Source: Dyella jiangningensis
GTDB taxonomy: Bacteria; Pseudomonadota; Gammaproteobacteria; Xanthomonadales; Rhodanobacteraceae
Length of the DNA stretch: 64,000 nucleotides
Direction: 5' to 3'
Assembly (NCBI RefSeq): GCF_003264855.1
Contig: NZ_NFZS01000004.1
Span: forward strand, 868,001-932,000
This document shows, piece by piece, positions 1 through 64,000 of the stretch. Under the pieces are notes generated by a model. The model was given only the letters and a program-made list of their open reading frames with translations, had not been told where the DNA came from and did no database searches. Numbering within the stretch: the stretch's first letter is position 1; the number at the start of each line of letters is the position of its first letter. The position numbers and the translations under genes were made by a program.

Positions 1-79
1 CCGGGTCGGGGTCGGACATCTTCTGCAGGCGATCGAAACGATGGCCGCAGCTGCTGCATTCGAATTCGTAGATAGGCAT
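1..79 (-). CDS. FmdB-family zinc-ribbon protein, 5' fragment
   Basis: The first 26 residues of a small protein are visible before the window ends. They read MPIYEFECSSCGHRF followed by DRLQKMSDPDP, the standard opening of FmdB-family zinc-ribbon proteins, in which the C-x-x-C pair (residues 8 and 11) forms half of a zinc knuckle. The second cysteine pair lies outside the window. The family is called a putative regulatory protein and its function is not established. It lies about 100 bases downstream of cobS on the same strand but is not obviously part of the cobalamin operon. In related bacteria this gene usually precedes aspS (recalled, not visible here). Confidence 0.85.
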   Translation of the reverse strand, partial: MPIYEFECSSCGHRFDRLQKMSDPDP

Positions 80-181
80 GGAAACTCCGCAATCCAGCCG
101 GCGTGTCTGCGTGACCCGTCGGGCCACGCGCCGGCAGCCCTGCATTATCGAGGCGCAGGCCCCAAATTCAATGCGGCAAGC

Positions 182-904
182 TCAGGTCGCCAGTGCGAGC
201 GCCACCAGGATGGCGGCTTCCACCAGCTCGGTCAGCGCCCCGCAGGTGTCGCCGGTCATGCCGCCCAGCCGGCGCATGCAGGCCAGCCGCCACAGCACGA
301 ACAGGGCGACGGCCACGAGCAACGCCCGAAGACCCAGCCACCCCGCATACAGGCACAGCGCCACTGCAAACGCCAGGCCCGCCAGGCAGGCCGGCCGAGA
401 CGCCGATACCAGCGCGCTGCCCAGCCCCCCGCTGCGCACGTAAGGTGTGGACAGGAAGGCGGCGGTAAGCACGGCGCGCCCGAGCATGGGCGCCAGCCAC
501 AAGGCGGCACCGGGGTGAGGCAGGCTCGCCAGGGCGGCAAACTTCAACAGCAACACGACAACGATGGCCGTCACGCCCATCGGGCCGCTGCGCGGGTCCT
601 TCATGATGGCGAGGGTGCGTTCGCGGTCGCCCAGGCCGCCCACCCACGCATCCGCGCTATCGGCGAGACCATCCAGGTGGAGGCCACCGGTGAGCAGCAC
701 CCATCCCAGCAGCAGCACGCCGGCCGACAGCAACGGCGGCGCCGCCGACAACATCCAGCCAAGCATCCACAGCAGCACACCGATCAGCCATCCCACCGCG
801 GGATACCACGCAAGCTGCGTGGCTGCCGTGTTCGCACCGCCGAATGCGCGAACCGGCACCGGCAACCGGGTGAGAAAGCCTATGGCGGCAAGCAGTGCGC
901 GCAT
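182..904 (-). CDS. cobS: adenosylcobinamide-GDP ribazoletransferase (cobalamin synthase)
   Basis: This 240-residue polytopic membrane protein joins adenosylcobinamide-GDP to alpha-ribazole (or its phosphate), closing the nucleotide loop of cobalamin at the inner membrane. The family motifs are visible: GGLHLDGLADSADAW near residue 70 and IMKDPRSGPMG near residue 100, which bind the metal-nucleotide substrate. Five to seven hydrophobic segments follow the N-terminal GFLTRLPVP stretch, and the length is normal for CobS. It is the last gene of the riboswitch-controlled operon, 9 bases after cobC. Start ATG at 904. Confidence 0.95.
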   Translation of the reverse strand: MRALLAAIGFLTRLPVPVRAFGGANTAATQLAWYPAVGWLIGVLLWMLGWMLSAAPPLLSAGVLLLGWVLLTGGLHLDGLADSADAWVGGLGDRERTLAIMKDPRSGPMGVTAIVVVLLLKFAALASLPHPGAALWLAPMLGRAVLTAAFLSTPYVRSGGLGSALVSASRPACLAGLAFAVALCLYAGWLGLRALLVAVALFVLWRLACMRRLGGMTGDTCGALTELVEAAILVALALAT

Positions 905-913
905 GGGTGCCGC

Positions 914-1480
914 CTAGGCCGCGGAGGACGACGCCCACGCGAGCGTGTGCAGCGAAGCGTGCGGCACCTCGATGCCGGCCATGTCGCCGAAGTCGCGGCC
1001 TTCGGACTCGCAACGCAGCAGGCGGATCGCACCGCCGTGCGTCACGACCAGCACGCGCTGCGTAGCGGCCTCGTTCGCCACGTCATCCAGCGCGGCGCAC
1101 AGGCGCTGCCGGAACGCGGCGAACGATTCAGCGCTTGGCGGCGGATGCGCGACCGGATCGGCCCAGAAGCGCGCCAGCGCATCGCCCTGGTCTCTCGCCA
1201 GGGTTTCGATGGGAACGCCTTGCCAATCGCCGAAGTGATACTCGGCCAGGCGCGGGTCCACGCGCAGCGGCACGCGGCGCGCCGAGGCGAGTTCGCTGGC
1301 GAATGCCGAGCAGCGACGCAGCGGCGATGTCACGATGGCGTCCCACACACGCCCGAAGATCGCCGCGCGCAACTGCGTCCAGCCAAGCGCGCTCAGCGCA
1401 TCGTCCAACTGTCCGCGATAACTGCGCTGGCCGGTGTCGCCGTGGCGCAACAGATCGATGCCTGGCTGCTTGACGATCAT
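914..1480 (-). CDS. cobC: alpha-ribazole phosphatase, histidine phosphatase family
   Basis: A 188-residue histidine phosphatase. The catalytic motif LLRHGDT lies at residues 10-16, with His13 as the phospho-acceptor, and a second active-site histidine is in VVTHGG near residue 150. In this setting it most likely removes the phosphate from alpha-ribazole-5'-phosphate or adenosylcobalamin-5'-phosphate. The start at 1480 was chosen because its ATGA overlaps the cobT stop codon (1477-1480), which fits the translational coupling seen across the operon, and because upstream in-frame sequence is only the cobT shadow. Phosphatases of this superfamily are hard to assign alone; the assignment rests mainly on context. 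Confidence 0.88.
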
Positions 1481-2523
1481 GCGCCGCTGACTCCCGCCTG
1501 CGCGAACGTCGCCATGCGCGAATGCAGTTCGCAGGCCAGTCGCATCAGCGGCACCGCCGCGGCCGCACCGCTGGCCTCGCCCAGCCGAAGACCGAGATCG
1601 AGCAGCGGATCGGCTTCCAGCGCGGCAAGCAGGCGCGCGTGGCCCCGCTCGCGCGAGCGATGCGCGAAGAACATCCATTCGCGACAGCGCGGATTGATGC
1701 GCACGGCCGCCAGCGCCGCGACCGTGGTGATGTAGCCATCGACCAGTACGGGCAGGCCATGTTGCGCAGCCGAGATATAGGCGCCACAGAGGGCGGCGAT
1801 CTCGAAGCCGCCCACGCGCGCCAGCCAGGCCAGCGCATCGCCGTCGACGGGGTACCGCGTCAGCGCGCGCTCGATCACCGCGGCCTTGTGCTGCACGCCG
1901 GCCGCGTCGAGCCCGGTTCCCGCGCCGGCAAGCATCGCCGGCGATTCATCGAGCAGCGCGCAAGCCAGCGCCGCCGCAGACGTGGTGTTGGCGATGCCCA
2001 TCTCGCCGCCGATGAAAAGCCTGGCGCCGGCGGCCTGCGCGGTGGCGACGCTCTCCGCGCCCGCAAGCAAGGCGCGCTCCAGCTGCGCGTCGCTCATGGC
2101 GGGCTGCTCGCAGAAATTGTGTGTCTGCGGCGCAATGATGACGCGCCGCACGTGGGGCAGCTCACCGGGATCGTTCACCGTGCCCAGGTTCACCACTTCC
2201 AGCATGGCGCCGAGCGTGCGCGCGAGCACGCTGATGGCCGCGCCGCCGCTGGCGAAGTTGCGCACCATCTCGCCGGTCACCACCTGCGGAAACGCCGATA
2301 CGCCTTCGGCGGCCACGCCGTGATCGCCGGCGAACACGGTGATCCATACCTGCTGCATCGACGGCAGCACCGCGTGCTGCAGGCCCGCCAGGCGAATGGC
2401 CAGCGTCTCCAGGGTGCCGAGCGATCCCGGCGGCTTGGTCAGCTGCGCCTGGTGGTCACGGGCGCGCTCCCTGCTCTCCTCGTCGATGGCAAAACATGGT
2501 TCAAGCAGCCAGTCGCGGCTCAT
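1477..2523 (-). CDS. cobT: nicotinate-nucleotide--dimethylbenzimidazole phosphoribosyltransferase
   Basis: CobT transfers phosphoribose from nicotinate mononucleotide to the lower-ligand base (5,6-dimethylbenzimidazole or an analogue), making alpha-ribazole phosphate. The 348-residue length is typical. Visible family motifs are [10 protein letters not shown] (30-39), [15 protein letters not shown] (65-79) and [14 protein letters not shown] near residue 175. The start overlaps the end of cobU by 4 bases (2520-2523) and its stop overlaps the cobC start. No dimethylbenzimidazole synthase gene (bluB) is visible, so the source of the base is unknown from this window. Confidence 0.97.
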
Positions 2524-3041
2524 GCAAGGCTTCCTTTAAGGGCCAGCGGCAGTCCCGCCGCAACGAACAACACGGTTTCACACTGGGTCGAGAGCGCCTG
2601 GTGCAACCGGCCCGCTTCGTCCACGAAGCGGCGCGTCAGTTCACCGAGCGGCACCACACCGAGTCCTACTTCATTGCTGACCAGAAGCACCTGGCCGGTC
2701 AACGATGGCATCACGTCGAGCAGCGCATCGCGCTCGCGTTCGAAGCGCGCCGTATCCTCGTCGCCGAGCAGATTGCTCAGCCACAAGGTGAGGCAATCCA
2801 CCAGCACGCATCGTCCGGGCCGCGCGTGCGCCTTCAACGCCGCCGCCAGCGCCAGCGGTTCCTCGACGCTGTGCCATGAGGCGGGGCGGTGCGAACGGTG
2901 GTGGGCGATGCGCGCGGCCATCTCCTCATCGCGTGGCTGTGCAGTGGCGATGTAGACCACCTCATGGCCGGAAGCCTTCGCGAGCCGCTCGGCCAGTGCG
3001 CTCTTGCCCGAGCGTGCGCCGCCAAGGATCAGCGTGCGCAT
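2520..3041 (-). CDS. cobU: bifunctional adenosylcobinamide kinase / adenosylcobinamide-phosphate guanylyltransferase
   Basis: This 173-residue enzyme phosphorylates adenosylcobinamide and then transfers GMP to give adenosylcobinamide-GDP, the CobS substrate. The P-loop GGARSGKS is at residues 7-14. The histidine-rich stretch around residues 46-57 ([16 protein letters not shown]) contains the position guanylylated in the family, and [14 protein letters not shown] follows near residue 80. The length is normal. It overlaps cobQ by 13 bases upstream and cobT by 4 bases downstream. The gene is called cobP in aerobic-pathway nomenclature. Confidence 0.96.
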
Positions 3042-4509
3042 GCGTGCTCACCGTGCAGGGCCAGCAGGCGCGACAGCGCCGAGGTATCGAGATGCGCCTC
3101 GACGGCATCGGCCAGCCGGTCGATCGCAGCTTCGCGTTGCGCGCGCACATCGACCACCGCGGCATCGCGCAAGCCGGTCCACGCGAGCAAGGCCGACAGT
3201 GCGTCGGGATGGTCGAACAATCCATGCACGTAGCTGCCGAACACCTGGCCGTCCATCGACAGGGCGCCATCGCAGCGCTCTTCGTCGAGCATGCTAGACG
3301 GTCGCTCCAAGGCCCGGCCCTCGCTCACGCCGCAATGGATTTCGTAGCCCGTCATCCGCGCGTTCCCCAGCAGCAGCCTGCCCTCCACGCGGCGCAACGC
3401 TTTGTGCTTGCCGAGCGTGGTCTCCATATCCAGCCAACCCAATCCGTCGCTCGAGCCGGCTTCACCCTCGATGCCGTGGGGATCATGCACGAACCGCCCC
3501 AGCATCTGGAAGCCGCCGCAGATGCCGATCACCTTGCCGCCATAACGAAGATGCCGTGCGATGGCATCGGCCCAGCCCTGCTCGCGCAGCCAGGCCAGAT
3601 CCGCGCGCGTGGACTTGGAACCAGGCAGCACGATCAGATCGCACGCTGGCAGCGCTTCGCCCGGGCCGATGAAGCGGCAGTCCACATCCGGATGAACGCG
3701 CAACGCGTCGACATCGTTGTGGTTGCTGATGCGCGGAAATGCCGGCACCACGACGCGCAAACGGGCGTGTGCCTTGGGCAGGGCCTCGCGCGGCAGCGCA
3801 TCTTCCGCTTCCAGCTGCAGGCCATGCAGGTAAGGCAACACACCCAACACCGGTTTGCCGGTTTCCCGTTCGAGCCAGTCCAGTCCGGGCTGAAGCAGTG
3901 CGATGTCGCCGCGAAAGCGGTTGATGACGAAACCTGCGACGCGCGCCTTCTCGCTTTCCGACAGCAGCGCAAGCGTACCGACCAGATGCGCGAAGACGCC
4001 GCCGCGATCGATGTCGGCCACGAGCAATACCGGGCAATCCACGGCTTCGGCATACCCCATGTTCGCGATGTCGCGATCGCGCAGGTTGATTTCCGCGGGG
4101 CTGCCGGCGCCTTCCACGATGATCGCCTCGTACTGCGATGCCAGGCGATGATGCGAGGCAAGCACGGCGTCCATCGCGACACGCTTGTACTCGTGGTAGT
4201 GCCGCGCATCCATGTTGCCGATGGCGTGGCCGTGGACGATCACCTGTGCGCCGACGTCGCTGTTGGGCTTGAGCAGCACGGGATTGAAATCGGTATGTGG
4301 AAGAAGACCGGCGGCCTGTGCCTGCACCGCCTGCGCGCGCCCGATCTCGCCACCGTCGACGGTGACCGCGCTGTTGAGCGCCATGTTCTGCGGCTTGAAC
4401 GGCGCGACGCGCACGCCGCGCCGCCGCAACGGCGGCACAAGGCCGCGACCAGCGTGCTCTTGCCCGCATCGGACGTGCAGCCCTGCACCATCAGCACGCG
4501 TGCGCTCAT
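3029..4509 (-). pseudogene. cobQ: cobyric acid synthase CobQ, apparent one-base frameshift near 4430
   Basis: CobQ amidates four carboxyl groups of adenosylcobyrinate a,c-diamide using glutamine and ATP. The natural start, ATG at 4509, overlaps the cobD stop and opens with [19 protein letters not shown], the expected P-loop. That frame derails after ALCRR. The rest of the protein, from [15 protein letters not shown] onward, lies in another frame and is intact, including the amidotransferase cysteine motif [10 protein letters not shown] and the HGLFDH histidine. Adding one base near 4430 (inside ccgccgcaacggcgg) rejoins both parts into a normal protein of about 493 residues. Either this is a real inactivating deletion or, quite likely, a sequencing error in a GC-rich stretch; the other operon genes are intact. 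A shorter in-frame start would lack the ATP-binding loop. Confidence 0.85.
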
Positions 4510-5504
4510 GATTGCCTCGCCTCCAAGGCGAGGGTGCCCAGCACGGCATCGAGTCGGGCGAACGCCGCCTCGTCACCCGGCAGGCCAAAACGCAGGCTGG
4601 CCGGCGCAACGAAACGACGCGTCAGGACGCCTTGTCGAGCCAATGCTTCATGCACGGCCTCCGCACGCTCGTCGCGCCACCACTGAAAGAACGCGCAACC
4701 GGCCGTGGGCACGAGGCCGTGGCTTGCCAGCAACCAGGCCAATCGCTCGCTGCAGACATGCAGGCGTTCACGTGCCTGGACGTGCCAGGCCTGATCGGCC
4801 AGTGCATGCCGTAGCACATGGCGGCTCGGGCCGTTCAGCGTCCACGGGCCCAGATGCTCGCGCAGTGCGTCAAGCAGCGCGGGAGCCGCGGCGATGAAAC
4901 CCGCCCGGGCACCAGCCAGACCGAAGAACTTGCCGGCCGAGCACAACACCACCAATCCGTCCATCGATGTCGCAGCGCACAGGCTTTCCGATGGCGTGGC
5001 ATCCATGAAGGCCTCATCCACCACCAGCCACCCGCCGCGTGCCGCAAGCTGTTCATGGCAGGCGAGCAGATCGGCGCGATCGAAGCGTTCGCCACCCGGG
5101 TTGCTTGGATGGATCAGCACGACCACGTCGAAATGATTCGCCTGCGCCAGCAGCGCCTGCGCCGGCAGTTCATCGACCTCGTGACCCGCCTTGCGCCATG
5201 CATGCGCGTGCTCGTTGTAACCCGGCGAGATCACGCCGACACGCGATGCACGACGCAACCACGGCAGCGCCTGTATGGCTGCCTGCGAGCCGGCCACCGG
5301 CAACATGCGCGGCGCGCCGTAGTACGTGCAGGCGATGTCGACGAGGCCATCGTCGTCCTCGGGCAGACGCATCCACGCCTCGGCGGGGATCGAGGGTACC
5401 GGCCACGCGAAAGGACTGACGCCGGTCGAGAGATCGAGCCAGGCCTCGGCAGGAATGCCGTAGAGGTGCGCGGCACGCCGCAGGCGACCGCCGTGCTCAA
5501 GCAT
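4506..5504 (-). CDS. cobD: threonine-phosphate decarboxylase (PLP enzyme)
   Basis: A 332-residue class I/II aminotransferase-fold protein that decarboxylates L-threonine phosphate to (R)-1-aminopropan-2-ol phosphate, the linker that CbiB attaches. It opens [18 protein letters not shown]. Fold motifs are visible: HPSNPGG near residue 150, DEAFMD near 180, and [15 protein letters not shown] near 210, containing the lysine expected to bind pyridoxal phosphate. The start at 5504 was chosen over upstream in-frame sequence because homology begins there and it overlaps the cbiB end by 8 bases. Its stop overlaps the cobQ start by 4 bases. The same enzyme is called cobC in Pseudomonas nomenclature. 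Confidence 0.93.
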
Positions 5505-6414
5505 GCAGACCTCCTGGCCACAGCCAGCTGAGCGCAAGAACGCCCAGCAACCAGAGCACCACGGCGCGCCGTACCAGATGCAGGGCACGCACGATGGTGT
5601 CAGCGCCGGGCGGATCGCCCTCGCCCAGGGCGGGACGACGCTCCCACACGCCGTCGTAAGGTGCGTCGCCGCCGAGCTGCACGCCCAGCGCGCCCGCACC
5701 AGCGGCCATCACCGGACCAGCATTGGGGCTGTCCCACGCGGGCGCCTGGTCGCGCCAGCAGCGCCAGCCACGTTGCGCATCGCCCACCAGTACATAACTC
5801 AGCGCCGTAAGCCGCGCGGGCAGAAAGTTGATCACATCATCCATGCGTGCAGCCATCCAACCGAAGCGCACGTACCGCGATGTGCGATAACCCCACATGG
5901 CGTCGAGCGTGTTGGCCAATCGATACAACACGGCACCCGGTGCGCCCAGCAGGACAAACCAGAACAGCGCGCCAAACACCGCATCGTTGCCATTCTCCAG
6001 GACCGATTCGCTCGCAGCCGCAGCGACGTGCGATGCGTCGAGCACGTCCGTATCGCGACTGACCATGCGGCCGACGGCAGCACGCGCCTCGACGAGGTTT
6101 CCCTCGTGCAAGGCCTGTGCCACCGGCATGGCGTGTTCACCCAGGCTGCGCAGGCCGATTGCCAGATAGAGCACGATGGTATCGAGCATGAAACGAAGCC
6201 ACGGAGCGGCGACGACGCTCACGGAGACGACGGCCACGATAGGCAACACCGCCACACACCAGGCGAGCACGCCTACCGATCGGCGATCGCCGTACAGACG
6301 CGATTCGATCCCGCGGGCCAGACGTCCAAACGCCACGAGTGGGTGAAAGCGCTCCGGCTCGCCAAGCCAGGCATCGAGCAACACCGCCGCCACCATGGTC
6401 AGTATCAAACTCAT
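5497..6414 (-). CDS. cbiB: adenosylcobinamide-phosphate synthase
   Basis: A 305-residue integral membrane protein that condenses adenosylcobyric acid with aminopropanol phosphate. The family opening [22 protein letters not shown] occupies residues 12-33, and the conserved [19 protein letters not shown] block with [11 protein letters not shown] lies near residues 135-175. Several hydrophobic segments, including the first residues and the C-terminal [12 protein letters not shown], support inner-membrane location. The ATG at 6414 overlaps the cobB stop by 4 bases, which decides the start. The gene is called cobD in Pseudomonas nomenclature. Confidence 0.95.
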
Positions 6415-7709
6415 GGCAGGAACAGGCCGATCGCCGCGACGGGATGCGACGGGAAGTAGGCGTGCATGAAGCTGGCCGTCATGCGCCGGCGCCGATAGAC
6501 ACCCTCGCGGCTGGGGCCGCCATCGGGGTTCGTCGCCAGCACCAGCGGCGCCTGCGGAATCTCCGCATGCGCGTAATGGAAGGTGTGCCCGCGCAATTCG
6601 CCTTCCGGCAGCGCCGCTGCCTGCATGCCCAGGCCGCCCAGCTTCTTCTGCATCGCGGCCTTGCCGGGCAACAGGCCAGCCATCGCAAACACGTTGCCCT
6701 CCGTGTCGACGAGCGAATCCAATGCGTAAAGCATGCCGCCACATTCGGCGAGCAACGGCTGGCCCGCATCCACGTGTGCATGCAGGTCGCGTCGCAGGAT
6801 CTCGTTCCGTGACAGCGCCATCAGATGCAGTTCGGGATAGCCACCGGGCAACCAGACGGCATCGCACTCGGGCAGGCCATCGCCGGCGACCGGGGAGAAG
6901 AAGCTCAGCTCGGCGCCGGCCCGGCGCAGGACGTCCAGGTTGGCCGGATAGAGGAAGCAGAACGCTGCATCACGCGCAATCGCGATGCGGCGCCCACGCA
7001 GATCGCCCGGCACGGCAACCGCCGACGTGGGCGGAAAGGCCACCGGCGGTGGCAACGCATCGGCGGCATGGAGCGCCCACGCATCGGCGAGCGCGTCGAG
7101 GCGCGCATCGATGTCACCCAGTTCATCCGCCGCCACCAGCCCGAGATGCCGCTCGGGCAACGCCATCGCCGCATCGCGCGGCAAGGCGCCAAGCCAGCGC
7201 AGCTCGCCGGGTACGCTCCCGGCCAGGAGCTGCGCGTGGTAGGCGCTACCGACGCGGTTGGCAGCGACGCCGAAGACATCCAGGCCTTCGCGGTAGCGCG
7301 CAAGGCCCAACGCCAAGGCGCCGAAGGTCTGCGCCATGGCCGAACCGTCGATCACCGTGAGCACGGGCAGGCCAAAACGTTGCGCGAGGTCCGCACTGGA
7401 AAGGCCACCATCGAACAGGCCCATCACGCCTTCGACCAGGATCAGATCCGCCTCACCGGCGGCTTCGTACAGACGGGCGCGTACATCGTCTTCGCCGTTC
7501 ATCCACAGGTCGAGCTGATACACCGGTGCGCCGCTTGCGCGCTCCAGCACCATCGGGTCGAGAAAATCGGGACCGGTCTTGAACACGCGCACGCGCTTGC
7601 CGCTGCGCGTCTGCCAACGCGCGAGCGCGGCGGTGACCGACGTCTTGCCCTGTCCCGACGCGGGCGCGGACACCATGAGGGCGGGACAGTGATGCGTTGC
7701 CTGAGTCAT
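6411..7709 (-). CDS. cobB: cobyrinate a,c-diamide synthase
   Basis: This 432-residue glutamine-dependent enzyme amidates the a and c side chains of cobyrinic acid. The N-terminal ATP-binding part has [16 protein letters not shown] (14-29) and [17 protein letters not shown]; the C-terminal glutamine amidotransferase part has the nucleophile motif [10 protein letters not shown] and HTFHYA. It sits between cobO (4-base gap) and cbiB (4-base overlap). The protein acts before adenosylation and so needs cobyrinate or hydrogenobyrinate as substrate; no gene for making that ring is present in the window, which raises the question of what it works on. Confidence 0.95.
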
Positions 7710-7713
7710 GTCG

Positions 7714-8343
7714 CTAAAGCTCGATGCCCTTCTGAGCCTTGATGCCCGCCTGGAACGCGTGCTTGACCACGCGCATCTCGGTCACCGTATCGGCCAGGTT
7801 CACCAGCATGTCGGGGGCACCGCGCCCGGTGATCACCACGTGTTGCTGCGGCGGACGCGCCTTGAGCGCCTCGCAGACCTGCGCGGTATCGATATAGCCC
7901 TTCACCAGCGCGATGTTGAGCTCATCCAGCAGCACGAAGTCGTAGCGCGCGTCAGCGAGCATGGCGGCAGCGACCTGCCAGGCCTTGCCGGCCGTGGCGA
8001 TGTCGCGCGACTTGTCCTGCGTTTCCCAGGTGTAGCCCTCGCCCATCACGTGATAGTCGAGCTCGTCGGGGAAGCGCCGGAAGAACGCTTCCTCGCCGGT
8101 GGAGAAGCTGCCCTTGATGAACTGCACGACCCCGCACTGGAACCCATGCCCGAGCGAACGCGCGAGCATGCCGAAACCGGATGAGCTCTTGCCCTTGCCG
8201 TTGCCGGTGTTCACCACCAGCACGCCACGCTCGATGGTGGCGCGGGCGATCTTGCGATCGACCAGCGCCTTCTTGCGCTGCATGCGTTCGCGGTGACGCT
8301 CGTCGGCAGTCATGTCTTCCGTGGGTTGCAAAGCATCGTTCAT
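7714..8343 (-). CDS. cobO: corrinoid adenosyltransferase, CobO/BtuR family
   Basis: A 209-residue ATP:cob(I)alamin/cob(I)yrinate adenosyltransferase, which forms the carbon-cobalt bond. The distinctive P-loop NTGNGKGKSSSGFGMLARSLGHG lies near residues 42-64, and the Walker B-like VLLDELNIAL is near residue 135. The family accepts several corrinoids, so the enzyme can serve both synthesis and salvage. The start at 8343 lies 2 bases after the stop of the btuM-like gene; the longer in-frame extension upstream is only antisense to that gene. Homologues are also named btuR or cobA. Confidence 0.95.
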   Translation of the reverse strand: MNDALQPTEDMTADERHRERMQRKKALVDRKIARATIERGVLVVNTGNGKGKSSSGFGMLARSLGHGFQCGVVQFIKGSFSTGEEAFFRRFPDELDYHVMGEGYTWETQDKSRDIATAGKAWQVAAAMLADARYDFVLLDELNIALVKGYIDTAQVCEALKARPPQQHVVITGRGAPDMLVNLADTVTEMRVVKHAFQAGIKAQKGIEL

Positions 8344-8345
8344 GC

Positions 8346-8927
8346 TCAGGCTTCCTGGTGGCGCGTTGCGTGGGAGTCTGCCGCAAGGCGTGCGCATACC
8401 GCGTGCACGACCAGCGCCACGGCGATATAGCTCATGGTGGTGCGCACGAACAGCGGCCCCCACTGCCACAGGCGCGAGACGTACTGCGCGACATTCGGGT
8501 CCGGATAGCGACCGCCCAGCCAGTAGAACGAACCGTTCGATACCGCAAACGACGCCACCGCCGCAAGCAACGCGACGCCGAATGCGCCGGCGAGCGAACG
8601 GACCTGTCCGTTGAGCCGTGGCGCATACCAACGTCCCGCGTACCACAGCACGCCATAGGCCAGCGGCAGGAAGGCATACGCCGCAGTGACGCAGAAGTCG
8701 CCGACGCCCGCATAGGTGATCGACACCCAGTCGAGTGCGACGGTCAGCAGCAACATCGCCACGAAGGCCCCGTGTCGGCGCAGATAGACGCCACCCAGGA
8801 AGAACACCGCCATCGACGCATCCGGCAGATGCAACATGTCACCGAAGTGCTTGAAGCGCGTCGCCACCATCACGAGCGCAAGCAATCCCGCAAGTGCGGC
8901 GAAACGCGGACCGGTAGGCATCTTCAT
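8346..8927 (-). CDS. btuM: BtuM-like predicted cobalamin transporter (ECF S-component family)
   Basis: A 193-residue protein with five or six hydrophobic segments, placed between the B12 receptor btuB and cobO under the same riboswitch. The start ATG at 8927 has a GAGGAG ribosome site 7 bases upstream. I assign it to BtuM because of its size, its operon position, and a single cysteine at residue 79 in YAGVGDFCVTAAYAF. As I recall, Thiobacillus denitrificans BtuM binds the cobalt of cobalamin through a conserved cysteine at about residue 80. BtuM proteins are reported to occur without an ECF energising module, and none is visible here. The alignment could not be run, so the family call is strong by context but not proven; an unrelated B12-regulated membrane protein is the alternative. 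Confidence 0.7.
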   Translation of the reverse strand: MKMPTGPRFAALAGLLALVMVATRFKHFGDMLHLPDASMAVFFLGGVYLRRHGAFVAMLLLTVALDWVSITYAGVGDFCVTAAYAFLPLAYGVLWYAGRWYAPRLNGQVRSLAGAFGVALLAAVASFAVSNGSFYWLGGRYPDPNVAQYVSRLWQWGPLFVRTTMSYIAVALVVHAVCARLAADSHATRHQEA

Positions 8928-8984
8928 CTCTTCACTCCTCGTCTGGGGAAGGCGGGACCGGCCGAAGCCAGTCCCGCGCATGCA

Positions 8985-10853
8985 TCACTGGGCCGGCTGG
9001 TAGCGCAGCGTCAGCATGGTGTTGCGACCGGGCTGGTTGTAGTACCAGGCGGTCTCGTAGTCCTTGCCGAACGCGTTGTTGAGCGCGAGCTGCAACGTGA
9101 AGTCGCGCGAAATGGCATAGGCGACGCGGAAGTTCGCGATCGCGTAGCCGCCGAGCGGATGCCGGTTGGCCAGGTCGTCATAGCGACGGCCCGAGGCGAA
9201 CCAGGTGCCGCCCACACTGAAGTCCCCGAAGCTGCGATCCACATCCACGTTCGCCGTCTGGCGTGCACGACGCGGCAGCAGGTTGCCTTCGTAGTTGACC
9301 GATTCGTCACGCGGATCCAGCCAGGTGCCCGTGCCCGTCACCTGCCAGCCGGCGACCTGCCCACTGACCACGCCTTCCGCACCGCGAATGCGTGCCTTGT
9401 CCACGTTGCCCGGCGCCTGCGTCGCGGCATCGTAGGTGATGAGGTCGGTGACGTTGTTGCGGAATGCGTTCAACGACCAGTAGCCCCAGCCGTAGCTGCC
9501 GCGCAGGCCCACTTCGACGTTTTTCGAACGCTCGGGCTTCAGGTCCGGATTGCCGTAATAGGGGTAGTAGAGATCGTTGAAGGTCGGCGCCTTGAACGCG
9601 GTGCCGTAGCTCGCCGTCAGGCGCAGCGTCCGGGTGAAGTCCCAACCCCACAAAAGGCTGCCCGTGTTCCTGCTGCCGAACTGGCTGTTGTCGTCATGGC
9701 GCACGCTGGCCTGGATCGACTGGCTACCGAAGGTCTGCTGCCACTGTGCGAACACGCCGCGGGTGGTGCGGCTGTCTACCGGAGACTGCGTGAACGGATT
9801 GATGTAGCCGGCCGTGCTGTCCACCTGGTCGCGCTGCCAATCAAAGCCCGTCGACAGCAGCCCGCCCCAGAAACCTACGTCCGCCTGCAGCGATCCGACG
9901 TCGCGATGCGTGTCGAAGCGGTCGACGTAGACGCCCTGGTAGAAGTCCTTGCTGAAGTCGCCACTGGTGCCAAGGCTGAGCGTCAGGGCCACGTTCTTGG
10001 CGGGACGATAATGCACGCGGCCGCCCAGCACCTGCATGGCGCTCTGGTCGGAGTCGGTATACGTGCCGTCGTAGTCGTTGTGGCCTTCGCTGCGGAACAT
10101 GCGCAGGTCGGCATCCCACTGCTCGTCGAACCTGTAGCCGCCCTGCACGGTCAACGCATGGTTGCGGTAGCCGTCCTTGTCAGGCTGGTCGGCATAGCAG
10201 GCCGCGAACACTTCGGCGGCGCCGACGCGGCACGAATTGATGCCATGCGTCTGCTCATGCGAAGCCTCGATCGAATACCAGCCGTTGCCGCTCTTGCCGG
10301 CGAAACCCGCCGAACCAGCCAGGTGGCTGTAGCTGCCCACGCCCAGGCTGAAGGACGGCACGAAGGCGCCTTCGGGGCGGCGGGTGAAGATCTGGATCAC
10401 GCCGCCGATCGCCTCCGAACCGTACAGGCTGGAGAACGGGCCGCGCACGATCTCGATGCGCTCGATCTGCTCGACCGGAATATCCTGCAGTGCTGCCGTA
10501 CCCAGCGTGGCGGAGCCGATCTTGATACCGTCGATCATCACCAGCACATGGTCCGCCTCGGTGCCACGCATGAATATGCTGGTTGCCTTGCCCAGGCCGC
10601 CGTTGTTGGTGATTGACACGCCTGGCGTGCCCCGCAGCAGGTCCGCCACCGAGGACGGCTGCAGGCGCTCGATATCGGCGCGATCGATCACCGTCACCGC
10701 GGAAAGCGTCTGCTCCTGCGTCTGCGACGTGCGCGTGGCGGTCACCACGATACCGTTGAGATCGGTCGCGTCGTCGGCAAATGCCGGACCAAGAACAGAA
10801 AGAAGCGCCGTCGCCAGAATGGAACGACGGACCAATGAAAGATGGATGGCCAA
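8985..10853 (-). CDS. btuB: TonB-dependent vitamin B12 receptor BtuB
   Basis: A 622-residue outer-membrane receptor for cobalamin and related corrinoids. After a signal peptide (MAIHLSLVRRSILATALLSVLGPAFA) comes a TonB-box-like LNGIVVTATRT, then the plug domain with LLRGTPGVSITNNGG, FMRGTEADHVLVMIDGIK and VRGPFSSLYGSEAIGGVI, which match BtuB closely, and a beta-barrel. The start appears to be TTG at 10853: it has AGGAG 7 bases upstream, no ATG fits nearby, and the signal peptide begins there. The last residue is not the usual aromatic (RYQPAQ). It is the first gene of the riboswitch operon and is followed after 57 bases by the btuM-like gene. Confidence 0.93.
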   Translation of the reverse strand: MAIHLSLVRRSILATALLSVLGPAFADDATDLNGIVVTATRTSQTQEQTLSAVTVIDRADIERLQPSSVADLLRGTPGVSITNNGGLGKATSIFMRGTEADHVLVMIDGIKIGSATLGTAALQDIPVEQIERIEIVRGPFSSLYGSEAIGGVIQIFTRRPEGAFVPSFSLGVGSYSHLAGSAGFAGKSGNGWYSIEASHEQTHGINSCRVGAAEVFAACYADQPDKDGYRNHALTVQGGYRFDEQWDADLRMFRSEGHNDYDGTYTDSDQSAMQVLGGRVHYRPAKNVALTLSLGTSGDFSKDFYQGVYVDRFDTHRDVGSLQADVGFWGGLLSTGFDWQRDQVDSTAGYINPFTQSPVDSRTTRGVFAQWQQTFGSQSIQASVRHDDNSQFGSRNTGSLLWGWDFTRTLRLTASYGTAFKAPTFNDLYYPYYGNPDLKPERSKNVEVGLRGSYGWGYWSLNAFRNNVTDLITYDAATQAPGNVDKARIRGAEGVVSGQVAGWQVTGTGTWLDPRDESVNYEGNLLPRRARQTANVDVDRSFGDFSVGGTWFASGRRYDDLANRHPLGGYAIANFRVAYAISRDFTLQLALNNAFGKDYETAWYYNQPGRNTMLTLRYQPAQ

Positions 10854-10981
10854 AGCAATGCTCCTCAATCGCGCCTGCCCGCGCGAAGCACAAGGGATGA
10901 AAGGCAGGCGGAGGAGTGCGTGGCGGCCGTGCGGCTGCACGGCATCCATGACATGGCCCACCGCCTGTCTGGTCGTACCTC

Positions 10982-11186
10982 GAGGCCGGTCTCCGGGCTC
11001 GCGAACCTGGACGTCATGTCCTTGGGGAACGACGCCTTCCCATGCACATGGCACAGTGGCTTTCAGTCGTTCCTGCGATCACGGGGATCGCGGTTCGCCT
11101 ACCGTTGCGGGGGCAGCTCCGGATTAGGCGCTCACGCGCCGCACCGGATTCCCGTTTCAACCACCGGCTTTACGCCGACGGTCACC
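10982..11186 (-). promoter_or_regulatory. cobalamin (AdoCbl) riboswitch
   Basis: Read on the minus strand, the leader of btuB contains the conserved blocks of the cobalamin riboswitch in order: GGTGACCG at the 5' end, AACGGGAATCCGGTG, the core GCTGCCCCCGCAACGGTA, AAGCCACTG, and the closing B12 box GAGCCCGGAGACCGGCC (10982-11000). The B12 box lies about 130 bases before the btuB start. Such elements lower expression of the downstream genes when adenosylcobalamin is plentiful. Because the operon has no visible internal break, the switch probably controls all eleven genes from btuB to cobS. Confidence 0.95.
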
Positions 11187-11352
11187 TCAGGCGGGAGGGA
11201 TGGTAGCAGAGGGATGGAGGGTGGGTGTGGTTTGGGCGAAATGGGATGGCCGGGCGAACTTGTGGTGTTGCTTGGGGGGATATCGGTGGTGTTTGGCTCG
11301 GTCTCTCTGGGGTTCGCCTATGGATGTTCGCCCGACACATCTCCTCTCCTTT

Positions 11353-11376
11353 GTAGGAGCGCACCCTGTGCGCGAC
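11353..11376 (+). repeat. GTAG-type REP hairpin
   Basis: A single copy of the window's commonest repeat: GTAGGAGCGCACCC followed by TGTGCGCGAC. The parts GCGCAC and GTGCGC pair into a short hairpin, and the 5' GTAG is the hallmark of the Stenotrophomonas SMAG/REP class. It lies in the spacer upstream of the btuB riboswitch. Confidence 0.8.
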
Positions 11377-11972
11377 AGCCGTTCGCGGTGGGCTGTATTT
11401 CTTCGGCTTTGCTAGTGCGCGACGTCCGGTTGCCATGCTTTCGCTAGATTGCCGCTTACGACGCAAAGCTAGTCCCTGAGGGACGCAGCGGGCGTTTCGA
11501 TCTCCTGCCGGCGACGCACAGCTAGTCCCGTGGGAAGCTCGAGTCACTTTTCTTTTGCTGGCCCACGCACGCGTTCTTTGCGTGCGAACGGCGAAGCCAG
11601 CCCGCACGCGGGGAGGCGCCATGGATGGCGCCGGCTTTGAGGGGCGAGGAAGGGCGGAGGGCGCCAGCCCGAAGTCAAAGTCCCACGGGATTAGCTTCGC
11701 GTCAAAAGTAACCCAAAGAAAATGGCCTTCAGAGCCAAGGGCTCATAGCAGTACGTGGGATAGAAGCGTCGGATGACTGAGGCCAGTCGGGATAGGTTCG
11801 TTACTACCTCGAACGGAACGGCTACACCGCAACGCGCCATAGCGAAGAGGACTTAAAGCAGCTTCGTTGCGTCGTGAGGGAATCTTGGGCGCCACCACGC
11901 TTTTTCTCCCTCTCCCTCCGGGGAGAGGGCTGGGGTGAGGGGCGGGTGCTCGCGAGGGCGCTACCTACTCAT

Positions 11973-12082
11973 GTAGGAGCGCACCCAGTGCGCGACCGCA
12001 GCGTGACGGTATACCTCATCTCGACATCCACAGACCGGGGCAACCCTGCCAATCCGCGGTCGCGCACTGGGTGCGCTCCTAC
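11973..12082. repeat. inverted pair of GTAG-type REPs
   Basis: Two REP copies face each other: 11973-11996 on the plus strand and 12059-12082 on the minus strand, about 60 bases apart. Such inverted pairs (BIME-like units) can form a long cruciform or RNA stem. The pair lies just beyond the clpB terminator. Confidence 0.8.
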
Positions 12083-12121
12083 AAAAAAAGAACGGCAGCG
12101 GTGTCGCGACATTACGCAGAT

Positions 12122-12154
12122 AAAAAAAGCCCGCGCTGCAACCCAGCGCGGGCG
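12122..12154 (-). terminator. rho-independent terminator of clpB
   Basis: On the minus strand the stem GCCCGCGCTG / CAGCGCGGGC closes a short loop and is followed by a run of seven T. It begins 28 bases after the clpB stop codon. Confidence 0.9.
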
Positions 12155-12181
12155 TTTCACGACTCCATCAGCAATCAGGCG

Positions 12182-14764
<2,583 letters not shown>

Positions 14765-14816
14765 GGGTTGTCCCCTCGTCAATAGGATTTGGCGGCCTGG
14801 CCGCCACTGCCATGTG

Positions 14817-14845
14817 AGATGCGGCTCATCGCGATGTGATTCAAG
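14817..14845 (-). promoter_or_regulatory. sigma-32 type heat-shock promoter of clpB
   Basis: On the minus strand CTTGAAT (14839-14845) is followed after 14 bases by CCGCATCT (14817-14824). The sigma-32 consensus is CTTGAAA, a spacer of 11-16, then CCCCATNT, so only one base differs in each box. Transcription would begin about 45 bases before the clpB ATG. Confidence 0.75.
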
Positions 14846-14961
14846 CGTTGACGCCGCCTGCAGGGCGCGGCGTTTTCAGCCGGCGTTGGCCGTCCATAGC
14901 TTGCCTTCACATTTGCCTTGGTAGGCTCGCCTTCGTGTCATCGCCCTCACCGCTCTCCGCC

Positions 14962-15765
14962 ATGTCCGCCTTGCCGCCCCTTCCGGCTCCGCCTCTGCCA
15001 GGCGTCGACGACCGCTGGGCCATGTTTCTGGACGTGGACGGCACCCTTCTCGATTTCGCCAACCATCCCGACCAGGTCGTGGTCGATACGCGCCTGCGCG
15101 AGCTGATCGAAGACCTGCATGCCGCGCTCGATGGCGCACTCGCGCTGGTAAGCGGACGCAGCCTGGACGATCTGGACGACCTGTTTGGCCATCCGCCCTG
15201 GGCCATGGCCGGCCTGCATGGATTGGAATTGCGCGGTGCGGACGGCCGCTACCGCGGCGTGCATATCGGCCCGGCGCGCCGCATGCGGGTGCGTGACATC
15301 GCCAGCGCCATTGCCAGCAGCCTTCCCGGCGTGATGCTGGAGGACAAAGGCATGGCCGTGGCCCTGCATTGCCGGGCCGCGCCGTGGCAGTTCGACGCCT
15401 TGCGCGAAAGCGTGGAAGCGACGCTGCCCGCGCTCGCCGGCTACGAAATGCAGCCCGGCAACGAGGTCATCGAGCTGAAACCCGAAGGCATGGACAAGGG
15501 CAAGGCCGTAGCGACCCTGCTTACCGCCAGGCCGTTCCACGGACGACAGCCGGTCTACCTCGGCGACGACCTCACCGATGAACATGGATTTGCCACCACC
15601 AATCTCGAAAGCGGATTGAGCGTGCGCGTGGGTTATCGCGAGCCCAGCCTCGCCCGCTATGCCTTGCCGGAGCCTGCCGCCGCGCGGGCCTGGCTGTTCC
15701 GCGTATTGCACGCACTCAAGCATGGAGCCCTCTCGCATGCCCATTCCTCAGGAGGAATCGCCTGA
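14962..15765 (+). CDS. otsB: trehalose-6-phosphate phosphatase
   Basis: A 267-residue HAD-superfamily phosphatase that converts trehalose-6-phosphate to trehalose. The catalytic DxDGT motif FLDVDGTLLDFA has its aspartates at residues 24 and 26; the third and fourth HAD motifs are seen as KPEGMDKGKAV and YLGDDLTDEHGF. The start ATG at 14962 was chosen because homology begins there and the upstream in-frame stretch overlaps the clpB promoter. It is the first gene of a three-gene trehalose operon and overlaps the GH15 gene by 29 bases. Confidence 0.93.
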   Translation: MSALPPLPAPPLPGVDDRWAMFLDVDGTLLDFANHPDQVVVDTRLRELIEDLHAALDGALALVSGRSLDDLDDLFGHPPWAMAGLHGLELRGADGRYRGVHIGPARRMRVRDIASAIASSLPGVMLEDKGMAVALHCRAAPWQFDALRESVEATLPALAGYEMQPGNEVIELKPEGMDKGKAVATLLTARPFHGRQPVYLGDDLTDEHGFATTNLESGLSVRVGYREPSLARYALPEPAAARAWLFRVLHALKHGALSHAHSSGGIA

Positions 15766-17557
15766 ATCGCCCGGCACCCAGTCCAGCCTGGCGCTGGGTG
15801 TCATCGGCAACGGCAGCGTTGCCGCGCTGATCGATGGAAAAGGCCGCATCGTCTGGTGCTGCCTGCCTCGCTTCGACGGAGACGCGAGCTTCTGCGCGCT
15901 GTTGTCGCCACGCTGTGAAGGCGGCGACTGGACGATCCAGCTCGAGGACTTCGAGCGCGCGGAACAGCACTACATGGTCAATACCGCGGTGCTGGTCACC
16001 CGCCTTTACGACCGGCAGGGCGCCGGTGTCGAGATCGTCGACTACATGCCGCGCTTTCGTTCCCGCGGCCGCTTCTACCATCCGGTCATGATCGCACGGC
16101 GCGTTCGCCCGATCGGCGGCGCGCCGCGCATCCGCGTGCTGCTGCGCCCCCTGTGCGATTACGGCGCCAACCGTCCACAGACCACCTCCGGCAGCAACCA
16201 CATCCGCTTCCTGCTGAGTGGCGTGGTGCAGCGGCTCACCAGCGATGTCGCCTCGCCGATGATCGAACGCGGCCTGCCCTTCATCCTGGAAAAACCGGCA
16301 CACTTCGTGTTCGGCCCCGATGAAACGCTGATGCACAGCGCGGCCGACTTCATCCATCACACCCTGGAACGCACGCTGGCCTACTGGCGCGAGTGGGTGC
16401 GCAACCTGTCGGTTCCGTACGAGTGGCAGGAAGCGGTGATCCGCGCGGCGATCACGCTCAAGCTTTGCCAGTACGAAGCCACCGGCGCGATCGTGGCCGC
16501 GCTCACCACGTCGATTCCCGAATCGGCGAATTCCCAGCGCAACTGGGATTACCGTTTCTGCTGGCTGCGCGATGCGGCCTTCACCGTGCGCGCGCTCAAC
16601 CGCCTTGGCGCCACGCGCAGCATGGAGGAATACATCCGCTACGTGTTCAACCTGGTGGCGGCCGATGGGGAACGCGAGATCGGCCCGGTATTCGGCATCA
16701 CCTTCGAGCACGAGCTCACCGAAACGCAGGTGGACAGCCTCGCCGGCTACCGCAACATGGGACCGGTGCGCGTGGGCAACGATGCGTGGCGGCAGCGACA
16801 GAACGATGTCTATGGCTCCGTGGTGCTCGCCTCCGCGCAGACGTTCTTCGATCGCCGACTGGAGCATCCCGGCGACGAGCTCACCTTTCGCCGCCTCGAA
16901 CGCATGGGCCAGATGGCCCTGCGCATGGCCGAGGAGCCGGACGCGGGGCTGTGGGAGTTCCGCGGACGCACCGCGGTACACACCTATTCCGCCGCGATGT
17001 GCTGGGCGGCCTGCGACCGTCTCGCCCACATGGCCACCGAGCTTGGCCTGGACGATCCCGCACGCTATTGGCACAACGAAGCCGTGGCCCTGCACGAGCG
17101 CATCATGAAGCGTGCGTGGAACGAGAAGCTGGGCACGTTCGTCGACGCCTATGACGGCGAACACCTCGACGCGAGCCTGCTGCTGCTTGCCGACATCGGC
17201 TTCATCGAAGCGATGGATCAACGCTTCATCGCCACGGTGGACGCGATCGGCGAGGCGCTCGGCCGCGGCGACTACCTGTTCCGTTACATCGCGCCGGACG
17301 ACTTCGGCGCCCCGGAAACCAGCTTCAACATCTGCACGTTCTGGTACATCGAGGCGCTCGCCGCGACCGGCCGGAAGGAACGTGCGCGCACGATGTTCGA
17401 GCACATGCTCACCCAGCGAAATCCGCTGGGCCTGCTGTCGGAAGACATCGCGCCCAGCAGCGGCGAGCACTGGGGCAATTTTCCGCAAACCTATTCGATG
17501 GTCGGCCTGATCCAGGCCGCCATGCGCCTGTCGAGGCGCTGGGAGGATGCACTGTGA
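15737..17557 (+). CDS. glycoside hydrolase family 15 protein (glucoamylase/trehalase-like)
   Basis: A 606-residue cytoplasmic GH15 enzyme. The N-terminal beta domain contains WCCLPRFDGDASFCALLSP; the (alpha/alpha)6 catalytic domain has NWDYRFCWLRDAAFTVRAL near residue 270, GLWEFRGR with a candidate catalytic glutamate, and FNICTFWYIEALAATGR near the end. GH15 covers glucoamylases, glucodextranases and some bacterial trehalases, and motifs alone do not decide the substrate. Its place between otsB and otsA, with overlaps on both sides, suggests a role in trehalose turnover or in trimming glucans. No signal peptide is seen. The start at 15737 has GGAG 9 bases upstream; an ATG at 15722 is possible. 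Confidence 0.88.
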   Translation: MPIPQEESPESPGTQSSLALGVIGNGSVAALIDGKGRIVWCCLPRFDGDASFCALLSPRCEGGDWTIQLEDFERAEQHYMVNTAVLVTRLYDRQGAGVEIVDYMPRFRSRGRFYHPVMIARRVRPIGGAPRIRVLLRPLCDYGANRPQTTSGSNHIRFLLSGVVQRLTSDVASPMIERGLPFILEKPAHFVFGPDETLMHSAADFIHHTLERTLAYWREWVRNLSVPYEWQEAVIRAAITLKLCQYEATGAIVAALTTSIPESANSQRNWDYRFCWLRDAAFTVRALNRLGATRSMEEYIRYVFNLVAADGEREIGPVFGITFEHELTETQVDSLAGYRNMGPVRVGNDAWRQRQNDVYGSVVLASAQTFFDRRLEHPGDELTFRRLERMGQMALRMAEEPDAGLWEFRGRTAVHTYSAAMCWAACDRLAHMATELGLDDPARYWHNEAVALHERIMKRAWNEKLGTFVDAYDGEHLDASLLLLADIGFIEAMDQRFIATVDAIGEALGRGDYLFRYIAPDDFGAPETSFNICTFWYIEALAATGRKERARTMFEHMLTQRNPLGLLSEDIAPSSGEHWGNFPQTYSMVGLIQAAMRLSRRWEDAL

Positions 17558-18948
17558 TGGTTGGGCGTAGTAGTGGTGGCCAGGGACGGTTGATCGTGGT
17601 TTCCAATCGCGTGGCATTGCCGGATCAGACGGCGACGGGCGGGCTGGCATCGGCCATGCGCGCGGCACTGCAGGAACGCGGGGGCTTGTGGTTCGGCTGG
17701 AGCGGCAAGGTGGCACGCCAGACCGGCGGCGAGGTGCACCGGATCAAGGACGGCATCGTGGAATACGCCACCATCGACCTGTCGCGCGCGGATCACGACG
17801 ATTTCTACAACGGCTTCGCCAACCGCACCCTGTGGCCGCTGCTGCATTACCGACCCGACCTGGTCGATTACGACCGCAAGCATCTGGCCGGCTATCTGCG
17901 CGTCAACAACCTGTTCGCCGAAGAGCTGATGTCGTTGATCGGGCCGCACGACCTGGTGTGGATCAACGATTTCCACCTGATCCCCCTCGCCGCGATGCTG
18001 CGCGAACGCGGCATCCGCAATCGCATCGGTTTCTTCCTGCATACGCCGCTGCCGGCCGCCGGCCTGTTGATTGCCCTGCCGCGCCATCGCGAACTGCTGG
18101 AAACGCTGGCCAGCTACGACCTTGTCGGCCTGCATACGCCACGTGATCGGCGTGCGCTGGAGGAATATTTCCTGCACGAAGTGGGCGCGACGATGCGGCG
18201 CGACGGACGTCTGCAAACGCCGGGCGGGCGCATGTTCCGCGCCGAGGTGTTTCCCATCGGCATCGACACGCGGGAGGTCGCCGACAGCGCCAGCCACGCC
18301 AACGAGCATGAGGAGATCCATCAACTGCGGCATAGCCTCGAGGGCCGCGCGCTGATCATCGGCGTGGATCGCCTCGACTATTCCAAGGGGCTGCCCGAGC
18401 GGTTCCAGGCCTATGCACGCCTGCTCGAACGCTCACCGCAACTGCACCGCAAGGTCAGCTTCCTGCAGATCGCCCCGCCCTCGCGCGGCGGCGTGCCGGA
18501 ATACCGCCAGATCCGCCGCGACCTCGAACGCAGCGCCGGCCACATCAACGGCATGTACGCCGCGCCCGACTGGGTGCCGATCCGCTACGTCAACAACTCA
18601 TTCGCGCACGACCTGCTGAGCGGTTACTACCGCACGGCCCGGGTCGGCCTGGTCACGCCGCTGCGCGATGGCATGAACCTGGTGGCGAAGGAATACGTTG
18701 CCAGCCAGGATCCCAACGATCCCGGCGTGCTGGTGCTGTCCCGTTTCGCCGGCGCCGCGCAGGAACTGGGCAACGATGCGCTGCTGGTGAATCCGGCGGA
18801 CACCGAGGAAGTGGCCGAAGCGCTGGGCATCGCCCTGACCATGCCGTTGCCCGAACGGCGAGCCCGCTGGCGTCGCATGATGGACGTGTTGGAGAAACAG
18901 GACGTCACCGCCTGGCGGAATGCGTTCCTGCAGCGACTGGCGCAGTAG
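17557..18948 (+). CDS. otsA: trehalose-6-phosphate synthase
   Basis: A 463-residue GT20 glycosyltransferase that makes trehalose-6-phosphate from UDP-glucose and glucose-6-phosphate. Motifs seen are LIVVSNRVALP near the start, GGLASAMRAAL, FGWSGK, WINDFHLIPLAAMLRERG, GVDRLDYSKGLPERF and PLRDGMNLVAKEYVA, the last two binding the sugar nucleotide and acceptor. The ATG at 17557 forms a TGATG overlap with the GH15 stop; a GTG at 17554 is slightly better spaced from GGGAGG (17541-17546) and may be used instead. A bidirectional terminator follows 12 bases after the stop. Confidence 0.95.
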   Translation: MVGRSSGGQGRLIVVSNRVALPDQTATGGLASAMRAALQERGGLWFGWSGKVARQTGGEVHRIKDGIVEYATIDLSRADHDDFYNGFANRTLWPLLHYRPDLVDYDRKHLAGYLRVNNLFAEELMSLIGPHDLVWINDFHLIPLAAMLRERGIRNRIGFFLHTPLPAAGLLIALPRHRELLETLASYDLVGLHTPRDRRALEEYFLHEVGATMRRDGRLQTPGGRMFRAEVFPIGIDTREVADSASHANEHEEIHQLRHSLEGRALIIGVDRLDYSKGLPERFQAYARLLERSPQLHRKVSFLQIAPPSRGGVPEYRQIRRDLERSAGHINGMYAAPDWVPIRYVNNSFAHDLLSGYYRTARVGLVTPLRDGMNLVAKEYVASQDPNDPGVLVLSRFAGAAQELGNDALLVNPADTEEVAEALGIALTMPLPERRARWRRMMDVLEKQDVTAWRNAFLQRLAQ

Positions 18949-18960
18949 CCGCGAGCAATG

Positions 18961-18989
18961 AAAAGCCCGCCTTCGAAGGCGGGCTTTTT
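18961..18989. terminator. bidirectional rho-independent terminator
   Basis: The perfect stem AAAAGCCCGCCTT / AAGGCGGGCTTTTT carries A-tracts and T-tracts on both sides. It ends the otsA transcript on the plus strand and the convergent 19011-19571 gene on the minus strand. Confidence 0.93.
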
Positions 18990-19010
18990 CATGAAACCGG
19001 ACGCTTGCGC

Positions 19011-19571
19011 TCAGGGCCCGTGCGTTGCGCGCGATGAGGCCGGTGCCGTCATGCTGGGCGTCGACGGTGCCGGGTTTGCTGCCGGGCTGGGCCGGTAGCC
19101 GCTGTCCCGCTGCATCGGCGGCTCTCGATGAGTGTCGCGTTGGAACGGCGTGTGGCCGTCCGGCCCGGCCAGCGCCCACATGCGACCTTCGATATCCACC
19201 CAATGCCAGTTGCCGGCGGGCACGGGCTGCGTGGAGACGGAGACGAAGCGCGCGTCGTAGTTGCCGTCGGAGCGCTTCGTTGCTTCAAGCTGCAAATTGA
19301 GGATGAACTGACTCGCCACCGCTCGGCCATGGGATTGGGCCGGTTTGGTGATCATCTCGCTGATGTTCTGCGAGAGCAGGCGGCTCATCTGCGGCGCGAG
19401 CGACATGGCAGGCGAGGCCGACGTGACCTTGCCGCTGGAATTGACCTGCACCAGCACGGGCAATACGCGTTGGGGGAACGGGGTCAACGAACCCGAGGAC
19501 GTGGACGCCATCGCGGCGCCACCCATGACCGACAACGCACCGACGAGCATGACGACTTGACTGCGCTTCAT
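19011..19571 (-). CDS. small exported protein of unknown function
   Basis: I do not recognise this 186-residue protein. Residues 1-22 (MKRSQVVMLVGALSVMGGAAMA) form a Sec signal peptide, so it is probably periplasmic. The central part (PVLVQVNSSGKVTSASPA, then QFILNLQLEATKRSDGNYDARF) alternates short beta-like stretches and faintly resembles the start of a TonB/TolA C-terminal domain, but no family can be named safely. The last 45 residues are rich in proline, serine and threonine and probably disordered. It lies alone between the otsA terminator and pgeF. Confidence 0.75.
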   Translation of the reverse strand: MKRSQVVMLVGALSVMGGAAMASTSSGSLTPFPQRVLPVLVQVNSSGKVTSASPAMSLAPQMSRLLSQNISEMITKPAQSHGRAVASQFILNLQLEATKRSDGNYDARFVSVSTQPVPAGNWHWVDIEGRMWALAGPDGHTPFQRDTHREPPMQRDSGYRPSPAANPAPSTPSMTAPASSRATHGP

Positions 19572-19704
19572 GCGACTCTCCCTGATTGCGATGGACTGTG
19601 GCTTCCGGCACCGTCCTCCGACCCGCCCTCGCGATGCCGCCTCGCAATCTGCTCCCTTCGTCAGCCTCGCGTCAACTTTCTTCGCGCAGGCCGCATTCCG
19701 CCGA

Positions 19705-20457
19705 TCAGGGCTGCAGCCAGATCAGGCTGGCGAAACGGCCGCTCTGGGCACCGTCCCGGCGATAGGAATAGAAGCGATCGTCGATGCGGGTGTCGAACCC
19801 GCCGCCATGGACGCTGCCGATGCCTGCGGCGAGCAGGCGGTGGCGGGCCAGCCCGGCCAGGTCGCACAGCCAATGCCCTGGGCGGGTGGCCGTGAAGAAG
19901 CGGGCGGCGCCGGGGTCCGTCGCCACGAAGGCATCGTGTACTTCCTCGCCCACCTCGTAACTGCCCGTGCCTATGCAGGGCCCGAGCCAGGCCATGGCCT
20001 GCTGCGGTGCCGAGGGTAGCGACAGGAGGGCGGCTTCCAGCACGCCGCCGGCCAGGCCACGCCATCCCGCATGAGCGGCAGCCACGCCGCTGCCATCAAC
20101 CGAGCAGAACAGCACCGGCAGGCAATCGGCGGTCAGGATGGCCAGGGGTTCGCCAGCTTGGCGAGTGACCGAGGCGTCTGCCCTGGGTTCGTCGCCGACA
20201 GGCTTGGCGTCGACATCCGCCACGTCGGCGCCATGCACCTGCTGCAGCCAGTGGGGCGCCCGCGACAATCCCAGTGCCTGCTGCACGGCCAGGCGGTTGG
20301 CCTGGACAGTCTCGGGCGCATCTCCCGCGCGGGCGCCCAGGTTCAGCCGGCCGTAGGGGCCGGTGGATACGCCCGGCCCCTGCCGGGTGCTGACCGCGGC
20401 GCGCACGCGGGGCGGCGCCGGCCAATCGGGAATGATCCAGGCATCGGCCGCCGTCAT
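19705..20457 (-). CDS. pgeF: peptidoglycan editing factor / purine nucleoside phosphorylase, YfiH (laccase-domain) family
   Basis: A 250-residue member of the DUF152/YfiH family. The metal-site residues are visible in WLQQVHGADVADVD, LTADCLPVLF and AAAHAGWRGLAGGV, and GPCIGTGSYEVGEEV follows. Members have been reported to process purine nucleosides and to remove mis-built muropeptide precursors. The start ATG at 20457 lies 4 bases after the rluD stop, so the two are co-transcribed, as in many gammaproteobacteria. The usual next gene, clpB, is instead 5 kb away. Confidence 0.92.
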   Translation of the reverse strand: MTAADAWIIPDWPAPPRVRAAVSTRQGPGVSTGPYGRLNLGARAGDAPETVQANRLAVQQALGLSRAPHWLQQVHGADVADVDAKPVGDEPRADASVTRQAGEPLAILTADCLPVLFCSVDGSGVAAAHAGWRGLAGGVLEAALLSLPSAPQQAMAWLGPCIGTGSYEVGEEVHDAFVATDPGAARFFTATRPGHWLCDLAGLARHRLLAAGIGSVHGGGFDTRIDDRFYSYRRDGAQSGRFASLIWLQP

Positions 20458-20461
20458 CCGC

Positions 20462-21439
20462 TTACTGCCACTCGTCGAGGCCGGCCTGGGCCGTATCGGC
20501 GCGCAGGGCGTCAATCAGGGCCTGCTGGTCGGCCGGTCGCTCGGCGCTGAAGGACATCGGTTCGCCGGTGACCGGATGCTCGAAGGCTAGCCGCTCGGCA
20601 TGCAGCGCCTGGCGCCGGAAGCCACGCAGGGTCGCGACCAGCTCCGGCGTGGCGCCCTTGGGCAGCCTCAGGCCGCCGCCATAGAGCGGATCGCCGACCA
20701 GCGGATGATTGATATGCGCCATGTGCACGCGGATCTGGTGCGTGCGGCCGGTCTCCAGGCTGCACTGGATCAGGCTGTGGGCCCGGAACCGTTCGCGCAG
20801 GCGGTAATGGGTGACGGCGCGCTTGCCGTCCTCCTCGTCGCGCACGGCCTGGCGCAGGCGGTCGCCCATGTGACGGCCGATCGGCGCATCCACCGTGCCG
20901 CCGGCCACCAGGGTGCCCAGCACGATGGCTTCGTACTGCCGCTCCACGTCGTGGCGGGACAACATATCCACCAGGCCCGTGTGGGCAGCCAGCGTCTTGG
21001 CCACCACCATCAGGCCCGAGGTGTCCTTGTCCAGCCGGTGCACGATGCCGCCGCGCGGCAGCTCGGCCAGCACGGGATCGTGGTGCAGCAAGGCGTTCAG
21101 CACCGTGCCGGCGCTATTGCCCGCGCCCGGATGAACCACCAGGCCGGCGGGCTTGTTCAGCACCAGCAGGTAGTCGTCCTCATGGACGATGTCCAAGGCG
21201 ATGGCTTCGGGAGCCAGCTCCACCTCGGTTTCCAGCTCGGCCTCGAGCTGGACCTTCTCCCCGCCGCGCAACAACTGGCGTGGCGGCGCCTTGGCACCGT
21301 CCAACGTGACGGCACCGGCCTTGATCCACGCCGTGAGGCGGGACCGTGAATAGTCCGGGAACATCTCAGCCAAAGCCTGGTCGAACCTCCGACCTGCGGC
21401 CGACAGCGGCACCACGGCCTCGTGACGGATCGTCGTCAT
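20462..21439 (-). CDS. rluD: 23S rRNA pseudouridine(1911/1915/1917) synthase RluD
   Basis: A 325-residue RluA-family pseudouridine synthase that modifies helix 69 of 23S rRNA. An N-terminal S4 domain (about residues 15-80, [18 protein letters not shown]) precedes the catalytic domain; the signature [15 protein letters not shown] contains the catalytic aspartate, and [23 protein letters not shown] is the second family block. The ATG at 21439 starts homology. It is divergent from bamD with 70 bases between them, an arrangement also seen in Escherichia coli. Confidence 0.95.
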
Positions 21440-21509
21440 GGCCTGCCGCCCGGGCAACCGGTGGTTTCGGCTATCATCCCTTTTCGATCAAACATCTGAA
21501 CCCTTATCC

Positions 21510-22349
21510 ATGCGCGTAACCAAGCTGCCGGCTTTCAAAGTCTTTGTCGTGCTCGCCATTGCCCTGTCGATGAGCGCCTGCTCGATGTTCGGCCACAAGA
21601 AGGACACCAACGATACCCTTCCGGTGGACAAGCTTTACGCCAAGGCTCACGACTCGCTCGAGCACGCCGACTATTCGGCAGCCAGCAAAGCGTACCAGCG
21701 ACTGATCGCGCGCTTTCCGTCCGGTGAGTACAACGAGCAGGCCCAGCTCGACCTGGCCTACTCCCAGTACAAGGACAACCAGCCGGACGACGCCTATTCC
21801 ACGGTCAACCGCTTCATCAAGACGTATCCGACCCACAAGCATGTGGATTATGCCTATTACCTGCGCGGCCTGATCAATTTTGATCGCACCGGCGGCGCCA
21901 TGGAGCGCATGCTGCAATCGGGCGAGCCGCAGACCCGTCGCGACCAGGGCTTCAACCTGAAGTCGTTCGACGACTTCTCGGAGCTGTCGCGCCGCTTCCC
22001 GGACAGCGCCTACACGGCCGATGCCCGCCAGCGCATGATCTACCTGCGCAACCTGCTGGCCCAGTTTGAGATCAACGTGGCCGAGTTCTACCTGCGCAAC
22101 AAGGCCTATGTGGCCTCCGCGAACCGCGCGCAGTACGTGATCGAGCACTACCAGCAGGCACCGCAGACCGGCGATGCGCTGGCCATCCTGACCCGAAGCT
22201 ACCTGTCGATGGACCAGAAGGGCCTGGCCGACCAGACCCGCCAGGTGCTGGCCGCGAACTACCCGAACCATCCGTACCTGACCGATCCGAAGTGGCCGCA
22301 TTCGCCGTCGCTGATCCGCAAGATGATTCCGTTCTCGGGCCACCATTGA
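21510..22349 (+). CDS. bamD: outer membrane protein assembly factor BamD (lipoprotein)
   Basis: A 279-residue lipoprotein of the BAM complex, which inserts beta-barrel proteins into the outer membrane. The signal peptide ends in a lipobox, LSMSAC, with the lipidated cysteine at about residue 23. Tetratricopeptide-type helices follow: LYAKAHDSLEHADYSAASKAY, QLDLAYSQYKDNQPDDAYS and YAYYLRGLINF match the family. The ATG at 21510 gives a short basic n-region before the hydrophobic core. The gene is essential in studied gammaproteobacteria. Confidence 0.95.
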   Translation: MRVTKLPAFKVFVVLAIALSMSACSMFGHKKDTNDTLPVDKLYAKAHDSLEHADYSAASKAYQRLIARFPSGEYNEQAQLDLAYSQYKDNQPDDAYSTVNRFIKTYPTHKHVDYAYYLRGLINFDRTGGAMERMLQSGEPQTRRDQGFNLKSFDDFSELSRRFPDSAYTADARQRMIYLRNLLAQFEINVAEFYLRNKAYVASANRAQYVIEHYQQAPQTGDALAILTRSYLSMDQKGLADQTRQVLAANYPNHPYLTDPKWPHSPSLIRKMIPFSGHH

Positions 22350-22377
22350 TCGAACGCTCGGGTCGACGGAATGCATG

Positions 22378-22410
22378 AAAAAAGCCGGTGGGAAACCACC
22401 GGCTTTTTCT
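22378..22410. terminator. rho-independent terminator after bamD
   Basis: AAAAAAGCCGGTG and CACCGGCTTTTT pair around GGAAAC. A- and T-tracts flank both sides, so it may also act on the convergent nadE transcript. Confidence 0.92.
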
Positions 22411-22429
22411 TTGCCTCGCCGTGGCTTTT

Positions 22430-22551
22430 GTAGGAGCGCACCCAGTGCGCGAAAAGCCAACGAAGCGCTGATGCCACAACGCATCCACCTGGGTGACGCC
22501 GAAGCGAACTCGCCTCGACGCGCGCTCATCGCGCACTGGGTGCGCTCCTAC
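22430..22551. repeat. inverted pair of GTAG-type REPs
   Basis: Copies at 22430-22452 (plus) and 22529-22551 (minus) face each other between the convergent bamD and nadE genes, 16 bases before the nadE stop. Confidence 0.85.
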
Positions 22552-22567
22552 AACGGAAGCGTGCCGC

Positions 22568-24199
22568 TTATTTCCAACCCGACGTGATCGGATACCGACG
22601 CTCACGCCCGAACGCCCGCGTCGTCACGCGCGGGCCCGGTGCCGCCTGGCGCCGCTTGAACTCGTTGAGCAGCACCAGACGCACCACGCGGCGCACGGTA
22701 TCGGCATGGAAACCATGCGCGGCGATTTCCGCCTGCGATTCCTCGCCCTCGATGAAGCGCGCGAGGATGGCATCCAGCTCGTCGTAAGGCGGCAGCGAAT
22801 CCTGGTCGGTCTGGTTGTCGCGCAGTTCGGCCGAGGGCGGGCGATCGATCACCGCGGAAGGAATCGCCTCCGGTTCGCCCATGCGCGCCGCATGCGCATT
22901 GCGCCAGCGCGACAGACGATAGACGGCCGTCTTGTAGACGTCCTTGAGCGGCGCGTACGCACCGCACATGTCGCCGTAAAGCGTGGCATAGCCCACCGCC
23001 ATCTCGCTCTTGTTGCCGGTGGCGAGCAGCAGGCGGCCATGCTTGTTGGACAGTGCCATCAGTGTCACGCCGCGCGTGCGCGACTGCAGGTTTTCCTCGG
23101 TGGTGTCCGCCGCCTTGCCGGCGAAAGCCGGTGCGAGCGCGCCGAGGAAGGCGTCCACCATCGGCTCGATATTGATGATGTGGTAATCCACGCCCAGCTG
23201 CACCGCTTGCGCGCGCGCGCCATCCAGCGAGAGCTGCGAGGTGTAGCGCGTGGGCATCATCACCGCGGTCACGCGCCCGGCACCCAGCGCATCGACCGCC
23301 AGCGCCAGCGTCAGCGCGGAATCGATGCCGCCGGACAGTCCGAGCAGCACGCCTGAAAAACCGTTCTTGTCGATGTAGTCGCGGACGCCGCGCACCAGCG
23401 CTGCATACAGCGTGGCTTCCGACGAGTTGTCTTCGACAGCAGGCCAGCCGTCCGCGTAAAGCGTGCGTGTCGCGCGGTCGAAATCCACCCACAGCATCGC
23501 GTCGACGAAGTTCGGCGCGCGCGCTGCCACGGTGCCGTCGCCGTTCACCAGCAGCGAACCGCCGTCGTACACCACTTCATCCTGGCCGCCGATCATGTTG
23601 AGGTAGGCGATCGCGCAGCCGGTTTCCAGCGCACGCTCCTTCAGCACACGCTCGCGTTCGGATTGCTTGGCATCGTCCCAGGGTGAGGCATTGATCACCA
23701 CGATCAGCTCGGCTCCGGCTGCCGCGGCCTTGGCGGCGGGCTCGGCCTCCCAGATGTCTTCGCAGATCAGCAGGCCGACCGGCACGCCATCGATCGACGC
23801 CACGGCACTGTCGCTGCCGGGGCGGAAATAGCGCTTGTCGTCGAACACGCCGTAGTTGGGCAATGCCTGCTTGTGCGTGGTGAGCTCAATGCGTCCGCCG
23901 CGCAGCAGGCTGGCGGCGTTGTAGACCTCGCCCTCGCTATGCGGATGACCCACCAGCGCGGCCACGCCATTGGTGGCGCCGGCCAGCGCGTTGAGCTCGC
24001 ATTGGCAGGCCGCCAGGAAACTCGGGCGCAGCAGCAGATCTTCCGGCGGATAGCCGCTCAGCGTGAGCTCGGGAAACGCGACCAGCGATGCACCGCCCTC
24101 CCGCGCCTGCGCCATGAGGTCGCCGACCTTGGCGGCGTTGGCCGCGACGGCACCAACCGGAAAATCGAACTGCGCTAGCGCGAAACGTAGGGACGACAT
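22568..24199 (-). CDS. nadE: glutamine-dependent NAD+ synthetase
   Basis: A 543-residue two-domain enzyme that converts nicotinate adenine dinucleotide to NAD+ using glutamine-derived ammonia. The N-terminal nitrilase-fold glutaminase shows PELTLSGYPPEDLLLRP (glutamate), the lysine region KQALPNYGVFDDKRYF and the cysteine motif LICEDIWE. The C-terminal synthetase shows LGLSGGIDSALTLALAVDALG, the ATP pyrophosphatase loop, and LLATGNKSEMAVGYATLYGDMCG. The start ATG at 24199 matches where homology begins; no strong ribosome site precedes it. Confidence 0.96.
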   Translation of the reverse strand: MSSLRFALAQFDFPVGAVAANAAKVGDLMAQAREGGASLVAFPELTLSGYPPEDLLLRPSFLAACQCELNALAGATNGVAALVGHPHSEGEVYNAASLLRGGRIELTTHKQALPNYGVFDDKRYFRPGSDSAVASIDGVPVGLLICEDIWEAEPAAKAAAAGAELIVVINASPWDDAKQSERERVLKERALETGCAIAYLNMIGGQDEVVYDGGSLLVNGDGTVAARAPNFVDAMLWVDFDRATRTLYADGWPAVEDNSSEATLYAALVRGVRDYIDKNGFSGVLLGLSGGIDSALTLALAVDALGAGRVTAVMMPTRYTSQLSLDGARAQAVQLGVDYHIINIEPMVDAFLGALAPAFAGKAADTTEENLQSRTRGVTLMALSNKHGRLLLATGNKSEMAVGYATLYGDMCGAYAPLKDVYKTAVYRLSRWRNAHAARMGEPEAIPSAVIDRPPSAELRDNQTDQDSLPPYDELDAILARFIEGEESQAEIAAHGFHADTVRRVVRLVLLNEFKRRQAAPGPRVTTRAFGRERRYPITSGWK

Positions 24200-24303
24200 G
24201 CCGTGGGGGATCCTGGCGATGGGGCCTGAAATGATACCCGAGCCCCGGTGAGGCATCGGCCAAATCATGCCCCTGCCCACTCCAACCAAGCGCCGTCCGC
24301 TGT

Positions 24304-24921
24304 TCAGGCCATGGGCTGGAACAGCAGCACCGCGGCCAGGGTCAGCATGAAGGCCGCCACCAGCACATCGAAGACGCGCCACGCGAACGGGCTGCGGAAG
24401 ATGGGCAACAGCACGCGCGCCCCATAGCCCAGCGACAGGAACCATACCGCGCTGGCCGTCGACGCCCCCGCGGCGAACAGCCAGCGGCCCTGGCCGAAGT
24501 AATGGGTGGAAAGGCTTCCGAGCAGCACGACGGTGTCGAGGTAGACATGCGGGTTCAGCAGCGTAAAACCCAGGCAGGCCAGTACAACGCGGCCGCGGCT
24601 CCCCGCGCCATGTCCCGCCGGCTGCAGGCCACTTTCACCCTGCCATGCGCGGCGCAACGCAAACAGGCCATAGGCCGCGAGGAACGTCGCTCCTGCGTAG
24701 CGCAGCCATTGCAGCAGTCCGGGATGCTGCTGCACGGCCAGCCCCATCCCGGCCACGCCAAGCAGGATCAGGCTGATATCGGCCAGGACGCATACGAGCA
24801 CGACCGAACCGATATCCGTGCGCTGCAAGCCCTGTCGCAGGACGAAAGCGTTCTGCGCGCCAATCGCGATGATCAGGCCCGCGCCCGCGGCGAGGCCGGC
24901 CAGGTAAGCCGTGAAGGACAT
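24304..24921 (-). CDS. argO: LysE/ArgO-family amino-acid exporter
   Basis: A 205-residue inner-membrane protein with six hydrophobic segments. The opening AGLAAGAGLIIAIGAQNAFVLRQGL is the LysE-family signature, and FTLLNPHVYLDTVVLLGS is the second conserved block with the aspartate typical of ArgO/LysE. It exports arginine, lysine or toxic analogues such as canavanine. It is divergent from the LysR gene at 25118, the usual argO-argP arrangement, and ArgP probably activates it. Confidence 0.9.
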   Translation of the reverse strand: MSFTAYLAGLAAGAGLIIAIGAQNAFVLRQGLQRTDIGSVVLVCVLADISLILLGVAGMGLAVQQHPGLLQWLRYAGATFLAAYGLFALRRAWQGESGLQPAGHGAGSRGRVVLACLGFTLLNPHVYLDTVVLLGSLSTHYFGQGRWLFAAGASTASAVWFLSLGYGARVLLPIFRSPFAWRVFDVLVAAFMLTLAAVLLFQPMA

Positions 24922-24966
24922 GGGAAAGACCCTGAGGAAAGGCGGTCACTTTCGCGCAAGCGATGG

Positions 24967-25015
24967 ATTCAGTAAAACTAAACTTGTTGATGATGATTAA
25001 GAAATTCTAATGAAT
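24967..25015. promoter_or_regulatory. AT-rich argO/argP intergenic control region
   Basis: This roughly 50-base stretch is strongly AT-rich (for example AACTTGTTGATGATGATTAAG) against a GC-rich background. It begins 45 bases upstream of argO and probably holds the argO promoter and the ArgP binding site. No exact site can be defined by eye. Confidence 0.45.
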
Positions 25016-25066
25016 CCCGGTGGGAGCGCGCGAGTTCGCGGCGTAGAGGCCATGACCAAGGCCGCG

Positions 25067-25090
25067 GTCGCGCAGTGGGTGCGCTCCTAC
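25067..25090 (-). repeat. GTAG-type REP hairpin
   Basis: A minus-strand copy ending in GGTGCGCTCCTAC. It sits only 27 bases upstream of the argP start, so it lies inside the argP leader, an unusual place for a REP. A degenerate plus-strand partner may start near 25020. Confidence 0.75.
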
Positions 25091-25117
25091 AGTAAAAAGC
25101 CGGTGCGAGGCCATGCC

Positions 25118-26008
25118 ATGAGCCTGCTCAACCCCCAACTTGCCGCTTTCGCGGCCGTGCTCGACGAAGGCAGCTTCGACGCCGCAGCCCAGCGCCTGTC
25201 CTTGACGCCGTCGGCCGTTTCCCAACGGATCAAGGCGCTTGAAGATCGCCTTGGCCAGGTGCTTATCCTGCGCCGCAGCCCCTGCGAAGCCACGCCGGCG
25301 GGCAAGCGCCTGCTGCGCAGCGTGCAGCAGCTGCGCCTGCTGGAAGCGGAAACGCTGCAGGCATTCCACGTGGATGCCGACGATGCCGGCGCTGCCCTGG
25401 CCTCCCTGGCCGTCAACGCGGATTCGCTGGCCACGTGGTTTCTCGCGGCGCTCGCCGATCTGCACGAGCAACACCAGCTTCTGTTCGACGTACGGGTCGA
25501 AGACCAGGACCACTCCACCGATCTCCTGCGCGACGGCTCGGTGCTCGGCGCCATCACCGCCATCGCACAACCCGTGCAGGGCTGCGTGGTGAAGAAACTG
25601 GGCGTGATGCGTTATCTGCCGATCGCGTCGCCTGCGTTCGTGAAGCGCCATTTTCCGCGCGGCGTCGATGCCGCTTCGCTGGCGAAAGCACCCATGCTCG
25701 TGTTCAACCGCAAGGACGAACTGCAGTGGCGCTTCATCCACAGCGTGACACGCGCACGCCTCGCGCCGCCCATGCACTACCTGCCCTCCTCCACCGCGTT
25801 CGTCGAAGGCGCGGCGTTGGGTCTTGGCTGGGCCATGGCGCCCGAGTCGATGCTGGAAAAGCCGTTCGCGGAGGGAACCCTCCAATCCATCGCACCCAAG
25901 CGCTGGCTCGACGTGCCGTTGTATTGGCAGCACTGGGCGATTCGTTCCGAGACACTGTCATGGGTGACCGCCGCATTGTTGCAGGCTGCCAGGCAAGGCC
26001 TACGTTGA
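25118..26008 (+). CDS. argP: LysR-family transcriptional regulator ArgP (IciA)
   Basis: A 296-residue LysR-type regulator. The N-terminal helix-turn-helix is LAAFAAVLDEGSFDAAAQRLSLTPSAVSQRIKALEDRLGQVL (about 8-50), and the effector domain fills the rest, with ALGLGWAMAPESML near residue 235. ArgP activates the lysine/arginine exporter and some other genes in response to lysine and arginine. The start ATG at 25118 (MSLLNPQLAAFAAV) matches the family; the longer frame runs back into the REP. Confidence 0.92.
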   Translation: MSLLNPQLAAFAAVLDEGSFDAAAQRLSLTPSAVSQRIKALEDRLGQVLILRRSPCEATPAGKRLLRSVQQLRLLEAETLQAFHVDADDAGAALASLAVNADSLATWFLAALADLHEQHQLLFDVRVEDQDHSTDLLRDGSVLGAITAIAQPVQGCVVKKLGVMRYLPIASPAFVKRHFPRGVDAASLAKAPMLVFNRKDELQWRFIHSVTRARLAPPMHYLPSSTAFVEGAALGLGWAMAPESMLEKPFAEGTLQSIAPKRWLDVPLYWQHWAIRSETLSWVTAALLQAARQGLR

Positions 26009-26031
26009 CGGATACGCTTCGTCATCTCCCT

Positions 26032-26206
26032 GTAGGAGCGCACCCAGTGCGCGACCGCAGAGCGTGGAATCGCCAAAGGACGAGTCGGGCATCTCAAGCC
26101 GGCAAGGTGCAAAGAGAGATATCGCTAGTGTGCAAACCTGGAGCACTGCGAACTCTCAGTTATCCCGTTTGCTGCAAGGTTGATCGCGCACTGGGTGCGC
26201 TCCTAC
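26032..26206. repeat. inverted pair of GTAG-type REPs
   Basis: Copies at 26032-26055 (plus) and 26184-26206 (minus), about 130 bases apart, lie between the argP stop and the sucD terminator. Confidence 0.85.
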
Positions 26207-26231
26207 AAAAAAGCAGACGGCGCCACGGCAA

Positions 26232-26262
26232 CAAAAAGGGCCGCATCGCTGCGGCCCTTTTC
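26232..26262 (-). terminator. rho-independent terminator of sucCD
   Basis: The stem AAAAAGGGCCGCA / TGCGGCCCTTTT closes a short loop 27 bases after the sucD stop. Confidence 0.92.
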
Positions 26263-26288
26263 GTATCGGTCGAAGAGACCCGAAAGAC

Positions 26289-27164
26289 TTACTTCTTCAT
26301 CAGACCGGCGAGGGTCTTGCCGAGGTCGGCCGGGGACTTCACCGTGGTGACGCCCGCCTTCTCCAGCGCGGCGAACTTCGCCGCCGCCGTGCCCTTGCCA
26401 CCCGAGATGATGGCGCCGGCATGGCCCATGCGCTTGCCCGGAGGGGCCGAGGCGCCTGCGATGAACGACACCACCGGCTTCTTGACGTACTCGCCGATGA
26501 ATTCGGCGGCGTCTTCTTCAGCCGAGCCGCCGATTTCGCCGACCATGATGATGCCTTCGGTCTGCGGATCGTCCTGGAACATCTTCAGGCAGTCGATGAA
26601 GCTCAGGCCGTTGATCGGGTCGCCGCCGATGCCGATCACGGTGGACTGGCCCAGGCCTTCGTTGGTGGTCTGGAACACCGATTCGTACGTCAGCGTGCCC
26701 GAACGCGACACGATGCCGACCTTGCCCGGCATGTGGATGTGGCCCGGCATGATGCCGATCTTGCACTCGCCCGGGGTGATGATGCCGGGGCAGTTCGGCC
26801 CGATCAGCACGGTTTCCGGATGCTGGGCCAGCACGTTCTTCACGCGCAGCATGTCGAGCACCGGGATGCCCTCGGTGATCGCCACGATGACCTTGATGCC
26901 GGCATCGATGGCTTCGAGGATCGAGTCGGCCGCGAACGGCGGCGGCACGAAGATGACGGACGCGTCGGCGCCGGTTTCATCGACGGCTTCGACGACCGAG
27001 TTGAAGACCGGCAGGCCGATGTGCTCGCTGCCGCCCTTGCCCGGGGTCACGCCACCGACGACCTTGGTGCCGTAGTCCAGCGCCTGCTGCGCGTGGAAGG
27101 TGCCCTGCTGGCCAGTGAAGCCCTGCACGAGGACCTTGGTGTTCTTGTTGACGAGAACGCTCAT
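26289..27164 (-). CDS. sucD: succinyl-CoA ligase (ADP-forming), alpha subunit
   Basis: The 291-residue alpha subunit of the TCA-cycle enzyme that converts succinyl-CoA to succinate with ATP formation. The CoA-binding Rossmann part opens [28 protein letters not shown]; the phosphorylated histidine is His248 in [32 protein letters not shown] is also characteristic. It follows sucC by 14 bases, and the two subunits form one complex. The length is normal. Confidence 0.98.
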
Positions 27165-27178
27165 GGTTCAGTTGCTCC

Positions 27179-28342
27179 TCAGGCCTTGGCCGCAGCCACG
27201 GCTTTCTGCGCCGCATCGTTGAGATCGTCGGCCGGCGTGATCGCCAGGCCGGAGTTGGCCAGCAGTTCGCGGCCCAGCTCCACATTGGTGCCCTGCAGGC
27301 GCACCACGACGGGGATCTTCAGACCCACTTCCTTCACGGCCGCGATGATGCCTTCGGCGATCAGGTCGCAACGCACGATGCCGCCGAAGATGTTGACCAG
27401 GATGGCCTTCACCTTGTCGGAGGACAGGATGAGCTTGAACGCCTCGGTGACGCGCTCCTTGGTGGCGCCGCCGCCGACGTCGAGGAAGTTGGCCGGCTCG
27501 CCGCCTGCCAGCTGGATGACGTCCATGGTGGCCATGGCCAGGCCTGCGCCGTTGACCATGCAGCCGATGGAGCCGTCCATCGTCACGTAGTTGAGGTTGT
27601 GCTGCACGGCGGCCGCTTCAGCCTGGTCTTCCTGGGACAGGTCGCGCATGGCGGCCAGGTCCGGATGACGGAACTCGGCGTTGTCGTCGGAGTTGACCTT
27701 GCCGTCGAGCGCGGCGAGGTTGCCGTCCTCGAGGATGGCGAGCGGGTTCAGCTCGACCAGGGACAGGTCCTTCTCGTTGAACAGCTTGTACAGGCCCAGC
27801 ATGATCTTGGTCAGCTGGCCGACCTGCTTCGCATTGAGGTCCATGGCGAAGCCGAGCTGGCGGCACTGGTACGGCTGCAGGCCTTCCACGAAGTCCACCA
27901 CGATGGTGTGGATGTCTTCCGGGGTGTCCTTGGCGACCTGCTCGATGTCCACGCCGCCGTGCTTGGACGCGATGAACGAGATCGACTTGGAATCACGGTC
28001 CGTCAGGATCGACAGGTACAGTTCCTTGGCGATGTTGGTCGCGTCGGTGACCAGCACCAGATTTACCGGCAGCGCGCGGCCGGCGGACTGGTAGGTTTCC
28101 ATGTTGGTGCCCAGCATGCCCTTGGCAGCTGCGCGCACGTCATCGAGGCTCTTGCAGAACTTCACGCCGCCGGCTTTGCCGCGGCCGCCTGCATGGATCT
28201 GTGCCTTGACCATCCACTGCGAACCACCAAGGTGCTTGGCGGCGTCGACAGCGGCATCGGGAGAGTTGGCGACCTTGCCCGGGGGCACGGCAATGCCGTA
28301 CTTCGCGAACAGTTCTTTGGCCTGGTACTCGTGGAAATTCAT
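27179..28342 (-). CDS. sucC: succinyl-CoA ligase (ADP-forming), beta subunit
   Basis: The 387-residue beta subunit with an N-terminal ATP-grasp domain. It opens [22 protein letters not shown]; the glycine-rich loop [15 protein letters not shown] binds nucleotide, and [30 protein letters not shown] is the C-terminal ligase block. The start ATG at 28342 is fixed by homology. It is divergent from pilS with 290 bases between them, the arrangement known in Xanthomonas. Confidence 0.98.
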
Positions 28343-28632
28343 TCGATACCTCGAGCGAACGGGGAAACATGACGGCCGCACGGGTTGTGGGACCCGGGCG
28401 GTCAGGGGAACGACGGCGACTACTGGAAGCTGCGCTGCCGGATGCAGTGCGCCGCCGCCTGCCTGTCGACATGACGAAAACCGCGCAATACGGCCGCCTA
28501 TTTTCGCGGAAGCGGCCCCCGATGGAAAGGGGCGCCCCCCTGGAGGCGCCACGGCGGGCCGTATGGAAGGCTCCCTCTGGCGCCCGTGAAGACCATGTCT
28601 AATACTGGCCGGAACCGTCTTTCGGCCTAGGG

Positions 28633-30291
28633 GTGCCCAGCCAGGTGTCCAACACCGTCCAGCCCGCGTACACCAGCAACCGCCCCGCTCCCGAGGCGGC
28701 CCGCCACGAGCTGCTGTTCCTCAATTGTTTCCGCCTGGCGCAGGCGCTGGTCTATATCGGCCTGGCGCTGAGCCCCAACGCCCTGGGCTGGCCCAAGCTC
28801 ACCGACGTGGGGCTGGCGCGCGGCATGGCGGTGCTGTTCCTGCTGTTTGCCCTGGGCATGCTCTCGCTCACCCGCCGCTCGACCCCGTGGATACGGTGGA
28901 CGGTATCGGGCGCCTTGATCATCGACATCATCGCGGCGGTGCTGGCCATCGCCACCATGCACGATGCCCGCATCGGCATCGCCATGATGCTGGCGGTGAA
29001 CCTGGCCGCCGGCGCACTGATCCTGCCGCTGCGCCTGTCCTGCTTCTTCGCTGCCGTGGCCACGCTGGGCGTGCTGGGGCATTCGGTGTTTGAGATCCAG
29101 CATGGCGACACCGGCATGGACCGGGAACTGCTGGAATCCAGCCTGTTCGGCCTGGCCTACTTCGCCATCACGGTGCTCTGCTACGTATTGAGCCGGCAGA
29201 TCCGTGCCAGCGAGGCGTTGGCCGAGCAGCGCGGCGTCGACCTGGCCAACCTGGCGCAGGTCAACGAACTGATCATCCGCCGCATGAAGACCGGCGTACT
29301 GCTGGTGGACGACGCCAATCGCATCCACCAGATCAACGAGTCGGCCTGGATGCTGCTGGGCAACCCCACCGCCGACCAGCGCGACCTCGGCCGCGTGGCG
29401 CCGGAGCTGTCGAGGCGCCTCTACCACTGGATGACCTCGGGCAAGCTGGACGAGTCGGCCACCCAGCTCGCCGACGGCGTGCCCGAGGTGGTGCCGCGCT
29501 TCAGCCGATTGGCGCCGAACGACGATTCGCACGTGCTGATCTTCCTCGACGACACCTCGCTGGTGTCGCGACGCGCGGAAGAGCTGACGCTCAGTTCATT
29601 GGGCCGCCTGTCGGCCTCGATCGCGCACGAGATCCGCAATCCGCTGGCGGCGATCCGCTATTCCGCGCAGCTGCTGGCCGAGTCGCACGACCTGCCGCCG
29701 ACCGACCAGCGCATGGTGGAGATCATCAACAACCATTGCGTGCGCCTCAACGAGATCATCGAGAACATCCTGCAGCTGTCGCGGCGCGAGCGCTCGCGCC
29801 CGGAAACGCTGGACCTCGGCATGTGGGCCAACCAGTTCGTCGAGGAATACCGCCAGGGCAACGACCTCGGCGAGGATTCGCTGCGCGTGATCCAGGCCAG
29901 CACGCCGGTCGCCGCCGTGGCCGATCCGCAGCAGTTGCAGCAGGTGGTGTGGAACCTGGTGCAGAACGCACTGCGCTATGGACGCCTGCCCGGCGAGCCG
30001 GCGCGCGTGATGGTGGTGGCGCGGCATGGCGAACATGGCGTGCCGATACTGGAAGTGATCGACCGCGGCCCGGGCATCGCGCCCAAGGTGGCGGCACAGA
30101 TCTTCGAGCCGTTCTACACCACCCACGAATACGGCACGGGCCTGGGCCTGTATCTCGCGCGCCAGATGAGCGAGGCGAACCAGGCGTCGCTGGAGTACGT
30201 GCGTGTGGCCGGTGGCGGCAGCTGCTTCCGACTGGTGCTTACGCCGGCACGGATGGGGCGCACGACGGGGGACGCGGCGGCGGCGGGTTGA
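28633..30291 (+). CDS. pilS: PilS-type sensor histidine kinase (type IV pilus regulation)
   Basis: A 552-residue membrane kinase. Six hydrophobic segments occupy about residues 30-190, followed by a PAS-like region ([28 protein letters not shown]), the phospho-acceptor block [20 protein letters not shown] near 335, and the ATP-binding block with [18 protein letters not shown] and [12 protein letters not shown]. PilS phosphorylates PilR, which activates pilA with sigma-54. The apparent start is GTG at 28633 with a weak ribosome site, so the start is less certain. Its usual partner pilR lies 15 kb downstream, beyond a sugar locus. Confidence 0.9.
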
Positions 30292-30317
30292 TCCACCACC
30301 GTTTCATCCACCTACAT

Positions 30318-30443
30318 GCAGGAGCGCACCCAGCGCGCGATGAGCCTAGCGGCATGCGTGCGTCTCGGCATGAGTGCACCGTTCCATACTTTGTGGCCCA
30401 GTACCGATGCACGCCACGATCGCGCACCGGGTGCGCTCCGACA
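30318..30443. repeat. inverted pair of degenerate GTAG-type REPs
   Basis: A plus-strand copy (30318-30340, beginning GCAG rather than GTAG) and a minus-strand copy (30419-30443) lie just after pilS. They mark the left edge of the accessory sugar locus. Confidence 0.7.
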
Positions 30444-30476
30444 GGAGCAGCAAACCACGCAATGGAACGTGCCGGC

Positions 30477-31493
30477 TCAGGTCTCGCGGACGATCAGCTC
30501 CACCGGCAGCACCTCGGAGGGCACGGCCTTGTCGCCGATCATGGAAAGCACCTTGCGCGCGAGCAGGGTGCCGCCTTCCTGCCAGTCCTGTCGCACGGAG
30601 CTGAGCGGCGGCAGGAAGCTGGCTGCCAGCGGCATGTCGTCGTAACCCACCACCGACACGTCGCGAGGCACGCTGCGACCCAGCTCGTTGAGCGCGCGGA
30701 TCGCGCCCATCGCCAGCAGGTCGCTGCAGGCGAACACCGCATCGAACGGCACCTGCCGCTCGGCCAGCGAGTACATCGCGTCCATGCCCGAGGTGAGGGT
30801 GAATTCGTCGCGCCGGATCAGCAGCGGCTTCACGCCATGCGCGGCGAGCGCGTCGACGAAACCGTTGAGGCGATCGAAGATCTCCGGATGGTTGGGGTTG
30901 CCCACGAACACCGGATTGCGCCGGCCCAGCGCGATGAAGTGATCCGCCACCACGCTGCCGCCCTGGCGGTTATTGCTGCCCACCACCACGTGCTCGTCGC
31001 CTTCGCCCGGCGCGCCCCACACCACCATCGGCAGGCCCAGCTTGTCGAAGCGACGCACCGCGTCCTGGCGAGAGCCCTGGCCCAGCAGGATCAGGCCATC
31101 CGCCGCTTGCACCGCGGCAGCCGTCGCACCCTGGCGGGTGGTCAGCAGCACGCTGTAGCCATGCGCGGTCAGTTCCTGGGAAATGCCGCCGAGCAGGATC
31201 AGCGGGTACGGGTCGAGCATGGTGCGGTCGTGCGAGGGCTTCATTTCCACGATCACGGCCACCGTGTGGCTACGCCGCAAACGCAGATTGCGCGCACTCA
31301 CATTCAGCTTGTAACCCAGCTTCTGGGCAAGGGCCTGCAGGCGTTCACGGGTTTCGCGATTGACCAGCGGGCTGTCGCTCAAGGCCCGGGAAACGGTGAT
31401 CTTCGATACACCGGCCACCCTGGCCAGGTCGGCCATGGTCAAGCTGGCAGGAAGCGTGGCGACACCCTCGTGTTTCTTATGGTTACGACTCAA
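30477..31493 (-). CDS. LacI-family transcriptional regulator of the sugar locus
   Basis: A LacI/GalR-type regulator of about 338 residues. The helix-turn-helix TMADLARVAGVSKITVSRALSDSP and the hinge RLQALAQKLGYKLNVSARNLRLRRS are followed by a periplasmic-binding-protein-like effector domain with GLILLGQGS, VGSNNRQGG and PRDVSVVGYDDMPLA. No ATG suits the N-terminus: the in-frame ATG at 31436 would cut into the first helix, so I favour TTG at 31493 (TTG at 31523 is also possible). It is divergent from the GH65 fusion gene, and the shared spacer holds operator-like palindromes. It probably represses the locus until a sugar such as a trehalose product binds. Confidence 0.88.
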   Translation of the reverse strand: MSRNHKKHEGVATLPASLTMADLARVAGVSKITVSRALSDSPLVNRETRERLQALAQKLGYKLNVSARNLRLRRSHTVAVIVEMKPSHDRTMLDPYPLILLGGISQELTAHGYSVLLTTRQGATAAAVQAADGLILLGQGSRQDAVRRFDKLGLPMVVWGAPGEGDEHVVVGSNNRQGGSVVADHFIALGRRNPVFVGNPNHPEIFDRLNGFVDALAAHGVKPLLIRRDEFTLTSGMDAMYSLAERQVPFDAVFACSDLLAMGAIRALNELGRSVPRDVSVVGYDDMPLAASFLPPLSSVRQDWQEGGTLLARKVLSMIGDKAVPSEVLPVELIVRET

Positions 31494-31667
31494 GACCTGG
31501 CCCCAATGTCTTGTGAATGACAACGCAGCATCCGCGTCGTCGCCGACCGTGGCAGCGGCAAGTGTCCCGGTTTGTGGCCGATGCGTCCAACCTTTCCCCT
31601 GAGGCGGCTTTCACGGAACGCTGCGCCTGTCTTGCCGCGCCCTTGGCACCGGCTCATGCATTGGGAA

Positions 31668-31681
31668 TGATATCGATATCA
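31668..31681. promoter_or_regulatory. candidate LacI-family operator 1
   Basis: TGATATCGATATCA is a perfect 14-base palindrome with a central CG, the symmetry expected for a LacI-family operator. It shares the ATCGAT core with the larger inverted repeat 19 bases downstream. Confidence 0.6.
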
Positions 31682-31699
31682 GGTGAAATCATGCTGCGA

Positions 31700-31745
31700 T
31701 ACAGCAATTGTTATCGATACCTTGATATCGATAACAATTGCTGTA
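31700..31745. promoter_or_regulatory. 19-bp perfect inverted repeat, double operator candidate
   Basis: TACAGCAATTGTTATCGAT (31700-31718) is repeated exactly in reverse complement at 31727-31745, with 8 bases between. Each arm contains an ATCGAT core flanked by TTGTT/AACAA, so the element may be two operators arranged as mirror images, or a single large site. It lies 84 bases before the GH65 fusion start. The arms could also form a hairpin in RNA, though no T-tract follows. Confidence 0.65.
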
Positions 31746-31829
31746 AGCTGCCGCCCACTTCAAGAGCAGGGTCATCCGTACACAGACGGCCTGACCCGTA
31801 AAAGCCGACAACGTGCCCGGGGAGAGTGT

Positions 31830-34800
31830 GTGGATCACCATGAAACGGCGTCGGTCATGCCGGCTGCGTGCAGCCTGCCCTGCGACCCCTGGCTATTGAT
31901 CCGCCGCCAATCGAACCCCGCCGCGTTCGCCCAAGACGAAAGCCTGTTTGCCCTCTCGAACGGCAGCCTGGGCGTGCGTGGTGGCCTCGAAGAGGATGAC
32001 AGCCCGAGCCAGGGCTGTTTCCTCGCCGGGGCCTGGGAACGTGCGCCGATCGAATACCACGAGCGCTTCCCCGGTTTTGCCGCACATACCGATACCCGGG
32101 TGCCGGTGACGGACGGCACGCGCATCCACCTGCGCCTGGGCGATACGCCGGTGCGACTGGGCGAAGGCGAATGGCTCGATTTCGAGCGTGCCCTCGACCT
32201 TCGCTCCGGCTGCTACCGACGCCACCTGCGTTGGCGGTCACCGGAAGGCGCCACGCTGGAGATCGATGCCGAGCGCATCGTCAGCCTGGACGCCCCCGCC
32301 CTGCTCGCCATCCGCTATCGCGTGCGCTCGGTCGACTACCACGGCCCGGTCACGCTCGAATCCTCCCTCAGCACGGCCCGCGACGCCGTGGAACAGGGTG
32401 ACGACCCGCGCATCGGCACCCGGCTCGACGGCGGCTTTTCCACCTGCGATGCGCGCGCCGAGGAAGACCATGCCTATGTGCTGCAGCAGACCGCGCACAG
32501 CGGCATTCGCGTCGCCTGCATGCAGCGCCATGCCTATGACAGCAACCAGCTCGGATTCCGCCTCGCCAACCTCGCGCCGCATGGCGTGATGCAGGTCTAT
32601 GAGGGCGAGCTGGTGCCCGGTGGGTCGGTCGTACTCGAAAAGTACGTGTCCTACGCCTGGAGCGCGCCGCACGGTGACGACGGCGATACCACGCTGCTCG
32701 ATCGCGCCGACGCCAGCCTTTCGCAGGCGCGGGAGAGCGGCTACGACACGCTGCTGGCGCGCCAGTCCGCGATGTTCGATGCCTTGTGGCGCAACGCCGA
32801 CCTGGCCGTCGACGGCGACCCGCGCACCGAGCAGGCGCTGCGCTTCAACCTCTTCCATGTCTTCCAGTCCAGCAGTCGCGACGGCCACAGCAGCACCGCC
32901 GCCAAGGGCCTCACCGGCGAAGGCTACGAAGGCCATTATTTCTGGGATGCCGAGGCGTTCATGCTGCCGGCGATGGTCACCCTCGCGCCGGAACTCGCGC
33001 GCGGCATGCTTACCTATCGCTACCGCACGCTCGAACGCGCACGCCTCCATGCGCGCGAACTCAACCACGCGCGCGGCGCGCTCTATGCGTGGCGCACCAT
33101 CAGCGGCGACGAGTGCTCGGCCTACTTCCCCAGTGGCTCGGCGCAGTACCACATCAATGCTGCTGTCGCCTGGGCGATCCGCCAGTACGTGGACGTGAGC
33201 GGCGATCTGGGTTTCCTGCGCGATCACGGCGCGGAGATCCTGTTCGAGACGGCGCGCATCTGGCTGGACATCGGTCACTTCAGTACGCGGCGCAATGGCG
33301 CCTTCTGTATCCATGGCGTGACCGGCCCGGACGAATACACCGCGCTGGTGGACAACAACCACTACACCAACCGCATGGCGCAGCGTCATCTGCGCGATGC
33401 CGCGCAGGTCGCGCACTGGCTGGCGGAATACGACCCGCGCTTCTTCGCCGAACTCTCGCGCCACATCGGTCTCGAATCATTCGAGGTGATGCAATGGCTG
33501 CGCGCGGCGGATGCGATGTACCTGGCCGAGGACGCCGAGCTCGGCATCTTCCCGCAGGACGACACCTTCCTCGACAAGCCGCGCATGCCCATGCGCGCGC
33601 ATGGCGACGCCAAGCGCCCGCTGCTGCTGGAGCTGCATCCGCTGACCATCTACCGCCACCAGGTGTGCAAGCAGGCGGACACGCTGCTGTCGCTGATGCT
33701 GGCCGGCGACGGCGTGTCGCGCGGGGCGAAGCGCCGCAACTTCGATTACTACGAAGGCGTCACCGCGCACGACTCGACGCTCTCGGCGTCGACCTTCAGC
33801 GTGATCGCCGCGGAAGTGGGCGAAGCGGACAAGGCCTGGCGCTATTTCCAGGACACCTTGCGCGTGGACCTGGACGACCTTCACGGCAACGCCGCGCACG
33901 GCGTGCACATGGCCGCGATGGCCGGCAGCTGGCTGGCGCTGTGCTGGGGCTATGGCGGCGTGCGCATCCACCACGGCCAGCTTTCACTCGCCCCGCGACT
34001 GCCGGACGCATGGCATGGCTACCGCTTTGGCTTGCAGTGGCGCGGCTCGCACCTGCGCGTGGAGGTCGGCCAGACCGGCGTGCGTTATTCGCTGACCCGC
34101 GGCGATGAAGTCAGCTTCCATCACGAAGGTGAGCTGCTGCAGCTTCGCCGAGGGGAATCGCTGTCGTTGCCGTATCGTTTCGCCGAGGAGCACCCACCCT
34201 TGCGTGCGGTGATCTTCGACCTCGATGGTGTGATTGCCGACACCGCCGTCGTGCATCGCTCAGCGTGGGAAAAGCTTGCGCAGGAAATCGACGCACCGTT
34301 CGATGAAGTGCTGGCCGAACGCATGAAGGGCGTGGATCGCCGCGGTTCGTTGGAGATCCTGCTCGAACGTGCGCCGCGCGCCTACACCGAAGCCGAGAAG
34401 GACGAACTCGGCGAACGCAAGAACCGCTATTACCGCGAGCAGATCGGCAGCTTCGGCCCCGGCAACCTGCTGCCGGGAGCGCGCCACGCCGTCGAGGCGA
34501 CGCGCAACGCCGGACTGCGTGTGGGGCTCGCCTCGGCGAGTCGCAACGCGCCGCTGCTGCTCGAACGGCTCGGCATCGCCGACCTGTTCGACTACATCGT
34601 GGATGCCTCGACGATCGAGCGTTCCAAGCCGGACCCTGAAATCTTTTTGGCCGCCGCCGCCGGGCTTGGTGTGGCGCCGGCCGCTTGCCTGGGCGTGGAA
34701 GACGCCGCCGCAGGCATTGCCAGCATCCGTGCTGCGGGCATGGTCGCCGTAGGTGTAGGCCACCGCGAGGCCCTGGGGGAGGCAGATGTCGTGCTGCCGG

Positions 34801-34889
34801 GCCTGACCGCGTTCCGCATCGGAGAGTTCGTCGAAGACCAAGACCGCGCAACGGCGGAGTGTGCCGAAGCGTCGCATATCAACACGTAA
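31830..34889 (+). CDS. GH65 disaccharide phosphorylase fused to beta-phosphoglucomutase
   Basis: A 1019-residue two-enzyme protein. Residues 1 to about 785 are a GH65 phosphorylase: HGVTGPDEYTALVDNNHYTN holds the catalytic acid (about Glu502), VCKQADTLLSLML follows, and TAHDSTLSAS near 645 matches the phosphate-binding HDSSLS motif of phosphorylases, which hydrolases lack. Residues 791-1010 are a HAD beta-phosphoglucomutase opening AVIFDLDGVIADT, with a later SKPDPEIFLAAA. The pair would split an alpha-disaccharide to beta-glucose-1-phosphate plus glucose and convert the former to glucose-6-phosphate. Trehalose is the favoured substrate from context; maltose, kojibiose and nigerose are alternatives. 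No signal peptide. The GTG at 31830 has GGGGAG 5 bases upstream; ATG at 31857 lacks one. Confidence 0.9.
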   Translation: MDHHETASVMPAACSLPCDPWLLIRRQSNPAAFAQDESLFALSNGSLGVRGGLEEDDSPSQGCFLAGAWERAPIEYHERFPGFAAHTDTRVPVTDGTRIHLRLGDTPVRLGEGEWLDFERALDLRSGCYRRHLRWRSPEGATLEIDAERIVSLDAPALLAIRYRVRSVDYHGPVTLESSLSTARDAVEQGDDPRIGTRLDGGFSTCDARAEEDHAYVLQQTAHSGIRVACMQRHAYDSNQLGFRLANLAPHGVMQVYEGELVPGGSVVLEKYVSYAWSAPHGDDGDTTLLDRADASLSQARESGYDTLLARQSAMFDALWRNADLAVDGDPRTEQALRFNLFHVFQSSSRDGHSSTAAKGLTGEGYEGHYFWDAEAFMLPAMVTLAPELARGMLTYRYRTLERARLHARELNHARGALYAWRTISGDECSAYFPSGSAQYHINAAVAWAIRQYVDVSGDLGFLRDHGAEILFETARIWLDIGHFSTRRNGAFCIHGVTGPDEYTALVDNNHYTNRMAQRHLRDAAQVAHWLAEYDPRFFAELSRHIGLESFEVMQWLRAADAMYLAEDAELGIFPQDDTFLDKPRMPMRAHGDAKRPLLLELHPLTIYRHQVCKQADTLLSLMLAGDGVSRGAKRRNFDYYEGVTAHDSTLSASTFSVIAAEVGEADKAWRYFQDTLRVDLDDLHGNAAHGVHMAAMAGSWLALCWGYGGVRIHHGQLSLAPRLPDAWHGYRFGLQWRGSHLRVEVGQTGVRYSLTRGDEVSFHHEGELLQLRRGESLSLPYRFAEEHPPLRAVIFDLDGVIADTAVVHRSAWEKLAQEIDAPFDEVLAERMKGVDRRGSLEILLERAPRAYTEAEKDELGERKNRYYREQIGSFGPGNLLPGARHAVEATRNAGLRVGLASASRNAPLLLERLGIADLFDYIVDASTIERSKPDPEIFLAAAAGLGVAPAACLGVEDAAAGIASIRAAGMVAVGVGHREALGEADVVLPGLTAFRIGEFVEDQDRATAECAEASHINT

Positions 34890-34920
34890 AGTGGCCCGAT
34901 TTGGGCGGGGAGGCACGACC

Positions 34921-37449
34921 ATGTACACGCAAGGCATCACCCGACAGTTACTCGCAGCCGCGATCGTTACCGCACTCGCGGTAGGCGCAACGCACGCTCA
35001 GGACGCAGCACAGCCGTCGCAGAACCAGGGACCGGCACCGGCCGCGCCCGCCGATCAGAAGGGCGCCAAGACGCTCGACCAGGTGGTGGTCACCGGTACG
35101 TCCGCAGCCGGCGGCCTGAAGAAGATCGACGCCAGCTATTCGGTGGTCAGCGTCAGCGCCGAGGAAATCAAGAAGGCCAACCCCAAGAGCACCGCCGACC
35201 TGCTGAAGGTGTCGCCGGGCATGTGGCCGGAATCCACCGGTGGCCAGACCGGTGCGAACATCGAGATCGCCGGCTTCCCGGGCGGCGGTGATGCGCCGTT
35301 CTTCACCACGCAGATGATGGGTTCGCCGCTGTATGGCATGCCCACCCTGTCGTTCTTTGAAACCACCTCGATCTTCCGCCTCGACGACACCGTGGAGCGC
35401 GCGGAAATCCTGCAGGGTGGTCCGTCCGTGATGTACGGCGACGGCCAGATGGGCGCCACCGCCAACTTCATCCTCAAGCAGGGCACCGACGTGCCGAGCG
35501 GTAGCGTCGGCGTCACCTACGGCAACGAAGGCCTGTGGCGCACCGATGCCTTCCTGGGTTTCCCGCTGGGCAACAAGTGGTACGGCAGCGTCGGCGGCTT
35601 CTACCGCGACTCGGACGGCGTGCGCAGCCCGGGCTATCCGGCGGACAAGGGCGGCCAGTTCACCGCCACGATCTCGCACGACATGGATAACGGCTCGCTG
35701 GTGTTCTATGCGCGCCAGCTCAACGACCGCAACCAGTTCATCACGCCGATCCCGCTGATCCAGAGCGGCACGGACAACTTCAGCGCCTATCCGGGCTTCG
35801 ATCCGCTCACCGACACGTACAACAGCAAGTACATCCAGCACGTGAACCTGCCGGGTTACCCCGGCGGCGGCACCAGCGCCAACCTGGCCAACGGCCGCGG
35901 CGCGAAGTTCAGCTTCTTCGGCATGAACTTCGATTACGACCTGGGCGATGGCTGGAACCTCTCGGACAAGTTCCTGATCGACGGCGGCAACGCCGACACC
36001 AATGCGTTGTTCTCCGGCACCAATCCAGCCAGCCTCAATGACGAGCTGTACAACCTCGGCACCGATTTCGGCGGCTTCGCATTGCCGCCCGGCTCGGCGA
36101 AGGCCACCTACGTCAACGGTGGCGGCACGGTCGACCCGAACCAGAGCGTGATCCACCAGGGCTGGTGGTTCATCCACAAGCACCTGAAGAACGTCAACAA
36201 CGATTTCCATATCAGCAAGGAAATCTTCGAAGGCAATACGGTCACCGCCGGCCTGTACCTGGCCCACTACACCGACAACGACGAGTGGAACCTGGGCAAC
36301 CAGATGCTGATGACCAACACGCCGAACGCGCGGCCGATCCAGGTCAGCTATGTCGGCAAGGACGGCCTGACCCATCAGCTCACCGATTACCAGGGCCTGC
36401 TCGACTACGGCGCCTACAACATCACCGAGCACGGCCAGTCGACCAACAAGGCGTTCTACCTCACCGACTCGTGGCGCATCGACAAGTGGCTGTTCGATGT
36501 GGGCGCGCGCGTGGAGAACCAGGACTCCACCCTGCACGTGTGCAACCTCACCAATCAGAACCTGGACGGCAACCCGCTGACCGATTACGACAACGCGGTA
36601 CCGGTCTGCAACGGCACCTTCGCCACCACCAAATACGACAAGACCCACACCTCGTGGACGTTCGGCGTGAACTACGAGATCACCAGCCAGATGTCGGTGT
36701 ATTTCCGCGCCAACAAGGGTGCTCACTTCGGTGACTTCGACAACGCGCTGCGCGGCAACACCACGGGCAACACGCCCCCGCTGCAGAAGATCCAGAACTT
36801 CGAAGGCGGCTTCAAGTTCCAGAACAAGTACGTCTACGCGGACATCAGCGCCTATCATCGCCAGTTCAACGGCCTGCCCTACCAGCCAACCAATGGCGAG
36901 GGCGTGCCCGTCGGCGGACCGCTGCTGTACGGCTCGGATTCGAAGGGCGTGAACCTGGTCGGCGCCGTCACGCCGATCGACCACCTGAAGCTGGAGCTGG
37001 TGGCCAACTACCTCGACGGCCACTACTCGCACTACTCGGCCTGTATCCCGTACGTGAACCAGGTATCCGGCAACGGCTGTGCCTTCATCGATGGCGTGCA
37101 GCTGCAGCGCCAGCCGAAGCACCGCTACATGTTCACCCCGAGCTACGACATTCCGTTCTCGTGGGGTGACGTGCTGGCCTTCGTGACCTACACCTACGTG
37201 GGACCGCACACGCAGGACCAGTCTGGCCTGCAGCAGTTGGGCACCTACCACACGCTCGACTTCGGTATCGTGGCCAACGTCGAGAAGAACTGGGAGCTGC
37301 GCCTGCAGGGTACAAACATCACCAACGAGCTGGGCCTCACCGAGAGCAATTCCCGCATCTTCGGTTCGGCAGCAGGTTCCAATGGCGTGATCCTGGCCCG
37401 ACCGCTGGAAGGTCGCGAAGTGAATATGTCAGTGAAGTACAAGTTCTAA
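34921..37449 (+). CDS. TonB-dependent outer membrane receptor of the sugar locus
   Basis: An 842-residue receptor. A signal peptide (MYTQGITRQLLAAAIVTALAVGATHA) is followed by a proline-rich linker, the TonB box-like KTLDQVVVTGTS, a plug domain (STADLLKVSPGMWPES through GPSVMYGDGQMGATANFILKQG), and a barrel ending in the aromatic residue of MSVKYKF. It probably imports the locus's substrate oligosaccharide or glycolipid head group. The start has GGGGAGG 7 bases upstream and lies 31 bases after the GH65 fusion. A strong terminator follows, so the receptor may be made in excess of the downstream enzymes. Confidence 0.9.
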   Translation: MYTQGITRQLLAAAIVTALAVGATHAQDAAQPSQNQGPAPAAPADQKGAKTLDQVVVTGTSAAGGLKKIDASYSVVSVSAEEIKKANPKSTADLLKVSPGMWPESTGGQTGANIEIAGFPGGGDAPFFTTQMMGSPLYGMPTLSFFETTSIFRLDDTVERAEILQGGPSVMYGDGQMGATANFILKQGTDVPSGSVGVTYGNEGLWRTDAFLGFPLGNKWYGSVGGFYRDSDGVRSPGYPADKGGQFTATISHDMDNGSLVFYARQLNDRNQFITPIPLIQSGTDNFSAYPGFDPLTDTYNSKYIQHVNLPGYPGGGTSANLANGRGAKFSFFGMNFDYDLGDGWNLSDKFLIDGGNADTNALFSGTNPASLNDELYNLGTDFGGFALPPGSAKATYVNGGGTVDPNQSVIHQGWWFIHKHLKNVNNDFHISKEIFEGNTVTAGLYLAHYTDNDEWNLGNQMLMTNTPNARPIQVSYVGKDGLTHQLTDYQGLLDYGAYNITEHGQSTNKAFYLTDSWRIDKWLFDVGARVENQDSTLHVCNLTNQNLDGNPLTDYDNAVPVCNGTFATTKYDKTHTSWTFGVNYEITSQMSVYFRANKGAHFGDFDNALRGNTTGNTPPLQKIQNFEGGFKFQNKYVYADISAYHRQFNGLPYQPTNGEGVPVGGPLLYGSDSKGVNLVGAVTPIDHLKLELVANYLDGHYSHYSACIPYVNQVSGNGCAFIDGVQLQRQPKHRYMFTPSYDIPFSWGDVLAFVTYTYVGPHTQDQSGLQQLGTYHTLDFGIVANVEKNWELRLQGTNITNELGLTESNSRIFGSAAGSNGVILARPLEGREVNMSVKYKF

Positions 37450-37468
37450 GAGAGCACTTCCCTCGACT

Positions 37469-37510
37469 GTTCCGGGCCGCCGGCACCGCGGCGGCCCGGA
37501 ACCTTTTTTT
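37469..37510 (+). terminator. strong terminator between the receptor and MFS genes
   Basis: GTTCCGGGCCGCCG (37469-37482) pairs perfectly with CGGCGGCCCGGAAC (37489-37502) and is followed by seven T. It lies inside the gene series, 19 bases after the receptor stop, and suggests partial readthrough or a separate downstream promoter. Confidence 0.92.
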
Positions 37511-37536
37511 CAAAAGCGTCGTTGCAAGGGGTGGGG

Positions 37537-38799
37537 ATGAACCGGTACCGCATGATCGCCGCGCTGGCGACGATTTACATGGTGTTCGCGATCCTGCTGA
37601 ACAGCGTGGGCACCGTCATCCTGCAATCCATCCATACCTTCGGCATCGACAAGCCGCAGGCGAGTCTGCTCGAACTGTTCAAGGATCTACCGATCGCCGT
37701 CACCTCGTTCCTTGTGGCGTCCTTTCTGCCCAAGCTGGGTTATCGCCGCGCCATGATGCTTGCGCTGGTGATCGTGGGCTGCGCATGTGCGCTGATGCCG
37801 CTGTACCCCAGTTTCCACACCACCGAATTGCTGTTCACCTGCGTCGGCGTGTCGTTCGCGCTGGCGAAGGTATCCGTGTATTCGTCGATCGGCCTGCTGA
37901 CCCGCGACAAGGCGGAGCACGGCCGGCTCACCAATACCATCGAAGGCCTGTTCATGCTGGGCGTACTGGCCAGTGGCTGGTTGTTCAGCGCCTTCATCGA
38001 CCATGCGCGTCCCGAGAACCCGTCGTGGTTCAACGTGTACTGGGTGCTGTCGGCTATGTGCTTCGGCACCGTCGTGCTGCTGTGGGGCGCAGCGCTCGAC
38101 GAATCGGCTGCACACGGCGGCATGGCTTCGTCGATGGGCCAGGCATTGCGTCAGATGTATCGCCTGCTGATGCGCACGCTGGTCTATGTGTTCCTGCTGT
38201 CGGCCTTCCTCTACGTGCTGATCGAGCAGAGCTTCAGCACCTGGCTGCCGACCTTCAACAACGAGATCCTCAAGCTGCCAAATGCGATGAGCATCCAGAT
38301 GGCGAGCATCTTGGCCGGGGCCACCGCGCTCGGTCGCATCGTCGCCGGCCAGCTGCTACGCCGCATGCCGTGGCACATGCTGCTCAACCTCTGCGTGGTC
38401 GGCATGGGCACGCTGATCGTGCTCGTGCTGCCGCTCGCGCGGGAGGCCACGGTCACCGCCGATACCGGCTGGTTCAACGCGCCGCTTGCCGCCTACCTTA
38501 TCCCGCTGATCGGCCTGCTGATGGCGCCGATCTATCCGGTGATCAATTCGGTGGCGCTCAGCTCGCTGCCCAAGCCGGCGCATGCGGCGATGACCGGGCT
38601 CATCGTGATCTTCTCCGCGCTCGGCGGCACGCTGGGGTCGCGCATCACGGCGCTGGTGTTCTCGAGTTTCGGCGGCATCCACGCGTTCTACTTCTCGCTG
38701 CTGCCGATGACGCTGATCCTGGTGACGCTGTTCTTCTTCAAGCGCGAAACCGACCGCGCCGCCGTACCGGCGCCCTTGGCGCCCGAGGGCGCTGCGTGA
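37537..38799 (+). CDS. MFS sugar transporter
   Basis: A 420-residue polytopic protein with about twelve hydrophobic segments, a member of the major facilitator superfamily. The first segment is IAALATIYMVFAILLNSVGTVI, the loop after segment 2 reads LPKLGYRRAMMLAL, and the cytoplasmic end is basic. It probably carries the free sugar or disaccharide across the inner membrane to the cytoplasmic GH65 phosphorylase. The ATG at 37537 has AAGGGG 5-6 bases upstream. It overlaps the sulfatase gene (GTGA at 38796-38799), the first of a series of coupled junctions. The substrate cannot be read from the sequence. Confidence 0.85.
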   Translation: MNRYRMIAALATIYMVFAILLNSVGTVILQSIHTFGIDKPQASLLELFKDLPIAVTSFLVASFLPKLGYRRAMMLALVIVGCACALMPLYPSFHTTELLFTCVGVSFALAKVSVYSSIGLLTRDKAEHGRLTNTIEGLFMLGVLASGWLFSAFIDHARPENPSWFNVYWVLSAMCFGTVVLLWGAALDESAAHGGMASSMGQALRQMYRLLMRTLVYVFLLSAFLYVLIEQSFSTWLPTFNNEILKLPNAMSIQMASILAGATALGRIVAGQLLRRMPWHMLLNLCVVGMGTLIVLVLPLAREATVTADTGWFNAPLAAYLIPLIGLLMAPIYPVINSVALSSLPKPAHAAMTGLIVIFSALGGTLGSRITALVFSSFGGIHAFYFSLLPMTLILVTLFFFKRETDRAAVPAPLAPEGAA

Positions 38800-40247
38800 A
38801 CTTCACGCGCCGCCAGTTCCTCGCTTCGGGCGTGGCGGCGGCGGGCGCCATGCTGGCCGGTGATGCCTTCGCTTCGCCATGGCGTGACGGCCAGAGCGGC
38901 AAGCGCCGCAACGTGCTGCTGATCGTCGCCGACGATCATGGCTACGATCTCTCCTGCATCGGCACCGCCGTGCGCACGCCCGCGCTGGATCGCCTCGCCA
39001 GCGAAGGCACGCTGTTCACCGACGCCTATGCCTCGGTGTCTTCCTGCAGCTCCAGCCGCGCCACGCTGTACACCGGCCTCTATTCGCACACCAACGGCAT
39101 GTACGGTCTCGCGCACGACGTGCACAACTTCTCGCTGCTGGAAGACGTGAAGACCTTGCCGTGGATGCTCAAGCAGCACGGCTACGGCACGGCACTGGTA
39201 GGCAAGCTGCACGTGAAACCCGAGGCGCAGCTGGCCTACGACGCGTGGCTGTTGCCCGAACGGGCCGGCAACCGCGACGTGGCGGCCATGGGCCACGCCG
39301 CGGGCCAGTGGATCCGCGCGCAGGGCGACAAACCGTTCTTCCTCACCATGGCCTACAGCGACCCGCATCGCGCCGGCGACGCCTCGCAGTTCGGCAACAC
39401 GCGCGACTGGCCGGAAGTACCGCGCGTGCGCTATCACCCCGACGAGGTGACGATTCCATCGCACCTGCCCGACCTTCCCGGTGTGCGTGAAGACCTTGCG
39501 CAGTACTACGAAGCGGTAAGTCGCATGGACAGCGGCGTGGACATCCTGCTGCGCGAACTCGCCGCCAGCGGACATGCCGACGATACGCTGGTGATCTATC
39601 TGTCCGACAACGGCCGTCCCTTTCCCGGCGCGAAGGACAACCTCTACCGCGAAGGCATCCATCTGCCGCTGATCGTGCGTGCGCCCGGCGCCAGGCATCG
39701 CGGCCTTCGCAATCACGCGATGGTCAGCTGGATCGACATCACGCCGACGATTCTCGACTGGGCCGGCGTGGCGCCGCCTTCGGAATACCGCTACCTGCCT
39801 TTGCCCGGACGCTCGCTGCTGCCGATCCTGGAACAGCAGAAGCCAAGCGGCTGGGATGAAGTGTTCGCCACCCACTCGTTCCACGAGATCGACCAGTACT
39901 ACCCCACGCGTTCCCTGCGCACGCGACGCTACAGCTATTTCATGAACCTGCAGCCCAGCCTGCGCGTACCGATCGCCAGCGACGTGGCGCTATCGCCATC
40001 ATGGAAGGCGATCACCACGACGCCCGGCGCGCGATTGGGCAAGCGCACGCTCGATGCGTTCGAACATCGTCCTGCCGAGGAACTCTACGACCTCGACGCC
40101 GATCCCGACGAGGTCGTGAACGTGGCCGGCGATGCCGCGCACGCGAAAGTGCTGGACGACCTGCGCCGGCAACTCGCGCACTGGCGCACGACCACGCGGG
40201 ATCCGTGGATGGCCGGCGTCACCAATCCCTTCGGCCCGACTCGCTGA
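38796..40247 (+). CDS. Tat-exported sulfatase, SGSH (sulfamidase)-like, CSSSR active site
   Basis: A 483-residue type I sulfatase. The twin-arginine signal TRRQFLASGVAAAGAML (residues 4-20) predicts folded export to the periplasm. NVLLIVADDHGYD begins the fold. The formylglycine site is Cys84 in SSCSSSRATLYTGLYSHTNG; the usual proline two residues after the cysteine is serine. The next block, GMYGLAHDVHNFSLLEDVKTLP, later LVIYLSDNGRPFPGAKDNLY, and WRTTTRDPWM near the end, resemble human N-sulfoglucosamine sulfohydrolase as I recall it. No other glycosaminoglycan genes are near. Here it may remove sulfate from a decorated trehalose or another sugar. The GTG at 38796 has GAGGG 6 bases upstream and couples to the MFS gene. 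Confidence 0.88.
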   Translation: MNFTRRQFLASGVAAAGAMLAGDAFASPWRDGQSGKRRNVLLIVADDHGYDLSCIGTAVRTPALDRLASEGTLFTDAYASVSSCSSSRATLYTGLYSHTNGMYGLAHDVHNFSLLEDVKTLPWMLKQHGYGTALVGKLHVKPEAQLAYDAWLLPERAGNRDVAAMGHAAGQWIRAQGDKPFFLTMAYSDPHRAGDASQFGNTRDWPEVPRVRYHPDEVTIPSHLPDLPGVREDLAQYYEAVSRMDSGVDILLRELAASGHADDTLVIYLSDNGRPFPGAKDNLYREGIHLPLIVRAPGARHRGLRNHAMVSWIDITPTILDWAGVAPPSEYRYLPLPGRSLLPILEQQKPSGWDEVFATHSFHEIDQYYPTRSLRTRRYSYFMNLQPSLRVPIASDVALSPSWKAITTTPGARLGKRTLDAFEHRPAEELYDLDADPDEVVNVAGDAAHAKVLDDLRRQLAHWRTTTRDPWMAGVTNPFGPTR

Positions 40248-40281
40248 GGGCCCTCCGGACAACCTCTTCATGGAATCCGCC

Positions 40282-42588
40282 ATGCGCAAGCCGCCCGTCC
40301 TCGCGATCGCCTTCTTCGGCGCCCTGTTGATGGCCGGCGGATGCCGCGCCACCGACGCGAGCTTCCTGCTCACCGCGACGGAGAAGGATCTTGCCAACTA
40401 CTTCCCCGGGCAGCTCGGCAACGGTTTCTTTTCCACGCTCACCTCGCCGCGCGGTACCGAGGGCAGCCTGTCCTACATGATCAGCTTCATGGATTACGCG
40501 AAGGGCGATGTGTCGCGTCCTGCCGCGATTCCGGGCTGGACCGGCATCGACTACAGCACCGGTCCGTCGCATGCCGGCCAGTTCTGGCTCAACCAGGTGG
40601 ACATGGACGGTGCGCATTTTCGCGACTACCGCCAGGTGCTGGACATGCACGAGGGCACGCTCACCACGCGCTACCGCTATCTCGACGCGCACAAGGCCAC
40701 GGACGTGCAGGTGGTGTCGCTGGTCAGCCAGGCGTCGCCGCACCTGGCCGCCAGCCAGCTCACCATCACGCCGGATTTCGATGGCGAGGTGCAGCTCTCC
40801 TTCGCGCTCGACCTGTGGGCGCCGCACCAGCCCCGCTTTGCCCTTGGCGAGATCGACGGGCCGCAGATGCAGGAGGCGGTGGCCGCTCACAACCTGAAAC
40901 TGAAAGCGGTGCCGCCGGACGTGCCCGATCGCGCGCCACTCTGGTACCACGGCGATACGCACGTGCTTGCCGCCGATGGCGACACCAAGGCGCTGACGCT
41001 GTGGCTGGACGGCAAGGCCGAACAGGGCCATGCCATGGCGGAAGCCGTGGCCATCGCGTTGCCGCCGGGCATGCAGCCACGCGAGGTGAAGCTGCACCAC
41101 AGCGATTACAAGCTCTCGCTGGAACTGCGCGTGGCGGTGCAGAAGGGCAAGACCTACGCGTTCACCAAATTCGTCGCGGCCTCGCGCGAACGGTGGGGCG
41201 GCGATGCGAAGCAGGATCTCGCGCTGGCCGTCAACGCGCGCAAGGCCGGCTTCGACGCCTTGCTCAAGCAACACCGCGACGCGTGGCACGCACTGTGGCA
41301 ATCGGACATCGTGATCGATGGCGATCCCAAGTCGCAGCAGATCGTCCACTCCGACCTCTACTACCTGCTCTCCAATGCCGCACCTGATACGGCGTGGCCG
41401 GTGGGCGCCTGTGGCATGACGCCGGGCTATACCGCGCACGTGTTCTGGGACAGCGACACCTGGGTCTTCCCCGCGCTGCTGCTGCTGCATCCCGACCGGG
41501 CGAAATCGCTGGTGATGTTCCGCAGCGAAACGCTGCCCGCAGCGGAGCAGCGCGCGCGGGAACGCGGGCTGCGCGGTGCGATGTATCCGTGGGAAGCCGA
41601 CCCCGACAACGGCAGCTCGCAGACGCCGCATTTCGCCTGGGTGCTCGACGAGCGCGAGATCCATGTCAACGCCGACGTCGCCATCGCGCAATGGCAGTAC
41701 TACCTCGCCACGCAGGACCGCGACTGGCTCAGGCAGCATGGCTGGCCGGTGATCCGCGCCGTCGCCGATTTCTGGGCGAGCCGCGCCACCTACGTGGCGG
41801 CGACGCGGCATTACGAGATCCATCACGTCACGTCGGTGGACGAGGATTACGCCGACGTGCCGAACGACACGTTCACCAACGCGTCCGCGCAGAAGGCGCT
41901 GCGCATCGCCACGCAGGCGGCGGCGCTGATGGGCGAAACACCGGATCCCCAATGGGCCAAGGTGGCTGACGGACTCGTGCTGCCGTTCGACGCGAAGGCC
42001 GGCCATCACCTCGACTTCGATGCCTCGGTGCCGCACGACATCGATTCGTGGGGCGGCAGCTCCCTGCCGATGCTGAGCAATCCCTCGCTGGATCTCGCCA
42101 TGGACGTGCAGGTGCGCCGGCGCAACTACGACTACTCGATCGCACCGATCACCCACGCCAGCCGCGATCCCAACAGCATGGGCCTGATGCCGCTGTCGAT
42201 CGCCGCCGCCACGGCCGGCGACGCCGCGGCCGCCAGCGACTGGTACACGCGCAACATCACCGCCAACGTGCTGAAGCCGCCGTTCAACGTGCGCACCGAA
42301 ACGGCCACCAACAACACCGGCTATTTCATGACCGCCAGTGGCGGCCTGCTGCAGAACATCCTGTACGGCTTCACCGGTCTGCGCATCCGTGACGACGGCC
42401 TGGTGACGGCGTATGCACCGATGCTGCCCGATCATTGGCGCGCCATGACGCTCAAGAACATCAGGTTTCGCGGGCAACAGCTCGACATCACGGTGGAGCG
42501 CGACGCGCAGGGCCAGCCGCGACTGATCCGACACGCGGCCGACACACCGACTTCCCATCCTCACGCCACGACCAGGGAGCAGACATGA
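40282..42588 (+). CDS. secreted GH65-family hydrolase (acid trehalase-like), probable lipoprotein
   Basis: A 768-residue exported protein. MRKPPVLAIAFFGALLMAGGC is a signal peptide with a possible lipobox, which would tether it to the outer membrane. The catalytic (alpha/alpha)6 barrel contains GYTAHVFWDSDTWVFPALLLLHP, characteristic of the acid trehalase / protein-glucosylgalactosylhydroxylysine glucosidase branch, and HHVTSVDEDYADVPNDTFTN, where the glutamate of VDED takes the catalytic-acid place. The phosphate-binding HDSSLS motif is absent, so it should hydrolyse rather than phosphorolyse. The start at 40282 gives a basic n-region; ATG at 40270 is also possible. Its stop overlaps the GH37 start. 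Confidence 0.82.
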   Translation: MRKPPVLAIAFFGALLMAGGCRATDASFLLTATEKDLANYFPGQLGNGFFSTLTSPRGTEGSLSYMISFMDYAKGDVSRPAAIPGWTGIDYSTGPSHAGQFWLNQVDMDGAHFRDYRQVLDMHEGTLTTRYRYLDAHKATDVQVVSLVSQASPHLAASQLTITPDFDGEVQLSFALDLWAPHQPRFALGEIDGPQMQEAVAAHNLKLKAVPPDVPDRAPLWYHGDTHVLAADGDTKALTLWLDGKAEQGHAMAEAVAIALPPGMQPREVKLHHSDYKLSLELRVAVQKGKTYAFTKFVAASRERWGGDAKQDLALAVNARKAGFDALLKQHRDAWHALWQSDIVIDGDPKSQQIVHSDLYYLLSNAAPDTAWPVGACGMTPGYTAHVFWDSDTWVFPALLLLHPDRAKSLVMFRSETLPAAEQRARERGLRGAMYPWEADPDNGSSQTPHFAWVLDEREIHVNADVAIAQWQYYLATQDRDWLRQHGWPVIRAVADFWASRATYVAATRHYEIHHVTSVDEDYADVPNDTFTNASAQKALRIATQAAALMGETPDPQWAKVADGLVLPFDAKAGHHLDFDASVPHDIDSWGGSSLPMLSNPSLDLAMDVQVRRRNYDYSIAPITHASRDPNSMGLMPLSIAAATAGDAAAASDWYTRNITANVLKPPFNVRTETATNNTGYFMTASGGLLQNILYGFTGLRIRDDGLVTAYAPMLPDHWRAMTLKNIRFRGQQLDITVERDAQGQPRLIRHAADTPTSHPHATTREQT

Positions 42589-44318
42589 CCAGCCCACACC
42601 GCTCGTCCCCTCGCCCAGGCACGTCGTCGCTGCAGCGCTCCATCGGGCGTCGCCTCAGCGTGCTCGCCTTGACCTGCGCGTTCGCCGCGACGTCGATGGC
42701 GGCCACGCCCGATCCGGCCAAGACGCGTGCCTACATCGACCATGCCTGGACCACGCTCACGCGCTCGCAGGAAGACTGCGCCGCGCTCGTCGACACCAAG
42801 GTGACCAGCCATCCGGTGCTTTACATGCCGGCCGACCTGCCGGTGCCCCCGCAGGTGGCCGACGTGGGCAAGCGCTGCGGCGTGGACGTGCGCCCGCTGC
42901 CGCACAAGGTGCAACAACTGGGTGACATCGACACCAACGCGCTGCCCCAGCAAGGCCTGCTCTACCTGCCGCACCCGTACGTGGTACCGGGTGGCTTCTT
43001 CAACGAGATGTACGGCTGGGACAGCTACTTCATCCTGCTGGGCCTGGTCGCCGACCATCGCATCGAGATGGCGAAGAACATGGTCGACAACGCCTTGTTC
43101 GAAGTGGAGCACTACGGCGGCGTGCTCAACGCCAACCGCACCTACTACCTCAGCCGCTCGCAGCCGCCGTTCCTCACCCGGATGATGGTCGCGGTACTCG
43201 ACGACCCCAAGGGCTTTCCGGATGCCGATGCGCGCCTGCAGTGGCTGACGCGCGCCTATCCGCTGGCGGTGCGCAACTACGAGATATGGACGCGCCCCGA
43301 ACACCGCGCCGGCGATACGGGCCTCGCGCGCTATTACGACCTGGGCAACGGCCCGGTGCTGGAAGCGAAGGACAGCGAGTACTACAAGGGCGTGATCCGC
43401 TGGCTGCGTGCGCATCCGTCGCAGGACCCGGGCTATCTGCTCAAGGCGTCCGAACATCCTGACGATGCCGAAGCGGCCAAACTCAAGGACAGCAGCTGCG
43501 ACGTGCGCGCCTCGAAGGTGTGCGAAGGCGCGTGGGTGGACGGCTATCGCCTCACGGCCGACTACTACCATGGCGATCGCGCCATGCGCGAATCGGGCTT
43601 CGACACCAACGCGCACTTCGGACCGTTCGGCGGCTCGACCCATCACTACGCCGACGTCAGCCTCAACAGCCTGCTCTATCGCTACGAACTCGACCTGCAC
43701 GACCTCGCCATGCAGCTGGGCAAGGCCGGCGATGCCGAGCGTTGGGCGCATGCGGCCGAGACGCGACGGCAGGCGATGGACCGCTATCTGTGGCGCCCGG
43801 ATGCGGGCATGTACCGCGACTACGACTTCGTCGCCGGCAAGCCGTCGCCCTATCCCTACGTCACCACGTTCTATCCGCTGTGGGCGGGCACGGCCACGGC
43901 CCAGCAGGCCGCATCGGTGCGCGGCAAGCTCTCGATCTTCGAGCGCAAGGGTGGCCTGAGCATGGACGACCGTCCGGCCGGCGTGCAGTGGGGCGCGCCG
44001 TTCGGCTGGGCACCGACCAACTGGCTGGCGGTAGCGGGGCTCGATGCCTATGGCTTCCACGACGACGCCAGGCGCATCGCCGGCAAGTTCATGGCGACGG
44101 TGGACCAGGGCCTCGCCGACGACGGCACCATCCGCGAGAAATACAACATGGAGCTGGGCAACGCCGACGTGAAAGTGAGCGCCGGCTACAGCGAGAACGT
44201 GGTCGGTTTCGGCTGGACCAACGGTGTGTACCTGATGATGCAGCAGGTGGTCAGCGGCACGGCCAGGAAAACCGCCACCACGCCTGCCGAAACGGCCACG
44301 CCGGAGAAGCTGCCATGA
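42585..44318 (+). CDS. exported GH37 (trehalase-family) protein, divergent
   Basis: A 577-residue protein with an N-terminal signal (SIGRRLSVLALTCAFAATSMA). The two trehalase signatures are present in altered form: GGFFNEMYGWDSYFILLGL near residue 140 and VQWGAPFGWAPTNW near 468. The catalytic aspartate region reads RESGFDTNAHFG and the C-terminal block GYSENVVGFGWTNGVYL. GH37 is known only for alpha,alpha-trehalase activity. The differences from classic TreA (for example ESGFDTN against ESGWDFS, and a cysteine pair in SSCDVRASKVCEGA) may reflect a modified trehalose substrate. The ATG at 42585 overlaps the GH65 stop (ATGA) and has GGGAG 5 bases upstream. Confidence 0.82.
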   Translation: MTSPHRSSPRPGTSSLQRSIGRRLSVLALTCAFAATSMAATPDPAKTRAYIDHAWTTLTRSQEDCAALVDTKVTSHPVLYMPADLPVPPQVADVGKRCGVDVRPLPHKVQQLGDIDTNALPQQGLLYLPHPYVVPGGFFNEMYGWDSYFILLGLVADHRIEMAKNMVDNALFEVEHYGGVLNANRTYYLSRSQPPFLTRMMVAVLDDPKGFPDADARLQWLTRAYPLAVRNYEIWTRPEHRAGDTGLARYYDLGNGPVLEAKDSEYYKGVIRWLRAHPSQDPGYLLKASEHPDDAEAAKLKDSSCDVRASKVCEGAWVDGYRLTADYYHGDRAMRESGFDTNAHFGPFGGSTHHYADVSLNSLLYRYELDLHDLAMQLGKAGDAERWAHAAETRRQAMDRYLWRPDAGMYRDYDFVAGKPSPYPYVTTFYPLWAGTATAQQAASVRGKLSIFERKGGLSMDDRPAGVQWGAPFGWAPTNWLAVAGLDAYGFHDDARRIAGKFMATVDQGLADDGTIREKYNMELGNADVKVSAGYSENVVGFGWTNGVYLMMQQVVSGTARKTATTPAETATPEKLP

Positions 44319-45388
44319 GGCGCTGCCGTTTCCTGCCGTCCCTGCTGGCGCTGGGCCTCACCCTGCCCTTGGGCGTGCTGGCGCAGCAGGCCGAGGTGCC
44401 GACTGTCAGCGCCGATGGCGGCGTCCACGCGGGGGCCATCTCGGTGCCCTACTCCGCGTTCGCCTCGCCCGAAGCGCGGGCATTCTTCCCGAAGATGCTG
44501 GCGGCCGGCGGCAAGGCGCCGCCCCTCGCCGGCCCGATCGAGCAAAGCCGCGCGTTCTACGACCGCATGAACAGCGACCGCGCCGCCCGCATGGAAAAGC
44601 TCTATGCCGTGAAGACGCACAAGGAAACCATCGGCGGCGTGGGTGCCGACGTGGTGGAACCGGCCGATGGCATCGCCCCGCAGAACCGCGACCGCGTGCT
44701 GATCAACCTGCACGGCGGCGCCTTCCTGTGGGGTGCGCACAGCGGCGCCCTGGTCGAGGCGATCCCGATCGCCAGCGTGGGCCACATCAAGGTGGTCGGC
44801 GTGGACTACCGCCAGGGTCCCGAACACGTGTTCCCCGCCGCCAGCGAGGACGTGGAGGCGGTGTACCGGGCCCTGCTCAAGCAGTACAAGCCCGGCAACA
44901 TCGGCATCTACGGCTGCTCGGCCGGCGGTGTGCTGACCGGCGAGACCGTGGCCCGGCTGATCGATCACAAGCTGCCCGTACCCGGCGCCATCGGCACCTT
45001 CTGCGGCTCGCTGGTGAACATGGAAGGCGACTCGGTCTACGTGGCCCCGCTGCTGAACGGCCAACCGGTGCCCGACCATCCGCTGCGGCTGAACGACCTG
45101 CCCTACTTCAAGGGCGCCAGCGTCACCGACCCGATGGTGTTCCCGGGCCAGTCGCCGGCCCTGCTGGCCAAGTTCCCGCCCACCCTGCTGATCACCGGCA
45201 CCCGGGACATGGCCATGGGCTCGGTGATCCAGAGCCAGACCCTGCTCAGCCGGGCCGGCGTGGAAACCGAGTTGCACGTCTGGGACGGCATGTGGCACTC
45301 GTTCTTCTCCGACCCGGAGATCCCCGAATCCCGCGATGCCTACCGGGTCATCGTGACGTTCTTCGACCACCATCTGGGCAAAAAGTAA
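44315..45388 (+). CDS. exported alpha/beta-hydrolase esterase, HSL family
   Basis: A 357-residue hydrolase with a Sec signal peptide (MRRCRFLPSLLALGLTLPLGVLAQ). The oxyanion motif INLHGGAFLWG has its HGG at about residues 133-135, the nucleophile is Ser202 in GCSAGG, and the remaining triad members are probably in TRDMAMGS and DGMWHSFF. This is the hormone-sensitive lipase (family IV) pattern, common among carbohydrate acetyl and short-chain esterases. It overlaps the GH37 gene by ATGA and so is co-translated with it. In this operon it may remove acyl groups from the sugar before hydrolysis. It is the last gene before pilR. Confidence 0.85.
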   Translation: MRRCRFLPSLLALGLTLPLGVLAQQAEVPTVSADGGVHAGAISVPYSAFASPEARAFFPKMLAAGGKAPPLAGPIEQSRAFYDRMNSDRAARMEKLYAVKTHKETIGGVGADVVEPADGIAPQNRDRVLINLHGGAFLWGAHSGALVEAIPIASVGHIKVVGVDYRQGPEHVFPAASEDVEAVYRALLKQYKPGNIGIYGCSAGGVLTGETVARLIDHKLPVPGAIGTFCGSLVNMEGDSVYVAPLLNGQPVPDHPLRLNDLPYFKGASVTDPMVFPGQSPALLAKFPPTLLITGTRDMAMGSVIQSQTLLSRAGVETELHVWDGMWHSFFSDPEIPESRDAYRVIVTFFDHHLGKK

Positions 45389-45467
45389 GTCAGTGCGACA
45401 CGCCAACCTTTGCCCGCCATAGGCCCGGGCGGGTATCCTACGGCCGGCCTCACCCCTTCGAGACGAC

Positions 45468-46868
45468 ATGAGCCAACAGACCGTACTGGTCGTCGACGAC
45501 GAACGCGACATCCGCGAACTCCTCACCATCACGCTCGGGCGCATGGACCTGCTGGTCGATGCGGTCGGCACGGTCACGGAGGCGCGACGCGCCCTCGCCG
45601 AGAGGCACTACGATCTGTGCTTCACCGACATGCGCCTGCCCGACGGCACCGGCCATGAAGTGGTCGAGCTGATCTCCGCCGAGCATCCGGACACGCCGGT
45701 CGCCATGATCACCGCCTACGGCAACGTCGATGCGGCCGTGAGCGCACTGAAGGCCGGCGCCTTCGACTTCGTTTCCAAGCCCGTCGACATCCAGATGCTG
45801 CGCCGCCTGGTGCGCACCGCGCTGCGCCTCGCCGAGGAAAAACGCAGCGGCCAGGCTGCCGCCAAGCCCGACGGCAACGAGCGCCTGATCGGCGATTCGC
45901 CGGCCATGCAGCAGGTACGCGGCACCATCGCCAAGCTCGCCCGCAACCAGGCCCCGGTGTACATCGCCGGCGAGTCGGGCGTGGGCAAGGAACTGGTCGC
46001 CCGCCTCATCCACGAGCAAGGCCCGCGTGCCGCCGGCCCGTTCGTGCCGGTGAACTGCGGCGCGATCCCGTCCGAGCTGATGGAGAGCGAATTCTTCGGC
46101 CACCGCAAGGGCAGCTTCACCGGCGCGGTGGGCGACAAGGAAGGCCTGTTCCAGGCCGCCCACGGCGGCACGCTGTTCCTCGACGAAGTCGCCGAGCTGC
46201 CCCTGCACATGCAGGTGAAGCTGCTGCGCGCGATCCAGGAAAAGGCCGTGCGCCCGATCGGCGCCCGCGAGGAAGTGCCGGTGGACGTGCGCATCCTTTC
46301 CGCTACCCACAAGAATCTCGCCGCGCTGGTTGAACAGGGCCAGTTTCGCCAGGACCTGTTCTACCGCATCAACGTGATCGAGCTGCGCGTGCCGCCGCTG
46401 CGCGAGCGCCGCGGTGACGTGCCGCTGCTGGCGAGCTTCGTGCTGCGTCAGCTTGCCACCAAGAGCGGCGGCGCTCCGGGCCGCCTGCTGCCGGCCGCGC
46501 AACAGGCCCTGGACGGCTACGACTTCCCCGGCAACGTACGCGAGCTGGAGAACATCCTCGAACGCGCGATGGCAATGTGCGAGGGCGACCAGATCGACGT
46601 CACCGACCTGATGCTGCCGCAGCGCACGCCGCGTTCGCAGGAGCCTGTCGCGGCGATGGCCGGCGGCATTCCGCCCGCGGCAGCGCCGGTGCCGGCCCCC
46701 GCGCCGACGGCGAGCGGTGGCCTCGACGACTACATCAGCAACCTTGAACGCACCGCGATCATCAAGGCGCTGGAAGAGTCGCGGTACAACAAGACTGCCG
46801 CCGCGAAGAAGCTCGGGATCACGTTCCGCGCATTGCGGTACAAGCTCAAGAAGCTGGGCATCGATTGA
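45468..46868 (+). CDS. pilR: PilR-type sigma-54 response regulator
   Basis: A 466-residue NtrC-family activator. The receiver domain has Asp10/Asp11 and the phosphorylation site Asp54 (FTDMRLPDG). The AAA+ domain has Walker A GESGVGKE, the sigma-54 contact loop GSFTGAVGDKEGLFQAAHGGTLFLDEV, and YDFPGNVRELENILERA. The C-terminal Fis-type helix-turn-helix is NKTAAAKKLGITFRALRYKLKKLG. This architecture and length match PilR, partner of the PilS at 28633-30291. It lies 79 bases downstream of the esterase gene with a terminator after it; its own promoter was not identified. Confidence 0.92.
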   Translation: MSQQTVLVVDDERDIRELLTITLGRMDLLVDAVGTVTEARRALAERHYDLCFTDMRLPDGTGHEVVELISAEHPDTPVAMITAYGNVDAAVSALKAGAFDFVSKPVDIQMLRRLVRTALRLAEEKRSGQAAAKPDGNERLIGDSPAMQQVRGTIAKLARNQAPVYIAGESGVGKELVARLIHEQGPRAAGPFVPVNCGAIPSELMESEFFGHRKGSFTGAVGDKEGLFQAAHGGTLFLDEVAELPLHMQVKLLRAIQEKAVRPIGAREEVPVDVRILSATHKNLAALVEQGQFRQDLFYRINVIELRVPPLRERRGDVPLLASFVLRQLATKSGGAPGRLLPAAQQALDGYDFPGNVRELENILERAMAMCEGDQIDVTDLMLPQRTPRSQEPVAAMAGGIPPAAAPVPAPAPTASGGLDDYISNLERTAIIKALEESRYNKTAAAKKLGITFRALRYKLKKLGID

Positions 46869-46871
46869 ACG

Positions 46872-46900
46872 AAAAGGCCGGATCGCATCCGGCCTTTTTT
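46872..46900 (+). terminator. rho-independent terminator of pilR
   Basis: AAAAGGCCGGAT and ATCCGGCCTTTTTT pair around CGC, three bases after the pilR stop. Confidence 0.93.
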
Positions 46901-46937
46901 GTATCCGGTCGACGCTCATTCGGCACCGCCCTTTATT

Positions 46938-46961
46938 GTGGGAGTACACCCTGTGCGCGAC
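46938..46961 (+). repeat. degenerate GTAG-type REP
   Basis: GTGGGAGTACACCC then TGTGCGCGAC, a copy with two or three changes from the common form. It opens the repeat island after pilR. Confidence 0.65.
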
Positions 46962-47133
46962 CGCCTTTCGCGCCGGTCTGCATGGTTATCGCTCTAGCTG
47001 AGAGCGGCTGCGGCCTTCGGTTGCCGTGCTGTCGCTAGATTGCCGCTTACGCAGCGGGCGTTTCGATCTCCTGCCGGAGCTCGAGTCAGGCGGTCTCTAA
47101 CATCAAGTGCAACACCCCACGACGAGGTGATGC

Positions 47134-47262
47134 ATGGGACAGCACTACAGCCATCTGAGCGCCGAAGAGCGAGGTGCGATCATGGTGGGCAAGGCCCGTG
47201 GCGAGAGCGCAAGGCAGTTGGGGCGGTTGCTGGGTCGCAGCGGCTACACCGCAACGCGCCGT
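47134..47262 (+). pseudogene. IS30-family transposase, N-terminal fragment
   Basis: The frame begins MGQHYSHLSAEERGAIMVGK and continues ARGESARQLGRLLGRS, the N-terminal helix-turn-helix of IS30 transposases (compare YxHLSxEERxxI...GxSxRxIAxxLGRS). Homology stops at LGRS, about residue 36; the frame then runs into repeat sequence. The catalytic DDE domain is missing. Confidence 0.8.
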
Positions 47263-47398
47263 AGCGGAGAGGGCTTAAAGCAGCTCCGTTGGACCCTCAG
47301 GGAATCTGGGGCTGCCGCCTCGCTTTTCCCCCTCTCCCCTCCGGGGAGAGGGACGGGGTGAGGGGCGGGTGCTCGCGAGGACACTACCTACTCCCTCT

Positions 47399-47648
47399 GT
47401 AGGAGCGCACCCTGTGCACGACCGCAGCGTGGCGATGTAACTCGCTCAACGCAAATCGCGAACACCGCCCATTGAGGCAACCATGCCAGTGCGCTGTGCT
47501 CGCGAGGGCACTACCTACGACCTACACTCTGTAGGAGCGCACCCAGTGCGCGACCGCAGCGTGCGGCGGACCTCATCCTGCACCATCGCGACCACCGCCA
47601 ACTGAAACAACCATGCCAATCCGCGGTCGCGCACTAGGTGCGCTCCTA
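47399..47648. repeat. cluster of three GTAG-type REPs inside the IS30 remnant
   Basis: Copies at 47399-47422 (plus), 47531-47554 (plus) and 47626-47648 (minus). They occupy the space where the transposase catalytic domain would be. The last two form an inverted pair. Confidence 0.8.
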
Positions 47649-47756
47649 AAAAATAGCGAACGGCGGCTTTTAGCTCCACGACGCGATGTGCCGCTCCGCG
47701 GCACGAGCCGTCACCCAAACCCCTGTGTGGCGGTGAGGGGTGGTCGACCAGGCCCC

Positions 47757-47918
47757 GCAGGGGTGCCCGACAGCCAGCGCAAGCTCGATGCCATCGCGCG
47801 GGAGATGAACCTGCGTCCACGAGCCACCCTCGACTATCACTGTCCGGCGGAGATGCTCATGCGGGCACTGGGGCGCGATGACCTCGCTCAGGCCATCGAT
47901 GATGCACTTCTAGATTGA
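47757..47918 (+). pseudogene. IS30-family transposase, C-terminal fragment
   Basis: The translation VPDSQRKLDAIAREMNLRPR and ATLDYHCPAEMLMRALG matches the C-terminus of IS30 transposases, where a string like LNxRPRKxLxYxxPxE precedes the stop. The stop codon TGA at 47916-47918 lies inside the right end of the element, as in intact relatives. It is in a different frame from the N-terminal fragment. Confidence 0.78.
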
Positions 47919-47988
47919 CACCGCCCTCCGTACCGCGAAAACCAAGCGCATCGCTACTGATGGCTCGCTACTCTCGCCACTTCAAAAC

Positions 47989-48087
47989 CGCGCACTGGGC
48001 GCTCTGCCCTACGCGCTTGTCCAGCACCGAAATGACGATCATTGAAGACCGCCGCGAACGGCTGTCGCACACAGGGTGCGCTCCTAC
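47989..48087 (-). repeat. two minus-strand GTAG-type REPs
   Basis: A degenerate copy at 47989-48011 and a good copy at 48064-48087. The second overlaps the last codon of the hybrid kinase gene, and its GTAG supplies that gene's TAG stop (48084-48086). Confidence 0.75.
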
Positions 48088-49661
48088 AAGGTAGCAGGGC
48101 CTTCGGGGGCGGAGGCGCTGGCTTCGAGGGCTTCTCGCACCGTGCGCAGCAGCTTGATCGTCGAGATCGGTTTGTCGACCAGGAACAGATGCTCCATCAC
48201 CGGCAGTTCGTCCATGTCCGGTGGCGCATCCGGACGCGCCAGCAGGATCACCGCGCGGCGATAGCCGTGTTCGAACAGCGCCGCCAGCGTGCGCACGCCG
48301 GTGAACAGGTTCATGTCCGCATCCATCACCACGAGATCGGGCACGCCCTGCGCCTCGATCCACTGCAAGGCCGCGGTACCGCTCTGGCTCGCGTGTGCCT
48401 GGTAACCCCACGAATCCAGCGTGTCGACCAGCAGCGACAACTGGCCGGCTTCTTCCACCACCACCAGCACGCGCTCGGCTTCGCCCTGCAGGTCGGCTTC
48501 TTCCTCCACCTCCGCTTCCTGAGGTACTTCCACCAGCGGAATGTAGAGATGGAAACGCGTGCCCTGCCCGGGCTTGCTCTCCACGCGCATCACGCCGCCG
48601 TGCGCCGTGATGATGCGGCGGCAGGAAATCAGGCCCAGGCCGGTGCCGCTCTCCTTGGTCGTGTAGAACGGCTCGAACATGTGCTGCATGGCCTCGTCGT
48701 CCATGCCGGTGCCGGTGTCGGCGACGGTGAGGCAAAGATAGTTGCCTTCGCGCGGCTCCTCTTCCGGTTTGAAGAACGACGTCGGCAGCGTGGTCATCGA
48801 GGTGCGGATCTCCAGGCGGCCACCCGAAGGCATGGCCTGGATCGCGTTGAGGCTCAGGTTGAGCAGGCACTGCTGCAGTTCGGTGTGGTTGCCGTCGAAG
48901 GTGAGGTCGGGATCATCGCATGCCATGCCCAGCGCGACGCCGCGCGGCACGCTGCCCTGCAGCAGCAGGTTGAGTGCGTCGAGCAGCGCGCCGACGCGAA
49001 CCTGTTCCGCACGTCGCGCGCCGCGCGCGAACGAGAGCATGGATTGCACCATGTCCAGGCCGCGCTTGCCGCAATCGCGCACGAGACGCCCCAGGCGCGC
49101 GAGGCGCGGATCGTCCTGGTAGTCCTGCAGGCTGTCGCCCGCGAGCAGCAGCGGTTGCAGCAGGTTGCGCAAATCGTGACTGAGCCCGCCCGCGAGCATC
49201 GCCAGGCTCTCGAAGCGCTGTGCGCGGATCAGCTCGGTTTCCGCACGACGACGTGCACGCTGCGCTTCGGCCTCGCGCAGCGCGCGTCGCACGGCTGACG
49301 CCAGGCGAGCCGGATTCTGCTTGAGGATGTAGTCGGTCGCGCCATTGCGCAGCGCCTCGATGGCGGCTTCCTCGCCCAGCGTGGCCGACACGAAGATGAA
49401 GGGAAGATCCTGGTCGCGTTCGCGCAATAGATCGAGCGCACGCTCGCCAGAGAAGCCGGGCATGCTGAGATCCGACAGCACGATGTGCGGACGGAACCTG
49501 TCCAGCGCGTCCACGTAGGCGCGCTCCTCGTCCACCAGGTGCACGTCGTAGTCGATCGCATCGGCATCCAGTTCGGACAGCACGAGCTCGGCATCGAGCT
49601 GGTTGTCCTCGATCTGCAGGATCCGGATTTTGGGCAAGGCCCACTGTTGCCTGTCCGCCAT
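48084..49661 (-). CDS. hybrid receiver-histidine kinase-receiver protein
   Basis: A 525-residue soluble signalling protein. Receiver 1 (about 10-125) has phosphorylation site Asp64 (VLSDLSMPG). The kinase core follows, with LSHDLRNLLQPLLLAG (H-box), NLSLNAIQAMPSGG (N-box), DTGTGM and GTGLGLISCRR. A short acidic linker leads to receiver 2 (about 400-510): its VVMDADMN aspartate and VDKP lysine are present, but the acidic pair that binds magnesium reads EE rather than DD. The start ATG at 49661 has GGAG upstream. It lies 41 bases after the response-regulator gene. No membrane segment is seen, so its input probably comes through receiver 1. Confidence 0.9.
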   Translation of the reverse strand: MADRQQWALPKIRILQIEDNQLDAELVLSELDADAIDYDVHLVDEERAYVDALDRFRPHIVLSDLSMPGFSGERALDLLRERDQDLPFIFVSATLGEEAAIEALRNGATDYILKQNPARLASAVRRALREAEAQRARRRAETELIRAQRFESLAMLAGGLSHDLRNLLQPLLLAGDSLQDYQDDPRLARLGRLVRDCGKRGLDMVQSMLSFARGARRAEQVRVGALLDALNLLLQGSVPRGVALGMACDDPDLTFDGNHTELQQCLLNLSLNAIQAMPSGGRLEIRTSMTTLPTSFFKPEEEPREGNYLCLTVADTGTGMDDEAMQHMFEPFYTTKESGTGLGLISCRRIITAHGGVMRVESKPGQGTRFHLYIPLVEVPQEAEVEEEADLQGEAERVLVVVEEAGQLSLLVDTLDSWGYQAHASQSGTAALQWIEAQGVPDLVVMDADMNLFTGVRTLAALFEHGYRRAVILLARPDAPPDMDELPVMEHLFLVDKPISTIKLLRTVREALEASASAPEGPATL

Positions 49662-49702
49662 TTGCAACTCCGTCGTGGGCTCCCTGCCCGCGTCGATCGG
49701 GA

Positions 49703-50143
49703 TTATTCCGGCGCCTGGTTGAGCACGGCCCAGAACTGTCCCAGCGTGCGCACCGCGTCGAAGAACTGATCCACATCGACGGGCTTGATCACATACGCAT
49801 TCGCGCCGATGTCCCAGCTGCGCGCCAGGTCGCTTTCCTCGCGGGACGAGGAGAGGATCACCACGGGCACGCGGCGGAAACGGTCATCCGCACGCAACTG
49901 CGTGAGCACTTCCAGGCCGCCCATGCGCGGCATCTTGATGTCCAGCAGCACCACCGCGGGATCGACCGGATCGCGTCCGGCCCACTCGCCACGGCAATAA
50001 AGATAGTCGAGGCAATCCACGCCGTCTTCGAGATGCACCACGGGATTGGCAAGGTTGGCGCCGGCCAGCGCATCCATGGCCATTTCGGCGTCCGCGAGGC
50101 TGTCCTCGACGAGAAGGATGGTTCGGATGTCGCGCTGATTCAT
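49703..50143 (-). CDS. single-domain response regulator
   Basis: A 146-residue stand-alone receiver. Glu13/Asp14 form the acidic pocket, Asp68 (VVLLDIKMPRMGG) is the phosphorylation site, and SSS and the lysine of VIKPVD complete the site. The longer loop between helix 2 and strand 3 resembles the Rcp1-type regulators that partner phytochrome-like kinases. With no output domain it probably shuttles phosphate between the membrane kinase, whose gene it overlaps by 4 bases (50140-50143), and the downstream hybrid protein. Confidence 0.9.
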   Translation of the reverse strand: MNQRDIRTILLVEDSLADAEMAMDALAGANLANPVVHLEDGVDCLDYLYCRGEWAGRDPVDPAVVLLDIKMPRMGGLEVLTQLRADDRFRRVPVVILSSSREESDLARSWDIGANAYVIKPVDVDQFFDAVRTLGQFWAVLNQAPE

Positions 50144-51990
50144 AACCGCCTCTGCGCAAAGCTCTCTGCCAGGTCGGACGAAGGCAGGGTGAAGTGGAAA
50201 CGGGCGCCCACGCCGGGCTGCGCGTCAGCCCATACACGCCCACCGTGGCGCGTCACGATGCGTCGCACGTTGGCAAGGCCGATGCCGTTGCCGGGGAACT
50301 CTGAAGCGCGATGCAGACGCTGGAACACGCCGAACAGCTTGCCAGCATACTGCATGTCGAAGCCCGCGCCGTTATCGCTGATGGTGAACTCGTAGCTGCC
50401 GTCGCGGTTGCGCTGCACGTCGACGTCGATGCGCGCCACCTCGCGCTTGCCGGTGTACTTCACCGCGTTGCCAAGCAGGTTCTGCCATACCGTGCGCAGC
50501 ATGTTCTCGTCGCCGATGACGATGGGCAGCGGCGCGATCGACCACACGATGTGCCGCCCCTGCGCATCGGTTTCCGCCAGCGCGCGCGCCTCGTCCACCA
50601 GCGACTGCATGTCGACCGGCTGCAGGCGCAGCGCGCCGCGGCCCAGGCGCGAAAACACCAGCAGGTCCTCGATCAGCAGGGCCATGCGCCGCGCGGCATC
50701 GTTGATCACTTCGATGTAGTGGCGCGTGCGTTCGTCGGCGGCCTCGCCCAGGTGTTGCTGCAGCTTGCCGGCGAAGCCGCTGATGTGGCGCAGCGGCGCG
50801 CGAAGGTCATGCGACACCGAGTAACTGAAGGCTTCCAGTTCGCGGTTAACGTCGGACACCTGCTCGATCTTGCCTTCGAGCTGGCGATTGAGCTCCTTCA
50901 CCTGCTGCTCGACCAGCGCACGCGCGGTGACGTCGCTGAGCGTGAGCAGCAGCACGGGATCACCGCCGTCGTCCTGCTCGAGTCGACGCGCATTGATCAC
51001 CACGTGGCGGTCCACGCCGTCCACCGTCCGCTGGATGAGTTCGTAGTCCCACAGTTCGCGATCGAGCAGCAGCACGTCGTTGAGCCGCTGCAGCAGTGCG
51101 CTGTCGCTCCAGGCGCCGTCGCCGATCTCGGTCAGCGGCATGGACTGGCGAAAATCCGGCGGCAGGCCGTACAGCTCGCCGAACGCGGCATTGACCAGCA
51201 GCGTGCCCAGGCCGGCGTCGAGCAGCGCGATAGGTTCGCGCACCGCCTGCACGATGAGCTGCGAGCGTTGCACGGCCTGCCCCTCGCGCTCCTCAGCGCG
51301 CAGGCGGCGACTGATCTGGCGCTCGGACACCACCACCACGATGGCCAGCAGCAGGATCTGCGCGATGGCCGTGATGCTCAGGGCGAGACTGCTGTTGAAC
51401 GATTCGCGCTGCGCCTCGTCGCGTCGCTCCAGCAGCGTGTTGTTCTCGTTGCGCACGACGCCGTCGATGAGGTCGTCCATCTTGAACAGCGTGCCCGAGT
51501 CGCGCATCGCCTCGGCGGCGCCCCGATCGTCGCCGCGCTCGTGGCGAAGGATGGCCTGGCCGGTGAGCGCCAGGCGCCCGTTGACCACCGAGGTCAGCGA
51601 GCCGATCAGGGACTGCTGGTCCGGGTTGTCGCGCGTCATCTCCCGCAGCTGGGACAGGAGACCCGGCACCTCGTGGCTGGCCCGCTCGGCGCGCATGCGC
51701 ACCTGCGGGTCGGTGTCGCCATTGATGAGGCGGTAGATCGATGCCTCGCCATCGCGTGTGACATACGCGATGCGATACGTCAGCGACTTCACCTCGGACG
51801 AGTGGGTGACGCGCTCATTCGCCTCGATGGCTTCGCCAGCGCCGCTGCGGGTCACGATGTACGGCAGCGCCACGATCACCAGCACGGCGGCCAGGAGGCC
51901 GCCGAGCCGCCAGCGCATGGCCATGCGGTCCTTCAAGACCGGCCGGAGCGTCGACGCCAGTTTCCAGGATGAGCGCAACATGGACGGCAT
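50140..51990 (-). CDS. membrane sensor histidine kinase (CHASE3-like, PAS)
   Basis: A 616-residue kinase. A first membrane segment lies near residues 28-48 (LGGLLAAVLVIVALPYIV) and a second near 205-225 (AIAQILLLAIVVVVSE). The helical periplasmic part between them resembles CHASE3. A PAS domain (about 245-365) precedes a coiled coil and the phospho-acceptor block FSYSVSHDLRAPLRHISGF, then the ATP-binding block NLLGNAVKYT, DNGAGFD and GNGIGLANVRRI. The HisKA/HATPase type resembles phytochrome-like kinases. The ATG at 51990 is the upstream choice; ATG at 51981 is possible. It overlaps the regulator gene by 4 bases. Confidence 0.9.
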   Translation of the reverse strand: MPSMLRSSWKLASTLRPVLKDRMAMRWRLGGLLAAVLVIVALPYIVTRSGAGEAIEANERVTHSSEVKSLTYRIAYVTRDGEASIYRLINGDTDPQVRMRAERASHEVPGLLSQLREMTRDNPDQQSLIGSLTSVVNGRLALTGQAILRHERGDDRGAAEAMRDSGTLFKMDDLIDGVVRNENNTLLERRDEAQRESFNSSLALSITAIAQILLLAIVVVVSERQISRRLRAEEREGQAVQRSQLIVQAVREPIALLDAGLGTLLVNAAFGELYGLPPDFRQSMPLTEIGDGAWSDSALLQRLNDVLLLDRELWDYELIQRTVDGVDRHVVINARRLEQDDGGDPVLLLTLSDVTARALVEQQVKELNRQLEGKIEQVSDVNRELEAFSYSVSHDLRAPLRHISGFAGKLQQHLGEAADERTRHYIEVINDAARRMALLIEDLLVFSRLGRGALRLQPVDMQSLVDEARALAETDAQGRHIVWSIAPLPIVIGDENMLRTVWQNLLGNAVKYTGKREVARIDVDVQRNRDGSYEFTISDNGAGFDMQYAGKLFGVFQRLHRASEFPGNGIGLANVRRIVTRHGGRVWADAQPGVGARFHFTLPSSDLAESFAQRRL

Positions 51991-52061
51991 GGTTGCAGAA
52001 TCGCCCGGATGATTACCACCGTCCCCGCGAGGTTTTTACTAAGTCTTTGGTAGGGGACAGT

Positions 52062-54410
52062 CTAGCGCCGCTCAGCCGAGCTCATCGACGTGGGACGCGC
52101 ATCGGGCTGGCTTCCCCACGAACGATTCGGCTCGGCCTGCATGGTGAAGTGCAGCTCGCCGCCGGCCACGATCTCGCCATGGCGCAGGAACACCCGGTCC
52201 AGCGGCTTGCCGTTGAGGGTCACGCTGCCCACGTAGGGGTGCTTGTCGTCCAGCGGCGCCGCGCTCACGGTGAAGGTCTTGCCGTTGCCGAGGTGCAGCG
52301 TGGCGCGCTTCACGAACGGGCGCCCGATGGCGTACTCGTCGCTGGCCGGGGTCACCGGGTAGAAGCCCAGCGCGGTGAAGATGTACCAGGCCGACATCTG
52401 GCCCAGGTCGTCGTTGCCGGCCAGGCCGTCCGGTCGCGCGGCGTACTGGCTGTCCATGATCTGCTTGAGGCGCTTCTGGGTCTGCCAGGGCGCACCGGCA
52501 TAGTCGTACAGGTAGGCCAGGTGATGGCTGGGCTCGTTGCCGTGCGCGTACCAGCCGATCAGGCCGGTGATGTCCTCCACGTGGGCGAAGCGGGCCGGAT
52601 CCACCTTGGCCTCGAACACGCTGTCCAGCTTGGTGACGAAGGCCTGGTCGCCGCCCATCGCCTTCACCAGCGCCGCCACGTCCTGCGGCACGTACCAGGA
52701 GTACTGCCAGGCGTTGCCTTCGGTGTAGTCGGTACCGTAGCCGGCGGCATCCGGATCGAACGGCTCGCGGAACGTGCCGTCGGTCTTGCGTGCGCGCATG
52801 AAGCCGGTCTTGGGGTCGTAGGCGTTACGCCAGTTGCCGGCGCGCTTGTCGAAGGTGGCGGCGATGTCCTGCTTGCCCATGGCCTTGGCCATCTGCGCCA
52901 GCGACCAGTCGTCGTAGGCGTATTCCAGCGTCTTGGAGGCGCCCTCCGGCTCTTTGTCGATCGGCACGTAACCGAGCTTCATGTAGTCGCCCAGGCCGCC
53001 GTAGGGCGCGTAGGTGGCGCTGGCCACCATGGCCTTGAGGCCGGCTTCCGCATCGAAGCCGCGCACGCCCTTGATGTAGGCGTCGGCGATCACCGGCACG
53101 GCGTGGTAGCCGATCATGCACCACGTTTCCAGGCCCTGGTAGGCCCACACCGGCAGGATGCCGAACGGGCTGGTTTCGCGCGCGGCGATCAGCGAGCGGA
53201 TGAAGTCGGTGCTGCGCTCAGGCATCAGCAACACGACCAGCGGCTGCTGCGCGCGGTACACGTCCCACAGCGACCAGGTGGAGTGGAATTCGAACTTGCC
53301 GTTCTTGTCGACCGCCTCGTGCACGGCGCCGTCGGGGCCGCGGAACTGGCCGTTGACGTCCATGCTGAGCGTCGGCGACAGCAGCGCGTGGTACAGCGAG
53401 GTGTAGAAGCTGGTGCGGTCCTGCTTGGGCGCATCGATCTCGATCGAAGCGAGCGCCTTGTCCCAGTCGGCGCGTGCTTCGGCGCGGCGGGCATCGAAGT
53501 CCCAGCCCTTGCCTTCGGCATCGAGGTTGGCGATGGCGTTGGCTTCGCTCACCGGCGAAATCGCCACCTTCACGCCCAACGGCTGCTTGAGCGCGCCGAA
53601 GTCGAACACGCCAACCAGTGCGCGGCCTTCCAGCGCGTCGTGGTCTTCCGGCTGGTAACCCGGTCCCTTGAAGCCCTTGTACGGCACGTCGGTCTCGCGG
53701 CTGTACAGCGTGCGCGAGGCCAGCGGCTGCGAGAAGCGCATGGCGAAGCACAGCTCGCGACCCGGCGCCCAGCCGCGCGTGGTGCGGCAACCGGTGACGG
53801 TGCCGTCGTCATGCACGCGCAGATGCGACCACAGCACCTTGCCCGGGTAGTCGTAGATGCTCGGACGCAGGTCGAGCAGCAGGTGCGCCGGCTTGCCCGC
53901 CGGGAAGGTATAGCGATGCCAGCCGATGCGGCGCCCGGCGGTGAGTTCGGCGCGCACGCCGTAGTCGCTCAGCGTCACCGCGTAATAGCCGGCCTGCACT
54001 ACTTCGGTGTTGTGGTTGAAGCGCGAGCGATAACCGCTGCCTGGCTGGGCTGCATCACCCGGGTCGAGCTTCACGTCGCCGGCAATCGGCATCACCAGCA
54101 CATCGCCGAGGTCCGAATGACCGGAGCCGGAGAAATGCGTATGCGAGAAACCGAGCAGGCTGCTGTCGCCGTACTGGTAGCCGGCCGCCCACTTGTAGGC
54201 GTGCTTGAAATCCGGCATGGCCGTGTCCGGCGACAGCTGGATCATGCCGAAGGGCACCGTGGCGCCCGGGAAGGTATGGCCATCGCCACCCGTGCCGATG
54301 CGCGGGTCGACATCCACCGCGTGACCCGTCGTCGCCGCTGCCGCCAGGCCGGGCAACAGGGAAAGGGCCAGCATGGCCGGAAGCCACGAACGGGACGGGA
54401 GACGAGCCAT
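52062..54410 (-). CDS. GH92 alpha-1,2-mannosidase, Sec-exported
   Basis: A 782-residue calcium-dependent exo-alpha-mannosidase of family GH92. The signal peptide is MARLPSRSWLPAMLALSLLPGLAAA. The family opening DVDPRIGTGGDGHTFPGATVPFGMIQLSPDT is followed by GFSHTHFSGSGHSDLGDVLVMP. In the catalytic domain, HGNEPSHHLAYLYDYAG and GNDDLGQMSAWYIFTALGFYPV carry the acidic residues. It would remove alpha-linked mannose from high-mannose N-glycans in the periplasm. It is the last glycosidase of a glk-GH29-GH92 set, and the sensor kinase gene follows 71 bases later. Confidence 0.93.
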   Translation of the reverse strand: MARLPSRSWLPAMLALSLLPGLAAAATTGHAVDVDPRIGTGGDGHTFPGATVPFGMIQLSPDTAMPDFKHAYKWAAGYQYGDSSLLGFSHTHFSGSGHSDLGDVLVMPIAGDVKLDPGDAAQPGSGYRSRFNHNTEVVQAGYYAVTLSDYGVRAELTAGRRIGWHRYTFPAGKPAHLLLDLRPSIYDYPGKVLWSHLRVHDDGTVTGCRTTRGWAPGRELCFAMRFSQPLASRTLYSRETDVPYKGFKGPGYQPEDHDALEGRALVGVFDFGALKQPLGVKVAISPVSEANAIANLDAEGKGWDFDARRAEARADWDKALASIEIDAPKQDRTSFYTSLYHALLSPTLSMDVNGQFRGPDGAVHEAVDKNGKFEFHSTWSLWDVYRAQQPLVVLLMPERSTDFIRSLIAARETSPFGILPVWAYQGLETWCMIGYHAVPVIADAYIKGVRGFDAEAGLKAMVASATYAPYGGLGDYMKLGYVPIDKEPEGASKTLEYAYDDWSLAQMAKAMGKQDIAATFDKRAGNWRNAYDPKTGFMRARKTDGTFREPFDPDAAGYGTDYTEGNAWQYSWYVPQDVAALVKAMGGDQAFVTKLDSVFEAKVDPARFAHVEDITGLIGWYAHGNEPSHHLAYLYDYAGAPWQTQKRLKQIMDSQYAARPDGLAGNDDLGQMSAWYIFTALGFYPVTPASDEYAIGRPFVKRATLHLGNGKTFTVSAAPLDDKHPYVGSVTLNGKPLDRVFLRHGEIVAGGELHFTMQAEPNRSWGSQPDARPTSMSSAERR

Positions 54411-54426
54411 CGGATACCCCAGCGCC

Positions 54427-54448
54427 AGATTTAGATCGTTTGAAATCT
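54427..54448. promoter_or_regulatory. candidate operator upstream of GH92
   Basis: AGATTT (54427-54432) and AAATCT (54443-54448) form an inverted repeat around a central CG; 8 of 11 half-site positions are symmetric. It sits 17 bases upstream of the GH92 start, where a LacI-type repressor could act. A related string, TTAGATCG, occurs upstream of glk near 57500. Confidence 0.35.
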
Positions 54449-54525
54449 AGCAGCGTCCACGCCGTCGTGCACGCTGCAATGCGTGGGTTCCGTCACGAGG
54501 CGAAGGCGGGCCGCCCTGCACCCGG

Positions 54526-56175
54526 TCAGTGCTTGGCCAGTGCAATGCGATAGGCATACGCATGCGCGCCGGATGGCTGCTTCGGCAGCGTCAGGTGCAG
54601 GCCATCGGATTGCTGCTTGAACGCGATCGGCTTGCCCGTGGAAAGCATCGTCACCGAAGCGACTTTCGTACCGGCATCGATCGAATGGATGACCGCCTGT
54701 CCGCTTGCCGGCCACTCCAGCTCGATCGCATAGAGCGCGTCGCCCTTGGTGGTGAAGCGGAAGTCCTCGGCCGTGTACGGCTTGGTCTTGGTGTCCTGCA
54801 TGGTGCCGGCCGCGACTTCGGTCGGGCCTTCGCCAAAGCGATGCCACGGCCGGGTGCCGTAGATCGCCTCGCCGTTCGCATGCAGCCATTGCCCCACGGA
54901 CTGCAGGATGCCGCGCGCCTCGTCGGGAATGGTGCCGTCGGCCTTCGGCCCGACGTTGAGCAGCAGGTTGCCGTTCTTGCTTACCACGTCGGCGAGCAGT
55001 TGCACGATCTCGTCGGGCGACTTGTAGGTGTCGCCTTCCGCATAACCCCACGAATCGGGACTCACCGACGTCTCGGTCTGCCACGGCTGTTCGCGGATAC
55101 CCGCCGCCTGCCCGCGCTCGATATTGAGCGTGCCGGTGCCCGGACGCATGTCGTTCAACTTGTAGTTGAGCACCACGCCTTGCTGGCGCGCTGCTGCCTG
55201 GTTGTAGAAGAACGCGGCGAACTCGGCGAGCGGACCGCGGAAGCGCGGCTGGCCGATCCACCAGTCGAAGTACATCAGGTCCGGATGGTAGTCCTGCACG
55301 ATTTCCGCGGAGCGCGCCAACCAGTCGGCGAGATACGCATCGGACACGAAGGTCCAGTCGACTTCCTGCCCGTCCTCGCCCTTAGCCGAAACGAGGCGGT
55401 GCGCCGGCCCGTACAGCGCGGCATAGCGCGGATCGTTGACGTCCGAGTCGAAGGTGCGGCCGTACTCGTAGAACCAGTCGTGCTCGGCGCGGTGCGACGA
55501 CAGGCCCAGCTTCATGCCTTGCCCGCGTATCGCCTTGGCGAGCTCGCCGATCACGTCGCGGTGCGGGCCCATCTTCACCGCGGTCCAGTCCGACAGCTTG
55601 GAGTCGTACATGGCGAAGCCGTCGTGATGTTCCGCCACCGGCACCACGTAGCGCGCGCCCGCGTCGTGGAACAGCTTCGCCCACGCCTGCGGGTCGAAGT
55701 GCTCGGCCTTGAACATCGGGATCAGGTCCTTGTATCCCACCTTGGGCATGGGCCCGTAGGTGGCGAGCTGGTGGCGATAGCGATCGGAGTTTTCGCCCTC
55801 GCGCTCGTACATGTGCCGCGGATACCACTCGCCCTTGAACGCCGGCACCGAGTACACGCCCCAGTGCACGAAGATGCCGAACTTGGCGTCCCGATACCAA
55901 TCGGGCGTGCGATACGCGGTCAGCGTCTGCCAGTCGGGTTGCATCGGCCCCTGCCACGCGACCTTCTCTGTCTGCGCGAGGATCTCGTGGCGCGCCGCAT
56001 CATAAGGACGATTGGCCGCCACCCACTGTTGCTCGATCGTTGCCGCATCGGGTGGCGTAACCGTCGTCGGCTGTTCGGCCGCGGCGACCGTGCCTGCGCC
56101 GAAGGCCAGGCCCACGCACGCGCTGAGAACCAGGAGTCGATGGATACGGCACGACGAGTACGTAGACGCTGACAT
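54526..56175 (-). CDS. GH29 alpha-L-fucosidase, exported
   Basis: A 549-residue fucosidase. The signal peptide runs to about residue 35 (VGLAFGAGTVAAA). The barrel opens with WYRDAKFGIFVHWGVYSVPAFKGEWYP, then VPVAEHHDGFAMYDSKLSDW. The likely catalytic nucleophile is the aspartate of DLMYFDWWIG near residue 260. A C-terminal beta domain follows. It would remove alpha-linked fucose, such as core alpha-1,3/1,6-fucose, from glycans. The start ATG at 56175 has AAGGGA at a good distance; ATG at 56181 is closer to it. It lies 55 bases after glk and 115 bases before GH92. Confidence 0.93.
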   Translation of the reverse strand: MSASTYSSCRIHRLLVLSACVGLAFGAGTVAAAEQPTTVTPPDAATIEQQWVAANRPYDAARHEILAQTEKVAWQGPMQPDWQTLTAYRTPDWYRDAKFGIFVHWGVYSVPAFKGEWYPRHMYEREGENSDRYRHQLATYGPMPKVGYKDLIPMFKAEHFDPQAWAKLFHDAGARYVVPVAEHHDGFAMYDSKLSDWTAVKMGPHRDVIGELAKAIRGQGMKLGLSSHRAEHDWFYEYGRTFDSDVNDPRYAALYGPAHRLVSAKGEDGQEVDWTFVSDAYLADWLARSAEIVQDYHPDLMYFDWWIGQPRFRGPLAEFAAFFYNQAAARQQGVVLNYKLNDMRPGTGTLNIERGQAAGIREQPWQTETSVSPDSWGYAEGDTYKSPDEIVQLLADVVSKNGNLLLNVGPKADGTIPDEARGILQSVGQWLHANGEAIYGTRPWHRFGEGPTEVAAGTMQDTKTKPYTAEDFRFTTKGDALYAIELEWPASGQAVIHSIDAGTKVASVTMLSTGKPIAFKQQSDGLHLTLPKQPSGAHAYAYRIALAKH

Positions 56176-56230
56176 TGGCATTCCCTTCAAACCTGCGAGG
56201 TGGATTCGACGACGGGAGGGTGAGACTGTT

Positions 56231-57325
56231 TCAGCTGTTGTCCGGGCGTTCGTGCAGCCAGCTGGCCGCGCCGATGACGCCGAGCTGCGCGTGGTCCACC
56301 ACGTACACGGGCACGGTCTGCAGGAAGGGGCGCATCACGCCCTTGTCGAGAAAGCGCGCGACAAAACCGCTGGCTTCCAGCAGCCCGAACATGCGGGCGA
56401 GAAAACCGCCAGCCAGATAGATGCCACCGGTGGCGCCGTACAGCATGGCCATGTCGCCGGTGAAGGAACCCAGCCATCCGCAGAACAGCTGCAGCGTTTC
56501 CACGGCGCAAGGATCGGCGTTCGCGACGGCAGCGGCCACGACGTCGGCGGGTGCATGCAGCGACGCGGGTTTGTCCTCGATGCGGCACATCGCCTGGTAG
56601 ATGCGCAGCAGCCCAGGTCCGGAGAGCGCGTGGTCATAGGGGAGATGCGTGCCCGATGGCGCCAGGTCGGCAAGTACTTCCAGTTCGCGTGACGTGCGCG
56701 CCGCCAGCTGGATATGGCCGGCCTCGGTCTGCAACACCTGCGGCGGCGTGCCTGGCAGGCGCACCGCCACACCGAGCCCCGTGCCGGGCCCGATCACCAC
56801 GACAGGGCCCCGCGCCACTTGCCGCGAAGGCCGATGCAACGACATCACGCTGTCCGCCTGCAGATGCGGCATGGCATGCGCCAGCGCGACGAAATCGTTC
56901 AGGACCGACACATCGTCCATGCCCAGTTCGCGCTTCAGCGCAACGGGCTCGATCGGCCATTGCAGGTTGCTGTTGAGCACGCGCCCTTCATGCAGGTAGC
57001 CCGCACACGCGAGCGCGAAGCGGCGCGGCTTGACCGCATGCTCGTCGCAGAAGCGACGCACGATGGAGGCGAGGTCGGTGTAATCACGGCAGGGATAGAC
57101 CTGATAGGCGAGCACCGACAAGGTTGCATCATGTGCCTGCGGTGATGCATTGACGGCGAGAAGACCCATGCGTGCATGGGTGCCGCCGACGTCGGCCGCC
57201 AGCAAGGCGTGGGCCGCGTCTCCGCGCAGGGGATTCATGCCGGCCGTGGTGTCGCCACCCGGTTCGTCTGTCGCAAAGGTGCTGCTCCCCCGCACCTCGC
57301 CACGTGCGTGGCCGCCGTCATTCAT
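56231..57325 (-). CDS. glk: glucokinase
   Basis: A glucokinase of the Glk (not ROK) family, 364 residues from the ATG at 57325 or 335 from the ATG at 57238. The phosphate-binding opening LLAADVGGTHARMGLL, ALACAGYLHEGRVLNSNLQWP, VSVLNDFVALAHAMP, IGPGTGLGVAV and TEAGHIQLAARTSRELEVL are all family blocks. It phosphorylates cytoplasmic glucose with ATP. In an N-glycan locus a hexokinase would be needed for released sugars, and relaxed activity on mannose is possible but not shown. It also suits the glucose released by the trehalose-type enzymes at 31.8-44.3 kb. The shorter start gives a more typical N-terminus. Confidence 0.88.
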   Translation of the reverse strand: MNDGGHARGEVRGSSTFATDEPGGDTTAGMNPLRGDAAHALLAADVGGTHARMGLLAVNASPQAHDATLSVLAYQVYPCRDYTDLASIVRRFCDEHAVKPRRFALACAGYLHEGRVLNSNLQWPIEPVALKRELGMDDVSVLNDFVALAHAMPHLQADSVMSLHRPSRQVARGPVVVIGPGTGLGVAVRLPGTPPQVLQTEAGHIQLAARTSRELEVLADLAPSGTHLPYDHALSGPGLLRIYQAMCRIEDKPASLHAPADVVAAAVANADPCAVETLQLFCGWLGSFTGDMAMLYGATGGIYLAGGFLARMFGLLEASGFVARFLDKGVMRPFLQTVPVYVVDHAQLGVIGAASWLHERPDNS

Positions 57326-57696
57326 GCACCGCCCTACCCTCGCTCGCGTTGGCCGGACGGTTCTTCCGTCGGGCCGACACTGTCTCGATCACGACCGCTT
57401 CAACGGCTCCCTCGAGATGCGCTCCCCAGGCGCGACCTCTTGATCCATAGCGCTGGAAAGAACGCATCGCCTGGATCGGTGAAACTATTCCATTCGAGAT
57501 TAGATCGAGACAAGTCGCAGCGCAACACTCTTACGCGGGGGTTACGGAGCCGGTCTCTGCGCAAGAGCCCGCAGCGTTCTGCTGTTACGTTCTGCGCGAG
57601 TGTGCAGGTTGTGCGGCCTGCGAAGCATGAGGTGCGTTGGCGTGTTGCGGTCGCCCACTGGGCGGCCTCCTACAGGGGACGAGCACGGTACGGTGA
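57326..57696. other. non-coding region upstream of glk
   Basis: About 370 bases separate glk from the terminator of the next gene set. I find no gene here. It must hold the glk promoter; the AT-richer stretch at 57478-57530 (with GAAACTATTCCATTCGAGAT) is the best place for it. One degenerate REP lies at 57650-57673. Confidence 0.5.
57650..57673 (-). repeat. degenerate GTAG-type REP
   Basis: GTCGCCCACTGGGCGGCCTCCTAC, a minus-strand copy in which the stem bases have changed together (GCCCACTGGGCGGC), keeping part of the pairing. Confidence 0.65.
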
Positions 57697-57727
57697 AGAA
57701 AAACGCCGCCCGGGGGTGGGCGGCGTT
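57697..57727 (-). terminator. rho-independent terminator after the second GH92 gene
   Basis: On the minus strand AACGCCGCCC pairs with GGGCGGCGTT and is followed by a T-rich run. It starts 32 bases after the GH92 stop and separates the GH2-GH125-GH92 set from glk. Confidence 0.9.
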
Positions 57728-57758
57728 CGTGTGAGGCCGTGCGATCAGGGCGAAGCGG

Positions 57759-60203
57759 TCATGCGGTCGCCGGCATGCCGAAGGCGGGCGGACGGTCCTT
57801 GGCCGCGGCGCCGAATTGCGTGTTCGGCGTCGCACCCATCTGGATTTCCAGCGTACCGCCGGCGGCGAGTTCGGCGTGGCTGATCCAGCTGCGCGTCCAC
57901 GGCTTGCCGTTCCACAGCACGGACTGGATGTAAGCCTGCCCCGGGCCGTTGCCGTGCGCCTGGATCACCAGCTTGCGATCGCCGGACAGCGCGATCTCCG
58001 CGCGATCCAGCAAGGGGCTGCCGAACACGTAGTTGGTGCTCACCGGATCGACGGCGTACAGGCCGAGCGCGCTCATCACGTACCACGCGCTCATCTGGCC
58101 GCAGTCCTCGTTGCCGGCCAGTCCATCGGGCTCGGGTGGATACATGGTTTCCAGCAGCATGCGCACGCGCGCCTGCGTCTTGTGGTGCGAGCCGGTGTAC
58201 GCATACAGGTAGGCCACGTGATGGCTGGGCTCGTTGCCGTGGGCGTACTGGCCCACCATGCCGGCGATATCCGGCGGCGCATCGGCGGGCAGTTCCGAGC
58301 TGGTGGTGAACAGTTCGTCCAGCTTGCGTTCGAACACCTTCTGGCCGCCGAACATCTCCATGTACGCATACAGGTCGTGCTGGTTGAGGAAGGTCGCCTG
58401 CCAGGCGTTGGATTCGGTGAAGTCGCGCCACTGGCTGGAATGACCCATGCCGCGCGGATCGAACGGCTCCAGCCACTGCCCGTCGCTGCCCCGTGGTCGC
58501 ACGAAATTGAGCTTCTTGTCGAACACGTTGCGGTAGTTGCGCGAACGCTGGCGCAACGCGGCAGCGTCACCCTTTTCGCCCGCGCCTTCGGCCAGCTGCG
58601 CCATCGCCCAGTCGTCGTAGGCGTATTCGAGCGTCTTGCTGACCGCCTCGCCTTCCTTGTCGCTGGGGATATAGCCGAGGTGCCGGTAGAAGGTCAGGCC
58701 GCGGTAATCGTCTTCCATCGCACGGCGGCGGAAGATCGGCCAGGCGCGCGCGTAATCGATGCCCTTGAAGCCCTTCGCCTGCGCTTCGGCGAGCACCACG
58801 GCGGAGTGGTAACCGATCATGCAGCCGGTCTCCACGCCCTGCAGCGGCCACACCGGCGGACCTTGCGGACTTTCCTCCGCCATGCGCACCAGGCCGTTCA
58901 CCAGGTCGGGCACGCGATCGGGCTGGAACAACGTCAGCAAGGGGTGCAGCGCGCGATAGGTGTCCCACAGCGAATAGGTGCTGTAGTTGTTCTGGCCGTT
59001 GGGCAATTGATGGATCGCCAGGTCCATGCCGCGATAGCGGCCGTCCACGTCGCTGAACAGCGTGGGCGCCAGCATGGTGTGGTAGAGCGCGCTGTAGAAC
59101 GTGCGCAGCACCGGCTCCGACGAGGACTCGATGCGGATGCGCCCGAGCTCGCGCTCCCACGCTTCGGCGGCGGTGCGTTGCGCAAGTTCGAAGTCCCACG
59201 CGGGCACTTCGGCCTCGAGGTTCTTCAGTGCGCCATCGATGTCTACCGCCGAGATGCCCACCTTGACCAGCAGCGGCGCGTGCGATGCACGCTTGATGTG
59301 CAGGGCGGCCTTCAGGTGCGTGCCGTTGGCCTCCGCCGAGCCGTTCGGCAGGGCCGTGTCTTCGGAGTACAGCGTCGCATGCGAGAACGGTCGCGACAGC
59401 TTCATGGCGAAGTAGAGGTAACGCCCGTTCGCCCACTGGTGCACACGGCGCGCACCCACCAGGGTGTCGTTGCCGACCACGCGCAGCTGCGCATCGGTGA
59501 CTGATGCCGGCACCGTCGCGCTGTCGTGGTAGCCGTGCGCCAGGTCGACCAGCAGATGCCCGTCGCCCTTGCCGTGGAAGGTGTAGCGATGCAGACCCAC
59601 GCGCGGCGTCGCGGTGAGTTCGGCCAGGATGTTGTGGTCGGTGAGATGCACGCGGTAGTAGCCCGGCTGCGCCTGTTCCGAGGCCTTGTCGTAGCGCGAG
59701 CGATAGCCCTTGCCAGGCACCGCCTTGCTGTCCGCCGGCAGGCGGTCCGATCCGCTGGTTCCATCGAAGCGCGAGCGGTAGTTGTGGTCGGGCAGGCCGC
59801 GCTCGCCCGGCTGCAGCAGCACCGGACCCTGCGCCGGCATCACCAGCACGTCGAGCATGTCGCTCGCGCCCGTGCCGCTGAGATGCGTGTGCGAGAAACC
59901 CATGATCGAACCATCGGCCTGGTGATAGCCGGAGCACGCATCCCAGCCCGCATCGTTGGTGTCCGGGCTCAGCTGCACCATGCCGTAGGGCAAGGTCGCA
60001 CCCGGGAAGGTATGGCCATGGCCGCCCGTGCCGACGAAGACGTCGACGTAGGACGAAACACCCTGGGCGCCCAAGGCGCCGGCGCCGGCCGCGCTCTTTT
60101 GCGCGGCCACCGCGCTGGCCACGCTCGTCGCGAGCGACGACAGCGGGGTGCCGAGCACCGCAAGCGCGCCCATGCCTTGGAGGAATTGTCGGCGGGACAC
60201 CAT
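57759..60203 (-). CDS. GH92 alpha-mannosidase, Tat-exported
   Basis: An 814-residue GH92 enzyme, the second in the window. It begins MVSRRQFLQGMGALAVLG, a twin-arginine signal, unlike the Sec signal of the first copy. Family blocks are VDVFVGTGGHGHTFPGATLPYG, GFSHTHLSGTGASDMLDVLVMP, HGNEPSHHVAYLYAYTG and GNEDCGQMSAWYVMSALGLYAVDP. A different linkage preference from the first GH92 (for example alpha-1,3 against alpha-1,2) would explain keeping both, but this cannot be read from the sequence. The start has AGGAGA 10 bases upstream. It lies 44 bases after the GH125 gene. Confidence 0.93.
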   Translation of the reverse strand: MVSRRQFLQGMGALAVLGTPLSSLATSVASAVAAQKSAAGAGALGAQGVSSYVDVFVGTGGHGHTFPGATLPYGMVQLSPDTNDAGWDACSGYHQADGSIMGFSHTHLSGTGASDMLDVLVMPAQGPVLLQPGERGLPDHNYRSRFDGTSGSDRLPADSKAVPGKGYRSRYDKASEQAQPGYYRVHLTDHNILAELTATPRVGLHRYTFHGKGDGHLLVDLAHGYHDSATVPASVTDAQLRVVGNDTLVGARRVHQWANGRYLYFAMKLSRPFSHATLYSEDTALPNGSAEANGTHLKAALHIKRASHAPLLVKVGISAVDIDGALKNLEAEVPAWDFELAQRTAAEAWERELGRIRIESSSEPVLRTFYSALYHTMLAPTLFSDVDGRYRGMDLAIHQLPNGQNNYSTYSLWDTYRALHPLLTLFQPDRVPDLVNGLVRMAEESPQGPPVWPLQGVETGCMIGYHSAVVLAEAQAKGFKGIDYARAWPIFRRRAMEDDYRGLTFYRHLGYIPSDKEGEAVSKTLEYAYDDWAMAQLAEGAGEKGDAAALRQRSRNYRNVFDKKLNFVRPRGSDGQWLEPFDPRGMGHSSQWRDFTESNAWQATFLNQHDLYAYMEMFGGQKVFERKLDELFTTSSELPADAPPDIAGMVGQYAHGNEPSHHVAYLYAYTGSHHKTQARVRMLLETMYPPEPDGLAGNEDCGQMSAWYVMSALGLYAVDPVSTNYVFGSPLLDRAEIALSGDRKLVIQAHGNGPGQAYIQSVLWNGKPWTRSWISHAELAAGGTLEIQMGATPNTQFGAAAKDRPPAFGMPATA

Positions 60204-60247
60204 GAGGGCGGTTCTCCTGAAGTTGTGGTTGCCAGTGGGGAAAGAGG

Positions 60248-61687
60248 TCAGCGCAGCAGCGCTGGACGCGTGCGGTGGAGGTCGACGATCAGCTCGCCGA
60301 ACAAGGTATTGGCCCAGGCAAACCACGCACGCGTGAAGTGCGAGGGATCGTCCTGGTCGAAGGTTTCGTGCATGAAGCCCGTGCCCGCATCGGTATCGCG
60401 CAACCAGCGCAGGCATTGGCTGATCTGCGCGGGATCGTCGCTGGTCTGTGCATACATCATCAGCGACATCGGCCAGATCATGCGCAGCCCTTCATGCGGG
60501 CCGCCGATGCCTTCGGCCGCCTTGCCCTTGAAGAAATACGGGTTGTGCGTGCTCCACACGCGATCGCGCGTGCGCTGGTACAGGGCGTCCTTGCGATCGC
60601 AACAGCCCAGGTACGCCAGGCTGAGCAGACTCGGCGCATTCGCATCATCCATGAACAGCTGGTTGCCGTAGCCGTCGATCTCGTAGGCCCAGTGTTCCTG
60701 CCCTTGCTCGTCACGCATGCGACCGTCGCGATGCACGGCCTGCTCCACTTCGTTGGCCAAAGCGGTGCATTCGGCGGCAAACGCCTCGTCGCGGTGCATG
60801 CCACGGCTCATCTGCGCCAGCTGACGCAGGCTGGTCACCGCGAACAGGTTGGCCGGCACGAACAGCGGATACAGGCACGCATCGTCGGACGGCCGGAACA
60901 TGGAATGGATCATCCCGTTCGGTCGCGCCGGATTGCCGTAGCCGTCGAGCATCAGGGTATCGGTCGGGATCTTGGAAGGCCGCTGGAAGTGATAGGGCCC
61001 GTGACCCTGCTTGCGCTGCTGCTCGCGGAAGGTCTTCACCACCGTGGCCATCGCGGCACGCCAGTCGTCGTCGAACGGTTCGGTGTCGCCGGTCGCCTGC
61101 CAATAACCGTGTGCGAGGCGGATCGGATAGCACAGTGAATCGATCTCCCACTTGCGCTCGCCCACGCCGGGCTTCATGTCCGTGTCGTCGTGCAGCGACC
61201 ATGACAACGGCTGCGAATGGGGGTCGGGCATGAATGCGTTGGCGTAGGGATCGATGCGGATGCAGCGCGCCTGCCGGCGGATCAGGCCGCGAAACAGCCG
61301 TTGCAACGACGGGTCCTGCTTCGCCAGCGGGATGTATGGCGACACCTGCGCGGATGAATCGCGCAGCCACATCGCGTTGATGTCGCCGGTGATCACGAAG
61401 GTGTCGGGCTTGCCGTCGAGCGTGCCGAGCTCCACCGTGGTGTCGAGCGTGTTCGGGTAGCAGTTCTCGAACATCCACGCGAGCTTGGGATCGGCGATGG
61501 CTGACTTCACCGTCGCCAGCTGCCGCTCGACGGCCTGGCTCACGAACTTCCGTTTCCCCACGGGCGGACGCTGGCTCGCATAGCGGGTGGCACCGGCGGC
61601 AAAGGCGCGCGACGGGGCGATATCCAGCGTCGCCGCCGACACGGCGGCAACGCCAAACCACTTCAGTACGTCACGGCGCGATGGCAT
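60248..61687 (-). CDS. GH125 exo-alpha-1,6-mannosidase, Tat-exported
   Basis: A 479-residue member of GH125, metal-independent exo-alpha-1,6-mannosidases. The twin-arginine signal is MPSRRDVLKWFGVAAVSAATL. The (alpha/alpha)6 barrel has ITGDINAMWLRDSSAQVSPY, with the conserved aspartate near residue 107, HSMFRPSDDACLYPLFVPANLFA near 265, and AYEIDGYGNQLFMDDANAPSLLSLAYLG near 345. It would remove the alpha-1,6-mannose branch of the N-glycan core. It lies between the GH2 mannosidase (37-base gap) and the second GH92 gene. Confidence 0.93.
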   Translation of the reverse strand: MPSRRDVLKWFGVAAVSAATLDIAPSRAFAAGATRYASQRPPVGKRKFVSQAVERQLATVKSAIADPKLAWMFENCYPNTLDTTVELGTLDGKPDTFVITGDINAMWLRDSSAQVSPYIPLAKQDPSLQRLFRGLIRRQARCIRIDPYANAFMPDPHSQPLSWSLHDDTDMKPGVGERKWEIDSLCYPIRLAHGYWQATGDTEPFDDDWRAAMATVVKTFREQQRKQGHGPYHFQRPSKIPTDTLMLDGYGNPARPNGMIHSMFRPSDDACLYPLFVPANLFAVTSLRQLAQMSRGMHRDEAFAAECTALANEVEQAVHRDGRMRDEQGQEHWAYEIDGYGNQLFMDDANAPSLLSLAYLGCCDRKDALYQRTRDRVWSTHNPYFFKGKAAEGIGGPHEGLRMIWPMSLMMYAQTSDDPAQISQCLRWLRDTDAGTGFMHETFDQDDPSHFTRAWFAWANTLFGELIVDLHRTRPALLR

Positions 61688-61724
61688 GGCGTGTCTCGTC
61701 CTTATCGAAGGTCATCGTCATGGT

Positions 61725-64000
61725 TCACTGTCCCTGCATCACGCCGGCGAGGTTCTGCACCTGCAGCGCGTGCTGCATGTCGTTGAGCAAGGCCTTGCTC
61801 TTGATGCCCACGGTCACGCTCTGGCCCGGCAGGATGTCGAAGGCGTTGTCGTCCATCTCGACATCGAGATCGCCGAACGATACCCACACGTCGCGCGCCA
61901 GGGTGTCGGTGGTTAGCGTGAGCTTGTATCCCTCCAGCGAAGGCTGCAGCTGCGTGCGGATGTGCGGCGATGGCAGCTTGAGATTCTTCGCTTCGTCGAA
62001 GAACACCAGGTTGCGCGCCGTGGCGCCGTCGCCGTCATCCAGCTCGAACACCGCGAACACGGCCTTCGGATCGGCGCCATGCAGCAGCTGGGCATCGGTG
62101 AACTTGCCCACGGGCGTGCTGCTCAATGGCGGCATGTTGGTCACATGCTTGTGTTCGTCGATGACCTTGCCGTTGAAGTCCATCAGGCGCACGTTCCAAT
62201 GCCCGCTGGTCGACGACACCTGGTCGGAAACCAGCGACACCGAGGTGTTGCCGTCCTGACGCAAGGCCGCGATCAGCAAGGGCGCATAGAAGCGTCGCGC
62301 ATGGAACTGCAGCGCCTTCCACCGGCCGAAGTAGTCGATGCTGGACCAGGACGCACCCGGCCACACGTCGTTGATCTGCCAGTACAGCGAACCCATCGAT
62401 TGTGGCCGCGATGCCCGCAGGTGCTCGGCGGCGAGCTCGATGCCCTGCGCCTGCATCACCTGGCTCAGGTAGACGAAGGCAGGGAAATCGCGTGGCTCGC
62501 CGAAGCTGCGTTCGATGTACAGCAGCAGGCGCTTGTTGCCGTTGCCGTTGTCGTACTTCTGGTGCGCCCGCATGACCGGCGATTCGGCCTGCAGGTCGTC
62601 CGGTCCGGCGAACGCGCGGATCGTGCGCATCACCGGGAACGACTGCAGGCCGTACTCCGACTGGAAGCGCGGCGTGACGTTGAGGTACTCCGTCAACGGC
62701 TTCGCCTGCCCGGACCAGACGTCCCAGTAGTGCATGTCCCCGTTGTCGGGCACGTTCGCCGGCCCCTCGTAATCGGTGCTGGGCGTACTTGCCCAGTACG
62801 GCACGTCGCGGTCGTAGCGCGTCACCACGTCACGCAGCACGTTGCCGAACAGGTTGACCATGCCGGTGACGATGAGGTCACGCTGCTCGCCGGTCAGCGA
62901 CTTCTTGAAGGCCTCGCGGTCGGGCCACGATTCCCAGCCGGTCTGCACTTCGTTGTTGCCACACCACAGCACGATGCTGGAATGGTTGCGCAAGCGCTTG
63001 ACCTGCTCGATGGCTTCCTGGCGCGTGTTCTCGACGTACGCCGTGTCGTTCGGCGGGATCGCACCGCCGAACATGAAGTCCTGCCAGATCATGATGCCGA
63101 AGCGATCGGCCAGCTCGTAGAAGCGGTCCGGCAGGTAGTAGCCGCCGCCCCACACGCGCAGCATGTTCATGTTCGCATCGCGCGCCGAGGCCACCACGTC
63201 GTGCATGCGCAGTTCGACATCGCGGCTCGGGAAGCTGTCGAACGGGATCAGGTTGGCGCCCTTGGCGAACACCGGGATGCCGTTGACGACGAACTCGAAG
63301 CTCCGGCCCCAGCGATCCGGCTGCCTGCGCAGCTCCACGCTGCGCAGGCCCACGGCCCGATCGGCGCCATGCAGCACGCCGTCGCCGTCGCGCACGGTGG
63401 CCTTGAACGTATACATGTCCTGCGCACCGTAGCCGGCGGGATACCACAGGCGCGGGTCGGCGATGCGCAGCGGCAGGCTGATCTCGTGCGTGCCGGGATC
63501 CACGATGACCTGGCGCGCATCATGCGCGACGGTTTCGCCGGTCGGACCCAGGACGTCCAGGTTCACCGTCACGCGCTGGCTGGCGTCGGCCTGCACATCA
63601 AGCTTGGCGGCCACGCGCGCGACCTGCGGATCGACCTGGCTCTGCTCGATATGGAAATCATCGACACGAAAGCCATCCCAGCTGTCCAGGTGCACGCCCT
63701 GCCAGATGCCCTCGGTGACGATGCGCGGGCCCCAGTCCCAGCCGTACTGGTAATTGGCCTTGCGGATGTAATTGGCCGTCTGTTTGCCCTTGGGTTCATC
63801 ACCGAAGGCGGAATCGAATTCGCCCGGCAATGCGTAGGGCTGTTTCAGCAGCCACGGCTGCAGGCGCTTGATCGGCGAATAGAGCCGCACTTCCAGCTTG
63901 TTGGAGCCCTTGTGCAGCACGGACTTCACCGGCACGCGCCAGCGGCGGAACATGTTGTCGGCCGCAACCAGCCTGGTGCCGTTCAAGAAGACATCCGCGA
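61725..64000 (-). CDS. GH2 beta-mannosidase, 5' part outside window
   Basis: At least 757 residues of a GH2 exo-beta-mannosidase; the reading frame stays open to the window edge (ADVFLNGTRLVAADNMFRRW), so the start and any signal peptide lie beyond 64000. The sugar-binding domain includes NYIRKANYQYGWDWGPRIV, typical of beta-mannosidases. The acid/base glutamate is in WCGNNEVQTGWESW and the nucleophile in RFQSEYGLQSFP. It would release the beta-1,4-linked mannose next to the chitobiose core of N-glycans. It is the first gene of the GH2-GH125-GH92 set within this window. Confidence 0.93.
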   Translation of the reverse strand, partial: ADVFLNGTRLVAADNMFRRWRVPVKSVLHKGSNKLEVRLYSPIKRLQPWLLKQPYALPGEFDSAFGDEPKGKQTANYIRKANYQYGWDWGPRIVTEGIWQGVHLDSWDGFRVDDFHIEQSQVDPQVARVAAKLDVQADASQRVTVNLDVLGPTGETVAHDARQVIVDPGTHEISLPLRIADPRLWYPAGYGAQDMYTFKATVRDGDGVLHGADRAVGLRSVELRRQPDRWGRSFEFVVNGIPVFAKGANLIPFDSFPSRDVELRMHDVVASARDANMNMLRVWGGGYYLPDRFYELADRFGIMIWQDFMFGGAIPPNDTAYVENTRQEAIEQVKRLRNHSSIVLWCGNNEVQTGWESWPDREAFKKSLTGEQRDLIVTGMVNLFGNVLRDVVTRYDRDVPYWASTPSTDYEGPANVPDNGDMHYWDVWSGQAKPLTEYLNVTPRFQSEYGLQSFPVMRTIRAFAGPDDLQAESPVMRAHQKYDNGNGNKRLLLYIERSFGEPRDFPAFVYLSQVMQAQGIELAAEHLRASRPQSMGSLYWQINDVWPGASWSSIDYFGRWKALQFHARRFYAPLLIAALRQDGNTSVSLVSDQVSSTSGHWNVRLMDFNGKVIDEHKHVTNMPPLSSTPVGKFTDAQLLHGADPKAVFAVFELDDGDGATARNLVFFDEAKNLKLPSPHIRTQLQPSLEGYKLTLTTDTLARDVWVSFGDLDVEMDDNAFDILPGQSVTVGIKSKALLNDMQHALQVQNLAGVMQGQ

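What the first reader, a model, noticed from the sequence alone, without database searches (positions are those of the whole stretch)
30477..45388. Candidate locus for using sulfated and/or acylated trehalose
Seen: LacI regulator, cytoplasmic GH65 phosphorylase-phosphoglucomutase, TonB receptor, MFS transporter, Tat sulfatase, exported GH65 hydrolase, exported GH37 enzyme and exported esterase, with 4-base overlaps at MFS/sulfatase, GH65/GH37 and GH37/esterase. Known: GH37 contains only trehalases, and GH65 includes trehalases and trehalose phosphorylases. Inference: the sulfatase and esterase strip a decorated trehalose (2-sulfotrehalose, acyltrehaloses or mycobacterial sulfolipid-like head groups) before or during cleavage. 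I know of no described utilisation locus with this set.
Basis: partly seen in the sequence, partly recalled or inferred. Interest (0 to 1): 0.85.

Follow-up and report, generated by a model that had tools for sequence, protein, structure and literature searches.

The report
Sulfatase added to trehalose-use locus
A soil bacterium carries a sugar-eating gene cluster built around an enzyme that probably splits trehalose, and an extra sulfate-removing enzyme has been slotted into it, which may let the cell feed on sulfated trehalose such as mycobacteria make.

Summary
In detail: LacI, GH65 phosphorylase-bPGM fusion, TonB receptor, MFS, Tat sulfatase, exported GH65 hydrolase, GH37 and esterase lie at 30477-45388 with three 4-base overlaps. 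The cluster sits between pilS and pilR. Without the sulfatase it is common: the phosphorylase is in 110 of 233 family genomes, the sulfatase in 13, each within about 7 kb of it. A near twin, L118, lacks only the sulfatase. The phosphorylase fits most of the published trehalose-phosphorylase motif. The sulfatase is closest to human N-sulfoglucosamine sulfatase, which acts at C2 of a terminal alpha-glucosamine, but has the O-sulfatase lysine for its Arg282. More distant relatives lie within 15 kb of trehalose-2-sulfotransferase (Stf0) in 111 of 135 genomes holding both. I read it as a trehalose/acyl-trehalose locus with an accessory 2-O-sulfatase. Against a fixed 'sulfated trehalose locus': the sulfatase comes and goes; the exported GH65 looks like an alpha-1,2-glucosidase; the GH37 has lost residues conserved in trehalases; no ordinary sulfatase-activating enzyme was found. 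All substrates are inferred.

The parts
30477..31523 (-). LacI-family regulator (true start probably inside this ORF)
   Evidence: PF00356, PF13377
31671..31741 (.). Three TATCGATA palindromes (31671, 31712, 31726), two of them inside a 16+16 bp inverted repeat GCAATTGTTATCGATA / TATCGATAACAATTGC (31704-31719, 31726-31741): candidate operators of the LacI regulator
   Evidence: 4 matches in the window against 0.07 expected; same 8-mer upstream of the phosphorylase in 22 of 25 loci examined, two of them Sphingomonadaceae (positions read)
31857..34889 (+). GH65 phosphorylase fused to beta-phosphoglucomutase (predicted trehalose phosphorylase; GTG at 31830 possible as start)
   Evidence: PF03632/03636/03633, TIGR01990 over cut-off; R392, I394, SAY, P585
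34921..37449 (+). TonB-dependent receptor
   Evidence: PF00593, PF07715
37537..38799 (+). MFS transporter
   Evidence: PF07690
38796..40247 (+). Tat-exported S1 sulfatase, SGSH-like, active-site motif CSSSR: accessory gene
40270..42588 (+). Exported GH65 hydrolase (acid and base Glu present; subsite +1 W-E as in alpha-1,2-glucosidases)
42585..44318 (+). Exported GH37-family hydrolase of a divergent subfamily (PGGFF, GPVLE, AGY)
   Evidence: PF01204
44315..45388 (+). Exported hormone-sensitive-lipase-type esterase, GCSAG subfamily
   Evidence: NF058650 523 bits, cut-off 410; PMGL2 closest solved
28633..30291 (+). Flank: PilS-like sensor kinase (named from sequence)
   Evidence: same flank in related loci
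45468..46868 (+). Flank: PilR-like sigma-54 response regulator (named from sequence)
   Evidence: same flank in related loci

Best explanation
A catabolic locus for trehalose and decorated trehaloses with an accessory sulfatase. The TonB receptor brings the glycoside into the periplasm. There the esterase (and the sulfatase, where present) removes acyl and C2-sulfate groups, and the exported GH65 and GH37 trim or cleave further alpha-glucosyl bonds. Freed trehalose is carried in by the MFS protein and split by the cytoplasmic trehalose phosphorylase into glucose and beta-glucose-1-phosphate, which the fused mutase turns into glucose-6-phosphate. The LacI protein controls the operon through TATCGATA palindromes. 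Shown by sequence: families, gene order, overlaps, motifs, conservation. Inferred: every substrate, the direction of transport, regulation. Graded: trehalose phosphorylase about 0.85; a trehalose or trehalose-derivative locus about 0.75; the sulfatase removes a C2-O-sulfate from an alpha-gluco sugar about 0.5; that sugar is trehalose-2-sulfate or an acylated form about 0.4.
Against: The actinobacterial Stf0-linked sulfatases are not sister to the window's: the window's clade joins human SGSH (88/84) and a Lentisphaeria copy, and the actinobacterial rows differ at SGSH Asp31 and Lys123, so the linkage supports the family, not the ortholog. The closest actinobacterial copy (Segniliparus, 66-68%) is broken in two and its genome has no Stf0. 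The receptor and MFS of L118, without sulfatase, are about 95% identical to the window's, so neither is specific to a sulfated substrate. Sulfatase presence is not clustered on the phosphorylase tree (7 changes; 118 of 500 shuffles as low). Two of 7 Sphingomonadaceae loci (L104, L107) show no GH37 or phosphorylase. The exported GH65 resembles alpha-1,2-glucosidases. In the window's genome no formylglycine-generating enzyme with its cysteine pair and no anaerobic maturase was found, and the motif is CSSSR instead of CxPxR. Phosphorylase positions 64 and 402 read E and A, not T and G, in uncertain columns of my alignment, and 416 falls in a gap.
Confidence: 0.55

Rival explanations
1. Ordinary trehalose locus plus an unrelated sulfate-scavenging sulfatase: the sulfatase takes sulfate from small esters or N-sulfoglucosamine and sits here only because the operon serves periplasmic feeding.
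For: The sulfatase comes and goes (at least 7 changes on a tree of 25 phosphorylases); in Segniliparus it lies within 3 kb of an NMT1-type binding protein and an ABC ATPase, in L104 beside another NMT1-type protein; SGSH itself is an N-sulfatase.
Against: Beside the phosphorylase in 13 of 13 genomes of the family; again with esterase and GH37 or phosphorylase in 5 of 7 Sphingomonadaceae loci; Lys instead of Arg282; 4-base overlap with MFS in the window.
Confidence: 0.3
2. The locus feeds on an alpha-1,2-glucosylated trehalose (such as selaginose, recalled) or a kojibiosyl glycan; the exported GH65 removes alpha-1,2-glucose, GH37 and the phosphorylase finish, and sulfate and acyl groups are side decorations.
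For: Exported GH65 closest to kojibiose hydrolase FjGH65A (273 bits) and PGGHG (194), both alpha-1,2 enzymes; P-W-E at subsite +1 in 15 of 15 copies aligned.
Against: The kojibiose-hydrolase model's cut-off is missed by far (372 of 800 bits); the third +1 residue (Thr407) has no counterpart in the alignments; the cytoplasmic enzyme is of trehalose type; no exported GH65 was seen in the 7 Sphingomonadaceae loci.
Confidence: 0.25
3. Glycosaminoglycan (heparan sulfate) use, with an N-sulfoglucosamine sulfohydrolase.
For: SGSH is the nearest solved relative.
Against: Arg282 to Lys; no lyase, GH88 or second sulfatase among the eight genes; trehalose-type phosphorylase. Heparin lyases elsewhere in the genome were not searched for.
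Confidence: 0.04

Closest known systems
Trehalose phosphorylase, GH65 (T. brockii, T. bispora; PMC8537180)
   Same: Loop-3 SAY, R392, I394, P585; coupled to beta-phosphoglucomutase
   Different: Fused to the mutase; sits in a TonB-receptor locus; positions 64 and 402 not matched and 416 gapped in my alignment
N-sulfoglucosamine sulfohydrolase SGSH, S1_8-type sulfatase (PMC4014121)
   Different: Arg282 is Lys as in O-sulfatases, Asp399 is Ala; CSSSR at the active site; Tat-exported
Sulfatases beside Stf0 in mycobacteria and kin (AtsG = Rv0296c, PMC4734655; orthology my inference)
   Same: SGSH-like, His368, Asp401, Lys282; physical link with trehalose-2-sulfotransferase
   Different: 36-41% identical in the best matches, separate clade, other residues at Asp31 and Lys123; substrate not given in the passages read
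Kojibiose hydrolases FjGH65A / MmGH (PMC8626586, PMC8537180)
   Same: GH65 with acid and base Glu and the W-E pair
   Different: Third +1 residue differs, far under the NCBIfam cut-off
GH37 trehalases (yeast neutral trehalase, E. coli TreA)
   Same: Catalytic Asp (RESG.D) and Glu (EKY) kept
   Different: Arg of PGGRF replaced in 17 of 17 copies examined; Glu of GGGEY replaced in the 16 in which the motif was caught

Membership tests
Trehalose phosphorylase (GH65) | GH65 three-domain architecture and coupling to beta-phosphoglucomutase | tested here: met
Trehalose phosphorylase (GH65) | Specificity motif TRIGPP at CsKP positions 64/392/394/402/416/585 and SAY in loop 3 | tested here: inconclusive
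   Window: R392, I394, P585 and SAY present; 64 (E) and 402 (A) do not match, 416 is gapped, in uncertain columns
Trehalose phosphorylase (GH65) | Phosphorolysis of trehalose | not testable with these tools
   needs enzyme assay
S1_8 / SGSH-type sulfatase | Sulfatase fold, metal ligands, formylglycine-binding Arg/Lys/His | tested here: met
N-sulfoglucosamine sulfohydrolase (SGSH) | Arg282 in place of the O-sulfatase Lys | tested here: not met
   Lys in the window and in the other bacterial rows
Formylglycine sulfatase | C-x-P/A-x-R motif | tested here: not met
   CSSSR in the window; six of the seven Sphingomonadaceae rows have Pro there
Formylglycine sulfatase | A known maturase in the genome | tested here: inconclusive
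   No FGE with Cys pair among 4 PF03781 stretches, no TIGR03942 match in the window's genome; an unknown maturase is not excluded
GH37 trehalase | Catalytic Asp and Glu | tested here: met
   RESG[FY]D and EKYN in 17 of 17
GH37 trehalase | Conserved Arg of PGGRF and Glu of GGGEY (E. coli numbers R152, E511 recalled) | tested here: not met
   PGGFF 16/17, PGGMF 1/17; AGY in 16 of 17, motif not caught in L127
Kojibiose hydrolase (GH65) | NCBIfam equivalog cut-off | tested here: not met
   372 bits of 800
GH65 hydrolase | General acid Glu and general base Glu | tested here: met
   15 of 15 aligned copies, by motif
GCSAG hormone-sensitive lipase | NCBIfam subfamily cut-off | tested here: met
   523 bits, cut-off 410

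The most novel reading that the evidence does not exclude
The first catabolic route for trehalose-2-sulfate and acylated sulfotrehaloses: an SGSH-fold enzyme turned 2-O-sulfatase (matured without a known formylglycine enzyme), a GH37 subfamily with a new specificity and an esterase strip and cut mycobacterial or archaeal sulfotrehalose compounds, and the related sulfatase beside Stf0 in mycobacteria does the same job at home.
Probability: 0.25. Interest if true: 0.8.

Novelty: new variant of a known kind. Interest (0 to 1): 0.55.

Why it matters
Sulfotrehalose is a major solute of some haloalkaliphilic archaea and the core of mycobacterial sulfatides (passage in PMC1224877). None of the titles and abstract beginnings that my paper searches listed (20 of 37, 3 of 3, 12 of 12, 3 of 3, 40 of 70) announces a route for its breakdown; I did not read those papers through, and subscription papers are mostly missing from the library. 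Natural pairs of near-identical loci with and without the sulfatase (window against L118) make the question testable in soil bacteria, and the sulfatase-Stf0 linkage gives a concrete substrate guess for a mycobacterial sulfatase whose substrate was not given in the passages I read. The GH37 subfamily is a candidate for a new GH37 activity.

Tried and rejected
Orthology of the window's sulfatase with the Stf0-linked actinobacterial sulfatases: not supported by the tree; only family-level support kept. A receptor specific for the sulfated compound: rejected, L118 has nearly the same receptor. Loss of the PRPES-type motif as a mark of altered GH37: dropped, because yeast neutral trehalase differs there too (PRPES recalled). 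FjGH65A residue numbers did not map onto the PDB chain piece as I had numbered it; I used motifs instead. Paper searches for essential trehalase arginines found nothing. The sulfatase model is of middling confidence (pLDDT 71, several loops under 50), so the fold match is used and no residue geometry. In one search the sulfatase-free loci were chosen by me, so the 7 changes hold for that sample only. The motif scan missed sulfatase motifs in the window genome's other PF00884 hits because some loci read on the wrong strand; one search shows CTAGR in one (L007). The 142 SGSH-like sulfatases were taken by E-value; only 14 were aligned. PMC13095810 (passages) added nothing that I used.
Full report
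OBSERVATION. The window (64-69% GC by 4-kb blocks) is part of a 4.76 Mb genome in 7 contigs; the most similar named loci are Dyella. The cluster lies between pilS (28633-30291) and pilR (45468-46868), named from sequence.

THE BASE LOCUS IS COMMON, THE SULFATASE IS NOT. In 233 genomes of the family, the phosphorylase is found in 110 (E 1e-100), the exported GH65 in 114 (E 1e-60) and the close sulfatase (75-100% identity) in 13, the window's included (63 genomes match at E 0.001, the other 50 by short or weak stretches). All 13 have the phosphorylase, 4.3-7.1 kb away by start coordinates (Fisher p 4e-5 for 13 of 110 against 0 of 123, relatedness not corrected). In the 13 sulfatase loci: phosphorylase, TBDR and MFS 13 of 13, exported GH65 13, LacI 12 (one cut off), esterase 10, GH37 7, at least one pil flank 10; order and strand vary. 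Of 12 further loci fetched, none with a sulfatase match, 11 have the phosphorylase and 10 reach pilR. L118 is the window's locus without the sulfatase; similarity stops at the MFS stop codon and resumes in the GH65 leader. On a tree of 25 phosphorylases (14 with sulfatase, 11 without, the latter chosen by me) presence needs at least 7 changes and is no more clustered than chance (118 of 500 shuffles as low). So the sulfatase is an accessory.

SECOND OCCURRENCE. In 397 genomes of the family of a Sphingomonas, 6 have a 57-60% sulfatase (17 match at E 1e-40); with L025 there are 7 loci. A TBDR is beside it in 7 of 7, esterase in 5, GH37 in 3, LacI and MFS in 3, phosphorylase plus separate mutase in 2 (L106, L108); L104 and L107 have neither GH37 nor phosphorylase in the 20 kb seen.

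PHOSPHORYLASE. De Beul et al. (PMC8537180; parts 1 and 2 of 7 of the text read) give six specificity positions, the motif TRIGPP for an enzyme that they show to make trehalose, and loop-3 SAY for the T. brockii trehalose phosphorylase. In 15 copies from two classes: R392 15, I394 14, P585 15; loop 3 SAY 8, SAH 5, SGH 1, SSY 1; positions 64 and 402 read E and mostly A in uncertain columns, 416 is gapped. I take it as a trehalose phosphorylase; the fused mutase fits the beta-glucose-1-phosphate product.

STF0 LINK. In 401 genomes of the family of Segniliparus (unnamed; taken to be Mycobacteriaceae), 142 have an SGSH-like sulfatase (E 1e-40) and 138 have Stf0 (PF09037, E 1e-20): 135 both, 7 sulfatase only, 3 Stf0 only, 256 neither; on one contig within 15 kb in 111 of 135, within 2 kb in 68; in 24 they are far apart or on different contigs. 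L111: sulfatase, Stf0, sulfurylase/APS kinase fusion; L112, the other such locus fetched, has no Stf0. That these are orthologs of AtsG (Rv0296c) is my inference from recalled gene order; the AtsG paper's passages leave its natural substrate open (PMC4734655). Their clade is not sister to the window's and two active-site residues differ, which limits the transfer.

EXPORTED GH65. Acid and base Glu and P-W-E at +1, as in FjGH65A and PGGHG, in 15 of 15 copies aligned (PMC8626586 passages); a second copy in L059 and fragments were not aligned. Two paralogous types occur. A hydrolase, perhaps alpha-1,2; not assigned to trehalose.

GH37. In 17 of 17 copies examined from the family's loci the catalytic Asp and Glu are kept, but PGGRF is PGGFF (16) or PGGMF (1) and the Glu of the GGGEY-type motif is replaced (AGY in 16; motif not caught in L127). 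The Sphingomonadaceae locus copies are canonical where the region is present. The window's genome has one GH37 over the Pfam cut-off. A distinct GH37 subfamily whose substrate is open.

REGULATION. Three TATCGATA palindromes lie upstream of the phosphorylase; 4 in the window against 0.07 expected; present upstream of the phosphorylase in 22 of 25 loci, absent as an exact 8-mer in L018, L124, L129 (L025, L059 and L126 left out for lack of that region).

MATURATION PUZZLE. The four PF03781 stretches of the window's genome read as an FGE-domain protein without the cysteine pair, a divergent one, and EgtB-like pieces; no TIGR03942 match. Of 20 sulfatase-bearing genomes searched, a cysteine pair was seen in 4 (G293, G330, G213, G234); weaker matches without a locus were not read.

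VERDICT. A real, conserved trehalose-type locus with an accessory SGSH-like sulfatase; sulfotrehalose use is the best single guess for the sulfatase but unproven.

Noticed in passing
window 28633-46868: The whole cluster is inserted between pilS and pilR; at least one pil flank is seen in 20 of 25 related loci of the family.
   Followed up: partly
L111 (9324-14312) and 111 of 135 genomes: SGSH-like sulfatase near the trehalose-2-sulfotransferase Stf0 (and PAPS synthesis in L111) in actinobacteria.
   Followed up: partly
L027 10001-11331: Segniliparus rugosus has a 66-68% identical sulfatase, in two pieces, near an ABC ATPase and an NMT1-type binding protein, and no Stf0 match: looks like horizontal transfer followed by decay.
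   Followed up: partly
L003 (G000:C1:2020369-2021190): A ~659-aa protein with an FGE-sulfatase domain but no catalytic cysteine pair; similar proteins were seen in genomes of the family with and without the sulfatase.
   Followed up: no
L018, L019, L020, L023, L124, L125, L126: TPR proteins with a C-terminal 2OG-Fe(II) oxygenase domain (PF13759; Pfam run on the L018 and L023 copies, the rest by similarity) sit inside or beside the locus; L018 and L020 also have a GH36-like gene.
   Followed up: no
window 7887-7894: A fourth TATCGATA site far from the locus; possible further target of the LacI regulator.
   Followed up: no
TBDR at 34921-37449 and relatives: The receptor is about 93-95% identical in some loci (L014, L015, L118, L121) and about 50% in others (L016, L017, L119) whose neighbouring genes are mostly 75-91% identical, as if swapped.
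   Followed up: no
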